Assembly (NCBI GenBank): GCA_963971425.1
Contig: OZ020515.1
Coordinates: 13,532,291 to 13,596,290, forward strand
Origin: Bryoerythrophyllum caledonicum
Taxonomy: Eukaryota > Streptophyta > Bryopsida > Pottiales > Pottiaceae
Length of the DNA stretch: 64,000 bases
Direction of reading: 5' to 3'
Part shown: positions 1 to 64,000 of the stretch, one piece after another
Layout of the letters: every line of letters begins with the position of its first letter
Numbering within the stretch: the stretch's first letter is position 1
The notes under the pieces: generated by a model
Databases searched by the model: none
What the model was told of the DNA's origin: nothing
What the model saw: the letters and a program-made list of their open reading frames with translations, nothing else
Program-made: the position numbers and the translations under genes

Positions 1-1559
1 TGTCTAATATCTGTAAAACATAAATATAAATAAATAAAAGGATAAAATATATTTGGGAAAGATGATCCATATTCTTTCGATGAACGTATACTCATGGAAG
101 ATATTTTGTAGTATGGTATATGCAATTTGGTGAAGAAGAGGATGTAGAATGGTAAGAAAATGTTCTTGTTGATGCTCTTTTTTGACGTAATTTCACTGTG
201 TCAATTTTTTTTCGATGGATGATATTAAACTACATTGTGTCAATGATTAGCTATTCCAAAGAAGAAGAAGAACTCCGCTCTCCGAAGGAGATTGGCATGA
301 ATATAGTGTTTGTTCATTCTCTTCACTAAGCATATGGCCGCGAGACATAGGCTAGTGTAATAGAACTACTCCCTCCTCTCAAGGGTAAACACTTTTCTAC
401 ACTAAGTGCTTCCCTATACTAATTGTCTTACAACCGACATGTCATCTCCCCCAAGGGCTTTGTGGGTCCCCATACAACAAGAAGCTATTCCGACATCTGT
501 AGGAAAGTTTAGTTAGTAAGAAATCTAGGTCAATTGAAGAAATGGAGAAGTTGAACTCCTTAATGTGTGGCGAAGAGAATGGCAAAATCCAAAGAGCAAT
601 GTCAAGATTATAAAATGTATTCATACAATATAAATATGAAACAATTCAAAACTTCTAAGGTTTTTGTTTTCAAATTATTATAGAAAATGTATAACCAATT
701 TAGGTAACTCAGTTTAGATATAGAGTATGTTATGGATAATCACATTTATGCAGTAGGCACTTGTAAACAATTTTGTGCAATTCATCATGCAATAAATGGT
801 GGGACATTCAATTCCACCATACAATATGCATGGAAATTTGCACATCATTTTTGCATTACACAAACTTCTGACCTTGCATTGATAGAATTTATTTTGCATT
901 ATTGCCAATAATGTAGTTGTATGCATGCTTATATCCACCGTATTATCTTTTTGTCATATTCCCTTGTGCTCATTGAACAACATATACCTCTAATTTCCAA
1001 ATGCATTCGTCCATCATGTTTGGGACCACAAACACATCAGCATACTATTAAAACGGCCGATAGAAGCATCAATGTGTTTCTTACATATTGAGACTCAACA
1101 TGTTGTTGACAATATGTTGTCAATGAGTTCAATCATAGACATACCCATCATGTTCAAACATAGTGACTTTTATTGGACCTACATTCTAACCTTGACAATA
1201 TCACACCCTCTAGTTCACTAAAACATGTGATATAAACTAGGTGTGTCATATTTTATAATATCACATTTAGAGGGTTTATGTGTAATGTGAGATTATTCAG
1301 GTCCATAGAGAAATGAAAGTGAATAAAAATAAAAATAAGGATCAAAGTGAAAACAAAAACAAAGGTAGAAACATAAAACTTCATATAAAACTAAATGTAA
1401 AAGCTTGAATAACAAAGGGTTTTCAACATCCACTCAGTTCTTTGTAATTGGTCATTTTGAAGGTACTTTATTATGTTGAAAGATCACTTCAAGGAAGAAG
1501 ACTCATGGAAAAGAGGGATCAAACTCAAAAAAAATTCTTTACTTTTGTCATTAAAGCCA
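1..1559. other. AT-rich stretch without a recognisable gene
   Basis: I see no coding similarity here. The stretch is AT-rich, with short open frames that look random. It lies downstream of the protease part of the minus-strand Ty3/gypsy fossil at 1560-3569, where reverse transcriptase would be expected, but no polymerase motif is visible. That element is therefore either truncated or replaced here by other repeat DNA. Confidence 0.5.
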
Positions 1560-3138
1560 ATGATGTTTCTTATGTGGGCGGTAATAAAATGTACCTTAAA
1601 CACTCTTTAATTGGATGAGTAATATTGAAAATAATAAAACTTCTATGGTCCTTAAACGTAACCTCCATAGGTTCTGATTCATGGGTGACACTACTAGACA
1701 GTAAAGGTTGACCGTCTATTACTTCATATAAGAAACAAGCAGATGCTCCTGAATCTAATAATGCTAAGGTTTTCACTATTTGAGGATCAAATGACAAAGG
1801 AATAGTAAAGCAACGGGCAGGTTAAGCAGAAAAAGAGGAACCTTATCATTGTAGTTGCGATATTGAATTGTCCAGCTGCACGGTTCCTATTGTGGTTGGG
1901 CATCCGCCTTTTCCTGCATTGTAGCGCCTCTAGTCTTAAAAGCACGTCGATTCTAATTCTTGGAACAATTTCCAACTCTATGGCCTCTTTTACCACAATA
2001 CAAGCATAGTCCTTCTTCTATACGTCGCTTCTTTTCTTCCGGAGTAAGGGATTTCACCCATACCGCGTCAATTTGCATGTCTTCCACCTCCAAATGTGAA
2101 CCTAGAGTGCTCGCCAACAAAGTTGGGCCGTGGCGAGTCGTATGTTGTCTTGAGCGTTGATCTTGTCAACGTTGAAACAAGCGGGTATTACACTTCACAG
2201 CTTGGCTAATGGCTTCGTTGAGCAATCTCGGATCAGAAAGAGATAATAGTAAATCCTACACGTCGTCACTTAAACCCCAATAAAATTGACTCATCAATGC
2301 TTCTTTGTCCAAGTTGATGTTGCATGCTACTTGCCTGAAATGTGATGCATAGATTGATGCGGAGCGTGCTCCTTGTTGTAGCGACCAAATATTTATTGTA
2401 GCCCATCAAGCCTTGTCATGTATGCCAAATGCTTGCGCGAACACCTCCAAAAAAAATTCGAAGTTGTTCAGAATTGACGATCTTTTTTCGAACAAAGGAG
2501 TAACCATGATAGAGCTTGTCCGTAAGCAAAGTTCTAATCAATCCGACACGTAACTCCTCCGTCAGATAGCGTTCGGGGTCTAAAACTGATATCAACCGGA
2601 TTTTATTAACGAAACCTCTAAACTTAGAGTGTGTATCATCGAACTTGTCTGGAAGGCTAACCCCAGGCTCTTTTCGTGGTACAATCGGCGGTTCTTGTTG
2701 AACCAAAGGTAACGCTGCTACTTTTGGTGCAGAAGCTTGGATCTCGTGAATTTGAGTTTGTGCTATCTCGGATGCTCCATTGTTGTAAAGTCTTACAATG
2801 ACTCTTTCAATCCCTGCAATTCGTGTGATAATGTAGCAAAAACATTCATAATGGCGTCCAATTTGAACTCCTAACTTTTAGTCATATTAATGTCTTGGCC
2901 TTCGACCATTCTAAGAGAAGGAAAGAAATAACCCTGTAGGAAGACAATATTGGTTAGAGGAAGGTACTCTGCAACCTCTAAGATGCCTTGAAACCTCCAA
3001 CAGAGGGGTAATCCACTCTCTCCAAGAAGGATAAGACTCCAATATTGGAAATAGAAGAAATATCAATTTAGAGGAGGGTAATCTCAAAAGTGCTAGGATC
3101 CTTCAAGAAGACGGGTAATCCACACTCTAACAAAGAGG

Positions 3139-3158
3139 AACTAACTCTGATATTTGGG
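3139..3158 (-). promoter_or_regulatory. Primer-binding-site-like sequence
   Basis: On the minus strand this reads CCCAAATATCAGAGTTAGTT, close to the plant retrotransposon primer site complementary to initiator tRNA-Met (core ATCAGAG). It lies directly inside the inferred LTR edge and upstream of gag, as expected. It is degenerate. Confidence 0.45.
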
Positions 3159-3159
3159 A

Positions 3160-3569
3160 TGAGTTCAGTCTCGACAAACTGTTAGACACAAAACTAGCCA
3201 AGAAGTGATATGAGGCTAGAAGAGAGTTCAAGACAAGAACTAACAAGAACTTGGATTAACAAGATGAGTTCACGAACAACACCAAGAAAAGTGAGCTAGA
3301 ACTCCAGAAAGTGCACTGGTGAGACTGAAGAATTTTTCAACCTCGACTCCCATGTATAATCCTAGAACTTCTACCAACAGAAACTTCTAGAGAAGCTTCC
3401 AAAGGTTGCAAACAAAATTTTCCAAAGAAGCTTCCTAAGGTTGCTTGTTGCGAAAACTTCTAAAGAAGCTTCCAAAGGTTGCTAACGGAAACTTCTAGAA
3501 GGTTCTAAGACTTATTTCTAGAAGGTTCTACAAACTTCTTAGAAGGTTTTAGAGGCTATGACCCTAACA
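3160..3569 (-). repeat. LTR of the minus-strand Ty3/gypsy fossil
   Basis: Read on the minus strand the segment begins TGTTAGGGTC and ends CTGAACTCA, giving the TG...CA ends of an LTR. A TATA-like ATTATACATG lies about 3352-3361, between a motif-rich U3 part and the rest. A stretch matching a tRNA-Met-type primer site (ATATCAGAGTTAG on the minus strand, 3139-3158) follows within a few bases. The partner LTR is outside the window, so the exact ends are inferred from these marks. Confidence 0.6.
3383..3553. promoter_or_regulatory. Cluster of heat-shock elements in the LTR
   Basis: Heat-shock factor sites are alternating GAA and TTC blocks spaced by two bases. Two three-block sites, TTCTAGAAGGTTC, lie at 3493-3505 and 3516-3528. 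GAAGCTTC dyads lie at 3392-3399, 3427-3434 and 3465-3472, and a further TTC/GAA block at about 3536-3546. They sit in the U3 part of the LTR, upstream of the TATA-like sequence in the element's direction. This layout resembles heat-induced plant retrotransposons such as ONSEN, but in a Ty3/gypsy element. Confidence 0.6.
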
Positions 3570-3745
3570 ATTGGTGATGTGGACCTTATCATTGCGGGTT
3601 GGCCATGTCAAGGTATGTCTATGAGTGGATACCAAAACGGGTTGAAAGATACTCATTCTTTACGGTTTCATGATATGATTCGCATATTGCATTTGCTTCA
3701 AACATCTCAGAAGCGACCACCAAGTTACATCGTGGAGAATGTATT
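3570..3745 (+). pseudogene. C5-methyltransferase domain remnant, motifs IV and VI
   Basis: The conceptual product contains DVDLIIAGWPCQGMSMSG and later YIVENV. PCQ is the catalytic motif IV of cytosine-C5 DNA methyltransferases (the cysteine that attacks cytosine) and ENV is motif VI. The spacing between them, with a GLKDTHS...RFHDMIRIL stretch, fits the family. The segment ends at a CACTA insertion and resumes after it. Its place just upstream of reverse transcriptase makes it likely cargo of the retroelement rather than a host methylase gene. Confidence 0.7.
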
Positions 3746-5116
3746 CACTATAAGAAACCCGTGTTTTTTGTGACAGGGCAACTAACGTGCAATTATGTTT
3801 TGTGCAGCATCCGGCACGTCAACGTTGACGTCCAAAAAACTCCGTTATAACTGACATGCGAAAAACATGCCAAAATCTCAAAAAACAGGCCCACGTTTTT
3901 TAAAACGTCACAAAAACTTGGGGTTGAAGGTGTTAAAAATATGCCATGTGGCTGCCACGTCGCATCCACGTCATCGCCACATAGACGGGCAGTGCCACAT
4001 CCCCAACTTTTTCATCCGGGCCCTTGGTAATGTGGCCCATGATGTGGCGCATGGCGTGGCATACGATTGTGACTAGGCTTGCATACGTGGACCCGCCATT
4101 TTATGACGTGGCACCTTTAAAATATGACGTGTCACTTTTTAAAGTATGACGTGGCATGTCCAATCAGCATAGTTTAATGCAATAATTAATTGTGGACAGT
4201 GTAAATTGGGACGTCATTTCTAACACGGTATGTTTTCTGTGACGTTCGTTATGACGTTTTCTGTGACGTTCGTTGAGATGGAGGTCACCAAAAGCAAGCA
4301 CCAAGTCAGCAAAAGCAAGTGCCATGTCACCAAAAAGAAGCGCCATGTCATCAAAAAGTACCGTATCACTTTAAGTTTCAAGGGTAATTCAAATTCATCC
4401 AAATAGATGGATGGAAGTGAATCACTCTTGATTCAAGTGTGATGAGATAGGAGAGAAGGCCTTACATATATATACAATGGGATGCACAAGTGGTGACAAT
4501 CCATATGGGATTATTGGATTTGTCATGGTGTTAGCCTCGTGTTAGCATAAACATTAAAATGTCACAGTAGACGTCCATCCAGACGTCTGTTCCAACATCC
4601 TCTTTGCCTACGTGGCAGCTGATTTCAACCTTGCCTACGTGGCACAAACATTTTAAAAAGAATCCAATTTCTACCTTGCCTACGTGGCTCAAACATGTTT
4701 TTTGTGATGTCAGTTAGGACATCCACGTTTTTTGTGACGTCAGTAACGACATCCACGTTTTTATTTTTGTAGGGGTCAGCCCATCTCCATTGTGTTTTAA
4801 CCCTTGGGCAGTGTTTTACGGGAGGTTGCAGTAACAATCTCGAAGTTACTCATAGTAAAGCTGAAACCCCCCTGCCGACGTGGCATTGTCACCTTTCTGA
4901 GGACGTTGTCTAAAACATGACTATGTTCACTAGGACGTCCCGCAAAACAAATATGTTTATGCTAACATCTCTGCGTTTTTCCGCCAATTTTTCCATGTTT
5001 GGTGCAACATCCACCAGAATCCGAGAGCCCAAGGCTCGGCCCGTTCGCAAAAACATGTTTTGAAAAACACACTTGATCACAGCTAACGTCACAAAAATCA
5101 CGGGTTTCTTATAGTG
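3746..5116. mobile_element. Non-autonomous CACTA (En/Spm-type) transposon
   Basis: The element starts CACTATAAGAAACCCGTG and ends with its inverted copy. Ignoring one mismatch the inverted repeats continue through TTTTTGTGAC, about 28 bp. The flanks are TATT on both sides (3742-3745 and 5117-5120), an apparent 4-bp duplication where CACTA elements usually give 2-3 bp. The interior has many subterminal motifs with GTGACG, GACGT and ACGTGGCA in both orientations, typical transposase-binding-site arrays of this superfamily, and no transposase. Short open frames inside are not coding. It splits the methyltransferase segment of the retroelement and is therefore younger than it. Confidence 0.85.
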
Positions 5117-5690
5117 TATTGGTAGTAAGTAGCTCCAAGTCGAGGACCTTGGAGGGCAAGGACCGCATACACTAGACTTTGAATTTGTTTGGGTTATTGG
5201 ATGCGACTACCGTGAAATCGTGAGCACATTCCCGCAATTGCGGTGGACGAATATGGCACCTCAAGGGTTGCTACAGTCTATCGTGAGTTGTATTAAACGA
5301 TCCGATGTCTATGTAAGTGACAATTTGGATCCTCATAGGGCACCTCGCACGTTTACCATGACGACCAAACAGATATGGTGGTGGTTAACCTCAAGTGAGA
5401 ACCGCGTAAGGCATTGCCCGCATTGGTTAGTTTTACTAGGTAGTATGCCTTTAAAGATAACGACCTTCTTTGGGATTCCTTGTCTCAAGAAATGGTGGAG
5501 CCCAATGCGGATGAGCAAGAGAGAGTCATGGAATTCCTCACAGGCACTACCAATGCGCACACGATTTTGGAGTAACAACGACAATTTTTACTTGGGCAAG
5601 CAATGGATTTTTTGCTTGACTTGGATAGTTTTGTTGCTAGTGAGAAAACATAAGCAGTTAGCTTCTAGTTTGCCAGATTAAATGGGATCT
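5117..5690 (+). pseudogene. C5-methyltransferase domain remnant, C-terminal motifs
   Basis: This continues the methyltransferase region after the CACTA insertion. It shows a WTNM stretch typical of motif VIII (RxRxxWTN) near 5245-5260. Toward the end comes sequence reminiscent of the motif IX-X region, with a leucine-rich LLGQAMDF-like reading near 5590. The reading frame is not maintained. Together with 3570-3745 it covers motifs IV to X in the right order. Confidence 0.55.
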
Positions 5691-6077
5691 TGTGAGTTGT
5701 CGGCGGCTGGAGAACCATTTGTCTCTGTCAAGGTGACAGACAAAGTGGTTGGGGGGCAAAAGGGCCTTGGCACCTCATTTATGGAACATGTGGAGTACCC
5801 CAAATCTTTTTGTGGAGCCAAAGGTTGAGGATCCTCACCATGGAGCCGAGGATTGGAGTCAAAGTCAGGAATTGGCCCACCACAGGAGAGATTTTAAGGA
5901 AGCTTTTGAGAAGATGTTGATGGAAAAAACACAATTCACCAAATGGAGGAGATTAGCAAATTAAGCCAATTGGAAGGATTTGGATGCACGATGAGAAAGG
6001 ATGGAGTAGAGCTTCTTCCATCTCACATGCAATAGCGACCAAAGAAGAAGAATCATGCTCCAAAGAAACCCAAAGAC
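5691..6077 (+). other. Linker of the retroelement, no clear domain
   Basis: The sequence lies between the methyltransferase and reverse transcriptase parts. Protease would be expected here. A short stretch with AAGEPFVSVKVTDKVV could be a protease-proximal remnant, but no DSG/DTG active site was recognised. Confidence 0.3.
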
Positions 6078-6602
6078 GTGGTAACCAATGATACTTGGAA
6101 ATCGATAGTAGGCCTAGCTGATGGTGCAATTGACACAGAGGAACATGAGTTCCTCAACAAGTGCATTGATTATTTTGCCTTTACTCTACAGGACCTGGAA
6201 GTATTGAAGGGGCAAGAAGTACGTATCAACTTGATGGACAAAACACCAATTTATCGCAAGCCGTATAAGTATAGTGACGTTGAACGGAGGATGATCCGTG
6301 CTCGTACGGAGGAGTTAGTGGCTGCAAGGCTAGTGGATATAGCTTCATTGGGTTGTGAGTATGCGTCGACAACGGTTATGCCATTCAAAAAAGATATCTA
6401 CAAAAATTGGACCGAGAAGACGACGTGCGGGGACTATAGGAGGATTAATAAATTCACCAAGTCGGATTGTTTTGCCATGGCAACGGCGGAGGAGAACTTT
6501 GAGGCCACTAATCATGCCAAAGTGTTGAGTACGTTGGACTTGCACTCTAGATACCACCAAATTGGACTGAGAGAGGAAGACAAGGAGAAAACGACAATCT
6601 AA
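6078..6602 (+). pseudogene. Reverse transcriptase segment of the Ty3/gypsy fossil
   Basis: The conceptual product shows the N-terminal half of a Ty3/gypsy reverse transcriptase: an RINLMDKTPIYRKPYKYSD entry, the palm-region CGDYRRINKFT (family R.C.DYR.LN) and VLSTLDLHSRYHQIGLREED (family F..LDL.SGYHQI). The YxDD catalytic stretch and the connection are absent, so part of the polymerase is missing. Other frames over this region are shadows. Confidence 0.8.
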
Positions 6603-6639
6603 GGCATTGACAAAGATGAAAAGGAGTTTGTGTTCAAGT

Positions 6640-6900
6640 ACGCCAATTGGTCTAACAACAATGCGGAGGCTTAGTATAGCTTACATGAAGGGGAATGCTT
6701 GGCCGCAATATGAACATTTTTGGTGGTACCTTTATGGTAACGAGTTTCTATTGGTTACAGATCATTAACCTTTAAAGTGGTTGATGGATTCTGACAAATT
6801 AACAAGGAAACTAGCACCGTGGGCCTTGATGTTGATGTAGTAGGATTTCAAGGTGTGCCCACAGCGGGATTGATGAACATGGATGCCAGCAGCCTTAGCC
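6640..6900 (+). pseudogene. RNase H segment of the Ty3/gypsy fossil
   Basis: Readings with HEGECLAAI, VTDH and PLKWLM match the Ty3/gypsy RNase H pattern (E.E.LA.V...YL.G..F.L.TDH.PL..L). The segment directly follows truncated reverse transcriptase. It is in decay and in more than one reading frame. Confidence 0.65.
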
Positions 6901-7245
6901 GCAATCCAATTTCCAACCAAGCAGATGCTACGAGCGCTATGTGGCACGTGAGGATGAGGCCAACCCTTTGTCAGGTTGGCATCATTCGGCCTTTCTAAGT
7001 GTGCTGGCGATGCGTAGAGATGACACCAGAGAAGTTACTGTGGCCATGTAGAATAAGTATTTTTACGATTGGCTTTTTACAACCCACCGTATAGATTCGT
7101 TCGCGAGGAAGTAGGGAATTCTTAAATAATTTAGGATGTGACAATTTAGTCTTTTAATTCCCGTTTTATATTTTCCAGGGATTAATGGCCTTATTTACAA
7201 CATCATAATATACACAAAAACTACAATCAACTAACCACCAAGCAA

Positions 7246-7617
7246 TTAGTCTTCAATAATTGATAGCTCCTCCAGCTCCAAATTGAGTTCGTCATTCTCA
7301 TAATATTCACCAAGCTGCCAATACATAGCAGCTTCAACACTGCAGGGTTCCCGTATAATTCCCGTCCAAGTATACTCGGGCTCAAACTTAATCAGCCATT
7401 GATAATCTTCCTCTCTTAACACAACACCGATTGGAGTATTTTTGTTGGTCCTCAACAATATGTGAATTTCTTCACAAATTCTCCACTTTGTCTCCAAATC
7501 CACTGTATGGATTTGTCTTCCCAAATAGTGTGCTCTACCATACTTCTGGCTTAACAAATTCCGCAATTTATCAATCAACTCCCTATGGGTTAATCTCACA
7601 CCTGGCATAATCTCCAA
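7246..7617 (-). CDS. Hypothetical 123-residue protein
   Basis: An uninterrupted frame of 123 codons starting MEIMPGVRLTHRELIDKL and ending in an acidic tail (ELEELSIIED). The composition is protein-like: charged, with several tryptophans, no low complexity and no membrane segment. I do not recognise the family. Upstream on the same strand (7618-7760) other frames also read protein-like, so this may be the 3' exon or the remaining part of a longer product. It lies at one side of the CCAATTGG cluster and may belong to the inserted element. Confidence 0.35.
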   Translation of the reverse strand: MEIMPGVRLTHRELIDKLRNLLSQKYGRAHYLGRQIHTVDLETKWRICEEIHILLRTNKNTPIGVVLREEDYQWLIKFEPEYTWTGIIREPCSVEAAMYWQLGEYYENDELNLELEELSIIED

Positions 7618-7690
7618 CTAATTTTCTCAGCATTTCTTCCTCATTGGTATTTACGTATTCATTCCACCATGATACTCCTTCCTCATTTTT

Positions 7691-8568
7691 CCAATTGGTT
7701 TGTGATTTAACAACACGCTCCAAATGATTTCAATCACCTCTTCTATACCATGATCACATTAATTTTTAGTTATTTATATATTTATATATTTTTATATTTC
7801 AATCTCTTTTCATTCTTTGATCTTTACTCCTTTTATATTTTATTTTTCTATTTTATTCACTTTTCTTATTTTCTGTTCTTTAAATCAAACGCAGGTTTGA
7901 TTACTCTCCCAAAGGTATTTCCATTGCAATCAACTCCTGATTTGAACTTCCAATTGGTCTGTTTAACTACAAGGCTCCAAAACCATTTCGCAAATGGTCA
8001 ACTAGTCTCAGTTTCACATCTCCAGTCTCAGTCATTCCAATTGGTCTTCTCTCCAATCACAGATACTTTCCAATCACTTCTCTACCACATGGGTATCATG
8101 CAATCTAGGGCATGCAGCCCATCAATTCTCCAATTGGCTTCAAATACTCACACCATACAAAATTGAGTTCACTGTTAACTCCCAATTGGTTCACTCATTC
8201 ATACAATCAGCACCATCAATACCAATTGGTAACATGGCCATGGTAAGCCCCATGCCTGTCCAAATTCTCCAATTGGTTTCCAATCTCCACTAAATTCAAT
8301 TACTTCGAGTCACTCATAAACACACACTTTTCAATTGTCACACAAATATACACACACTCTCCAATAATATATTTTATTACTCCAAATTGTATCATCTCAC
8401 ATCACAATCACTGGTTCTCCACAATTTTCACAATGTTCACAATTCACACAACTTTATCACAGTTTCCAAGTCCAATTAATCACATACAAAGGACATCACA
8501 TTCTCACCACAATCACCAATCGGTTCTACACTGATTTCCATTCAATTGCAACACAGTTTCCAATTGGT
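7691..8568. repeat. Cluster of CCAATTGG palindromes
   Basis: Eight exact CCAATTGG octamers, nearly all followed by T, lie at 7691, 7950, 8037, 8130, 8182, 8222, 8269 and 8560. Near-matches (CCAATCGG, CCAATTGT) lie near 8515, 8660, 8776 and 8868. The commonest extended form is TCCAATTGGTY. The five intervals between 7950 and 8269 are 40-93 bp. An 8-mer is expected about once per 65 kb by chance, so this is a real cluster. Confidence 0.8.
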
Positions 8569-9005
8569 TCACACAATTACACAACCAACACATGCAGTTA
8601 CTCCAAAGTAAATAATTTTTTTATTATTATATATTTTTATAGATAAATTTGGTATTACTCCAATTGTTCCAAAGCTCACAGTGCTCTCACAAAATCACAA
8701 CACAAACATCAACAAAGCCAAAACTTCCTCAAACCAGGAAGGAGCTTTGGCACTGCAGGCACAAAAACTAAAACTCAATCGGTTCCTTCCTAACCCTTGT
8801 ACTTCTCCCATCGGATGTGCCTTTTCAACCATGTTCTTTCACTGACCTACCGGGATCCACTCTTACTAATGTACCAATCGGGAAAGACATTACTAACAGA
8901 ATCTAGTTACATCACAAAACTGCTTCTATTGGTAAATATACGCATTTTAGCCCAAATTTCTACCAAACGGAAAATTTTGCCTATTTATCTGACTACAGGC
9001 CACAA

Positions 9006-9150
9006 TAGATGAGGATGGCGGTAAAGAATCTGGAGGCGCCGAAGATATTTATGAGGACACAAACGTGATGCAGATCTTGACAAATGGAGAAGTGGTGCCT
9101 ACGTGGTCCACTAAGGATAGAAATCGAGTCTCACAACGAGCTAAACGATT
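9006..9150 (+). pseudogene. Polymerase-integrase connector of the Ty3/gypsy fossil
   Basis: A short stretch reading EDIYEDTNVMQIL and later RVSQRAKRF leads directly into the integrase N-terminus. It marks the point where the retroelement resumes after the palindrome-rich insert. Confidence 0.5.
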
Positions 9151-10116
9151 TGTATGGTAGATGACTCACTTTTTAATAGTGTGGCCGGATGGCATACGGA
9201 AGGTGGTGCCAATTCCATTGGAGAGAGTGAAGCTTATCAAGGACACGCATGAGGACCTTGGGCTCTTTGGAGTGCGTAGGACTTATAGCTTGCTCCAGCT
9301 TCACTATTGGTGGCAAGAAATGCAGTCACAAGTTCAAGCTTTAGTGGTGCGATGCATGGTGTGTGATCATGCATGAGCGTTTTTTAATGCTTTGATGCCA
9401 CAATTACAACCATTACCAATTCTGGGTTTAGGATTCATGTGGAGCTTGGACTTTGCAAATCAACTCTTGTGACACCTCGACACAAGAAGTATGTATTAAT
9501 GATTATTGAACATTTTCAAAGTGTATTGAATTGATAGCCTTGCCTGAGTAGTTTAGTGAAGGCGCCGCTTAATCTTTTTTTGATCAATTCTGAGTTGCTT
9601 TGGAGCTCCAGCAGAAGTTCTCACAGACCAAGGACGTGAGTACTTGGGTGAATTTCAAATGTTGTGTGAGGAAGCGGTGGTATATTACTGCACTTCCTTG
9701 ATGGATCACCTCGAAGCAAATGGATTGGCGGAGTGCATGGTGCAAACCGTCAAGAAGGGGCTTTGAAAGTATGGTTTGAAGAAGGGACATCACCAAAATT
9801 GGAACTTGCAATTACCGTAGATAGCCATGGACTACCGATTTCTTCTTATTTCTTGTTGTTTAGAAGGCAAGCATCCTTGGCATCCATTTCTCCATACTTC
9901 TTGATGTTTGGAAGACATCCGATGTTACCGAAGGCTATTCAAACATATGTTGGCACCGTGTTGGCTGACATAGACAATCTAGACACGTGGACTCATGTGT
10001 GTAAGCAATGTGCGAATTTGTTCATACGGTCGATGCCTAGGGCATCAAAGAATCTTTCCATTGCTCAACATTGGGAGACGTTGCACTATGCTACGATATG
10101 GGAAGGAGGCTACTGA
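9151..10116 (+). pseudogene. Integrase segment of the Ty3/gypsy fossil
   Basis: The HHCC zinc-binding part is visible (H in THEDLGLFGVRRTYSLL, then YWW, then CMVCDH). The core domain follows with LTDQGREYLGEF-like sequence (second catalytic aspartate region) near 9630-9660 and the FSPYFLMFGRHPMLP-type stretch near 9890-9930. This is the part of the fossil most easily recognised, though it is interrupted several times. Confidence 0.8.
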
Positions 10117-10506
10117 TCGCAAGTGCGGCATTTTACCTTTGGAGACTATGTGTATTTGCAACAAGCAACGCCCTCTACCTTGGATGTGACGGTGGGACGG
10201 ATGATCTTGCGAGTTTGTGAGGTGAAGAACTCAGGAGTATTACTATTAGAGGGTCGTGATGGTAAGATGTGGAAGGATCACACGCGTGATTGCGCCCCTT
10301 GCCATTTACCACACATTGATGGCACGGTACACCCTCGTGTTTCTCACATCTCTACTGGATTGCAATGTCGATTGTGAGGTAGTGCCAAACGGGCAGCCAC
10401 AATGGTCATTTGTGACTTGTGTTCTATAGGGTGGCATCTTGAATGTCTCACCCCACCTCTTTTAGAGGTACCAGTAGGTCAATGGTCGTGTCCACAATGT
10501 TTATAA
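10117..10506 (+). pseudogene. Integrase C-terminal region followed by a PHD finger
   Basis: After a GDYVYLQQATPSTLDV stretch (SH3-like end of integrases) and a cysteine-poor linker, the frame ends in a PHD-type zinc finger at about 10360-10503. It shows CDLCSIGWHLECLTPPLLE followed by a VP-G-W-CPQC ending. PHD fingers bind histone H3 tails; a chromatin reader at the integrase end could steer integration, as chromodomains do in chromoviruses. The tail is part of the broken element. Confidence 0.7.
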
Positions 10507-12479
10507 CATTAAGACTCTATGTAGATAAGATCTAGCCATTAAAAAAAGTTTAAAGCAATCAACGATGGGGCTCCAATTGCATCCGACCTATCCTTTGTCT
10601 ATACGGTTTGTTAGTATCATTTCTGTAGATCAACTCGATTTCTCTGGACATGAGAGGTTTTCAAGATTGGTCATCCCTCTAGTTTACGTTAATTGTGTGG
10701 TTTGCCAATGTGAAAAGGGGCTTCAGCACAAGCAAAGGCGGCAGGTTAAAGGGTCCTTCTATATTGTAGTAGTAACTTTTATAATTTTTGATAGTTTTCT
10801 TTTGATAGTGTGAATAGGTGTTATAAATTAAATTACTTCCATTTTGACATGATAATGTAAATCAAATGGATATAGAAAGTAGTTTTGGTAATTAGAATAT
10901 GAAAAGGCATGATTGTATAACTACCTAGGGCTATAAGATAGGGAATGAAGAAGAGTGAAAACACTATACATTTAGCATTTTTAGCGATATACCTTACAGT
11001 GTTAGTCATCATCTTAGCTTGAATCTATTTGATCATAATTGCTATCAATTATAGAACTTAAAGTACCATACAGTAATAGCAGTTACATTGTTATATTCAA
11101 CTGGATTACCATAAATATGATATCAAGTCGATGTCGTGATCAATTGGATACGAGTGGTGATGTTGGATTGGTTAACTGCCACCTGTGACTATCAACTCGA
11201 TCATGAAATGCACATTGATTTTGAAATCAAGTAGAAGTCAGAGTTAGTCTATTGGATGGTAGTTTGAGTTATAGGTTGAAGTGTATGTACTAGACAAGAG
11301 TATGGTAGAATCAACTTGATAAGAGAGGTCAAGTTGATGTATGGCATCCAAGAGAGGTCTGTAGTTGTCTGAGAGTTACAGCCATGACTATCCAATGGAT
11401 CAAAGAAGTTAATTGTAGAGACGACGGTCCTATAATACCTAAGATTTGAACTCTTATCAATTGGATATGTGATTGTATGTTGGCAAGGATGAGGTCAACA
11501 TATAATATTCATATCATGGATAGAGTGTACATAGTCGAGAGGAAATGTGAATGATTGATTAAGTTATGTTCTATTGGATGTGTGTTTGGCCAACCATGTC
11601 AATTAGATGATTTGCATAATGGCCTAATATGTGAAAGCCGTGATCTAGTTGATAGTATATCTTTTGATATAGATCTAATCAATCTTTATTGAATGAAAAA
11701 TTATCATTAGAGTTGGTAATCACCAAGTGTATGCATTTAGAAAGATTAGGGTTGTAAATTGACTCATGTGAGTCTATATGCTGCAATCAATGCATTTGCA
11801 TACTTAAAAGTAATCTCAAATGGATGTTGAGATAAAGTTACAAGAAGTAATGATGGAGTGAAGATGAGCGGGAGAATTGCATGAGCTAAGGATTGAAATC
11901 CCAATTTCAATTATGCATCATAACATGACAAATATAATAATATAGAATAAAAAATTAAAAAAACTTGCATTCATTGGTGATTATCAATTTGATTTTGGAA
12001 AGTAACAAGTGGTTACTATGGATACTTTCAAATTGATGTAACTATGAGTGAACCTAATTGCCTTAATTTCCTAAAGAAGAATCCTTGGGTTTAAGTTGGA
12101 AATTAATTACATTTATCTTCTTCATATGGCCTTAAGCTACATTTAACATTAGACGAAAAGATCCATTCTCGATAATGAAATTTTAGAGTTGAAATGCTTA
12201 GGATATTTTGATTAATTTGATATTTTTATACTACATACACCAACTACTAAATGTTGTGGTATGGATCTTTATTTCTTTTTCTCTAGCTTAGGTTGCTGAG
12301 TGGTTCATAGATTCTGTGGTAAACTATTGTTTTTGTTGTTTACGGAGGCACCAATGATGGTTTAGTCACCGTTGCACCGGGTTTGTCTCCAATTGTGCGC
12401 TCTCACTTGTTGGCACGATGTTATCTTTGCACGATGTGTTTGTGCACGACAACCAGGAAAAGGTCAGCTATGGAATATA
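10507..12479. other. AT-rich stretch without a recognisable gene
   Basis: No coding similarity seen. Between about 11090 and 11660 there are many loose variants of a TCAAYTGGAT-like word (for example near 11097, 11140 and 11457), but no regular period. A small frame at 10565-10813 has no recognised similarity and is probably spurious. Confidence 0.5.
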
Positions 12480-14240
12480 TAACCTCACCAAACGATCAAA
12501 CATGCCAAAAGACTACATGGACTCCAAAACATCTTTAGAACCAAAGTGATGGCAATCCATAAAATCCTCAAGATAATTACCATGCAGTACCCCAACAAAC
12601 CGAAACACATTTTCACGGATTGTATAAATGTATTATACTTGCTTAAAACACACATAAAACACCCCACTCAACACAAGACAACCAGACCAAACTCACCTAA
12701 CATCCATTGTCGAAATGCTCCAAAATTGCACGCAAATCACTATACTCCATAAAGTTCAAGCTCATGCTAACATTGAGGGCAACGATCAAGCTGACAAATT
12801 AGCAAAAGAAGGTCAAGTAAAAGCCTATTGAGATGCCAATCACCCCTACAAACACGATCATGCCACCCCATGCTACTTTCATAGATATGAATGGCCGTCT
12901 ATGCACAAAACCCTCGAGAAAGGCCCCATAAGATTCTTGGACAAATACCTCGAAAAACACAACCTAAGATATATTTGGAAACACTTATGGAAACATTTCC
13001 TACTACTGATAAATGGACCAGTAATACAAACATTGACAACAAGCTCTCGATCAAGTTTTGGACTAATTCCATAATCATAGACTCACTAAAAACGTGCCTA
13101 ATCATATTCTACACCGAACAATATATGGAAAACGCTCGTAAACAACTTTTCTGTGGCATAGAAAGATTCCCTTCCTTCACATGTTCAATATGCAACACTA
13201 CCGACCCGGACACATGGTTACACGTTTTACTCAAATGCCACTCACATATGCATGTCCTTATTGTCAAATGTTACAACAAAGCGGTATGGGCAATCCGTAA
13301 ATTAATTGTGTCATCAAACAATCCTGTTGTTTCATCCTCATGAATGCTGGCACCTTTAATGACTTCCCGCAAGAAAATATGGCTCCTCCATGGTTATTAC
13401 CATGCACATGCGATACTCAAAGATTTCCTTGTAATGCAAGATTTAAACCCAACCTATCAGGTGTTAAAGGGCTACCATACAAAGACATCCCACCAACCCA
13501 CATACCGTAGGTGAACCTCTAGTTTGGCACCTCCATGCCAAATAATCAATTAATGTGAGAAAAGGCCATTTGGCATCCAAAATAAAAATAAATTATTTTT
13601 TGGCAAGAAGTCACATATTAATATATTAAGCACATTTGACGACCGCGAGGCTTGAATCCAAGACCTTGGGGGTTCTAAATCAAAGCCTCCATGCATGCAC
13701 AACCTTGAAGGCAGGCTTTTCCAAGCCCCACTCTCCTTTGATATCTTCCGATGTGACAAAATCTGTAAATATAGAGTTTCTCTAGTTTTGACAATTTCAT
13801 TAAAAAAATTCCCACTTAATTTGGCAAGCATTTTTCTAATTAATAAATGTTGAATTAGAGGTTCACCTATCTTAGACCCAATTCTCACTTTTCAATTTAT
13901 TGAATTCAAATAGTGTAATGATAGATTCTTAGCAGAAGTTATTGCAAACAAAATATATAAATATCAACCACTACTCAATGATATTCAAGCACTCGGATGG
14001 AATGTAGACCCCCTCATTGTCATCACTGTGGGGGCTAGAGCCACCACCTTTATTCCCTTAATGACAACCCTTGAAAAACATTCAAAATTCCCATGACTTC
14101 AATCAAAACCACCTTTACAAATATTAACACTTATGCAATCCAACATACTATGTCCGTACTCCTACACAAAAGGAAACTCAAAAACAACAAATCCATCTCG
14201 GACATGCTCGACCCTTATGAAAACCTACTAAACACCTTTT
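12480..14240 (+). mobile_element. LINE 3' fragment (RNase H and C-terminal domain)
   Basis: A 5'-truncated non-LTR retrotransposon. Readings MAIHKILKI and KHIFTDCINVLYLLKTHIKH are an RNase H domain (FTD catalytic aspartate), followed by VQAHANIEGNDQADKLAKEG, the classic RNase H end. A long C-terminal region follows (12891-13343 in one frame) with a CSICN...TWLHVLLKC zinc-knuckle-like ending. After a MITE (13510-13867) the same protein type resumes (ALGWNVDPLIVITVGARATT at about 13990). Several frame changes and stops show it is dead. No reverse transcriptase part remains, as expected of 5'-truncated LINE copies. Confidence 0.7.
13510..13867. mobile_element. MITE with TA target duplication (Tc1/mariner-like)
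   Basis: A 358-bp segment with inverted ends: GGTGAACCTCTAGTT at the left and TTAGAGGTTCACC at the right, flanked by TA on both sides (13508-13509 and 13868-13869). LINE coding similarity is present on both sides but not inside, so it inserted into the LINE. A minus-strand open frame over it (13550-13888) spans the MITE and is not a gene. Confidence 0.75.
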
Positions 14241-14350
14241 CGCATTAACCTTTGTAGCGTCTTTGGTTCTATGTTCTTGGTTACTTGTTACGTGGTACAT
14301 AGTAAAAATCCTCGAGAGGGGGAAGTAGTTCCATACTACTAACCCATGTC

Positions 14351-14770
14351 TGGTGGACATGGACTAGTGGTGGAACAAACAGGCACTTTATTCACGTCGG
14401 CCTACCCTTTGGAAATTGGAGTTCTTCTTCTTCTGTGATTTCATACCCATTCTTGTTCCACAACTTTTTTAAAATATGTTGAACATCTTTCATACCATTT
14501 GTTTTTGAACAATTGGACATGGACTTAGTGGTGGTACAAACAGAGACATTCTTCACGTTGGCCCTCCTAAGATCGGAACTCTTATTTCTATTCTTTTTTC
14601 TATCTTGTGAATAAAATCAATCTTTCTTTTTGTTGTACTCTTGCCTTTACGCCTTGAATTTCTCATGTACCACTTTGGAGTGGAAGAGGTTATTTAGAGC
14701 TTATTTTGCCTTGAATTTGTCATGTACTACTTTGAAGTTGAGGGGGTCATTTAGGTTTGTTGTGTATAGT
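14351..14770. repeat. Two short direct duplications
   Basis: A ~50-bp block with GGACATGGACTAGTGGTGG and CAAACAG...TTCACG at 14351-14402 recurs at 14513-14565, slightly diverged. Immediately after, a ~58-bp unit (GCCTTGAATTTCTCATGTAC) at 14650-14706 is repeated in tandem at 14707-14764. They lie downstream of the LINE protein end and may be LINE 3'-UTR repeats. Confidence 0.6.
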
Positions 14771-16429
14771 GAGTGTCTTTAGCCTTCAAGTTTTGAGTTG
14801 AATTTTGAAGTGTTGTTTTGAATGCTACTGTTGCAAGTCGTTGGGTCAGTATTCCTCTAGAAGGCACTCAATTGTCATTAAATTCTTCCAAAGTAAACCG
14901 CTCCGGTTTGTTCCCAGAGAGACCTATTCTTTCTTTTAGAATCTACTACTAAAACTAAAACTACCAAATACTAACTCTCCACAGGTTAGCTTTCCTATTC
15001 ATTCTTTTGCTGAAAATCTGGATCCTTCTTACAATAGCTTCCAGCACTAATTTCCGGACAACTGAAAGGGAATTTTATTTATCTTTGTTCCTCCTTAGAG
15101 AGTCTTTCGGACGGTTTAGATGAGTGACCGGAAGGCCACTGATGAAGTTTGTATAAGTGGCCGGATTTCCTACTGTCTGATGATTTAAAGTGGCTAGACA
15201 CCCACTGCCCCATAACTTAAAGTGGTTGCACACCCACTCTTCCTACTCCGCAAACCGGTAGAGGATTGTTGCAGCTCAATCAACACCTTCACAACATCCG
15301 GATGGCCATCCAGAGGCAGTCACATAGAGGTCAGTCTAGACTACAACGAAATCCCGGCCAATACTGGTGTGATTCTACGGAGTGAGTTTTACAATATATA
15401 AAGAGGACTCATTCTAGACATATACATCAGGCTATTTTCCTATCGCAGGGGTAGATTCCGGCCTCAACCAGAATTTGGGTTCACACAGAGCTTCCTGCCC
15501 TAGAAACTTCCACGCACACCTCTGCAATATATTTCTTCCCCTCCTGGCTACCTCCGGACGCATGAGAGTATCATGTCTCTCTTTGAGCTCTTCTCCAGCT
15601 CTTCCGGGCGCTCTCCTGATGCAAATTCCAACCGGTTACCTCAAATACAAACACAATAACGCTCACCACAAAAGAATTTGATCACCTCAATACAAACTAC
15701 AATGGACCCGTTTCTCACAAGAAAACACTCAACACCACGCTGTCTAGACAATTAATATAGTGAGAGGTTGAAACGTTCTTAGCAAGAGAAACAAGATCCT
15801 CAGTCTCTGAAACTCATCCACTAACTACAAGCTAAGTTCCTAATTTTAGTTCTACCTTATTGTTGTAGTCTAGTAGTTCGTAATCCTCAAAGTTAACCAA
15901 AATTAACCTCAAGCGAGCCCACCTAACTAGATCGTTTCCAAAGATTTTAATCGTGTGTCAAATTTTCTAAATCTAAAGTCAACTTACACTTAATACCTGA
16001 GCACATTCCGGAGGATGGCTTCTCCGGTACCTCAGTGACCGGTAACAAATAACCACAATTGTTTGGTTTAAATTCTATTGAGCGTCAAAGTACGTTTCGG
16101 GTAAGTTTTTATAGTGCCCGGAAAGTCACTACCCTCCATTCTCACAGTCCAGGGGTCACAATATCCACAACCTAACTCAACACCTTGAAAGAGTTTAAAG
16201 GTTGCAGCTAGTTTATCGGCCTTGCTAATCTACCGGAAAGTAGTCCCGGTAAACCGTTTATGCAAAGCCGGATTCCAACTACAACCACATTCAATGAATC
16301 AAACAAAATTGATACAAGAGTCACAACAAATCTAATGCTAAGTATTTTACATAAGCAAGACAACCTTCCACAGGGATCAAGGGATCACATCCACTATAAA
16401 GGTAGAAATCCCGGAATACTCAAGACTCA
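14771..16429. other. Repeat-like DNA with frequent CCGG words, no gene
   Basis: No coding region recognised. The text is rich in CCGGA and ACCGGT words and resembles the flanks of the transposon-type ORFs further right. A TATATAAAG at about 15395 could be a promoter of a repetitive element. No LTR pair could be confirmed by eye. Confidence 0.4.
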
Positions 16430-16774
16430 GGGGCGTTTCACACTAAGCCCAAGGGCCGAAATCCATTGAAGACCAAACTATGCCGAGGGGCCGAGTTTTG
16501 GAGTTGTAAAAAATTATTAAAATTATTTTAATGAGAAAGTGTTCGGCCCCTCGGCAAGAGTTTGGATTTCTATTCTTGTTGGACCCAAACTCTCCTCGAG
16601 GGGCCGAACTATTGGCGCCAAAATTCTCAAAAAATGCTGCCATGTAAGCATTTTGGTGCCCTTCGGCCCTTGGCCCCTAGTGTGAAGGCCCACGGGCCGA
16701 TTTTCAACTCTAAGCCAATCAAATTGCTAGATTTGCTCGGCCCCTCGAGCTCGGCCCCTAGTGTGAAATCCCCC
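16430..16774. mobile_element. MITE with GGGGCGTTTCACACTA ends (Harbinger-like)
   Basis: About 345 bp with inverted ends: GGGGCGTTTCACACTA at the left, TAGTGTGAAATCCCCC at the right. GGGGCCGA or its complement occurs at least six times inside, so the element can fold extensively on itself. Flanks TCA and TTA could be a degraded 3-bp TWA duplication, which suggests a Tourist/Harbinger-type MITE. Open frames over it on both strands are by-products of the GC-rich repeats. Confidence 0.6.
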
Positions 16775-17513
16775 TTAGGCTTAGCCGAGATCTCTCCCGG
16801 TGTATCAAGAGGGATGATGTCACCCTCCTCCCCACCAATCCAAATACTTCCCACTTAAGGGATGCTATCATAAATAGCAGTGGGCTCCCCGGATACCATC
16901 CGTAAGCAACTCTACCCAGTCCAATCGGTCTCGGATTTATAGTAAATCCCGGATCTTACTCCACCTTCTAGCCTCGATATTCTACTCCCTCCGGAAGCCT
17001 CAACTCACATTCAACCACATAACATTGACAAGCCACAACCTTGCACATCCTAGCAAAGACCCACTAGGAGGACTCAACCCCCTTCTTCTCTACTCACTCA
17101 AGCTCAACAAAAACTCTAGACACAAGCAATGAAGGCAAGACACAAGCAAACAAACAAACAGAAAAGTATTTAAACCAAGAGCCCAAGGCTCTTTAGGTAT
17201 TCAATGGTCACTAACTACCCTCCAAAATTAGATCCTCAAAAGGTGGGAAATGGCATCTCTATCCTAGAATTGAAGATTGCCTAATCACCGGCGGATTACC
17301 GATAGACCGGAAAATCGGAAGACTCCCGGTTCGAAACCGGAAAAACATTATCTAACAAAAGGTAGGTAGCGGGAGAAATCACTCAAGTTGTAGTGACCAA
17401 GTGCACAATTGGGCCCCATCGTCATCACTACTCTCACCCTAGCATTAATCAAGCTACTTAACAACATCCTATAAATCGATAGAATAAAATCCACAATAAC
17501 ACATAACATAGGC
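16775..17513. other. Repeat-like DNA downstream of the minus-strand ORF, no gene
   Basis: CCGG-rich text as in the rest of this block. The small minus-strand frame at 17348-17641 overlaps the end of the larger ORF and is a shadow. Confidence 0.4.
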
Positions 17514-19064
17514 TCAACCAAAAGACTCATCCGAGTGAGTAAAATTATCTCCCAGTTGATCCATAGGAGGATTGATTGGAAGATTGAGAGTATCCATGGG
17601 TACATGGTGAAGAGAGTCCACTGGAAGGTAGGAAGCCTCAACCGAGAGGTCTATCGGTGGATTGGAAGTATCCATCGATATAATGGGCGTATTCATCGAT
17701 ACATGAGAAGTCTCCACCGGATAAACAAGCATAACTACCAGAGACTCAACTGAAGAATTTGTTTGTAAGAAAGAAAGATCAACTGATTCCTTCCCGTGAG
17801 GTTTGACCGGGAGGCCTCGTTGCCTCTTAGCGACTTTCACACCCCACTCCTTGGAAGATGGAGAATACGCTCTACTCACTTGACATTGAGTCGGTGGATT
17901 ATCATCATCTGAAGAAAGAGAATTGGTATAGATAAACCTTCTTTTCTTCCAAGTTGGGCTCCGGTCTTGCCTTGGTATGGTGGCACTCGTCTGTCCAGCA
18001 AGTAACTTGGTCAATGCCACCATGGTTTCTTGTGCCTTGACCTTTGTGTCAAGATGCTCCTTTTGAGATGTCCGAAGATCCATCTTCACCTTGGTCAATT
18101 GTTCCCGGACTTCTTGGACTGCAGCCAAAATGTCTCCGATATTTTCTATCCTAAACACCTTCCGGAAAGCCCTGTGAAGACTCCTTGCCTCCGAAGCTCC
18201 ATCTCCATCTGCTAGATATCTTAGGTCACATCTTGAGAGAACTTGGCTATGTTTTCCACCAGTGTGAGATTCTTGGGTGGCCGGGGTGGTGGTGGTTTTC
18301 CTGGGGAGACTGAGATGATCTATTCTCGTTTGAAAGTGCCTGAGATGATGAGGACTCACGTGGGATTGACGGTAACGCCAACCGTAGCTTCGTATGTTGG
18401 GGAAAGGCCCGCTGAGCATGGTTTTGAGGAGCCATCTCTTGTGTCCAGATCCCCTTCTCTTCCGGCTCCAGACAGTCATAATACTCATACAAGTGTATAA
18501 AGTATGGAGTTAAGAAGGTCTTGAAATATCCACCTTATTGAATTGCGCGGAGTTGAGGCAAAATTGCCTCTTCCAACACAGACCCTCAGTCCGAGAAGGA
18601 ATCCTCGAAAAATGCCTGAATGTACGTGGTGGCTAGCGATGCTATGACTCGTTCACGTCCGTTGGGTGGAAGATTGGGTTTAAAAACTCAACCACCTTCT
18701 TCAACCGGTTGTTCGTGAATTGATCACTCCGGTAGCACTCCGATACGTTGTAGAAATTCGATAAGTGCTCATCCAGAAGCTCCCAGTTGACTCCGGGTGT
18801 CCATCCCTCTTCTTGATGAAAAAAATACACCTCACGCCATACTTCTGTAGTCCATGACCGGAGATTAGCCCGGTAGACTCCCCAGAGCGTTCCAGGAGGT
18901 AGCAACTCTATAGTTGAACGTCCCTTCTGGAAGACCCTAGGCTTCACGTATAATCCCCTGCTACCCATCTGAATGAGGTCATCCTCTAGTTGTCCACCTT
19001 TCTGAGTCCCCTCCCACTTGTTCGGGTCAATCTTTGAAAGCGTCAGGGTTACCGGTAGAGCCAT
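17514..19064 (-). pseudogene. Repetitive-element protein, copy 1
   Basis: Two frames on the minus strand (19064-18642 and 18488-17514) appear to belong to one ORF. The first starts MALPVTLTLSKIDPNKWEG and ends near FLNPIFHPTDVNES; a readable PYFIHLYEYYDCLEPEEKG stretch lies between them. The second part has a coiled-coil-like region and a repetitive proline/serine tail. The FLNPIFHP core and following HLYE pattern recall the putative plant transposon protein family, and the same core occurs in copy 2 at 21259-22754. The element class is not settled (possibly a non-autonomous LTR element). It is broken. Confidence 0.45.
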
Positions 19065-20019
19065 GTTGACTGGGATAGACTAGCTCCGTGATGTGCCGGT
19101 ACCTCCACCAATCGCCCTTTCAACTTATCACAACCTCCGGTCCGGCCCGGAAAATAGAAGTATACCGGACAACCGGTGTACTTTTTCCGGAACACTTCTC
19201 TAGACTAATGTGGATGCATGTATCTCACGTATCTAGTAGCACAACTAACGAAACAACATCACAATTGACCACTTCAAACAAAAAGAAATGACTTAGAAGA
19301 TCAAGAATTTTGGAAGGGGTTTTCCCGTTTTATTGGGAGACCGGGAAAAAGATGGAAAATTTAGGCAAGACCTAGAGACAAGGGATGAATAGGGAAATCA
19401 TAAAAGAAGACTTGCCACAAGGCCGGGACAATGGAAACAAATGATGGGGCAAGAAGATAGACGCACAACTACAAGAATTCAAGATCTAGGACGTATGAGG
19501 TCTCAGTAGACTCTAGAGTCTACCGGGAGACTTTTCTCTAGACTGAAAGAAGGCAACCGGAGTTCACTTTGGGAAAAGAAAAGTGTGAAGAGATCTAATA
19601 GACAAGAAAGTTGTACAAACAAGAAAAATCCATCAATGGAGAAGAATCACCTTGTTCACAACTTCTTGCCACCTCCTTGTTGCACCGGCAACCTCCTTAA
19701 AGTCGTGGTTTAGTCTCTAAATCTTCTCGCTACCGTTGTGAATTCGCTTGCACCTCCTCCACGCCTAGGAATCTCCACCTCCGTTGTGTCAAAATCCTCC
19801 TCCACCTCAATCTTCTTACAAACCCTAGGTTTCAAAATTTAATTCCTAGGTGCTACAATTCTCCTTCAAAATCCTAGCTCCACAAACCCTAGCTCCACAA
19901 ATCCTTGTTTGCTGCACCCTTCCTTCTACACCTCCTCCAACATTCTTCTTTTCTTCTTAACCTCCTTCTTCTTCTTCTCGTTCACCTCCTCCTTCTTCTC
20001 CTTGTAAGTCAACTCTTCT
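19065..20019. other. Repeat-like DNA upstream of copy 1, no gene
   Basis: CCGG-rich text that grades into a pyrimidine-rich region (19680-20000, many CTCC and TTCTTC words). No coding similarity seen. Confidence 0.4.
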
Positions 20020-20300
20020 GGTTTTGAAGCCCAAATCCGCCTTAAAGCTCAACTCTACTTTAAAAGCCGGACTTTTCTTTGAAAGCTCGACTTTGATTTG
20101 GAGCCCGACCACCAGACTTTTCGAGCCCGACTTTGCTTTTGGAGACCAACTCCGTTTTTGGAGCCCGACTCTACTTTTGGAGCCCGGTACCCAGGGTTGT
20201 CTGGTGCTTGGGGCTAGTTCCGCCATGTACTGGGGGTTGCCCGGTACTTGGGATTGGTTCCGCCTGGTACCAGGCACCCGGGTTGATACCTGCTAGTACC
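20020..20300. repeat. Degenerate minisatellites
   Basis: From about 20040 to 20190 a ~24-bp unit with GGAGCCCGACT and CTTTT recurs six or seven times with drift. From about 20190 to 20290 a ~41-bp unit with GGTACTTGGG and GGTTCCGCC is present about twice. Overlapping open frames on both strands reflect the period, not genes. Confidence 0.6.
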
Positions 20301-21258
20301 TGGTACTGGCCGGTTATTAACCGATGTTTTTGATTTTTGATTTTTTGATTTTTTAATTATCCTTTTTATATTTTTCTTTCATATAAAATTAAATTCCTAT
20401 TTTTTTCAAATAAGAATTTAAGTTCTCCATAAACAATTAAAGTAGAAAGAAAACCTAAACCACCAAACTAGAAAGAAAAACTAACAAGTAGTCTATCTAG
20501 TTGATGAAGACTTTGACTAGCTAACTTAGTTTTGAGTAGTGATTTGGACTTTTGTCCTGGAGATCCTTCCTGGGCATTCTTTTTAGGTTTTTCCGGGCAT
20601 AAAATTGGTAGTTTAAAGGCCCAATTTTATCACCACTATAACACTAATTAACTAGTTAAGTATTCACCAACTTTTACTAATTATTTTACAACCTACTTCT
20701 ACGTAATTCTAACTACTTTGCCGGTTATCTAAGACTAAAAATCACAGTTTGACTAATTTTTTTGATAGGGGCAATCTAGTGGGAGTTTCAGACTCCCAAT
20801 CTTATCCGCGAGAAATTTGGAAAATCAGATCCTGACGGCCAAAAGATGCTAGAACTCTTTTCTAGAAGTTCGATAATTCCTTGATCAAATCCAAAGTTTT
20901 CGGATTTGAGATCTGGACTCACGGTCTTCTAACTCTAAGGTATGAACAAAATTTCCTTAGTCTATTTTTTAGTAGCCAGGTGCAATTCTAAGCCCCATCA
21001 TTAATCACTACTAAACCTAAGTAACTAAAAATTTCCTAACTTTAATCTGAAATCTAACACCTTTGAGCCTGGGACTCCTACGACTAGGAGACTCCTCTAT
21101 CTCCTTTCCGGTCAAGTTTGGTTGCCTTGACCCAGATCCGGAAGCTTCTGCCGATTGTTCGTTCGGTGACTACACAATTTTTTTTGCCAGCTCTCCGGTT
21201 GCTCTGATCTGCCTTCCGACCAGGCTCCTGAAACTTTCACTTAGGTTGGAGGTCAACT
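20301..21258. other. AT-rich stretch without a gene
   Basis: It starts with a GATTTTTT slippage tract (20325-20355), then AT-rich sequence. Nothing recognised. The plus-strand frame at 21063-21284 is opposite the end of copy 2 and unsupported. Confidence 0.4.
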
Positions 21259-22754
21259 TCACCGGTAATGGTGAGACCCACTAGGTGAAGTTGATCTCCG
21301 ACAAACGTCAGGGGATGATGTTGAGGAGAGCCGGAAGATTGGAGGAGTTTCTTGCAAGAGTCCCTCTGGAAGCACGCTCTTCCATGTCTTGAGCGTTTCC
21401 GTGCTGGAGAGGAGAAACTTGCTCCAGCTCATGGAAGCGGCACGTTTGGGAGATCCAACGTCCCCTCTTCTTGCCTGGAACTCCCCGGATTTTTGAATGG
21501 TCTCGTTACCTTTGAAATTGTGGTGATCCTTACCGGAGTTGTTGGATCTTTGGTAGTCTGGGTTCCCCGAGTCTCTGGTCCTTCCGAAATCACGTTCCCC
21601 ACCAGCTCTTGCTTTTGTCCCCAAGTCTTCTCCATCTTCCGGCTAAGGTCGAGGAGGGACCGGATAATCTGTCCACGGTTGTATTTTTCCTCCTTCTCTA
21701 GAATCTCCATAAAGAGGAGGCTCCGGTTGACCGTGTCGACCGGAAAATTGAACGCAGTCCATACTTCCGTCAATGCACTGGCAAGGGCGTCACCCCGCTC
21801 TTCCGCCTCTTTCTGCGCCACCTGTGCTTCTGCCAAGGCTGCCAAGGCTGCCTTCGTCTCCTCGAGCTGCTTTTGGAGTCTTGCCCGGTCCCGGATGAGA
21901 GGAACCCACTCGTCCTCCAACACCTTTAGCCGGACCTCATTGGCTCGAAGCTCCTTCAGCCATGGGAAAATGTCGGCAATCACTTTGACTCCTACGTCGT
22001 GCAGGACCTTCTTGATAGCCTCTATGCTATCCGCATTCGTCTGATTTAGGAGTGCGGCTCGCCATGCTACATGAGTCAGCAGCTCCATAATATCTATACC
22101 GAGTCGTTCGGTGAGTTCCGGAAGCTCAGTCCGAGGTTCCCGGCCTGGTGCTGTTATTGGACGGCCTTGTTCCGGATCGGTGCGCTCCTCTTAAGGTTGG
22201 CTTGGGTTGGCGGGCTCCGGATTCGGCTTCTTGCTCACTAACATGCTCCTCTTTCGTGTGTTGGCGACTTGAGGGGGAGGTGGAGAGTCGAGTGTGTCAA
22301 GATCCTCTTTGGACTGAACCTCCGGTCCTCTGTACTCCTGAATGCTCAGAAGCTCTTTGTACACGTCCTGTTCCGTTGGAGTGAGGACCTCATGCTTGGC
22401 ATATTAATGCGTCAAGTATGAGGGGAGCGTTATTCTGGCCTTCTTTGCCTTCCGGAGGTTCTTGACCATCCGGTTGACCAAGTCACTCGTTAGAGAGTCC
22501 TAGTCTACTGAGAGCTTCCCCCTCATGGCCCCCAGAAACGTGCATGCCCATTTGCACACTACACGTTTTGGCTTCTCCAGATGGAAGATGGGGTTTAGAA
22601 ACCCGATAACTAACCGGGCATGGGGATCTTTGAGATCGTTGGCGCTATAGCCGTCCTTTGGGTTGGCGTTCCGGGAGAATTCTCTCTCCAGCAACTCGTC
22701 CCTCCTTTTCGCTATTTTCACCTCCCGTCCCGGAAGTTGTAGGTCCGCTGCCAT
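21259..22754 (-). pseudogene. Repetitive-element protein with coiled coil, copy 2
   Basis: Minus-strand frames 22754-22500 and 22088-21259 with readable protein between them. The N-terminal part has NPKDGYSANDLKDPHARLVI and FLNPIFHLEKPKRVVCKWAC, the same core as copy 1. A KKPNPEPANPSQP-type proline-rich linker follows, then a long coiled coil (RARLQKQLEETKAALAALAE, about 21800-21900) and a basic, serine/threonine-rich tail. Resemblance is to plant transposon-type structural proteins of unknown mechanism. The product is broken. Being the same family and strand as copy 1 suggests nested or tandem insertion of related elements. Confidence 0.45.
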
Positions 22755-25700
22755 TCTGGTTCCGCCCAGTGTTCCGGATGTGCTCTGAGCCTGCCGTCAA
22801 AGTGGTTGTCTTGAGTTCCCACTAACTTCGTGACCAGGAGCTCGTCCTTGATCCCCTAAGGCACCTCCATTATACAGACGCACCTCATAATCTCCAGGTA
22901 GTTGGCCAAGATCTTGATATCATCCTCGTCCGTTGGGTAGGCCGACATTACCTTCCGTATGGTGGGAGCTCCAATGGTGGCACAGTGGTCTTCACCTTCC
23001 TGACAGCTCGGTCTCTTGCTTCAACCATGGTGCCGGACTTGTTGCTTATAATCTCTTCTTGCACCTGTACACATTGTCCCCACAAAAGCTTTTTGCTATC
23101 GGAATAGTTCCGGACTAAATAAAGCAGAAGACGGAAAGCTTGGAAGAAGAGAGAGCAAAAGACGACAAAGAAGAAAGGTGACACCCTCCTTTTCTGACCC
23201 CTTTTAAATATGACACGACGTACGGATATCCATCAATGATGTCGGGCTCATGATGTCAGTTCGGGATCTGGATGTTATCCGGAATATTCTGTTTTCTAGA
23301 TGCTCCAGACGTCTGATTTCCGGAGAAGTGCCTATATAACACTGTTTAACGATTCCGGATAGGCCTATAGTCCTTGTTTCTTATTTCTACCTAGTTGTAC
23401 TATTCTGCACTACTCTATTCACTAATTTTATTTTATTTTTCGCTTTTTTACCGGATTTCAAGGCTATATCCGAAACCTTGTGGTAACAGATTCCCACAGC
23501 TACTGATTATGCATATTCATGCACCTTATGTGGTACAAGTTGAATTCCATCTAGAAGAGTTTAAATTCAAAGTATTCATTTGAAAGTTGATGGTGCACAC
23601 CTTGGCCTCTTTCAACAACGATTGAACTATATTCGACTCTTATTTTAGCACATATGTTGGCTCTTATGACTGCAAGTTGAATTGTGTGTGAAGAAGAGAG
23701 TTGATTGTGTCAATTTTGCAACATGCGGGTAGTACCAAGAGATGACTTCCAAGAATTAGGCAACAACCCATGGCGGAGGTGATCCTGGCCATAGAAATCC
23801 ACTTGCTAAGTCAAGAGGGTAGCAAAATGGTGAGCACTCAATGGTGAAGAAATCACAGTATTAAACACCACCATCGCCATGACCGGTGCATAGAGGGTGA
23901 TGCCATTGAGATACTATTCACATACCGTACGCATTAGCTCTTGCTTCCCTTACGATTCTATAAAGAAAAGATCCTCGATTGTTGTCCATTTATACTACAT
24001 AAACAAAACCGCAAAGATCGTTTTCTAAACACAATAGTCGACAATTTCTCATCAGATCTTAATCCATTTTAAGAAAATTTCAAGCAAACTGAAGAAATCC
24101 TCATAGCTAAGTCATGCAAAGAAAGTTTGTATGACGGACTTTGTGAGAACAAAACTCATGACTTCCAACGAGTTAAGCATAATAACTTCGCCGTCAACGA
24201 TGGATGCCCTAGATGTCTCTCCAAACCTTGAACAAGTCTTAAATTACAAATATATATTACTATACCAAAAATAAAATCTAAAATTATCTTTACAATTTAT
24301 TTGTTTTTAATTCAATTAAGTATGCCAAGTGGCAACACTAAAGATTTCTATGCCATTACAATTGATTACATGTATGAAATTATGCAAATATCCTTTTCTA
24401 TGACTTTACATTGAATTAATCCAATGTAAAGATTTAATGTAAGCTTAAAGCAGTACGATTTGAGTAATTCCTTTACAGTTTTTATTATTTAGTGTAAGAT
24501 TCACTCATTTGATTAGTATCAATCGATCTTTAATCATTTCTTTTTATAGTGATGCCATGATAACCTACTAGGCTTCATTTCTAGTGGGTATTAGGTATTA
24601 ATAGGTTACTTATATAAGTAAATATTGCTTTCTTTACCATTTTTTATTACTTCTATTGAATTTACTATCTACAATTATTTTGCAGTCTTATGTGTATAAA
24701 TCTTTTCCATTGAAAATGAATAGTCTTCCGGTTAGAAAACAAGGCAACAATTCATTCTCGGATCTCCTCTATCTAATTAAGACACTATCATACATGTTTG
24801 CAGGACTAATTTGGATATTAAATCCGTATCAATAAATAGAGCTAATTTATGAGTTTGTTCTTGTAAGTTGACCGCTATATGTAGATTGTCTAAGTTAGCT
24901 GCGAGCGTTTGGATCCGTTTTTCATGTTTCCAAGTGCTCCAACAATCATGGTGGTAAATCTTAATGAATTTGGCTTAGACCACATTGATCATATTATGAG
25001 GCAATTGAATATGATATTCTTTAATAATTGTTGACATTTTAAAAATTGCATTTATAAAATATAAGATAAAATGATATCGTTTGTGGAAATGTTTGTGGAT
25101 TATGAAAATAATAAACAAATACGTGAAGCAAAATATAAAATATTTTTAAAACAATTCAAATGTTTTAAAAATGGATCATACTACTAGTATTCTTAGATTC
25201 GATTATATTCAATATTATATGATTTATAAACTTATTTGTTTTTCATAGATTTCCTTGGATGAATTTAAAAACCATCAAGACCCTTTCGTAACTAACATTG
25301 AAATTGATTGAATTCAATCAATAAAATCTTGTTTTTATATAATCTCCCACTCAAGTTCAAGATTAAGAATGTAGCAATCCATGCACCTAATTATCCACGC
25401 CCAGATATTAAAAGGATAATATTCCAGGTCATTGAAAGAAAACCCTTGACCCCCAGCATCCACAGCCCCGACCCCATCCCACCCCACCCAAAATGGACGC
25501 AAGGGCACCAGAAATGACACAATTAGTGACTCACATGCAGTGGCCCCCCTAAAAAAAGCCCCGACCCCGTAAAACGACGGCTTTACGGCCCCCCTACGGC
25601 CCAGCGCAGCCCCCAAGGCCGCCCTCCTGCCCATGGGCCCGTGTGGGGCACGTCGGGGAACAGCGTGGCGCAGGGAACAGCTCAGCCAATCTTATCCAAA

Positions 25701-25849
25701 CTGCAAACGAAGCACCAGCGCAGCAACCCACCTGCCCCCGACGCCAATCCCCCGCACCCTTACATCCACGCTGCGGCAATCCCCCCCTCGCGTACACCGC
25801 CCCCGCGCCCTCTTGGTGCTGTCGTTGCCCCTTCTCCCATCATTCGTCG
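22755..25849. other. Intergenic region, no gene recognised
   Basis: The first 600 bases continue the CCGG-rich repeat. A TATATAA at 23334 precedes a short frame at 23395-23583 without similarity. From 23600 to 25300 the sequence is AT-rich and featureless. From about 25440 it becomes C-rich and leads into the GC-rich 5' region of the trehalose-phosphate synthase gene. Confidence 0.5.
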
Positions 25850-26329
25850 CAGCCAACGCCGCACGCAGTGCACCCACCGTTGTCGTTGTGTGCGCGCGCT
25901 CGCTCTCTATCTCTCTCTCTCTTCGTCCTCGTTGCGGCGTGGAATTTCACCCTTGGCGCCGTTTCAGTCTTTTGCGGAGGTGCGGTGTCGAGGCAGCGCG
26001 TCTTTTCTGGCGCCGTCGTTATTGGTACCGAGTCAGGGTTTGTTTGTGAGGCCCGGGGGGCGGGTGTTGTGCGTGAGGGGGCAGGGCTAGGGTTTGTTGT
26101 TTTGGGAGGTGCGATCTGGGGGTTTGGAGGGGTGGTAGGGTTTGGCTGATTGTTTTGTTTGTGTGTGTAGAAATCTGGCAGGGGAGTGGATGCTGGCGGC
26201 GCTCATGGAGAGCGATGGGGTGTGGGAGCGGTGTTGGAGGCGAAGCTGGTGAGGGAGGGGATGTTGTGGTTCTAGGTTTTGGCCTGGGGATGGAGTAGAG
26301 GTAGAGTGGTGTCTGTGTGGTGCGGAACG
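25850..26329 (+). promoter_or_regulatory. GC-rich 5' region and leader of the TPS gene
   Basis: A pyrimidine tract with CTCTCTATCTCTCTCTCT (25901-25922) is typical of plant core promoters and leaders. GTGTGTGTAG at 26161-26170 looks like a splice acceptor, so a 5'-UTR intron is plausible; its donor is not clear. Long overlapping open frames on both strands here come from high GC and are not supported as genes. Confidence 0.45.
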
Positions 26330-29274
26330 ATGGTGTCGCGGTCGTATAGCAATCTGCTGGATCTGAATGAGGACTCCACGATATCCGGCGACTATGTAGT
26401 AGGTTCGATGCGGCGGAGCGGCAGCCGCGGTATGCCGCGCGCGATCTCCACGGGGGGTTTGCATGGCGGGGAGAATTACGACGACGACAGGTCCGTTGGG
26501 CGCCAGGAGAGCGTCGGCTCCGAGGCCTCGGTGCTCACGGAGGAGCATCGCATGCTAGTGGTGGCGCACATGTTGCCGCTGAACGCCAAGCCGTCGCCGG
26601 ACGGGTACGTGTTTGACTGGGACAAGGACTCGTTGCTGTGGCAGCTGCGCGACGGATTGCCGGATGCCATGGAGGTCATTTACATCGGGTGCTTGAAGGT
26701 GGACGTGGACGACTCGGATCAGGACGAAGTTGCCGACATGCTGCTCCGTAATTTCGGTTGTGTGCCCGCGTTTCTGCCGCCGGATCTGAAATCCAGGTTT
26801 TATCACGGGTTTTGTAAGCAGATGTTGTGGCCGTTGTTCCACTACCTGCTGCCTTTGAGCCCCGAGCACGGCGGTCGCTTCAATCGCGCGTGGTGGCAGG
26901 CGTATGTGTCTGTGAATAAGATCTTCGCCGACAAGGTGATGGAGGTGATCAGCCCCGATGATGACTATGTGTGGGTGCATGACTACCATCTCATGGTGCT
27001 GCCTACATTTTTGCGCAAGCGCTTCAATAAGGTGAAGCTGGGGTTCTTTTTGCACAGCCCGTTTCCATCGTCGGAGATTTATCGGACGCTGCCCGTGCGC
27101 GATGAGATTCTGAGGGCGCTTCTTAATGCGGATTTGATAGGGTTTCACACCTTTGATTACGCGCGGCATTTTCTCTCGTGTTGCAGCCGGATGCTAGGCC
27201 TGGATTACGAGTCGAAGAGGGGGAACATCGGATTAGAGTATTATGGCCGCACGGTGGGGATTAAGATCATGCCTGTGGGGATTCACTCGGGCCAGTTCGA
27301 TGCGAGCCTGAAGATGGCGGACACCAAGTGGCGGATTGGTGAGCTGAAGGAGCAGTTCAAGGGGATGACGGTTTTGCTCGGGGTGGACGACATGGACATA
27401 TTCAAAGGCATCGGGTTGAAGTTTTTGGCTATGGAGGAACTTCTCAGGCTACATCCCCAATGGCAGGGGAAGGTGGTGATGATACAGATCGCTAATCCAG
27501 CGAGGGGCAGAGGCAAGGATGTGTTGGAGGCTCAGAACGAGGCCCACGCGATTCGTGACAAAGTGAATGAGGAGTATGGGAATGAGCAGTACCAGCCCAT
27601 TGTTTTAGTGGAGAGGGCTGTGCCATTGTACGAGCGCATTGCGTATTACACAATCGCAGACTGCTGTGTGGTGACGGCGGTACGTGATGGTCTTAACTTG
27701 ATACCGTACGAGTACACTGTGTGCAGAGAAGGTGCTCCGCTGTTGATCGACTCTGCCAATTATCCTCATGAGTCGCAATTGAAGAGAAGCATGTTGATAG
27801 TGTCGGAGTTCATTGGGTGTTCGCCGTCTTTGAGCGGTGCCATTCGAGTGAATCCTTGGAACATCGAGATGGTTGCTGAGGCTATGAACAGCGCGATCAC
27901 AATGAAAGAGCATGAGCAGCATTTGCGCCATGAGAAGCATTACAAGTATGTGGGCACCCACGATGTTGCTTACTGGGCGAGGAGCTACATGATGGACTTG
28001 GAACGAACGTGCAGTGATCACTCCAGGCGTCGGTGTTACGGGATCGGTTTTGGGCTGGGTTTTCGGGTGGTAGCTTTGGATCCTAGCTTCAAGAAGTTAC
28101 GGACTGAACTTATTGTGGCCGCTTACAAGAAGAGTTCTTGCAGAGCTCTGCTTCTGGATTACGATGGAACTGTGATGCCTACGTCAAACAAGGAGAGTCC
28201 CAGTCCGGAGGTTTTGGAGCTTTTGAATACGCTTTGCAGTGACCCTAAGAATGTTGTGTTCATTGTAAGCGGGCGGCCGCGCGAAAAACTTGAAGAATGG
28301 TTTGCTCCCTGCGAGAACCTAGGTCTTGCTGCTGAACATGGTTATTTCTACAGGTAATAATCCGTTTTTCTGCTTAGGGTTCAGGGGATTTGGGTAATGA
28401 TTTTTGGATGCTTCTCCGCTTCTACAGTCCATTCTCGGTATTTGTAGCCTGACTGAATCTGCTTCCTACTATCTGGAATTGTTCACAGGTGGCGACGGGA
28501 TTCAGAATGGGCAACATGCAGGTTTCAGAGTGTGTCAGAATGGGATCGATTCAATGTCATCGACCGTGAACCGTCCGTGAGCTTTGAGTGGAAGCTGGTG
28601 GCACAGCCGGTCATGGAGCTTTATACAGAGTCAACTGATGGCTCGTACGTTGAGAAGAAAGAGAGTGCATTGGTGTGGCATCATCGCTTTGCAGACCCTG
28701 ACTTTGGATCTTGGCAAGCAAAAGAGTTGCAAGATCACCTTGAAAGTGTTTTGGCTAATGAACCTGTCACGGTCAAGCGTGGCGCGCAAATTGTTGAAGT
28801 TACACCACAGGTATGTAATGGAGGAACAAAACTGGTGCCAATGGGTCCTAGTTAGGGATTGCTTTTTTCTGGTAGAAGGTATTAATACAGCAACAAAGAC
28901 GAAAAAGTGTCTATACCAGGCAAGTGATGTGTATTTCCTTTTCTGCATCGCAGGGGGTGAGCAAGGGAGTCGTGGTGGAGAAATTGCTCTTGATGATGAA
29001 GAGGGAACATGGATCCTTGCCAGACATGGTGCTGTGTGTGGGAGATGATCGATCAGACGAGAACATGTTCGAGAGCATTGAGGATCTCATGAGCGAGGCT
29101 CCTTCTGCAGAAGTATTTGCTTGCACAGTGGGTCAAAAACCCAGTAAAGCCAAGTACTATTTGGATGATGTTGTGGAGGTGATCCGGATGCTACAAGGAT
29201 TGGCAACTGCATCTAATCCGGGGTCGGCCTCATCACTTCCTGCGCTTGCTGATTTCTCATCACTTCATATTTAG
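26330..29274 (+). CDS. TPS: Class II trehalose-6-phosphate synthase/phosphatase-like protein
   Basis: Exons 26330-28353, 28489-28810 and 28954-29274, with GT-AG introns of 135 and 143 bp, give 888 residues, the usual length. The start MVSRSYSNLLDL is the family's typical N-terminus, so it is preferred to the in-frame codon at 26279. The glycosyltransferase-20 domain fills about residues 60-560 and ends with VRDGLNLIPYEYTVCR, a class II (TPS5-11 type) form. The phosphatase-like domain has LLLDYDGT (about 607-614), SGRPR (about 647) and GDDRSDEN (812-819). Class II proteins are cytosolic and mostly regulatory: they modulate SnRK1 and sugar signalling and usually lack measurable synthase activity. 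Two introns at these sites match other plant class II genes. The gene looks intact. Confidence 0.95.
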
Positions 29275-30900
29275 GTGAGTGCTCTTGCAGGACCCGAGAC
29301 CTACAAATGTTGTGAGTGAGCTTCATTGAGGCTCATATGGAAACTACTATGATGGTCTAGAGAACCACACAATCATGGTCGAATGAACTGTGATTGTTCA
29401 GAGTTTACTCAAAGAATACAGTAGGTGCGGTAAACTAGGCTGTCGCAAATTGGACCTTTTTAAGGAGGAGGAAAGCAATGAGGGAACAGAGATTGAGAAA
29501 GATGATCAGCTCAGTGTAGGAACTGGAGCAGTGGTCAGTCTTCTCACTGAGGAATAATGATACGTATGGGAGGCTTGTAGAGTTTTTCCAAGTTTGTGAC
29601 GTGTGTGAATAGCAAAGATCAAGAGGACTTTACCGTTATGGTGTTTTTGTTATTCAATGCCCTGTCAAAGCTGCTCTCTGTGGGCTATGTCTTATGCAGG
29701 TGGCTGCTTAGGAGCTGCTAAGAGCTAGAGGTAGATTAATGCAAAGAGATACTTTCTGCAGCTGAATGCACTGGACTATTTCGGGTATACCACGAAGACT
29801 TGCTCTTTGAGTTTTTTGCAAGCCTGTTCTCACGATTGGTACTATGTATACTATTTGTGGCTTCAGTTGCATCGTGGGCATGTGTCTTTACACAGGTGCT
29901 TTTCCAAAGATGTCTACTGATTCACTTTCTTTGCTGGTCACAGGGGTTGGGAGCAGGAACATGCCAACTGGTTCAAGGACAGTGCCGAGTGCGGGCTTGT
30001 GAACGAGTGGCTGCTAAGCGGTGCTCATACATGGCTGAAAATCGAGCTCGTGGTTCAGGTTGTGATTGATTGCAAATAGAAAAAAAAGTGTGTTTTTTGC
30101 ACGGGAAGAATGGAGTCAAATTTTCTACAGTCATTACCTTTGTTTAGGTTGTTTTGAAATTCTGTAACAGTGTTGGATTTGTTACTCCGTCACCGCAACA
30201 ATCTGTGCTGAGACTTCTCTTGAGAAAATTTGGATATTCGGTTGATGCAAAATAGTTTTGATTCAGTGGCCACATCACATGTAAGGAAATATATGACGTT
30301 ATCCCCTCTACAAATCTACTGCATTTGTTTCGATTCCTGTGGCGTGTCATTCTGTACATGAAACTTCTCTCTTCATGAAAGTAAAAGCAGTCGGAATGAT
30401 GAAGCAATGTTCTGGATACGTTATCTGAAATTCAGGAGGTAAGGAGTGGAACTTGTGTGATCCTCTAACTGCCAGCATTGAAACCTAGAAGTAGCCCGGA
30501 TTTCAAGAATGTCTGCACCGGGGTTTGGGGTCCACTTGTTCCTTGGCCCACCTCCGAACGAGAGGACACACTTTGGATCCCATTCGCAGTATTTACCAGG
30601 GTCAAGAACAATACCCACATCACAACTACCCCAAAATTCTGGGTACCAACCATAGTTGTACCAATCCCAAAATTAGTTGTGTCCAGTCAAGCGACCCCGC
30701 ACCATATCCGTTATCCATCCCTTGTTTTAAAACGAAGATTCAGTTGTCCTCAGAAGTTCAGTGATCTTCATGATCAGCGGAATGAGAATCAAAGAACATG
30801 CCAATCCATTCCCACCCTTTTCTTGTCCTTTCTACCCAACAACCAAACTGTGAAACAACTCACGAATAGGACCATATCCCACAACCGTTACATCTCCGAA
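29275..30900. other. TPS 3' region and intergenic sequence
   Basis: The 3' untranslated region probably extends several hundred bases. Short frames (29800-30069, 30478-31032) show no similarity and have no coding context. Nothing else seen until the COX15 promoter. Confidence 0.5.
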
Positions 30901-30902
30901 GC

Positions 30903-31025
30903 TGACGTGGCAAGCGTATATTCATATCCGACGTGGCAAAACCGTTTTACCGAACCACCGCCGAGTCTGATGACGTGGCAGAAAAGGAACTTCGATGAGC
31001 CTTCTCCTCCGCGGCTGACGTGGCA
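30903..31025 (+). promoter_or_regulatory. Four GACGTGGCA boxes upstream of COX15
   Basis: GACGTGGCA occurs at 30904-30912, 30930-30938, 30972-30980 and 31017-31025; three of them read TGACGTGGCA. This is an ACGT-core site (C-box/G-box hybrid) of the kind bound by plant bZIP factors. All four are in the same orientation, 26-45 bp apart and 210-330 bp upstream of the COX15 start, so they probably belong to its promoter. Confidence 0.65.
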
Positions 31026-31233
31026 CGAGTGAAACCAGTTCGGTGACGAGACGAAAATTAGGGCAAGCAACTGAGCGACGTCGACATGGGTTTTGTGTCA
31101 ACAGACACACATGCTTCGGTGCCCTGTGTAGGGTTCCGGAATTTCGGAGTTCCATCGGAGAGGTTAGTGAAATCTGGGAGTTGGGTGTGTGTGTTTTGTA
31201 CTGGAAGGGAGGTGAGGAGGGTGGGGTTTTGGG

Positions 31234-34200
31234 ATGCGGGGGGCTCGGGTGCTGGCCCGTGCTGCGGCAGCGCTCGGTCGCCACCATGGGCCCCATTTCA
31301 GTGCCAAGAGTGCAGCCAAGGAAGCTTTTGTGGAGGTCTTCGGAGGAAGGACGCCGTGGAGGGCGGGGCTGGGCATTGTGAGCCGGGCCGGGGTTGATTC
31401 ATTCGCTTCCTCGTCCCTCTTCTCCAAGGTACTTCTCTCATTCGATCTGGCGTTCTTAATGTGTTTTTGAAAATTTTGGTGTTTTTGATGTTTTTGATAT
31501 TCCTGAATTTTTTGTTTTCTTAAAATAGTTTTTTCCTGATTTATTTTGGTTTTTATTGACATTTTGGGTTTTTTTATTTCTTTTTTCGAAATTCTCGTGG
31601 AGGATTGTATTTTGTTTGGCAATGGTGTGATATGGAGCTGAGAGCGATGGGTTGTGAGGGTTGTTTGGAGGTATAGGGTTTTGGATTTAGAGGGTTTAAG
31701 AAACTTACAAGTGAGTTTATTGTAGATTTTTGTGTTTTTTGGTACGATGTTTGTAATCGGTTAGCTATTGAATTGAGCGGTATTTTGAAGTGTGAGGAAC
31801 TTTTGAACCTGTTTCTAGCAGTCACGTCCAACCTAAATTGGTGTATCAAGAAAATGGGACTAATGTCATTGACATCTGAGTTAATAGCATCAAGGAGCTG
31901 GAAGGAATCTTGTAACTCACAACGATGAATACGCTGATTCAAATTCCATCTCCTCTTCTTCTTCTTCCATGTGGTCTGCAGGTGTATGCGACTGACAACG
32001 TTGAACACTATTTTCGTTAGATACATTGTGCACATCAATTTCATCTTTAAGCAAGAATAGTACCAAATAGGTCAATAACCCTCTATAAAAGTGTAAAGAA
32101 TATACAAAACAAAAGGTTGGCGATGAACAATTGGTTAGTACAATGTGCTAAAGTCGTGATGAAATGTTTTCCTTTTGTGTTCTAGGCACACGTTGTGAGC
32201 CGAGGCTGCCGGATGTCCACATTATCATTAGGAGCTGGATCAGTAAAGGAAGTGGTTTCTCTCGTGAAAGGAGGCGTGGTTGCGCAGAAGAGAGTTGGAA
32301 CATGGTTATTCGGCTGCACCGGCTGGGTGTTCAGCATGGTGGTACTAGGGGGCGTGACGCGCCTCACTCGCTCCGGGCTCTCCATGACAGACTGGAAGTT
32401 TGTGGGGAGCTTGCCTCCTCTTACGGAGGAGCAGTGGCAGATGGAGTTTCTCAAGTACCAATCGTCTCCCGAGTATAGGCGGTGAGTCTTCATCAATTAA
32501 CTGTATGTCTTCTCATTTCAACATCATAATAGAGGCATTTTTAAAGCCACTGGAAACTCTGAATAATACACCCCTCTTTTTTTCTCTAAATAGTTCTCAA
32601 TTCATCTATAATCAGTTCAAAAGGAGAGAAAGGCGGCTAATATTCTTTGTATCTCATGCGAGTTCTCTTTTCACTCTGAAAGATGTCTCAAGTTTAGAAA
32701 CCACCAAGCTGTACCATTGACTGAATTTAAGGATAGAGCATTACGCTCTTCTATTGATCTAATAACCACTTAGAGTGAGGAAGAGTGATCAGAAGGAGGG
32801 GTATCTTAATGAAACTTTGAGTGCCTTTGGAAAGAAGTCTAATGCACTCGGGGGTTTTTGCCTTTCATGTTGAAGGCTAGTATTGGAGCCAACAGCCTTT
32901 AACAAGTGTTGGTCATGATGCAGGGTGAACAAGGGGATGAGTCTGAATGAGTTCAAGTTCATCTTCTGGATGGAATACGCTCATCGAATGTGGGGCCGAG
33001 CATTGGGTATTGTGTTTGCCGGGCCTTTTGCGTACTTTGTTCTCAGGGGCTACATCACGCAGCGCCTGGCGTTAAGACTCTGTACCTTGATGACCATGGG
33101 AGCTGCACAAGGTTTTGTTGGATGGTGGATGGTCAAGAGCGGCCTCGAGGTATTCTTCAAGTGTTCATTGATGTTCTCGCTGGCTTGAATGGCATACAGA
33201 ATCAGGATTGTTTGTTGTGATATAAACTCTTTGCGTGTGCTAGTATAACTTGAGACTGGATTCCAGCGTTATGTGTATTTTGCTGCTGTTTTAATAATCA
33301 TGGAAGATATTCGCAGGAGCCAGAGACGGAGTATGTACAGCCAAGGGTGAGTCCGTATAGACTCGCTGCACACCTCACTTCGGCCTTTGCCATTTATTCA
33401 GGCCTCTTCTGGACTGCGCTGGCGGTGGTGTCTCCTCATCCCACTCTTTCTGGGGAAGCTGCCAAGGCCGCCATGAAGGTGCGCCGGTTTGCAGTTCCAG
33501 TGGCTGCTCTTGTTGGCATAACTGCTATCTCAGGAGCTTTTGTAGCCGGAAATGATGCCGTAAGCTCTCTCCTGCAACTCCTCTTTCCATCAGAATCATG
33601 GAAGCATCACGCAACCTGTTGCATTTCTGGAAATCATGCTTCCAACTTAGACGTGTACTTCTAAACGATGCCTCATTTTGCTGAATCTGGCGCTGCAGGG
33701 ACATGCATACAACACTTTCCCCAAAATGGGGGATAATTGGATACCCGAGGGACTGATGGACATGAAGCCTTTTTTCCGTAACTTCTTTGAGAACACAGCT
33801 ACAGTTCAGGTTAGTCTTATTTTCCTGGTTTATCAAATTATCAGCCAGGAGATATCTTCGTGAGTGCAACTTGGGGTCTTTCTTTTTCTTCAGTCGGTAT
33901 GATAGGTGTTTTTGGTAATTCAATTCTTGGCGTTTTGTTTGTTCGAGGTTTATGTTGTTTGGATAATCATTGTAGTTATCATTAGATTCTGAGCACTCTC
34001 TGGTTCCCCAGCTTGATCATCGCATATTGGCCACCACAACCTTGTTAAGTGTAACCGGAATGTGGGCGGCCACTCGCAAGCTGCCTTTGGATCCGCGTGT
34101 TCGCACTTTGTTGAATGCCACCTTCGGAATGGCTGCTCTTCAGGTAGCGTCCCCATTTCGCTTATTCCTTCATTAATAATCGTACCTACACTGATTATCG

Positions 34201-34753
34201 CTAAAAGGGAGGGTAGGTATTTCGTAATCAGTGAAGGTGATATTAAAAAACATGGCTGTTAATATTTAGCCCTCACTGCAAAATAGAGCGTGCTTTGGGA
34301 ATTGCAAGACCCCCATTCAGTGTTGTCGCCTTGTATGAGAAGCATGTGGGTGTTGAGACTACAAAGGGATTTGTTTTCTCATGTTGCAATCCTACCTAAA
34401 ACGACTGTTTCTCCTCTGACACGTGATGGATTGGGTTGCAGCATGAGACCATACCCCGAGTAGGCGTTCTAGAACTGACCACACATTGGGGGGTGCAATT
34501 CTAAGTGAGTCATAGATTGTAGAGTCCTGCCACTTCACCTTATCTGAACAATGTTGTGGAATTTGTGCAACAGGTGACGTTGGGAATCTCAACGTTGTTG
34601 ATGTACGTGCCGGTCTCGTTGGGAGCTGCACACCAAGCTGGTGCCCTCACTCTTTTTACCATTGTGCTCAGCCTTATGCATGCCTTGCGCCGACCCTCGC
34701 CAGGATCCGTGGCTGCAACGCAGAAGCTCTGGGCAAGCAAGGTTTCTTTATAA
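31234..34753 (+). CDS. COX15: Haem A synthase, mitochondrial (COX15)
   Basis: Seven exons: 31234-31428, 32186-32481, 32924-33149, 33317-33559, 33699-33809, 34012-34143 and 34574-34753, all GT-AG, giving 460 residues. The enzyme oxidises the C8 methyl group of haem O to make haem A for cytochrome c oxidase and sits in the mitochondrial inner membrane. The first exon (65 residues, rich in Arg and Ala, few acids) is a transit peptide. The four conserved histidines are present: MEYAHRMWGR (about 184), LAAHL (258), DHR (360) and AAHQAGAL (421). GAFVAGNDA, NTFPKMG and GISTLLMYVP are family signatures. It lies head-to-tail with TPS, about 2 kb apart, and appears intact. Confidence 0.93.
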
Positions 34754-36177
34754 TCTGGGCAAGTAGTTGGGAGTTGGTGGAGCTGTTACCAGGGAAATTT
34801 CCGTTACGCTTATACCCAGGTGAGTGCGCTGGGATTATTTGTTCTTGAGCCGGATAATAAATAACATATGGCTTTGTAGGCTTTCATGGGATTGGTGACC
34901 ATTGCTCAGGTCCGAGGCTCTTTGAGTTACAGAGGTATTTTCGTAAATGACACGAAAAATACATCTCGAGAAATGCATCACAAACTATACGTAACAATGG
35001 AGGGTGTTGGGTTGAAAGAGCAGTGGATGTTTGGGAATTTTGTGGAATGCCCCCTTCACACCAAGAGGTGTAGAGTAGGTAAGCACAAAGTTAGGGCGGT
35101 GGCATGGACATGCATCTTTACACCAAAATTGGAAGTCATGTGACTATCCTTGTTGGCATCCTACATGGCAGCTGATGTAGATGATCTTATCAACATAGTT
35201 AAAGTAGAGGTAAGATGGCGGTAATGGGTGTTGATAGGAGTGGAGAATTTGCTTGAAATAGAAACAAAATAATGGAGACAACAAAGGTTTGGATGTGTAA
35301 GGTGACTTTGCAATCAAGTACCACTTGTACATGGAATATTTTGCATGGGCAGAATTGTTGCCCGCCAAACTCCTGCAAATACCCTAGGCCAAAACAAAGA
35401 CACTTTATATACAAGAGTGTTCACAGCTAATTCCACTTGTATGGGTAGTATTGCATATGTGTTATTTTTCTCTCTTTTGTGTTGGTAGTGTTATATTTGT
35501 GTTGGTTGTGATTGATTTGTGTTGTCGCTACAACAAAATCCTTCCACAATGGCTAGCTCCAATTCAAGTTTGCCACAAGCAACTCCCCAAGGTAAGTTCT
35601 CTACTAGCTTGTACTTCTTTTGTAAAAAAATCGCTCAATCAGCTCTTGAAATATCTCTTTTAATTTACCTAGTAGCATGAACTTACTTGATAGAGAGCAT
35701 GCAAAAATTGAGTAGGCAATGTCTTACTTTTAGGATGTCATCACAACCAACACAAAGAGAAATTTTTGTTCGATAGTCAGCAATGATTTTTCCAAGTAGA
35801 TCATGTAACCTAGAATAGCTACAAGAGATGCAAATCAGAATAGCCGCAAGAGATGCAAATGAGAGAAACAAACATCGGAAGTCAATGCTAGCATTTCACA
35901 GCACCTTATGAAACCAATAGATGTGCATACATAGTAAGTTAATCAAAGCTGAAGGTTAAAACTGATCGAGAAATAGACATTCTAGCACAAACCTTGTTGG
36001 CGAGATGTACAGGCTCAATGTCCCTGTGTGCTTCAACAATGAACCCACCTACAATTCATGTTTAGTTTCAGTAGACCAAAGGAGTGTTAAGGCCTAGTAA
36101 AAGAACGACCCACAAGGTAGCTTCCATTCGCTCTAAAAAGTTTTCAAAAGTGAAAGTATAACAACCTACAAAATTCC
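34754..36177. other. Intergenic region, no gene recognised
   Basis: Downstream of COX15. A frame at 34886-35143 follows an acceptor-like TTTGTAG but has no similarity to COX15 homologues, which end at the stop at 34753. Nothing else supported. Confidence 0.5.
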
Positions 36178-37259
36178 ATGCACAATGGTTTTTATGGCAT
36201 AGAAAGCTTTCAACATCATGTAATGTTGCAAAAAGTGGCAGCGCTCAAACTTTGCCGCCTCCCCAATCAACTGGAAGACGCTTCCGTGCACCAAGAGCCA
36301 CAAATGAGGCAGGACTGTCAAGCAGAAAAGATAGAGATCCAAATTGGTCCTATACGGAGATTCTCTCTCTTGTTGAGGCCAAGCATCAAGAACATATGGA
36401 TGAGATAACCACAACGGCCCCTAGAGAGCTGATGTGTCCAAAAATAGGGAAGTAGGGGAAAATCGCCATGATTCTTAACGCTAGTAAGGGAGAAGGAGAT
36501 GTCCATTGAGATTGCGATGCCTGCAAGTACAAGTGGAGTACATTACTATCAGACTTTAAGAAAATATGGGATTTTCACCAGAGAACAGGTAGAAATAGTG
36601 AGTACTTTAACAATACAAGTGCTGCAGAGAAGAGAGAACACAAGCTACCAAAATCCTTTTACAGCATAGCTTATCGTAGGATGGCAGAGTGGTTGAAAGA
36701 TAGGCCAACCATGAATCCACCACATGCCCGAGATACTATAGACCGGTGTACTATGCGACATGTCTCCCACCTAGGGCGTCGATCTCATGAGATCCATATT
36801 CTCTTCTCCACTGCCACAAGCGTTGCTAAAGAATTAAGGAAGACCATGGACAATACACATGTTAGAAGAAAAAGACTTATGGAGCAATCTAGAATAGCTG
36901 ATGGAGTGGCAGAAAGTGGTGAGAAAATGGTGAAGGTATTCAGAGAGATTATAGAATCACAAAAATCATGTGAGACGGTACGGCTACAAGTTCAAATCAA
37001 TCTTTTTGAACAAAACTTGAATTGCAAGTAGAAGATAGACATCATGAGCATGAAGAACGCAAGGGTATCGCAAGAGCAAGCACGAATGAGCATCATGAAT
37101 CAACAAATGGTTGTTCAAGCCATCGCCAATCTAGCAATGGCCCTCTCCTGCACCATACCTCCTACTGCAGATTCCAATGCTTCCCCCGCTCCATCTCCAG
37201 AAGTGCCAGCAAGAACTACAAATTCACGAGGACCAGAAGAATCTCCTGCATCAGAGTAA
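36178..37259 (+). pseudogene. PIF/Harbinger ORF1-type Myb/SANT-like protein
   Basis: A single reading frame from about 36252 to 37259 (336 codons) is interrupted by three stops (near 36453, 36510 and 37029). It shows DPNWSYTEILSLVEAKHQEH and, 50 residues on, CKYKWSTLLSDFKKIWDFHQ, the two ends of a trihelix/SANT-like DNA-binding domain. A basic and then glutamine/proline-rich C-terminal part follows. PIF/Harbinger transposons carry such a protein to help the transposase enter the nucleus and bind ends. A Harbinger transposase lies 3 kb away on the opposite strand, as is usual for the pair. Confidence 0.6.
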
Positions 37260-38001
37260 CTATATTAGGAATAAACCCCATGTAATGCTCAACCTAGCTT
37301 ATCACTGTAGCTTCCCTACTTGGAGAATGTAGGGAAGAAAATGCAGGGCCACTTCCATGCGTGACACCCATCAGCTATTATAATCAACCCAAGGTTTTTG
37401 ATGCTTCCAAATTGTATCCCAATTACCTTTATTAAGAGAATTTGACAGGTCCTACCTTGAAGTTCACAATCCATCTTGCTCTGATAAGTATGTGTGGAGG
37501 AATGGGGAAGCTGACGGGCTTGAAAAGCGGTTGCATCATCCTGGAGATTATCAGCTTACACCCAACCTTACTTTTTCACATAGGGTGAGAAGCTAGCTAC
37601 ATGGAAGTGAACCGACCCCGTCAGAGATGACGGATGGAGCATTGCATGGAACGAGGCTCTTAGTTAGAAATAATGTTAGATTGCAAGCAAAAAAAGAGAG
37701 AGTTCTTGTTTAGAGTTGATATTCTATAATTACTGCTACGTACCAAATTAAGTTGTGCAAAGCAATCAAGTATAGCCGACCTAGACTTGAGAGAAAGTTA
37801 ATTATAACAATGTGTACGAATGCTAGCATTCAATATCTAAGCCAAAAAAAAGGGAAAACATAGCAAAAAACCAAAAAAAAAATATAAGACAATATGTGAG
37901 ATAGATCAATATGTACGAAGGTATTCATTGTGAATTCTCATAATAGGTTTTTTTTATAAATTCTCAACTATCTTGGTATTCTAACTGACACGCTGAAATA
38001 C
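37260..38001. other. No recognised gene; possible further captured fragment
   Basis: A plus-strand reading at about 37445-37610 (RSYLEVHNPSCSDKYVW and later HHPGDYQLTPNLTFSH) looks protein-like but I cannot assign it. The remainder is AT-rich. Confidence 0.3.
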
Positions 38002-38243
38002 TAGGAAACTAGGTCCACCTTTTCAGACCACTCTTCTTGTTGAGCTCGTACTTGACCTTGCTCCACTTCCCAATCCCAATAACCTGGAAGAAACTAAGGA
38101 GAAATCAGCTCTAAAATACTCATCTGGCCTTTCAAGATCTACAGATGCAAGTGACAGATGAAGAAGACACTCGTATCGCAGAAAAATAAGATCTGAGAAG
38201 GGGTTGTCACTTACGGTGTTGGAGATAGCTGGAGCCTAAGGAC
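38002..38243 (-). pseudogene. Captured fragment of a soluble inorganic pyrophosphatase gene
   Basis: Two consecutive exon pieces with their intron. Exon A, 38243-38215, lies between an acceptor (GCGCAG) and a donor (GTAAGT) and reads GP-APAISNT. A 131-bp intron (38214-38084) follows. Exon B, from 38083 to about 38012, reads VIGIGKWSKVKYELNKKSGL and then KVD in a shifted frame. Plant soluble pyrophosphatases have GPEAP, then [25 protein letters not shown] at this place. The fragment has a stop and a frame change and is far too short to be a gene. The retained intron shows that genomic DNA, not cDNA, was copied. Confidence 0.6.
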
Positions 38244-38804
38244 CTGCGCAACATGAACAGACATATGGAAGAAGCCAAAAACGAGCTCTAAAGGGCAAAA
38301 AACATGCCATCAAACATGTGTTATCACCTGCAAAATCCATGTTCAAAGAAACAGAGAAATCGTACATAGACTTCATCGATAGATTGTGCACATTGTGATT
38401 TGAATATGAAGACATCCCTTATGATCTGGATATGAAGATATGAGTGATTTGCATATGTGGATATTTTCGGTACATGCAGGATAGATTTAATCTGTATATG
38501 AAGACATCTCTACAACGACAATAGGACCAATCATTCCGGACCGAGACCGCAATCTCCACAAGGCCTGACATGATCCCTTTTAAATTTTAAAAACAATAAA
38601 ATTTCAAACACAGAAACAAACTCAACGCTACGGAGATTAATTTACGGTTAAAATATCCATATTGCAAACAATAGCGAACCAAAATATCTAGTACCTGATA
38701 ATAAGCAAATTTGATCTCTCATGAACTAACTTCTTTCTACAATTCTAAAGTCTCGTAGAAGTTTTGTCGAGCCAATGTTGAATCGCTTCAGCCATCATCC
38801 ATCA
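38244..38804. other. Spacer between captured fragments
   Basis: Probably intron or unrelated DNA. An acceptor-like CATGTTGCGCAG (minus strand) at its left edge belongs to the pyrophosphatase fragment. No other exon recognised. Confidence 0.3.
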
Positions 38805-38990
38805 ATATTAGTATGGTCCTCCTTCACGAACAGCTTGATGTGAGTTCTGCGACCCAACTGGCAACTACTCGCTCGACGTGTCCCTGATAACAGTGAAAAA
38901 TCCTCCCGCCTGGAACTCCAAGACGTGCTGCTCGTTATCGTCGTGCTTGGAGGTCACAACCACCTTATCCGCCACCGAGTATGCTGCTTA
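38805..38990 (-). pseudogene. Captured fragment of a cytosolic HSP90 gene
   Basis: The minus strand reads SVADKVVVTSKHDDNEQHVL, continues with a GGFFTVIRDTSSE stretch, then in a neighbouring frame LGRRTHIKLFVKEDHTNI. This is the N-terminal ATPase domain region of cytosolic HSP90 (family: VAEKVVVTTKHNDDEQY...AGGSFTV...GRGTK..L.LKEDQ). About 60 codons are covered, with one stop and a frame change. The fragment is isolated from other HSP90 sequence. Confidence 0.7.
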
Positions 38991-39241
38991 TTATCAATCG
39001 AAAAAAGCTACTTCAGCAAAATGCACAATAGAATATCTGGACTTGGACAAACTTACTTCACAAAACTCAAAAGCAATGTATCCTGCAATAAAGAAATGCG
39101 ATTGTCAGAACCAACCATTTTAACTGATAATTTTTTTTTATATGGGCGTAAGTATCGATGGGCAAACAGAAGAAACATATTAGTTATGATATCAAAAACT
39201 AGAATGGAAAATTTGCACAAAAGTACAGCTTTGGTACTGAC

Positions 39242-39890
39242 ATACACATTGGAAAACTTGTTAGATTTTTCTGGAGTGTAGATTCTGCAGTCAGTTCCAT
39301 ATGATCTCTTGTTCAGCTCTGCACAAAGAGAATTATGATGAATAATCAAAAAGTAAATGACGGAGCTGATGTTCCAACTAAGCCCATACAAATTTGCAAA
39401 CCACAAAAAGGCTACAGTTGTGGAATCTGAAGATGAAGACCTCCGGTTTAAATTTGAAGAGCTTATGAACTTGATCTAACGACTTATAACACCTTGTGCA
39501 GTACTCTCCTAGATTTTTACAAATGTAAGCGGGTGGGAATATTCTTGGTTACCGACGCCAAGATCTGGATATAATTCTTCAAGAATTGTCGAGCACCTTC
39601 ACGGCTTTGGTGTAAACAAAGAAACAAATAAACAGTTCAGCAAGTTGCATCCCTCCATTGAACCTATATTGTTTTGACAAAATTCACAATTGATAAGGTT
39701 TGACAAAATACAAGAAAAGTGTTTCACAAGAGAGACCTAAATGATAGCTAGCAAGTAACTACTTAGTGAGTTGACTTATACCTGGAACTAGATAAACGTG
39801 AGGGATAAACTACTGCAATTCCATGGACGAAGCGCCAACACATTGGATGAGGTCGAACAATTGGGGCTGGACATCAAGCTTGCTCTTTGT
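39242..39890 (-). pseudogene. Captured three-exon fragment of a phosphatidylserine synthase gene
   Basis: Three consecutive exon pieces on the minus strand. Exon 1, from about 39890 to 39782, reads PAPIVRPHPMCWRFVHGIAVVY and ends at a GTATAA donor. Exon 2, about 39612-39553, reads REGARQF and then LYPDLGV (one frame change) and ends at GTAACC. Exon 3, 39318-39242, sits between a TTTGTGCAG acceptor and a GTCAGT donor and reads ELNKRSYGTDCRIYTPEKSN, then KFSNVY. Plant base-exchange-type phosphatidylserine synthases have the same three blocks in the same order (RPHP.IWR.VHG.AV.Y, DARQF...LHPDLG, SYGADCRIY.P). Introns are kept, so DNA-level capture is likely. Confidence 0.6.
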
Positions 39891-40168
39891 CGGTCAATGA
39901 CTTGAACGTGATCTTGTCCAAAGCCTGAGACATCAAAAAGTAAGAGGTAAAATCACTTTGGTTGAAAACCCAGTGGTAATTGCATTGTGGAGTCGAAACA
40001 AAGGCAAAAAACAAATGCACATACAATCTATTGCTCAAATAAATTAACATAAGTAAAATTTAAGAGAGTGTAAAATTGTCATAGCAAAGCATTTGGAAAA
40101 TGTAAAGTACAGTACCTTTATAGTCACGTTGTTGGACTAGAAAGCTCGCTTCTCATTTGCTGAATATT

Positions 40169-41000
40169 TTATTGATCCCCGAATGCTTCTTGAGGTTTCT
40201 CCATGAGAGGGTCACCATCGACCATAGGCACCATGCCCTCCCTTTGAAGCACGGCAAGTAGCCGATCTACTTTGGATGTGCTCTGACCTAAGAACAAGTT
40301 GTGCAAGATGCAACAAGAGACCACCACGTCTGGCAAAAGCATTATGTGGAGATCGGATGTTTCGAGTAGCTCCCCGAAACTTTGTTTTAGAATGCCAATT
40401 GCATTTTCCACCACACTCCTTGCACGGGAAAGTCTCCAATTGAACAAAGTTTCTTGAATTGATCAACGTCCACTTGGACCTTTACGATATGGTGTCATCA
40501 GCCAAGGATGAAGGGGAAACCCTTTATCCCCTATCAAATACAGAGCAAAGCCTTCTATAGAAAGAGCTGGATCAAACAATGTAGCTCTTGTAGCATTATG
40601 GTATAACATGGATCGGCGTAATTGCCTAGAATCAACTATACTTCTAGCCATACCAACTGAATCATCTAAAAACTTTCTATTCCAATCTACAACAGCCTGG
40701 CATTGCATGGTAAATCCCTCATTTTAAAAATAAAAGTAGTCCTTTGGACTTTGAGTAGGTTTCCGGATATGAAAGTGGGTGTCATTTATGGTGCCCACAA
40801 CACCAGGCAATCCACAAAACTCACAAAATTGGCCCATTGACACTTGTAGTTTATTACCTATAGGCCACTAGATTTCATGCCTCAACTCATCATTTATAGC
40901 CCTTATTACATCTTTAATTATCCCAGATGTTGTACTAGTTCCAATTCCAAAAAATTATGAACATATCTGTAAACTAGCCCCTTGAGTTAATTTAAACAAA
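40169..41000 (-). pseudogene. PIF/Harbinger transposase
   Basis: One minus-strand frame from about 41000 to 40169 with three in-frame stops. It reads FCGLPGVVGTINDTHFHI (first catalytic aspartate region), VGMARSIVDSRQL, YLIGDKGFPLHPWLMTPY (second aspartate in GDKGFPL), then SRARSVVENAIGILKQSF with the third acidic residue, and the ILHNLFL end. These are the signature blocks of the Harbinger DDE transposase. The N-terminal helix-turn-helix part is not clear, and terminal inverted repeats of the element were not found by eye. Confidence 0.8.
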
Positions 41001-42118
41001 CAACAAGCAACTCAAACAATAGGAAGAATGGCCATTCTATAATGTGTATTTGAAGGTCATTTCAATATCTAAACCTTATCATGTTCAAATACAACACCAT
41101 ACATGTACAATATTGTGGTCAGCAATGGCATCTAATGTCGTTTAAGGTTTCAACCCTTTAACGCCTACGTGGACCACAAGAGTGAGAGACAATCTACAAG
41201 TGTAGTAGATTAGCCAAAACATCATCTACACAATGGATACATTTCAACACAAAAATCTACGACTCCAATTCGTAAAGATCACTATAATTTGTTGATGCCT
41301 CCATAAATTAGAGATTGGAATGATTTGTTGGAAAGCTAATGAGGAGCTCGGATTATGTTCAAAGTACGCGAGAGACAATAGACTATTGTAAAAAGAGTTA
41401 CAAAAAGAAAAAGCACAAAAAACGACCATGCCACGGCCTCTTAGGCACTAATGGGTTAAACACAAATAACACGCAATTAAACAATTATGCACTTAGCCAA
41501 GTGCACTGGTTGCTGGTAGAAAGCCACAAGTTATTTGCTCATAACTTTTTAAAAAATCAAAATTTGGCGAAAGATTAGTATGTTTTTTGTCAAAATTTTT
41601 TGGTGTTTGTCGTGTCATACATTGGCATCTTCATGTTCATATCAGTAATATATTTTTTACATTCGCTACCTTTTTTTAGAAAATATATGATTTCTAATCT
41701 AGTTTGCAAATCCTGCTACAAAATTATGATCATGTGCCCAAAGAGATTATAAATGTGTTATGAATTATTATAAGATTTTAGAGTACTGCACTACAAATAC
41801 AATGTGTTAGAGATACAAAAATATATATGCAAATTCCTAAGACAGTGTCAAGTACCTCACTGTATTTTATAATGCAAAAACATACATAATCAAACAATTC
41901 CACACTATTGCGGACGAATTCTAAAGTCAAACATATCATATGGACCACCCAATATATAAATATATACCACCAACCGAACGATAGACACATCTCAAACTGC
42001 ATGATACTAACGTACTTGCAACCTACACTACGTGCATGCTCCACTATAGTATATAGCTCCAGGGCTCAGAGTTCATCTTCTGGCGGAACTACTCCCTCCA
42101 CGTATCCAATGGCGCTAC
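41001..42118. other. AT-rich stretch, no gene; possible short inverted repeat
   Basis: GTTTCAACCCTTTAACGCCTA (41146) and its imperfect inverse near 41440-41465 (TAGGCACTAATGGGTTAAAC) frame about 320 bp and might be a decayed MITE. Nothing else seen. Confidence 0.3.
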
Positions 42119-44368
42119 CTACCATAGCGGGCAGTTCATGATCGTGCACCAAACGATCTCCCACATCTTCGATGCCAATGGACGCACACTCAACAGATCG
42201 GTAATTGCCAGGACACCCTCCCGTGTATGCCTTACGCTGTCATCATTGTAGAAAAAGCCATCCTCTGTATTGAAGGACATCTTTCGCTCTGACGAGAAGG
42301 CCCCCTGAAATGCAATGATGTCCTCGGATACACTAGATCTTGGAATGGAAGGCAAACCTGGTCCGGTATCACTCTGAGTACTTTCGAACATCTCTTGTGT
42401 CTCCGATACTGGCTCTGATTGAGAAGGCATCGAAGGCTGTCGAATCCTCCTCTGCACCGAAAAAAATTCACATGATTCCAATTCTTCTTTCTCCATCTCC
42501 AGCCTAGGACCATCAAATGAACACCGGTATCTTGCATCCTCTCTGTAGGTGTTGCAGACGTCTCCCCTGAAGTATCTCCCACCGTCCGTTGCGTTGATGG
42601 AATCCTCTCTCTTGGAGGAGACTGGTTCACTCCATTTTCATCGGCGTCTGAACCACTGCGAGATGAGAAATCTTCAGTGGTACCTGAACGTGGCAATCTC
42701 TCATGTAAACCACCTCCATCCTCATTGTTGTCTTCATTCCTCACTCCACCAACCGCCTCTTCGATCTCAGGTACGATGTTGCAACCAATACTTGTTTCAC
42801 CAGTCCTCACCAACAGTTGTCCTTGGAAATTGTCCGACAACTCATTCTACAAGAATGAAACTCTGTCTGTACAATCGTCAATGATGAAAATCTCAGATCC
42901 CTGGAAATCTCCTTCAAGGATCGTGGGAATGGCTGTAGATATGTTACACGCCACTAAACCCCAACCACGGGGCAAGTATGAGCCCACTAGTCTTGCGAGC
43001 TCTGATGGAGATCTCTCAAGTGAATCAATTTCAGAGGGTTGGCGTGCCTCACTTCAGTGACCCAAGAATACAAGTGGAAGTGGAACGTCTCCAAAAACAT
43101 AGTTTGGGCCATGAGATGTATCCACAGGGTGCTCCATACAAATCACAACATCGCCAATCGGTTGTACTACTTGCTCCAGATGCCCATTCTCTATAAAATC
43201 GAGAGCATATGGATTAACCGAGTTTGGATCAAGTGACCAACATCCACGTCGTATAGTACATCCCTCAGGAAGCTTCACCTTCATGAAAAACTCTTCGTTG
43301 CCATACACGGCCGCTGGTAATAAGAAGATGACGTTCCATCGTTCAATATTTGTCATCTATAATGTCAGCTGTGCAAAAGCTGCGGATAATTGGGCGTCTC
43401 TCTAATGACCATCTCCATGCCTCCCATCGCCACGTCGACAATCAATCACCCATAAACATGGTTTCCCTAACTCTATGTAGTCGGTGCGGAATAATCCTCT
43501 TCTACACCGAACCGGAAGAAGATTTTATGTGTCGCTCTCGCCTGGCCTCTTGACTTCCATCTGCCATTCCCAATTAGTAGTAGCCAATCCTCCCACATCC
43601 ACGGATAGTCCAATGTATCCACGCCCCCGTGCTGCAATGTCACGATAATGAAACCTGATGGAAGGGAGGATGAGGTAGCCTATGTCTTCCAGTTTAGACA
43701 CCTTCCCCCGCATAGGAGCAGTCCAAGCTTTTTTCGTGGTAGCATTCAAAAGCTTTCCAAAGGTATGAAGTTGTGCGTTACTCCTTGAAAAATACTTCCC
43801 TAGACGGATACGAAAGAACTCCTCCATGGAATCAAGTGTACTTTCCTTGTTCTTCACCATCAACCAACGGATGGAATTGATCATAGCTTCTCGTCTCTAA
43901 TATCGGTCACAAACACCGGCAATCGTACGAGGATGTCAATTCTTGTCTTTTACACCGTCGAAGTAGTATGCTTGACGAGGTCTTACTCCATCCTCCGTCA
44001 CCGGCTTCGCTGTAGTAGACTTTGCCAACCGAAGATAATATGGAATCGGAACACTACCTAACGGCCTCAATCAATTCTGGGTCATCTCCTTTCTTGTTGG
44101 TCGTACGTCCACATTTGGATCCAGCTCTTTCTTCCTCGCCATGTCCTTCCACTTGTCCTCTTCCTCCTTGTTGTAAAAGAGAGTGCCGTCTTCGTAGTCC
44201 TTGCATACTTGAATGATAGCTTCGAAGCAATCATTGCTCGGATTCCATACATGATTGGTCAGATCCTCCATGTTTTTGGCCAACCTTTTCACCGTGACAA
44301 CTCCACCCCTAGGGCAACTTATGCACTGCATTTGCCGCTCTCATCAAAGCAATAGCCCTGCGTGCATC
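42119..44368 (-). pseudogene. 3' half of an unrecognised repetitive gene split by the hAT element
   Basis: Minus-strand frames follow one another from 44331 down to 42119. They include VVTVKRLAKNMEDLTNHVWN and a CKDYEDGTLFYNKEEEDKW block (44331-44071), MINSIRWLMVKNKESTLDSM (43884-43525) and a block with VICMEHPVDTSHGPNYVFGD (43356-43054). They end in an acidic, proline- and serine-rich tail (42840-42119). The frames shift several times, so the gene is dead or the introns are short. It continues the gene at 56458-58148 across the hAT insertion. No family recognised. Confidence 0.45.
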
Positions 44369-44376
44369 GTCCGCAC
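44369..44376. repeat. Left 8-bp target-site duplication of the hAT
   Basis: GTCCGCAC directly outside the left terminal repeat; the same octamer follows the right end at 56450-56457. Eight bases is the hAT hallmark. Confidence 0.95.
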
Positions 44377-44384
44377 CAGGGTTG

Positions 44385-44470
44385 TCATAACGGGCGAGTT
44401 GAGGTGATCGGACGGGACAACCGGACGGGCGGTCCGGACGGCACGGACGGACGATTCGGACGGATTGCCC
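44385..44470. repeat. Left subterminal CGGACGGGCG repeats of the hAT
   Basis: Four to five variants of CGGACGGG(CG) lie just inside the left terminus, for example ACCGGACGGGCG near 44420 and CACGGACGGACG near 44441. The same words occur at the right end. Such repeats are usual hAT transposase binding sites. Confidence 0.7.
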
Positions 44471-44559
44471 GAAGTGCGCCCAGTAATTTTTTACAAGTAA
44501 GAAATTTTTACTGTGATCGCCACGTCACTTACGGACGTGTGACGCCACCGTGGCACTTG

Positions 44560-44663
44560 GGCGGGGACGTCTCCATGAGGGGCGGGGACGTCACCATGAG
44601 GGGCGGAGACGCCTCCCATGGGGCGGGGACGTCCCCGCCCCTCATGTAGGCGTCCACGCCCCT
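44560..44663. repeat. GACGTC palindromic island 1
   Basis: About five copies of GGCGG(G/A)GACGTC with inverted partners, including the palindrome GGCGGGGACGTCCCCGCC near 44618-44638. It lies between the left end and the 3' end of the transposase gene. Confidence 0.75.
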
Positions 44664-44942
44664 GCATCATTGAGCGGATAGGCCTTAATGTTTGGAAGAA
44701 AAATCAGTTTATTACATTAAAAAGTTTCACGATAAAACAACAATTCCCTAATCTCATACTTCCAAACCAAGTAATATCTTGTAGTTATCTAAGAAACCTT
44801 TTTCTCTCCTAGCTTCTTCTATGAATTATCACAACTCTCTTCATTTCGCATACATATATGTAGTTACTTTTCTAGTCCTTTAATTATTCAAACGGCCCGA
44901 TCTGCACACTCCTTCGGTGGACAGGCCACCCATAACCGCATC

Positions 44943-47900
44943 TCAAAGGACGATATCATCATCATCTGGTGCCTCATCGCAATCTGGACGGTTGTCATCA
45001 TCAGCTCCTTCACCGCTCTCATCTGAGAATTCTCCATTGCTACCATCCGTAGTCCAAAAGCCCTCTATTTCAGAGTTGTCATTGCGAAGCTCTACGACTG
45101 TTTCACCATCGCAACGCGAGCGTCTGAATCTCTTTTGTCGATGTGCGTGAGGATCATCGCCATCGGAATTTATGGTTGGGCGGCTGGTAGGACGAATTTC
45201 TCGATTCGGAACAACAAACGCTGGAGTTGTTAAAGAGCGTCCTGGAACATACGTGTCCAAAAACGGTTGTACAACCACGTTCGGATCTCGTGCCTCTATT
45301 CCAAGGAGGGGACGTCTACGATGCCTTAAGGAGGATGCTTCGCCGTTGTTTCTTCCTTCACAGCCTCTAGCCGCTCCACGGCCTCTAGACCCTCCACGAG
45401 CATTAGTCCTTGCACTCGGTTGTATATATTGACCCATTGGATGAAGAGGCGTCCTTGTAGCGGCCAGAGGGGGTCTGCCATTTCTGGTAGTAGTAGCGGA
45501 AGTGTTTAGACCCATCCCCTCAACGCCTACAATTCGTTGAAAAGGTCCATACATGGCATTCGCCGTTCTAGGAGAAGAGGAATTCCGGGAAGGCGGCGTT
45601 GGTACATTCTGGTCGTTGATAACCGTAGGCAACACCACAACCGGAGATGGTTGTGGCTCAAGGTCCTCTGTGAATGCAAAAGCATCATCGGGGTCTACAT
45701 ATTCCGGGTCAAAACGCTTTCGCTGATTAACAACCCTTTCATTTCTTCGAGTCGTCCCTACAATTGTTGTGTTTACAACATTTGCGTTAGAGTCTCCTTG
45801 AACGACTCCAGTGCTATGAAATGATGCACCCATTCCAATAGGGCTCTCTTGGCCATACCGGTTTTCAACCGATGCTTGGTTGTTTCGAGTCGCAGTATTT
45901 ACTGCGTTCTCTCCCGCTCCGTTGTTGTCGCCATCTCCATTTCCACCACCATAGTCTGATGGGGAATTGTCCTCGTCGCGAACATTCCCGACATTGCCCC
46001 CCCCCCCCCCCCCCGTTTCAGGCTCTTCAAGGTTAGTCACATTTGAGATGTCGCTCTCTGAGGAAGTAGACAAAGGTTGCACTTCATGAATGCCCCCATT
46101 TTGATGAAAATGAGGTGAAGGACTGCAACGAGGACTTTGATTCCAAGGTCCCCAACGACCTTGAGCCAATTCTTCTTCGACATCGTCATCATCTCCGTAA
46201 TAGTTTCTCGTTTCCTCAAGATGATCGGCGCCTTCCGCCCAAAGATTAGGGTGTCCACGGTACTCCAGCCGAGTGCGGGGAGTTGCCATATTGTGCTCAT
46301 CCTCTTCCTCGGCTATCAACACATCAAATTCACGATTAGGTTCACCCACCGGGACCGGCCCTAGGGCATCTGGGTCGGAATCCTCCGAGTGAATATTCGC
46401 ATCGTACCATCGAACGGGATCGGCCCCCGGTCTTTGTTGAAGGCATCGGCTATTGGTATAAATATACACCAATGACGCAGCCTTTTCTGCCGCTAATCGA
46501 TTTCGGCTCTTGTTGTGGACAAATGAGTACATATTCCAGTTCGTTCGCAAGAGCTAGCTGAACACGTAAGGGCTAGAATACCAACAGCTATTTTAGACAA
46601 TGCCTTGTTTGCGATCCTGGCCCACCATTGGTGGAGTTGAAGCTTTGTCTGGCGGATGTCAGATGCCTCGATAGGGCCATATGGTCCTGTGCCCTCCTCG
46701 TACTGTGTTAACTCATATTGGACGTCCTCATATGAGACTTCCAATACGTCCATCATTTTGCGAACAACCCGATTCAATGCTTTTTGTGCGATTCCGTCAG
46801 CCCTAAGCGCCATATTATCCTTGAGGTACGGATTCAAAAGAGCCCCGGCGTAGTGAACATCGATAAAAACCATTTGTCACCGGGCATCAAAAGATTGCTC
46901 AAGAGTGGATGCTATGTCAGCTCGTAGAGTAAAGGGTGACTCTCTCAAAGAGTACACGTGTTCTCGCAAATTATGCATCACGAGCCACGCACGACCCATG
47001 GCTCGTTCGCGGCCATCAAACACACGCAATGCCTTCAAAACATCCCTAGTCATGTGCACGTAATTCTGACATCGTTGCCAAAAGGCCACATCTTCCATGG
47101 TAAGGACCACATTACGCGCTGCGGTTGCTGCTTGCTCTCCATTTTGTTTGTTCCGTTGGGTTGCAAAGTAGTTTACAACACGGGGGTGGTCTTTCAACTG
47201 CTCCAACACTCCTTTGAGTCTCACCAATCGATCCAACATAAAGAAATTACAAGCAAAGCGGGTTTCAGTGGGCACTACAATATGCAGGTTTGGACTCAAC
47301 CCACGAAGTGTCCCCATTGTCGAATGATGGTTTCTAATATATTTGCACAATTTCTTTGCCCTCTCTATTAAATCTTTAAATTCTTGGACCTTCGCCCAAT
47401 CTTCCAACATGAGATCCAATGCATGTGCCATGCATCCCTGCTTGTGAATGTGTGGGTATGTGAGAATAATATCATCCATCGCTCCAAGCATGTTGGGAGC
47501 ATTGTCTGTACAAATCTGTGTCACATTCTTGGAACCCACCTTCTCAATGTAAACTTTCACTTGGTCCGCTATGTACTGCATGGACTTCTTCTCACCACTG
47601 GTGTCTATGCTTCCCAAGAATACGTCACCAGTGGGGCACGACATCATTAAATTCATGAGGGGCCTCCGATGGACATCATCCCAACCATCCGTGCATATCG
47701 ACACCCCATAATTCTTGATGGCAAAACCAACTTTGGCTTCACTCTCTTTCTCAATTTGCAACCTCTTAGGTTCAATCAATCTAGTCCTCAATTGGTGATA
47801 TGTAGGAGGAGTGTACTCAAACTTTGCCACAAATGTCGCCCTCACTGCAACGATGAACGCTTGATTTCGCGCCACATTAAAAGGCACATTCGCTTAATAG

Positions 47901-48421
47901 AAAAAAGTCGCCCACTTCTCATCAAGTTCCTTCCTCTTTGAATTGTTAAAAGCATCAAGCATCCGTTGTTGATGTAGTTGCCCAGATCTAGTGGAATTCG
48001 AGGCGGTAAGACCACCCGACACATGTTCGCGGTCGTTTCCTTCAGAGAGATTAGCCACTCCTTCCTGAGGCCCACTTGTTACCCCACCCGCCACATTATT
48101 TTGAGCGTCGGATTGGCTTGAAGTGTCAATAGTTGGTGCCCTCGATGGACCACTCGGGCCTGAATCTCCGCCATACATGTCCCCGCCCGTCATTCGTTGC
48201 GGAACAATGTTTCCACAATTGGCAAATCGACTTCGCACATAGGGAGGTAGGCTACGACAAATCGACCTCTCTGACTTGGCGCCGTATCCAAAGTGAGCGA
48301 ACGCACGCTCACGTTTGTAGCTAAAAGTATAGTTACAGAAAACACAACTCACTTTGCCCCCGTTGTCACCAAAATTGTACTAAGGTTCCCATTCTTTTGT
48401 TTGCTTCCTTTGACTTCCCAT
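44943..48421 (-). pseudogene. hAT transposase with BED finger and long disordered tail
   Basis: Minus-strand reading of about 1,160 codons starting at 48421 (MGSQRKQTKEW). Domains: BED-type finger (CVFCNYTFSYKRERAFAHFG), then the DUF659-like catalytic region with ICTDGWDDVHRRPLMNLMMS (first aspartate), CTDNAPNMLGAMDD (second) and QGCMAHALDLMLEDWAK. The C-terminal hAT dimerisation part follows (LHQWWARIANKALSKIAVGILAL, SASSCER), then a ~400-residue Gly/Asn/Pro-rich acidic tail to 44943. Three in-frame stops (near 48382, 47895 and 46878) and one frame change (near 46560) disable it. The tail contains an 18-C run (45997-46014) coding polyglycine. Confidence 0.88.
45997..46014. repeat. Eighteen-base C homopolymer in the transposase tail
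   Basis: A pure C tract on the plus strand that codes polyglycine on the minus strand. A slippage hotspot; its length may be mis-sequenced. Confidence 0.8.
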
Positions 48422-48718
48422 TGCATTCACGGCTTATGCCAAATAATGTGCAAGTCCCGTCTAAGCCAAAATCCGGGGCTACTTACAGTATAGAATCAAG
48501 TGAAAATATGAGGTCTGATAGCGCTGGTGCACTGCTTGAACCAATTTTTACATCACCTCAGCCGCACACCAGTGCCGCCTGCCACCCAAGTAGACTCGCA
48601 AGGAGCTCAAACTGAATTGAGGTCCAAGGGATAGAGGCCAAGGTGACAAGCGTGAGGACAATCGGCCCTCTCCGAACCTTTTATACACGAGCCAAGAACG
48701 GGTGGGACCTGAAGTGCC

Positions 48719-48915
48719 AAGGGCGGGGACGTCTCCGTGCAGGGGCGGGGACGTCTCCGCCCTGCCCTGTTGTGGGGAGACGTTCCCGCCCCTGCCCGGG
48801 TAAGGGCAGGGACGTCTCCGCCCTTGCCCGGGTAAGGGCGGGGACGTCTCCGCCCGACCAGGGCAGGGCGGAGACGTCCCCGGCCTTACTTGGGCAGGGG
48901 CTGGGACGTCTCCCT
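48719..48915. repeat. GACGTC palindromic island 2
   Basis: The longest island: seven or more GACGT(C/T) cores, each flanked by GGGCGG and CCGCCC arms and separated by TGCCCGGGTAAGGGC spacers, so the unit is itself an inverted repeat. It lies between the transposase start and the truncated RING paralogue. Confidence 0.8.
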
Positions 48916-48919
48916 CACC

Positions 48920-49190
48920 CAAGAGAAGGAGGCCTTTGGGGCATTTTGGGTGCTTAGGCACTCCTCCTCTCCATGAAGAGGGTGGAGGTTTTAATATAGA
49001 GTACCTTATTTTTGGTTCCGACAAGATTGCGACGCACTTAAAATTAGAAGCACGTTATGTCTACGAAGGAAGGCTTTCGGGAAAGTACTACTTTTGTCCT
49101 TTGACCGCATGCTCTCCAATAATGAACACCTTTATTAGCTCCCTAATAAACCAAGTAGTGGATAGCATGGGAGCTATGCAAGTCCCCATC
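48920..49190. repeat. Internal hAT duplication, unit 1
   Basis: The 270 bp after island 2 (GCACTCCTCCTCTCCATGAA, then TTTTTGGTTCCGACAAGAT and CCTTTATTAGCTCCCT) recur after island 3 at 50310-50516. Together with the adjacent RING-family coding sequence this shows that island, spacer and gene were duplicated as one segment inside the transposon. Confidence 0.75.
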
Positions 49191-49353
49191 CATAACGGGT
49201 AGTATTAGCCTCTAGTAGAATGTAATGTGCAAGTTCTCTAAATAAATTGTACCATTACAAACAAAAAGGATATTTAAAACCATATAATGTTTAGAGCAAA
49301 AGTATTGTTCACAAAATTGATTTGCTACGTCCTAAACCTTTAAATACTCCTAG

Positions 49354-50030
49354 TCAATAGTAACGTTGGTGAAGGGCTCGTTCGGTCCTCCTCAGCCTAC
49401 CACGTGCTTGTGCCTTTTCGCTCGCGACTTGGACGTGGGTTCCGTCGGAGTCATCATCTGAACTTGACGTGTTAGTATCATAGCTAGGTGTGTCGTCCAT
49501 CACAGTCATGAACTTGCCCAATCCACGTTCCGGATACTTGCGCCATCCCATTGGAATTATTCCATTTTCAGGGCGAGGAATTTTTACCTTCCCCGGCATC
49601 GACTTCAAAGTGGATCAATCCACTATCTTGCCCAACTTCACCTCCGCATGAACACCCCGGGCAATGAAGAGATTTACTTCGTTGCGTTGACGAATGGGAC
49701 GTCATACAACACTTGGTAAACTTCGATGCATCGGTTTTTAAACGCCTCGTCGATGCAATGTTTCAAGTTTGCCTTGTGGAAGCGCCGGTGATAGTTGTGT
49801 CGCACCTCTGGGAAAGCCTTGTCGATGTGGCACCACTCGATGTAGTTCGCGCAATCATCAAAACTCCATGGCTCCACTACGTCCTGCCAACCTCGAAAAG
49901 CCAACTTCTCGGGATTTCGAAGAACGTGCAACCGCTTCCGATGGGCGTTCCCCGCTCTTGCACGGGTCTTGTCACGCTCCTCCTTGGCCAATTGTCTGGA
50001 TGAAGACATGGTGTGCACGTGTGAATGCAA
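49354..50030 (-). pseudogene. Truncated paralogue of the hAT-borne RING protein
   Basis: Two frames (50030-49674 and 49608-49354) match the first ~220 residues of the RING gene at 51433-53718: KRLHVLRNPEKLAFRGW, EPWSFDDCANYIEWCHIDKA, HNYHRRFHKANLK and the IPMGWRKYPERGLGK block. Coiled coil and RING are absent, and there is a frame change and a stop between the two pieces. It is a partial duplicate left after internal duplication of the transposon. Confidence 0.8.
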
Positions 50031-50156
50031 AATTCTGGCGTGGATGGATGAATGAGACCTCGCACAACGCCCACATCCAGCTCAATGAAGAGATGGTGGA
50101 TAGGAGTATGCGAGGTAGGGACAAATGAGGTCCCCCTCCATTAAAATAGTAATCCG

Positions 50157-50240
50157 GTGGGGGCGGAGACGTCCCCACCCCTGCCCGGGTATGGGGCGGA
50201 GACGTCTCCGCCCCACCAGGGCAGGGCGGGGACGTTTGCT
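50157..50240. repeat. GACGTC palindromic island 3
   Basis: Three GACGTC/GACGTT cores with GGGGCGGA and CCGCCCC arms, followed by a G10 run near 50249-50259. It lies upstream of the truncated paralogue and begins duplication unit 2. Confidence 0.75.
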
Positions 50241-50309
50241 TGTAAATTGGGGGGGGGGTTCGTCCCCACAAAACTTTCCAAGGAGGCGTTTGAGGCCACT
50301 CTTGCTTGG

Positions 50310-50516
50310 CCGAGGCACTCCTCATCTCCATGAAGCGGGTGCACAATTAAATATGGGGTGATTTATTTTTGGTTCCGACAAGATCCTAATGCACTTAAAA
50401 TAACATGCAGATTATGTCTCTCCCTAGTTCTAGGGACGAAGGCGAAATGGAAAGTACAACTTTTGTACTTTGACGGCATGCTCTCTAATAAGGAACACCT
50501 TTATTAGCTCCCTATT
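50310..50516. repeat. Internal hAT duplication, unit 2
   Basis: Counterpart of 48920-49190, diverged by substitutions and small indels. The similarity is interrupted at about 50517 by a dispersed repeat and briefly resumes at about 50963 (AAGTAGTGAATAGCATGGGA). Confidence 0.7.
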
Positions 50517-50539
50517 AGTTTTGGAGCAAACATAAGAGT

Positions 50540-51240
50540 GTAGAAAATTATTTCCTTCCAAATAAAACAAAAATTCCTTGTCTTTAGTGGAAATTAACGC
50601 TTCAACTCAAGTCAAAGATTTTCACATATTGCCAAAAATATAACGGGCAAGGTACCAAAAACAAAAACGTCTTACCACATAAAACTTAGAGATTTTAACT
50701 TTTTATACTTTTGATTTTTTCCACAACAATATGTGGTGTAGACCTTCATATTGACCATAAATATACATCAATCTAAAACATATCAAGTATCTAAAAACTA
50801 AAACGTTACTTGCCCATTTTTTAGCTTCCACTACTAGTATAGTTGACTTGAATAAGATACACCCTTTTTCTACCTCTAACAATTGGTGTATGAGGAACTA
50901 ACATCATCCTAAACTACCATTAGTAATGGATTTAGGCCTTATCTAGTGCAAAAATTTGATACCAAGTAGTGAATAGCATGGGAGCTATGCAAGCCTTTCA
51001 ATCCGTGTGGTTAAAATTTATGAAATTTTGTGGAGACATTAACAAAGAAGTATTTATTGTGATCCTACGGTTAGATGTAGAAATAAAAAGGTTTTGTCTC
51101 CATTCTTAGGCATTATACTATAGCCTCGCAGTTTTGAAGTGTTTTTGGTGCAAAAATGCCTTGGTCCTTTAGGGATTAAAAATGTTTGGAGGTTTAAAAC
51201 TTGGTCCACACCATTTTTTTTAATACAAACGCACAAATCC
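50540..51240. repeat. Dispersed ~0.7-kb repeat, copy A (inside the hAT)
   Basis: It shares with copies B (58200) and C (61140) the ordered blocks AAGTCAAAGATTTTCACA, CCACATAAAACTT, CACAACAATATGTGGTGTA with CTTCATATTGACCAT, and AATCCGT with ATGAAATTTTGTG and GATCCTACGGTT. All copies have the same orientation. AT-rich and non-coding, with no terminal structure recognised. Class unknown. Confidence 0.65.
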
Positions 51241-51432
51241 TTACGAGGCTTAAGTACATCCATAATCACACGGATTAACACCACTATTATCAAGTAGAAT
51301 GTAGACAGTACTATTCATATATTTTTTTAGTATCCATAATATAATACGAAAGTGGAAAAAATACATGAAACGCTAAAAGATGAAGCATTGTAAGAAAATT
51401 GTCTCTTGGCACCGCAAAAACAAAAAATACAC

Positions 51433-53718
51433 CTAGTCAATATTCGTCAGGCTATTAGTAGTGCCACTCGCCCCTGCCTCGTTGTCGTGTGCCCCTACGT
51501 GCATAGGGAGGTCTTCATCTGAGCCCAATACAAGTCTACGAGACGCCGATCGTGTTCTCCTCGCTGGTCCATCTTCATCCAACACGGCCCTTTGGATTTG
51601 GGATTGCATGAGCTGGTCGAGCGCTTGCCGTGTCCCTGGACTGTGTACATCGAGCAAGAAGTCGATTCCGTCATTTCGGAAAATTTCTTTCCACTCTGAT
51701 TTCGATAATTGTCTTAGTTCTTGCGGGTCTGGTTGGTCAACGTCGTGAGAAATGCGATCCCCGTTATCGTCTGTGATGCAAACTCCGTCAACGGCCCACA
51801 ACCATTGCCGTGGATGAGGTCCGAAACAAAATTGCTCCCCGTTCTCGTCTCAATGGCCATTAAAGCATTGGTAGAAGAAATTTCGTTTTTCTTGACCGTA
51901 TTTGTCCTTTAACGGGATCAAATTCTTGCACACCCGGACAATCTGCTCCGGGTCCCTTTCCCAACCCCACTCGTTTGAGAGGTGCATCTTATCCAACCAG
52001 TGCATCTTCAGTTTCCAGCTCCACACCAAATCTTTTTCCCACATATGTGATTGATCATGAGCGTTCGTCACATTGAACTCCCAATGCGGGGGCATGTATG
52101 GAACTAATCCAAAAAGTTCGTACAATCGCTCGTGAAAAGGGGCCTTGCACAATGAGCACCGCCGGCATACAACCATCAAGCTAATCAAACAAAATGGATG
52201 GTACAAGTGCTCACAAGTGCCTAGATGCATCCCACCTTCTGGACCAAATGGATTTAGACAAATTGAGCAAGTCGTACCGTCGGATACAAAGCTCGAAGGT
52301 TGTGGCCACAATAACATGGGTTTGCCCTGATGATCGAGGGTAGATGAAACCTCCTTTTTGAAATCCCATTTGTAACGGGACCAATCGATGGTTGTTTGCC
52401 CACCAGCGGTTTTCACCATCGCCATTTCATCCATCTTGAAAAGATCATCTACGAGGGCCCACGATGTCAAACCAAACACCCTCTCCTGGTTGTTTTCGGT
52501 ATAGTTGTTGTTGATTTTTTGGAATTCCGCCACCAATTGTCGGGACCGATCGACCGTGAAGACGCATGCCAACTTCCATTGATAGTAATGTTCTACCAAC
52601 ACATCCAAGCGACTTTGTAGTCTTGAATTCTCTTCAAGCGCTTTAGCGAGCTCTTTGCCGCCGTCACCCCCCACACCCTCTTCTTTGTTGACCATAGCTT
52701 TGTCTGCATTGGTGAGGGCCTTATCAAACGACAATGAATCGTCTTGGGTTGACACGTGTACAAGCACTTCTTCTTCCCGTCGTGGATTCCGATCTTCTGT
52801 GGTCATTGTACTAGTTTGAAGGGCAAGTCGGAGCTCCTCCATATCACGTCGTTGCTGGTCAATAACAATGTTTTTATCATTAACATCAACTCTCAACTTG
52901 CGAACCTCATCGCGCAATGACAATAGTTCTGTTGTCTTCCCTTCCAATTGGTTCAGCAAGGTTTGGATAGTGTTGGCAAAAATAGCACCAGTAGAGGCTT
53001 CTAACGTTCGATCAACAACCGCGGGGGATTGTACCTGAGCCCCAACTTCATTAACGGTATTGTTAACGACTACGTTAACCGTTTGTTCCGCCCTCCTTCG
53101 TTTGGTGCGCGCTTGTGTCCTTTGGCTCCTTGTGATTGGAACGTGGGATCCGTCAGAGTCTGTATCCGTATTTGAGGGATCGGTCTCGTACGTGTCGACC
53201 GGTTCAGTCTTCGTCATCGATTTGCCCAATCCGCCTTCTGGATACCTCCGTGTCCCCATTGGAATCAATCCATTCACCGGAGAAGGAACTCTTATGCTAT
53301 CTCCCATGGCTTTCAAGGTGGACCAATCCACCTTCTTGCCCAACTTTACCTCCGCATGGACACCTCGCGCAAGGAAGAGATTTACTTTGTTGCGTTTGAT
53401 ATAAGGGATGTCGTACAAGACCTGGTTTACTTCAATGCACCGATTTTTGAACGCCTCGTCGGTGCACTTCCATAAATTTGCCTTGTGAAAGCGTCGGTGA
53501 TAATTGTGTCGCTCCTCCGGGAAAGCCTTGTCGATATGGCACCACTCAATGAAGTTTGCGCAATCCTCGAAACTCCATGGCTCCGGAACTTCTTCCCAAC
53601 CTTTAAAAGCCAAGTTAACAGGATTCCGAAGCACATGCAACCTCTTCTGCTGCTTGTTTCCCGATCATAGTCGACTCTTGTCTCGTTCTTCTTTATTCAT
53701 TTTTACCGGCGTGGCCAT
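51433..53718 (-). pseudogene. hAT-borne RING-H2 and coiled-coil protein
   Basis: One minus-strand frame of 761 codons starting MATPVKMNKEERDK. Order: a novel N-terminal domain (about 25-160; KRLHVLRNPVNLAFKGW, FIEWCHIDKAFPEERHNYHR), an acidic Ser/Thr linker with a basic KRRR cluster, a coiled coil (about 250-310), a second helical part, then a RING-H2 finger (about 480-535). The finger runs CSIC, CEH, HPFC and CSLC, that is C-x2-C...C-x-H-x2-H-x2-C...C-x2-C. A conserved C-terminal extension follows. Two TGA codons (codon 18 and 51850-51852) interrupt it; both would be single C-to-T or G-to-A changes. RING-H2 proteins are usually E3 ubiquitin ligases. Role in transposition unknown. Divergent from the kinase gene, 440 bp apart. 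Confidence 0.75.
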
Positions 53719-53888
53719 GGGTGGAGAAAATCTGAATAATATATGTGATGTGAATGGATGAAGTCCTCACACGACGCCCACAACCAACTCAATTAAGAGG
53801 TGGATGAAGAGGGAGTATGTGAGGCGGGGACAATTAGAGGTGTCCACGATATTATATAGCCGATAGACGAAGCACTGGTCTAGGGTCC

Positions 53889-53945
53889 CCGGGCAGGGGC
53901 GGAGACGTCCCCGCCGTGCCCAGGTAGGACGGGGACGTCTTCGCA
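53889..53945. repeat. GACGTC palindromic island 4 in a divergent promoter
   Basis: Two GACGTC cores with GGGGCGGA and CCCCGCCG arms in the 440-bp space between the divergent RING (minus) and kinase (plus) genes, so in position to serve both promoters. A TATAAATAGGGG at about 53963 fits a TATA box for the plus-strand gene. Confidence 0.65.
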
Positions 53946-54158
53946 AAAGAAACCCTACACCATATAAATAGGGGACTTTTTGTCCTTATTCTCTGCCAAG
54001 TCCACTCCCTAGGCCTCACGTGTCAGTTCGCTTTGCGGCCTGAAAGTGAGTTTGGTGGGTGATCGGGCTTGGCCCATTTATTGTACCCAGACTCTTTGCG
54101 GTTTTTTTAAAACTATCAACTTGGAATTTCGACCACGGTAGGGAGTTGACAATCACAT

Positions 54159-55738
54159 ATGGCGGGAGAAGGAAGTAGGTCGATGGAGAAGCGCCAAGTA
54201 TTTATGGACTTGGATGATGTTGATGAGACGGTTCTTCCGTCCACCAACACGGAGTTGACTTCGGGATCATTGAATCCGTCGTCATCGAGCGGGAAGAGGC
54301 GGAAGAAGTCACCAAATCCAGATATGCCCCCGCACGAATACATGGTTGAATGTAGAGGGATTGCCGTCGAGTTTTACAAGCGTCGGACAACAGGGGCGTT
54401 GACGAGGAGCTATCTGACCCACAACGAAGAGGGATACCACAAGTTGACGGTTGACATGCGACACGAATTAATGTCAAACCTTGATAAATCTGAGAAATTT
54501 AATAATTTCTCAGATTATTGGTTGCATTCGGAGTGGTTGGTCACACAAGTGACTGCACTGACCACCAATATCGTTGCGAACTGGTGTTACGTCACAGGGA
54601 AGAAGGAGGATGAGAGCACCTAGAATCTCGAGGAGCGCGCACTAGTGGCGAAGATGAGGATGATCCAGGGCTTCGTTCAACAGTACTCTTCTTCCCGTAA
54701 GAAGAAACTAGCTCCTTGGAAAGCGACTATTGAGGAGCAAATTTTGGCTCACTGCGTTGGTGGAACTTTCAAGTGGCTTGAAAGTTGCGCTAATGTGATT
54801 CCAATGCCAGGGCAGAGCGCGGTGGGTGGCTATGGGGCTGTACGGAAGGTGATGATAACCAAATTGGAAAACATTCCAAGTTGGATTTACTTCGCCGGAA
54901 AGACTCTGACCAACACCAATGAGAGGGAGAAGCGCCGAAACATTATCAACGAGGCTGGAAGGTGTCCGGTAGTGCATCCAGGGATCATTAGACTTGCGTA
55001 CATCCACCCGAAAACTATGGAAGGGTACACGCTCTGGTGGAATGGGGGATCTCTGGCTTCTTTTTGGTCCAAGTTTGACTCGAAAGTGGACGAAGCATTG
55101 CCATTTGAACGGATTGAGATGCATCCGAATACCGGGTTGTCAATCCAAGAGCTTCGGTGGGTAAAAACTTACCGCCAAAATCGAGTGAACCTCGCGCTAT
55201 CATTGCTTGTCATTGTGGGAAAATGCCACGATGCAAATTATATACACAATGACATCTCTCCATCGAATGTTTTGCTCCACTTTGATGAGTGGAAACCCGA
55301 TACGGTGTACATCGGAATTTGCGATTGGAGGCTTTCTAGTCGGGTTGTGGAGAATGAGCCATCAAGGTATGGTTATCAATTCAAGGAGGAGCTTCAACAA
55401 GAGAGAGAGCGGCGACGGTTTGTGGCACCAGAACTGTTCTATAATTTTGGGCCGCAGGGCTCTACCAACTCGCTTGAAGTCATGCAATGGTCACACCTCT
55501 ACTCCAGACAGCAGATGCATTTGCGGTGGGTTGGATTTGTGAAAAAATTTGGAAAGAAGATTGGGACACTTCGTATTTCACCAGCAAAAACACGGAGCAA
55601 TATGTAAACCTGAAGCTAAAACTTACAGCGTTGCAAAAACAACTGCTCGAAGAACGGTCTTCTGTACCAGATGTTTTAGACACATTAATGAAACCCCCCC
55701 ACAACTGGACTATGCTTGTATGTTGTTACCGACAATAG
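54159..55738 (+). pseudogene. hAT-borne protein-kinase-like gene
   Basis: About 526 codons from MAGEGSRSMEKRQ. The N-terminal ~155 residues are of unknown type with a KRRKK basic patch. The kinase fold follows: glycine loop GGYGAV (about 223), lysine in FAGKTL (about 244), catalytic loop HNDISPSNVLL (about 362), ICDW at the DFG position (metal-binding Asp kept, about 388), FVAPELF as APE (about 423) and DAFAVGWI for subdomain IX. Catalytic Lys, Asp, Asn and Asp all appear present, with atypical HND and CDW. One TAG (54621-54623) and one frame change (near 55490) disable this copy. A captured host kinase or an element-specific one; target unknown. Confidence 0.75.
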
Positions 55739-56149
55739 TTTTTTGTTAATTAGCTGCATTAGTTTCGCATGTGGTGGTTAAATAGGCAATACGGCATCTT
55801 CGTAGAAGAATATGTATAATTGGCAATTGCCATATGTTATATTTTAATCAAAATTGGATACGTCCAAATCTTAAATTCTAAATCCAAGATTTGCATTTGT
55901 TCAAGTACAAATAACAATTGATACACTATTGATACACTAAATGTGCACAAGTGAAAGAAATAAATTTATTATTTCTACAAAAACTGATACATAGTATAGT
56001 AAATGGCATTTAGTGTCCGGTTATGTCACTACACTAAGTGCCTCATTTGCAATTGGTGTATGGGTTCACATTTAGTGTATACTACAGTAAACATAAATTT
56101 TAGTTTACCAATATAGTGTCAATAGTTAAACCCTATTAACTAACTCATG
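55739..56149. other. Spacer downstream of the kinase gene
   Basis: AT-rich, no gene. It probably holds the kinase 3' UTR. Confidence 0.5.
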
Positions 56150-56240
56150 AAGGGGCGGAGACGTCCTCGCCCCTGCACTAGTAGAGGCGGAGACGTCCCC
56201 GCCCCTTTGTGGGCAGGGGCGGGGACGTCCCCGCCCCACC
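56150..56240. repeat. GACGTC palindromic island 5
   Basis: Three GACGTC cores with GGGGCGG(G/A) and CCCCGCCCC arms between the kinase gene and the right terminus. It mirrors island 1 at the left end. Confidence 0.75.
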
Positions 56241-56369
56241 TCCCTCTTGCCATTAGTCCCCGATCCTTCTCAAACATGATCCTCTCCAATGTGGCAGCTA
56301 TGTGGTGCCAACATGGCTGCCACGTCGCCTGTTTTTACCTAGTGGATAAGTCAACCCTCAGTTGACTTA

Positions 56370-56428
56370 CCCGGACGGGCGAGAGCTCTACCGGACGGGC
56401 GAATCGGACGGACGGGCGTACCGGACGT
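56370..56428. repeat. Right subterminal CGGACGGGCG repeats of the hAT
   Basis: Four copies of CCGGACGGGCG or close variants in 60 bp, just inside the right terminus, matching the left end's words. Confidence 0.75.
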
Positions 56429-56449
56429 CCCTCTAGTATGACAACCCTG

Positions 56450-56457
56450 GTCCGCAC
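56450..56457. repeat. Right 8-bp target-site duplication of the hAT
   Basis: GTCCGCAC, identical to 44369-44376. Undiverged, which supports a fairly young insertion. Confidence 0.95.
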
Positions 56458-58148
56458 GTAGTGTGCTATCAGGCCTCCCCTATAGATCCCAAACCTGACG
56501 GAGCTTCCTCAAATCCTCCTCCATGGTAGAATATGAATGTCTCTAGAACTCCGCTACGTTGATCCACGTAGACTTCCCAATGTAAAAGCGACGATCATCA
56601 TACACCACAAAAGAGGCCTCCCGCCGCTCGAACGTGTCTAGGTACTCATTTAAAGGCATAGTACCATCTCTCCACTGCTGCTGTCCAAACTTACAAGCTG
56701 CTACTATGTGTTGCCCATCCATCGGTTCCCAAATGATATGATCTTGAAGCCAAGAATACTGGGATCCCATGGCACCTTGTGTAGAAGCACTTCCGTGTGC
56801 AATGAACATGCGCTCAAACTCTCGTGCGGTTCCTATTAACGGAAATGGCAGTTCCTCTTTCTCAACGACACCATCATCGGTGGTAGTATGCACGATGTAT
56901 TTGGTCGGTCGAAGTACCAATCTACTCACCCGAGTCGCGGATTCTGGGTCTCTTAAGTGGTTAAATACTTCTATGACTTTCTCCTGTGATAAAACCTGGT
57001 GGTTCGTTTCCGGATTCTCTACAGAGACAATACGGTCTATGTGTGACTTAAACACCAAATTCCCCAGACCGATCTTTTTGCAATCTCCTTCGTTGTAGGC
57101 ACTGGTGCTTTTAAATACACTGAAGTAGGAACATCCTGTGGTATCTCCGCATTGTCTTCAAAATCCTCTGGTACACTGTCTGATAAGTTGTGAAATGCTT
57201 CTTCTTGCGGCACCATAGTTGACAAATCAACTAAATCTCCTGGTGTAGATGTTGGGGCCCTACGATGAGCATCAGACGTCCTCAGCCCCGACCTACGAAC
57301 CCTGCCACCGAATCTTATACTTCTCCCAATCAACCTCCTCCCGCTTGGATCCAAACTTGATGGGCCTTCTCTTGAACCAGAAGCTACATCACTCTCAACA
57401 CGCCGTGCCCTCTTCGTAGGACGTCTACTCGTTAATGGAGGATTCGGTAATGTCTGTACCTCAGAAGTTGTGGTGGGATGTTCGCCTCCACTTTCCCTTC
57501 TCGCCTCTAATGGTCGACAATCCAATAGCAACGGCTCAGCAAGAATTCGATAAACTTCTATTTCTTCTGGTTCCGTTGGTGGGGCTTCAGTTGTCGCACG
57601 TGATGGGTCCATCTCCCGAAATGCTTCATATCTAATATGTTCCTCGATAATCTTCTTAGCCTTCAGCACCATCTCCGGTGATAACGCTAAACAGGCTAAG
57701 ACATTGTTGTGTCTAGTAGTACGTACCGGAAGAGAGATGTTTAACCAAAACGTCTGCAATGATTTGAGGAATTTCACCTGACCTGGATTTGAAGAAGATT
57801 CACAGGGACAGATGCAAGAAGCAACTTCTTCGAAAGAGAAGTCTTCACCTCCGATTTCCCTGGACCCACTGCGCAAGTAACGTATACCATATCATCACGT
57901 CGAAGAGTGATTGTCTGGATTTTGCCAAAACTCTTCCACAATGCCAATGTACGCTTCTCCAGCTCAAAGGCATAATCTGTCACCCATAAGAAGGCGCTCA
58001 ACTCATCCACTTCTGCGATCCACCAGCCGTGGCTCTCCCAGATTCTATCAATATTTGGTGGTGCCATAACACAACACTCAAAAAACCTGTATTTCATTAC
58101 AAAACGATAGCCACTATTAGTATGGACTAAGAATTTTTGAACCACCAC
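56458..58148 (-). pseudogene. 5' half of an unrecognised repetitive gene with a DGQH motif
   Basis: Minus-strand frames 58148-57774, 57876-57037 and 57058-56543 overlap and read as one protein with frame changes. A likely start is MAPPNIDRIWESHGWW near 58066. The middle is rich in Pro, Ser and Arg (57250-57500). The last part has RREASFVVYDDRRFYIGKST and, before it, IIWEPMDGQHIVAACKFGQQ. DGQH resembles the DGxHR core of ParB/DndB-like folds, but that is only a motif-level hint. The gene resumes at 44368 beyond the hAT insertion. Confidence 0.45.
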
Positions 58149-58199
58149 TCATTGCACAATATTTTTGAACATGCAACACCTCTTGTCTACCTCTAAAAA

Positions 58200-58880
58200 C
58201 TTTTGCACTACACAAGATCTAAATCCAATACCATCGTGTTAAGCATATTGTTAGTTCTTATAGGAAAAATAACATATTAATCCAAGTCAATTATTTTCAC
58301 ACATTGTCACACATTTTCGAGGAGAGTACCAAAAAACTTCTACCTTTCCACATAAAACTTTGAGAGCTTCGTATGATCCACTTTTAATTTTTCCTGCGAC
58401 ATTATTTGATGTAAACCTTTGTATTGACCATTTGGATTCTCATTCCAAACAATATCAAATTCACCAAAAAACATAACGTGAATTGAGAATTTTTGAACCC
58501 CCACTCATTGCACAATTTTTTTGAATATGCTACACCCCTTTTCTAACTCTAAAAATTAGTACATAAAAAATTAACATCATGCTTAACATTATGGTAATTA
58601 ATTGAGACCTTTTATAGTGCAAAAATGTGACACCAATTGAAGTCAAAGTCTGCTGATCCAGAAAACGCAGGGAAGAAAATTAACCTTTTCACTACTTCAA
58701 ACATTATAATCTTTCGATCCGTGCGGTGAAACTTTATGAAATTTTGTGAGCATATTACTTAATAAGTCATTATTCAGATCCTACGGTTTAACATATAAAA
58801 AATAGTTTTTTTTTTCCCTTGCTAATTGCACTAAAATAAGCATTTTTTAACAATATTTGGTTGAATATTCTCTACATCTT
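58200..58880. repeat. Dispersed ~0.7-kb repeat, copy B
   Basis: Same ordered blocks as copies A and C: AAGTCAATTATTTTCACA (58281), CCACATAAAACTTTGAGA (58349), GTAAACCTTTGTATTGACCA (58413), GATCCGTGCGG with ATGAAATTTTGTG (58715) and GATCCTACGGTTTA (58777). Non-coding. Confidence 0.65.
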
Positions 58881-58884
58881 TTAT

Positions 58885-59030
58885 GGACCAAGGTACTTGA
58901 GGTATCAATATCTAGGGTATCACCACCAAGGTATTTCTTCTTAGGTATCACATCTGGTTATCAACCAGGGTATATAGCCAGGGTATCAATTTAGGGTTTG
59001 GATTAGGGTTTCAACAAAGGGTATCAATCC
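58885..59030. repeat. GGTATCA word cluster
   Basis: Seven or eight irregular repeats of AGGGTATCA or close variants within 145 bp, mixed with telobox-like TTAGGGTTT near 58990-59010. Confidence 0.55.
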
Positions 59031-59054
59031 TTTGCAAACTTGGGTAGTCCTAGG

Positions 59055-59078
59055 AGGGGTGTGCGCGCGTACACCCCT
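59055..59078. repeat. Alternating purine-pyrimidine palindrome 1
   Basis: Near-perfect palindrome with GGTGTGCGCGCGTACACC at its centre. The alternating GT/GC core is prone to Z-DNA or cruciform. A partner lies at 59609-59626. Confidence 0.7.
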
Positions 59079-59480
59079 GGAAGTGGCTGTGAGGGAGGCT
59101 GTGAGTGTGAGAGAGGGTTTGGAGGAGTGAGAGGCTTGTGGGTTTGTGAGAGAAGGTCTTGTGAGGGGAGAAGAGTTGTGACGGAGAGGAATGGAGGGGA
59201 GGTGTGAGGGAGAGAATGTGTGGGTGGCTAGGGTTTGGGAGAGAGGAGGATAATGGTTTGGGTGTGAGAGAAGGTGTGAGGAATGGTGAGAAAGAGAGCA
59301 GCCGCGGAGATAGCAGCTGCAACAAGAGAGAGGAGATGTGAAGTAGCCCGCGCCCCGCCTTACTGTAACCTGCGCAGCGCCGCACCGCAGCTAGGGTGTC
59401 CGGGAGGGCTGCCGCGCGTGCGACGCAACGTGGGCTGCTGCGCCGCTAGGCCACAGCGAGGGTTGCGCGACTTTTTTGAT
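59079..59480. other. Purine-rich GTGAGAG region leading into GC-rich sequence
   Basis: 59080-59300 is strongly strand-biased (GTGAGAG, GGAGG). 59340-59480 is GC-rich with a short open frame (59283-59495) of arginine- and alanine-rich composition that I do not regard as a proven gene. Confidence 0.35.
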
Positions 59481-59608
59481 GTTATGGCGCCTTAACTTAA
59501 AGATCAGGTGCCCACGAAGATTTTCTTACCGTCGTCAAGAGGTGGCACGCGACGCATCATGAAGGCCAGGACTTTTTTCGATGGATGGAGGACCATCAGC
59601 AGTTGGGG

Positions 59609-59626
59609 GGTGTGCGCGCGCACACC
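59609..59626. repeat. Alternating purine-pyrimidine palindrome 2
   Basis: GGTGTGCGCGCGCACACC, a perfect 18-bp palindrome, 554 bp from the similar one at 59055. Same Z-DNA-prone composition. Confidence 0.7.
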
Positions 59627-59669
59627 TCCAATCTACAGTTGCTCCATGAGGTGTTGTGCGAACTCCATG

Positions 59670-59752
59670 GGAACGGCGGCTAGGGTTTGGTTGCGGCGTC
59701 TAGGGTTTAGTTGTGGCGGCTAGGTTTTGGTTGCGGCGGTTAGGGTTTTAGG
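59670..59752. repeat. Telobox minisatellite
   Basis: Three to four copies of a ~22-bp unit with GCGGC(T)TAGGGTTT(G)GTT. The TAGGGTTT core equals the plant telomere repeat word; it may be a decayed interstitial repeat or a telobox cluster. Confidence 0.55.
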
Positions 59753-61139
59753 TAGTGTGCTGATGTGCTATACTCATGACTGAGTGCTATTCGACGAGAT
59801 ATCTCTTGACTTTAGTTTTGTGTGGTTTTGGTGTCAGTGTTTCAGTAGTACAAAACCTGCACTCTCTAGTTGTTGACTGTTGTGTGAACATTAAACCTTC
59901 GTTGTAATTGAAATTTTAAACATACTCAAGTTCATGTTCTCATTTGTGTGCTCCACTATTGGTACTACTCTCTATTGGAACTGTAACTGACTTTAATCAT
60001 CCTGAACCTAACTCTGGAGTTCCCTCATATTCAGAATTGAAACAAAGCTTACCAAATTCCCAAATATCTTTTCGATGTGCAAATGTCGTCCAATCTACAC
60101 AGTACATACAAAGTTGACAAAAATTAGTGAATGAAGAAAAATGCACAAGGCCTTGAGGTTTCGATTGCAAGAGAGCTCACCTTACAAACTGGTAAGGGAA
60201 GAGACCTCTAGACTTGCATAGATACCTTATATCCATGTTGGAACCTTGTGCCCCAAGTTTATTAGTCAAAGTTTGACTTTAGAACTTTGGACCTTTTGCT
60301 TTGTTTCTCCTTTTGTTTAAACTTTTTACATATTATATTAAAATTTTGGGCTATATGTAATACGAAGATAATTAGGAGATTTTATCACATAGTTTACCAT
60401 ATAAATTTTATGCATGTGTTGCAGGTAAAGTGGGAAGAGTTGAAAAACATGTTCAACAACAACGATGGAATGGTGACTTCATGTTGAACGCCATCAAGCA
60501 CCAGTGCGTGTACCACTAACACCTGCAACGTATTTTGAGGTAAACATTTATTTTTATACAACTTAAATATTATGTGTTGATTGAGCTTCTGTACTATGTT
60601 GTTTGTAGAATAACCTTTATGTGGATGTACAAATCCTTTCTTTTATTAGCGATTGTAACAAGTTCCAATGGTGTCAATAATAGCAAGTAGACAACATGGT
60701 TCATTTTCTTTCCTAGGTTCATTGGATTCCCTTCGTTTAAGTTCACTTGGATTCAAAAGATTGCATCACACATGATCTAGATTTATCATCATCTTGTCAG
60801 AAATGATATTAGTTCTATTTTATACCAATGTTTAGGGATGCAAAACGGGTGTAGCATATTTAACCCCTAAAGGCTCAAGTGTCAAAATGGGCTTCATGAA
60901 AGTTCGGTCAGGTTCCTATGGTGTCAATTTCTAACATTCATCTTTGAAAATTACACTATAGAAAGGCATTACCAAGACTTTAGTGGGAATACAATTACTA
61001 CCAAAATTGGACATATGTTCAAAAAAATTTAGAGTTTTGAATTTCAAATGGGGAGAGCAGGCAAGTCGGGCACGTCCAAAATCTATTGCTAGGACACTCT
61101 ATTGAATGTGAGATTTTCAGTACTCGCAAGTCATATTAT
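59753..61139. other. AT-rich stretch without a gene
   Basis: No coding similarity; short frames such as 60287-60487 look random. Confidence 0.5.
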
Positions 61140-61850
61140 TTTCCTTGATGATGTCAAAATAAGTTCTTGTCTTTAGTGAAAAATAACATATCAATCTAAG
61201 TCAAACATTTTCACACATTGTCACTCGTTGTTGGGTAAGGTACCAAAAAAACTTCTTGTTTTCCAAATAAAACCTAGATATCTTTTTATTTTTCACTTTT
61301 TATTCTTTCCACAACAATATGTGCTGTAAACCTTCTTATTGACCATTTGGACTACCAATCTAAAACATATTAAGTTCACAAAAAATTACAGTTAGAATTA
61401 ACAAATTCCGAACTTCCACTCCTTGTACAGTTGTTTTGAATATGCTACACCCATTCTCTACCTCTAAAAATCGGTGTACAAGGAACTAACATCATGCTTA
61501 ACAAGATGGTTGTGGATTTTGACCTTCTGTAGTGTCAAAATTAGATACCAAGTGAAGTCAAAGTCTGCTGATCCACAGCACACAGGGAAGAATATAAACC
61601 ATATGCTTGACTTCAAACACTATTATCTTTCAATCCGTACCGTCAAAGTTTATGATTTTTTTGTATATATATTACTTAATAAGTCTTAATTGAGATCCTA
61701 TGGTCAAAATTAGAAATAATAGTTTCCATTTCATGTTTTGTTCATTGCACTCGAATTCAACAATTTTGAAGTGTTTTTGGTGTAACACAGTCATTGTACC
61801 TTCAGGGTTAAAGACTCCGTGCAAGGAGTTCATGCTCTACAAATTCTTAA
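61140..61850. repeat. Dispersed ~0.7-kb repeat, copy C
   Basis: Third copy of the repeat, same orientation: AAGTCAAACATTTTCACA (61199), CCACAACAATATGTGCTGTA (61309), CCTTCTTATTGACCATTTGG (61330), GATACCAAGTGAAGTCAAAG (61544) and TTTCAATCCGTACCG (61628). It ends shortly before the gene at 62031. Confidence 0.65.
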
Positions 61851-62030
61851 TTTTTTTCATTTTAAAGTTGTTTTATCAAAAGGTCCAAAATCATCATCAT
61901 ATTTTGAACAGTAAACATCTGTTTGGAAACATATCTTTTATCAGATGAATGCTGCTTTAAAGGTTAACAATTAGTACATGTATTTTGACTAGTGTGCAGC
62001 CAAAATGTTTCTATTTTTTCAATAGTAATA

Positions 62031-64000
62031 ATGGAGAGCCGCACGATTCAGACTCGTTCGATACGGCCATACATCCAAAGGGATAATATGCATTCCAATA
62101 GCTCTATGAGGGCCCGATTAATACGAGCAGTACGTGCAAGGCAAATTCAACAGAGATCTATTGGGATCATGACATCTGAATTGGAAAGGGCAGCAGAACT
62201 GCTTTCTGAAGCAAAGGATGTGGTGGGCTTAGCACGCAGGGAGCATGCATTCAAAAGTGGCATGGAATTGAATGGGTCGAAGTTGTTCCCATTCGAGGTG
62301 GCGGTGCGTATCACTAGGGTAGATGATGCATTGCATTGGACCGGAGAGATTGTAGGAGAACGCCTTGGCATGTGTGTGGGCTTGATCATTTGTTGGCATC
62401 GGTCTTTGCTACGTGTAGTGGCTATAGAACCTGATATCACATGTGTCCATGGTGACAATGGATCACAGATAGCGCCTACACAAGTGATGGCCCCAGAATT
62501 TGATTTTTCTATGTTCATCAACACACCAGGATCCACCGAGAGGTCTCGACGCAGTAGTCATGCTTCAAACGCCATAGATGAAAATTTGCCGTTTTCCCAA
62601 TCTACTCCCTCAAACATCCAAGATTTGTCCCATGTAGATGAATTTGCTTATGTTAGACCAGCACGTCGTCCCTATTCTATGCAGAATAGGAGAAGGAGAG
62701 ATTCAAGAGAGCCATCATTGACGGAAGCTGCACGAGCTAAGGTATCGCTTAGAAGCGTGCAAATTGCAATGGAACAAGGAGGATGCAAACGCAATTGTTT
62801 GACGGACGTTCCAACAAGGTATCTATTGGATATGCGATATAATGCATGGGCTAATGAGTTTTCAGTACAAAGTACGTGGATGAGACAGATGCTGGTTTCT
62901 TTTTACACAAGGACGGAAGGAACTCGTCGAGACAAGTTTGTAACAAAGTTAGATGGGAAAGAAGTTTGCAATGCTTGCTACGCTCTTGGGGTTGGATATT
63001 CACAGAGGCGCTTTGAGCAATTGAAGAAGGACTGTCTAATATATGGAAGAGTGACATCGATTCACAGCAATACCCTTTCAGATCCGATCAGAGAGAGTAC
63101 TAGGATGTCTGCGGTAGAGGCTTGCTGTAAATTGTTTGTCGATGGAGGTGGTTGTCCTCAACCTCATCGTGTATTCGCCGTAAGAGTGACAACAAAGTGG
63201 TGCCTGTCATTCTCCTTCTAATGAATACAGCGAAATTTCATGTATTCAATTATGTGAACGAGGAGGTCAAGAGAATTTGTAATGGCGAAACCATTCTATG
63301 AGTTCGTTCCAGAGGATGTGGCGCATGAAGTATCCCCACGTTCAGGTACCTCCATTCTCGAAATTCTCAAAGTGTTGTCATTGTTGGAAGTATAAATGTG
63401 CCATGGAAGGAACCACCAATGCGGATGCAAGAATAAAGATAAAGGAATTGTTTATGTTGCATCTACGCAACCAGATGGAAGAACGTAGGCATTATTGGAT
63501 ATTCAAGAGGTCGTGTTATATTAGCCCTGAGTTGTATATGTGCATCATAGTGGATGGCATGGACCAAAACACGACCATGGTACCGAGGATGCGGCAGACT
63601 GTGAAGAACATTGAATACCGGTTTGTGAAGACCCATCTGTGTGGTGTTCTAGTACATGGTATTGGTTTATATTGCGACGTGTGGTTTGGAACTCACCACA
63701 AACACGATAGCAACCAAGTCGTGAGTACATTGTTGTACGTGATTGGAGATGTGCTGCGGAGGAAGGGCTTTTTGCCACCGACATTGCGAATCCAGGCGGA
63801 CAACTGCACACGCGAGAACAAAAACATTTATATGTTTGCTCTATGTGCTACATTGGTGGGATTGGGGTTTTTTCAGAAGGTGGAACTATCTTTTCTTATA
63901 GTGGGCCATACACACGAAGATATTGATCAACGCTTCAGTTGTATATCAAATACGTTGAAGAGGTCGGACGTGGACTCGTTGAAGGAAATGGTGAGTCTTA
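62031..64000 (+). pseudogene. DUF7869-type transposon-like gene, cut by the window end
   Basis: The first frame runs from MESRTIQTRS at 62031 to 63221; an acceptor-like TTTTTCAATAG precedes it. A later frame is open from about 63283 to the window end. The first part has a basic N-terminus and a CNACYALGVGYSQRRFEQLK block like the small cysteine module of this family. The second part has CCHCWKYK, then DGMDQNTTMVPR, LRIQADNCTRENKN and VGHTHEDIDQRFSCI. The acidic QADN and HTHEDID blocks recall an RNase-H-like nuclease fold, and these proteins are abundant and repeat-like in many eukaryotes. Whether the two frames join by a short intron or by decay is unclear. Function unproven. Confidence 0.55.

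Follow-up and report, generated by a model that had tools for sequence, protein, structure and literature searches.

A dead copy of a multi-gene hAT transposon carrying kinase and RING-H2 genes in Bryoerythrophyllum caledonicum

The usual view of plant cut-and-paste transposons is that they encode little more than a transposase, with one or two helpers at most. The VANDAL/VANC anti-silencing system of Arabidopsis is a multi-gene DNA transposon with VANC-bound arrays (PMC5735166), and the fungal TET/JBP-carrying hAT7 and alpha-kinase-carrying IS3EU are DNA transposons that combine a transposase with accessory enzyme genes (PMC12730594). A hAT of Pseudocercospora fijiensis of about 9.5 kb carries a histone H3 gene, and Gulliver of Chlamydomonas (7,144 bp, as quoted in the same paper) is, like the element described here, a large hAT of the green lineage (PMC6710886). 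ToxhAT, a 14-kb transposon with passenger genes that was once called a hAT, was rejected as a precedent because its authors reclassified it as Tc1/mariner-like, with a TA duplication and 74-bp ends (PMC12506042). A first, sequence-only reading of the present locus had taken hATs to carry normally a transposase only, which is too strict because fungal hATs with extra genes are in print (PMC12730594, PMC6710886).

The locus lies in a 64,000-nucleotide stretch of DNA that was analysed as a whole (the window), and comprises a transposase gene and three accessory genes between hAT ends (Table 1). The window also contains a TPS gene, which begins with a motif known from land plants. It resembles hAT7 and IS3EU in having an extra enzyme gene beside the transposase, the alpha-kinase gene of IS3EU lying opposite to the transposase. 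It differs from hAT7 in its 8-bp rather than 7-bp duplications and in the TET/JBP dioxygenase found there, and from IS3EU in that its kinase belongs to PF00069 and not to the alpha-kinases; the words 'ring' and 'ubiquitin' are absent from the main text of the paper that describes both (PMC12730594). Neither the 7-bp or 6-bp duplication nor the TET/JBP or alpha-kinase gene of TET+ hAT7 and IS3EU was found here, and TET/JBP gave no Pfam match in the ten window frames scanned. With the P. fijiensis hAT the element shares large size, a DUF659 domain, 8-bp duplications, hundreds of elements, an extra gene and C-to-T decay; that hAT carries one captured, mostly truncated host gene, in copies inactivated by RIP (PMC6710886), whereas the accessory genes here number three, keep a constant order and bear signs of selection, and a second family was found. 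The literature covered (listings and the starts of abstracts, with subscription papers and Repbase outside it) yielded no hAT in which kinase and RING genes occur together, and the main text of one review (PMC13317346) contains none of the words 'hAT', 'kinase' and 'RING'.

Table 1. Positions of the features of the hAT element in the window.
Feature	Position	Strand	Basis or relatives
Whole hAT element, 12,073 bp	44377..56449	.	end scan and alignment of full copies
Target site duplication, left, GTCCGCAC	44369..44376	+	
Terminal inverted repeat, left, 13 bp, CAGGGTTGTCATA	44377..44389	+	
CGGACGG repeats, left subterminal, 5 sites	44409..44463	+	
GRGACGTCYC palindrome array, left subterminal	44563..44641	.	
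hAT transposase gene (DUF659, dimerisation region, long acidic tail)	44883..48424	-	tblastn match span
GRGACGTCYC array upstream of transposase gene	48720..48918	.	
NDOM, short RING-less paralogue of RING protein; frameshift and stop in window	49354..50009	-	
GRGACGTCYC array upstream of NDOM	50157..50235	.	
Dispersed repeat inside element	50569..50967	.	relatives in window at 58283-58636 and 61158-61553
RING-H2 protein; two in-frame stops in window copy	51433..53718	-	Pfam, alignment, other copies
GRGACGTCYC array between divergent RING and kinase genes	53893..53938	.	
Protein kinase; one stop and one frameshift in window copy	54159..55738	+	Pfam, alignment, other copies
GRGACGTCYC array, right subterminal	56149..56251	.	
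CGGACGG repeats, right subterminal, 4 sites, orientation as left	56372..56415	+	
Terminal inverted repeat, right, reverse complement of CAGGGTTGTCATA	56437..56449	-	
Target site duplication, right, GTCCGCAC	56450..56457	+	

The perfect 13-bp ends and perfect 8-bp duplication noticed in the sequence-only reading were confirmed at both boundaries. When the whole window was scanned for 13-bp inverted ends that pair perfectly and are flanked by identical 8-bp duplicates, one pair only was returned, and chance ends were rejected because that sole pair is the element's own. DUF659 (PF04937) was recognised by Pfam in the window transposase (E 1.5e-37), although the gene has two in-frame stops and one frameshift. 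The hAT dimerisation domain (PF05699) was under its cut-off in this broken frame (E 0.053) and is clear in the transposase relatives P0052 (1.2e-07) and P0053 (3.1e-09), in both of which the two domains are over cut-off; a MULE match (PF10551) in the window was weak (E 0.047) and under its cut-off. The transposase alignment has conserved columns, which may include the catalytic DDE residues. The assignment to hAT is based on the 8-bp duplication, the 13-bp terminal inverted repeats (5-27 bp in hATs; PMC12506042), DUF659 with the dimerisation domain, and movement as a unit, which was seen for one copy.

All genes of the window copy are interrupted by in-frame stops and/or frameshifts, and the copy is not autonomous, because every gene is broken. 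Readthrough or another genetic code was rejected as an explanation for the stops, as stop-free RING, kinase or transposase frames occur in other copies. Aligned with the other full copies (seven in all), the window copy has no private segment longer than 80 bp. The window element is a dead member of a hAT transposon family that has many copies and several genes.

Ten further copies were fetched from the source genome (437 Mb), a sample biased by having been picked for a RING frame without stops. Six of them have paired ends with 8-bp duplications (three perfect, three with one mismatch); the six further full copies measure 12,041-12,635 bp, have differing target duplications and are, together with the window copy, 96.8-98.0% identical. 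The remaining four (C2b, C10a, C886 and C619) have no paired left end in the stretch read, which for C619 stops at the contig end. NDOM, RING and kinase genes were present in all ten and the transposase gene in seven, with constant order and strands: transposase (-), NDOM (-), RING protein (-), kinase (+). The arrangement is identical in all seven full copies, window included, at different sites, and in none of the seven are all four frames open. Copy C15a (12.25 kb) sits inside an element of a second family, of which another copy (L023) provides the empty site; the latter has one target copy and is identical to the C15a flanks at 154 of 161 positions. One transposition unit of about 12 kb with hAT ends encodes four proteins, and its copies moved as units.

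The same arrangement was apparent from coordinates alone. Among best-scored rows, the RING-to-kinase spacing is 2,693-2,884 bp in 32 of 59 RING rows, the distance to the right end is 1,994-2,242 bp from the kinase (17 of 40 right ends) and 4,703-4,999 bp from the RING gene (18 of 40), and a listed RING or kinase gene lies on the expected side at 21 of 42 transposase loci. These rows are the best 59 of 3,823 first-look candidates for RING, the best 82 of 2,308 for the kinase, the best 42 of 3,200 for the transposase, and the best 40 of 628 and best 40 of 637 for the element ends; a further listing holds the best 68 of 2,194, and the lists include a few apparently duplicate contigs (e.g. C847/C851 and C108/C614). 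Eight right ends were read from the 16 without a listed gene, one of which is the window's own: six hold RING and kinase genes, and two (L029 and L031) are deletion derivatives that have kept their ends and perfect 8-bp duplications and have lost transposase, RING gene and kinase. Six of the 21 transposase loci without a listed partner were read, from the far side; in two (L039 and L043) the 7 kb that were read contain no RING and no kinase, and L044 has RING pieces and no kinase in its stretch. Many copies at different sites share one gene order between hAT ends with 8-bp duplications, which was the test posed in the sequence-only reading, and kinase and RING genes are not peculiar to the window copy, even though two of eight right ends read do lack the set. 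Its proposal that the extra genes are a stable part of a multi-gene hAT is upheld by the shared ends, duplications, genes, order and spacing. Its further suggestion, that they help the element by phosphorylating and ubiquitinating host factors or the transposase, is more tentative, with signs of selection in its favour.

The kinase of other copies has 526 aa and consists of an N-terminal domain and a PF00069 kinase domain, which scored 1.1e-06 in the window (under cut-off) and 3.5e-11 in the relative P0011 (over cut-off). The residues that we take to be the conserved Lys, Glu, catalytic Asp, Asn and metal-binding Asp are invariant in a 13-row alignment, with HND in place of HRD and DW in place of DF; the kinase of copy C15a has lost the metal-binding Asp. 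The RING protein of other copies has 761 aa, comprising an N-domain, for which no Pfam family was matched, a coiled coil, a RING-H2 and a C-terminal domain. The RING-H2 was under Pfam cut-offs in the window (best E 9.7e-05), as it was in the relatives P0001 and P0004, but the eight ligands of a C3H2C3 RING are legible in the alignment. The window frame and the majority of rows have them intact, P0009 running off-frame at this point, and the RING has matches in the PDB (best 7.3e-07). The RING protein is probably an E3 ubiquitin ligase. Protein matches identified relatives of the transposase, RING protein and kinase elsewhere; the transposase and kinase alignments found no relative among viral contigs and genome contigs, and RING protein P0001 found none among viral contigs. 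One kinase relative, P0013, carries a Bacilli protein name in a MAG record.

The transposase and two other genes named in the sequence-only reading were all found, but its 'partial duplicate' is a fourth conserved gene, decayed in the window copy. This gene, NDOM, encodes 218 aa in other copies; it is stop-free in 8 of the 10 fetched and differs from the RING N-domain by dN 0.23 and dS 1.01. A decayed duplicate was rejected on the grounds of these open frames and this constraint. Across the genes, variants shared between copies have an N/S of 1.18 versus 2.04 for singletons, the neutral expectation being 2.10-2.35, and there are fewer amino-acid changes among shared than among single-copy mutations (pooled Fisher p = 0.007). 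The contrast is also seen for the kinase alone (p = 0.033, one-sided) and is not significant for RING, NDOM or transposase singly. These values indicate that the genes were under apparent constraint while the element family was active.

The second family has 13-bp hAT ends of its own (CAGGGTTGTCTAT), a duplication (GTTGCGCG) and NDOM, RING and kinase genes in the same order. Its proteins are only 31-36% identical to those of the first family, and the acquisition of the ordered set must therefore be old. No transposase relative was found in the second-family element (0 of 36 query proteins), and its mobility is therefore inferred from its ends and duplication. A third kinase group is 67-71% identical to the second kinase.

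The palindrome GRGACGTCYC occurs 13 times in the element and 0 times in the remaining 51.9 kb of the window. Its clusters lie near the left end and ahead of the transposase gene, NDOM and the RING/kinase pair in all seven full copies, and near the right end in six; no right-hand array was detected in copy C6a, which has an assembly gap of 200 N at that place. Clusters of CGGACTG take the place of GRGACGTCYC in the second family, in arrays of CAGTCCGCGG. In both families, GC-rich arrays of a family-specific motif lie near the ends and precede genes. VANDAL elements likewise have dense, family-specific arrays of short motifs in non-coding DNA, upstream of genes and in terminal regions, but are Mutator-like, whereas the transposase here is that of a hAT (PMC5735166). 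The family-specific arrays in non-coding parts, known here from sequence alone, are thus a trait in common with VANDAL/VANC; no Pfam match naming VANC was obtained in the frames scanned, and Pfam may hold no VANC model. Instead of a means of steering, the arrays could be sites bound by the transposase, or could have arisen as by-products when GC-rich repeats expanded. We know of no kinase or RING pair in VANDALs.

The shared copies, the empty site, the signs of selection and the second family make it nearly certain that the hAT lineage is stable and multi-gene, its additional genes being an accessory module and not passengers. As the set recurs in numerous copies and again in the second family, the extra genes look like the element's own helpers. 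The explanation that we favour, with a probability of roughly 0.7, is that the window holds a dead copy of a multi-gene hAT whose accessory proteins act in trans on the element via the arrays. NDOM, the RING protein and the kinase would act jointly on the element itself: the N-domain that NDOM has in common with the RING protein, or else a partner, would recognise the family's palindrome arrays, both those at the ends and those that precede genes (DNA binding being a guess). There the putative E3 and the kinase would modify host silencing factors or the transposase and so permit transcription and mobilisation of the element. NDOM, which lacks a RING, may compete with, or tune, the full RING protein. 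The module would most likely serve to control how the element itself is expressed and silenced, although an expression or anti-silencing role, taken on its own, is given somewhat less than even odds. More tentative is the full proposal of a hAT lineage with its own signalling module (possibly a TE-restricted kinase branch, a RING protein and its RING-less counterpart), in the same order in at least two, and probably three, distant element families of one genome, steered to family-specific palindrome arrays at ends and promoters, and acting in trans in self-regulation or anti-silencing by phosphorylation and ubiquitination. To our knowledge, no comparable system of self-regulation by phosphorylation and ubiquitination is known for DNA transposons.

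Alternatively, the accessory module might control the transposase directly, the kinase and RING protein acting on its activity, stability or cell-cycle timing, with the arrays or subterminal repeats as its binding sites and no anti-silencing involved. Arrays are also present close to both ends, where the transposases of hATs have subterminal binding sites; the CGGACGG repeats are no further than about 90 bp from the ends, and the long acidic tail of the transposase relatives could be modified. However, palindrome arrays are also found ahead of genes and are distinct from the CGGACGG repeats, and the second-family element retains NDOM, RING and kinase genes without a recognisable transposase; direct control is therefore doubtful. 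That the genes aid spread in some other way, such as biased transmission or manipulation of the host cell, and not through expression of the element, is unlikely. Pairs of a kinase and a ubiquitin ligase could in principle alter host cell decisions, and there are many ends (628 and 637 candidates at first look, the best 40 of each scored), but self-regulation is favoured because the arrays precede the element's own genes.

It is very unlikely that host kinase and RING genes were acquired once and amplified as neutral cargo, as in a Pack-type hAT. Fungal hATs amplified a captured histone H3 gene in this way (PMC6710886), many of the RING and kinase loci listed are decayed, and the kinase and RING genes are single long frames with no sign of introns. 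Such passengers would be private to one family and without lasting constraint, whereas the ordered set is also present in the divergent second family, shared variants are depleted of amino-acid changes, and the divergence of NDOM from its parent is mainly synonymous (dN and dS above). Among the best-scored genome matches listed, repeated families and no single-copy donor gene were seen. Separate nested insertions, with kinase and RING genes brought into the hAT by other mobile elements, can be dismissed for the window element's family, because all seven full copies at different sites have the same arrangement, the empty site corresponds to one unit and no further CAGGGTTGTC end lies inside the element. 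A small dispersed repeat is nevertheless present within it, and nesting of hATs does occur in this genome, as C15a illustrates.

The self-regulating multi-gene hAT would have several consequences. Many genes annotated as 'kinase' or 'RING' in such a genome are transposon genes (at least 82 and at least 59 loci in the source genome), which is a warning for annotation. The transposase-less second family raises the question of whether the helpers work in trans; if they do, such action would let that family, and small NDOM-only deletion derivatives, spread too. How DNA transposons outlast silencing becomes testable, with the arrays as candidate targets and the deletion derivatives as natural controls. 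The retention, over a long period of divergence, of a kinase and of RING and RING-less paralogues in one hAT lineage suggests that some elements may encode their own control circuitry.

The 13-bp terminal inverted repeats and 8-bp target duplication claimed for this element by the sequence-only reading were both perfect, and formed the only such pair in the whole window. The transposase, kinase and RING-H2 genes that it placed between these ends were present, together with NDOM, a short RING-less paralogue of the N-domain of the RING protein, though stops or frameshifts interrupted all four frames of this copy. When 87 related proteins were compared with the window by tblastn, all 158 matches fell within the element. 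A dispersed repeat (71-77% identical) occurs at 50569-50967, within the element, and at 58264-58808 and 61158-61725, outside it; the internal occurrence is also present in other copies of the element.

Features of the window and related loci in the same genome
Feature	Location	Strand	Remarks
hAT element, window copy (first family)	44377-56449		Left to right: hAT transposase (-), NDOM (-), RING-H2 protein (-), protein kinase (+)
Trehalose-phosphate synthase/phosphatase (TPS) gene	26276-28354	+	PF00982, PF02358; start presumably resembles land-plant class II TPS
DUF7869 open frame	63283-63999	+	PF25273, 1.2e-44; reaches window edge; may belong to another mobile element
Weak reverse transcriptase match	6036-6599	+	PF00078, E 0.01, below cut-off; perhaps a retroelement remnant
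Second hAT-ended element (loci L037, L011, L038)	C15:12044416-12066786		First-family copy C15a nested inside
Kinase loci 67-71% identical to the second kinase (examples)	C7:5260066, C9:626902, C12:7501928		Frames up to 949 aa

Further copies were sought in the 437-Mb assembly (894 contigs) that contains the window. The best 40 of 628 candidates for the left 264 bp of the element were 92-100% identical, and the best 40 of 637 for the right 250 bp were 93-100% identical. With frameshifts left out of the counts, 15 of the best 59 RING protein loci (3,823 candidates) had no stop in the matched stretch, 28 of the best 82 kinase loci (2,308 candidates) had none, and 6 of the best 42 transposase loci (3,200 candidates) had none in the main stretch. 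Judged by coordinates alone, spacing was regular: RING to kinase, 2,693-2,884 bp at at least 32 of the 59 RING loci; kinase to right end, 1,994-2,242 bp at at least 17 of the 40 right ends; RING to right end, 4,703-4,999 bp at at least 18 of the 40. A listed RING or kinase locus lay within 20 kb of at least 18 of the 40 left ends, within 9 kb of at least 24 of the 40 right ends and within 18 kb of at least 21 of the 42 transposase loci.

Ten copies were fetched, a sample biased by its selection for a stop-free RING match. NDOM, RING and kinase were found in all ten and the transposase in seven, with gene order and strands constant throughout. Paired ends with 8-bp duplications were recovered in six (12,041-12,635 bp), all at different sites; the duplications were perfect in three (TCGCACCC, GTCTTCGG, GGACCAGC) and carried one mismatch in the other three. 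These six further full copies answer the question of whether other copies share the gene order between hAT ends. With the window copy included, the seven full copies were 96.8-98.0% identical across 11.3-12.3 kb; none had all four frames open, because the transposase was interrupted in each.

As a counter-sample, 8 of the 16 right ends without a listed gene were read, and RING and kinase were present at six. The other two, L029 (2,983 bp) and L031 (4,231 bp), were deletion derivatives whose ends and 8-bp duplications (TCTTGGAC, CGTGACGT) are all perfect. Their right-hand breakpoints are identical, their motif arrays are retained, and the sole gene detected was NDOM, with one stop in each; they are a non-autonomous subfamily. 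Among six transposase loci without a listed gene, three had RING and kinase, one had RING pieces only, and two had neither within the 7 kb read.

The second hAT-ended element measures 10,110 bp (200 N included) without the nested copy C15a, and has 13-bp ends CAGGGTTGTCTAT and an 8-bp duplication GTTGCGCG. It carries its own NDOM and RING, both broken, and its own kinase, in the same order as in the first family but all on one strand; RING and kinase share 31-36% protein identity with their first-family counterparts. Comparison with 36 transposases detected no relative of them in this element or in the adjoining 9 kb on the left. Another copy of the second element, L023, lacks the inner hAT: the site is empty, with one target copy and 154 of 161 positions identical. 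The empty site is direct evidence that the 12.25-kb C15a unit moved as one, and speaks against separate nested insertions of its genes. The second kinase matched at least 49 loci at 79-100% identity (query included), and 19 further kinase loci among the matches listed, only 67-71% identical, probably represent a third element family.

NDOM had been labelled a partial duplicate, a description that did not hold. It is a fourth gene, with a stop-free 218-aa frame in eight of the ten fetched copies (ATG in seven) and the same end residues. Against the N-domain of the RING protein of the same element, dN was 0.23 and dS 1.01; by this divergence, NDOM reads as an old duplicate kept by selection. The second-family short gene is closer to its own RING protein (49%) than to the first-family short gene (34-43%, short stretches). 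This pattern implies either repeated origins of the short form or concerted evolution with the parent gene.

Selection was examined in 8-17 copies per gene by comparing singleton with shared variants. The N/S ratio was 2.04 for singletons (461 N, 226 S), against 2.10-2.35 expected without selection from the observed spectrum, and 1.18 for shared variants (66 N, 56 S; pooled genes, Fisher p = 0.007). The kinase alone gave p = 0.033 (one-sided); the contrast was not significant singly for RING (0.15), NDOM (0.11) or transposase (0.30). The low shared and near-neutral singleton ratios indicate constraint on the genes during the family's period of movement, followed by decay of single copies. Decay in dead copies was mostly C-to-T, strongest at CpG.

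There are 13 GRGACGTCYC motifs in the element and none in the remaining 51.9 kb of the window (mean 0.02 over 300 Markov simulations of the element). In all seven full copies, clusters lie close to the left end and upstream of the transposase, NDOM and the RING/kinase pair; six have a cluster near the right end, where the seventh, C6a, has a 200-N assembly gap. These motifs are absent from the second element, which contains 70 CGGACTG sites instead, clustered close to each end and upstream of its RING and kinase genes, with arrays of CAGTCCGCGG. According to PMC5735166, VANC anti-silencing proteins of Arabidopsis VANDAL transposons bind family-specific motif arrays. The arrays of the hAT families resemble them in layout only, and no VANC counterpart was recognised in the hAT element.

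Relatives of three of the proteins were found in a large protein collection: the RING protein had 10 (35-64% identical, from 8,000 scored candidates), the kinase 41 (25-73%) and the transposase 36 (37-69%). Several are full length and many are in pieces, under the source labels jgi, lgn, ena, ncbi or nr. Aligned, the RING proteins show conserved N- and C-terminal domains as well as a C3H2C3 RING, and a putative coiled coil can be read from the sequence. All 13 aligned kinases retain the ATP lysine and helix glutamate, the catalytic Asp and Asn within HND...N, and the metal-binding Asp, which stands in DW rather than DF. One relative, P0013, a kinase of this transposon family, is annotated in a MAG record as 'protein kinase [Bacilli bacterium]'; the label probably reflects eukaryotic contamination.

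These results show a stable hAT with four genes under constraint and with motif arrays specific to its family. The proposal that the extra genes are stable cargo is upheld by their constant order and strands, their constraint and the recurrence of the set in the second family. The suggestion of an undescribed multi-gene hAT stands in part: no description of a hAT with a kinase, a RING protein and a RING-less paralogue was found in the open-access literature, but fungi are known to have multi-gene DNA transposons, among them hATs that carry an additional enzyme (PMC12730594, PMC6710886). The transposase-less second element fits trans-acting helpers; the NDOM-only derivatives fit them less clearly, because each NDOM frame contains a stop. 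The accessory proteins would most likely work in trans at control regions of the element itself: the targets modified by the kinase and RING protein may be silencing factors of the host or the transposase, and NDOM, which lacks a RING, may tune the RING protein.
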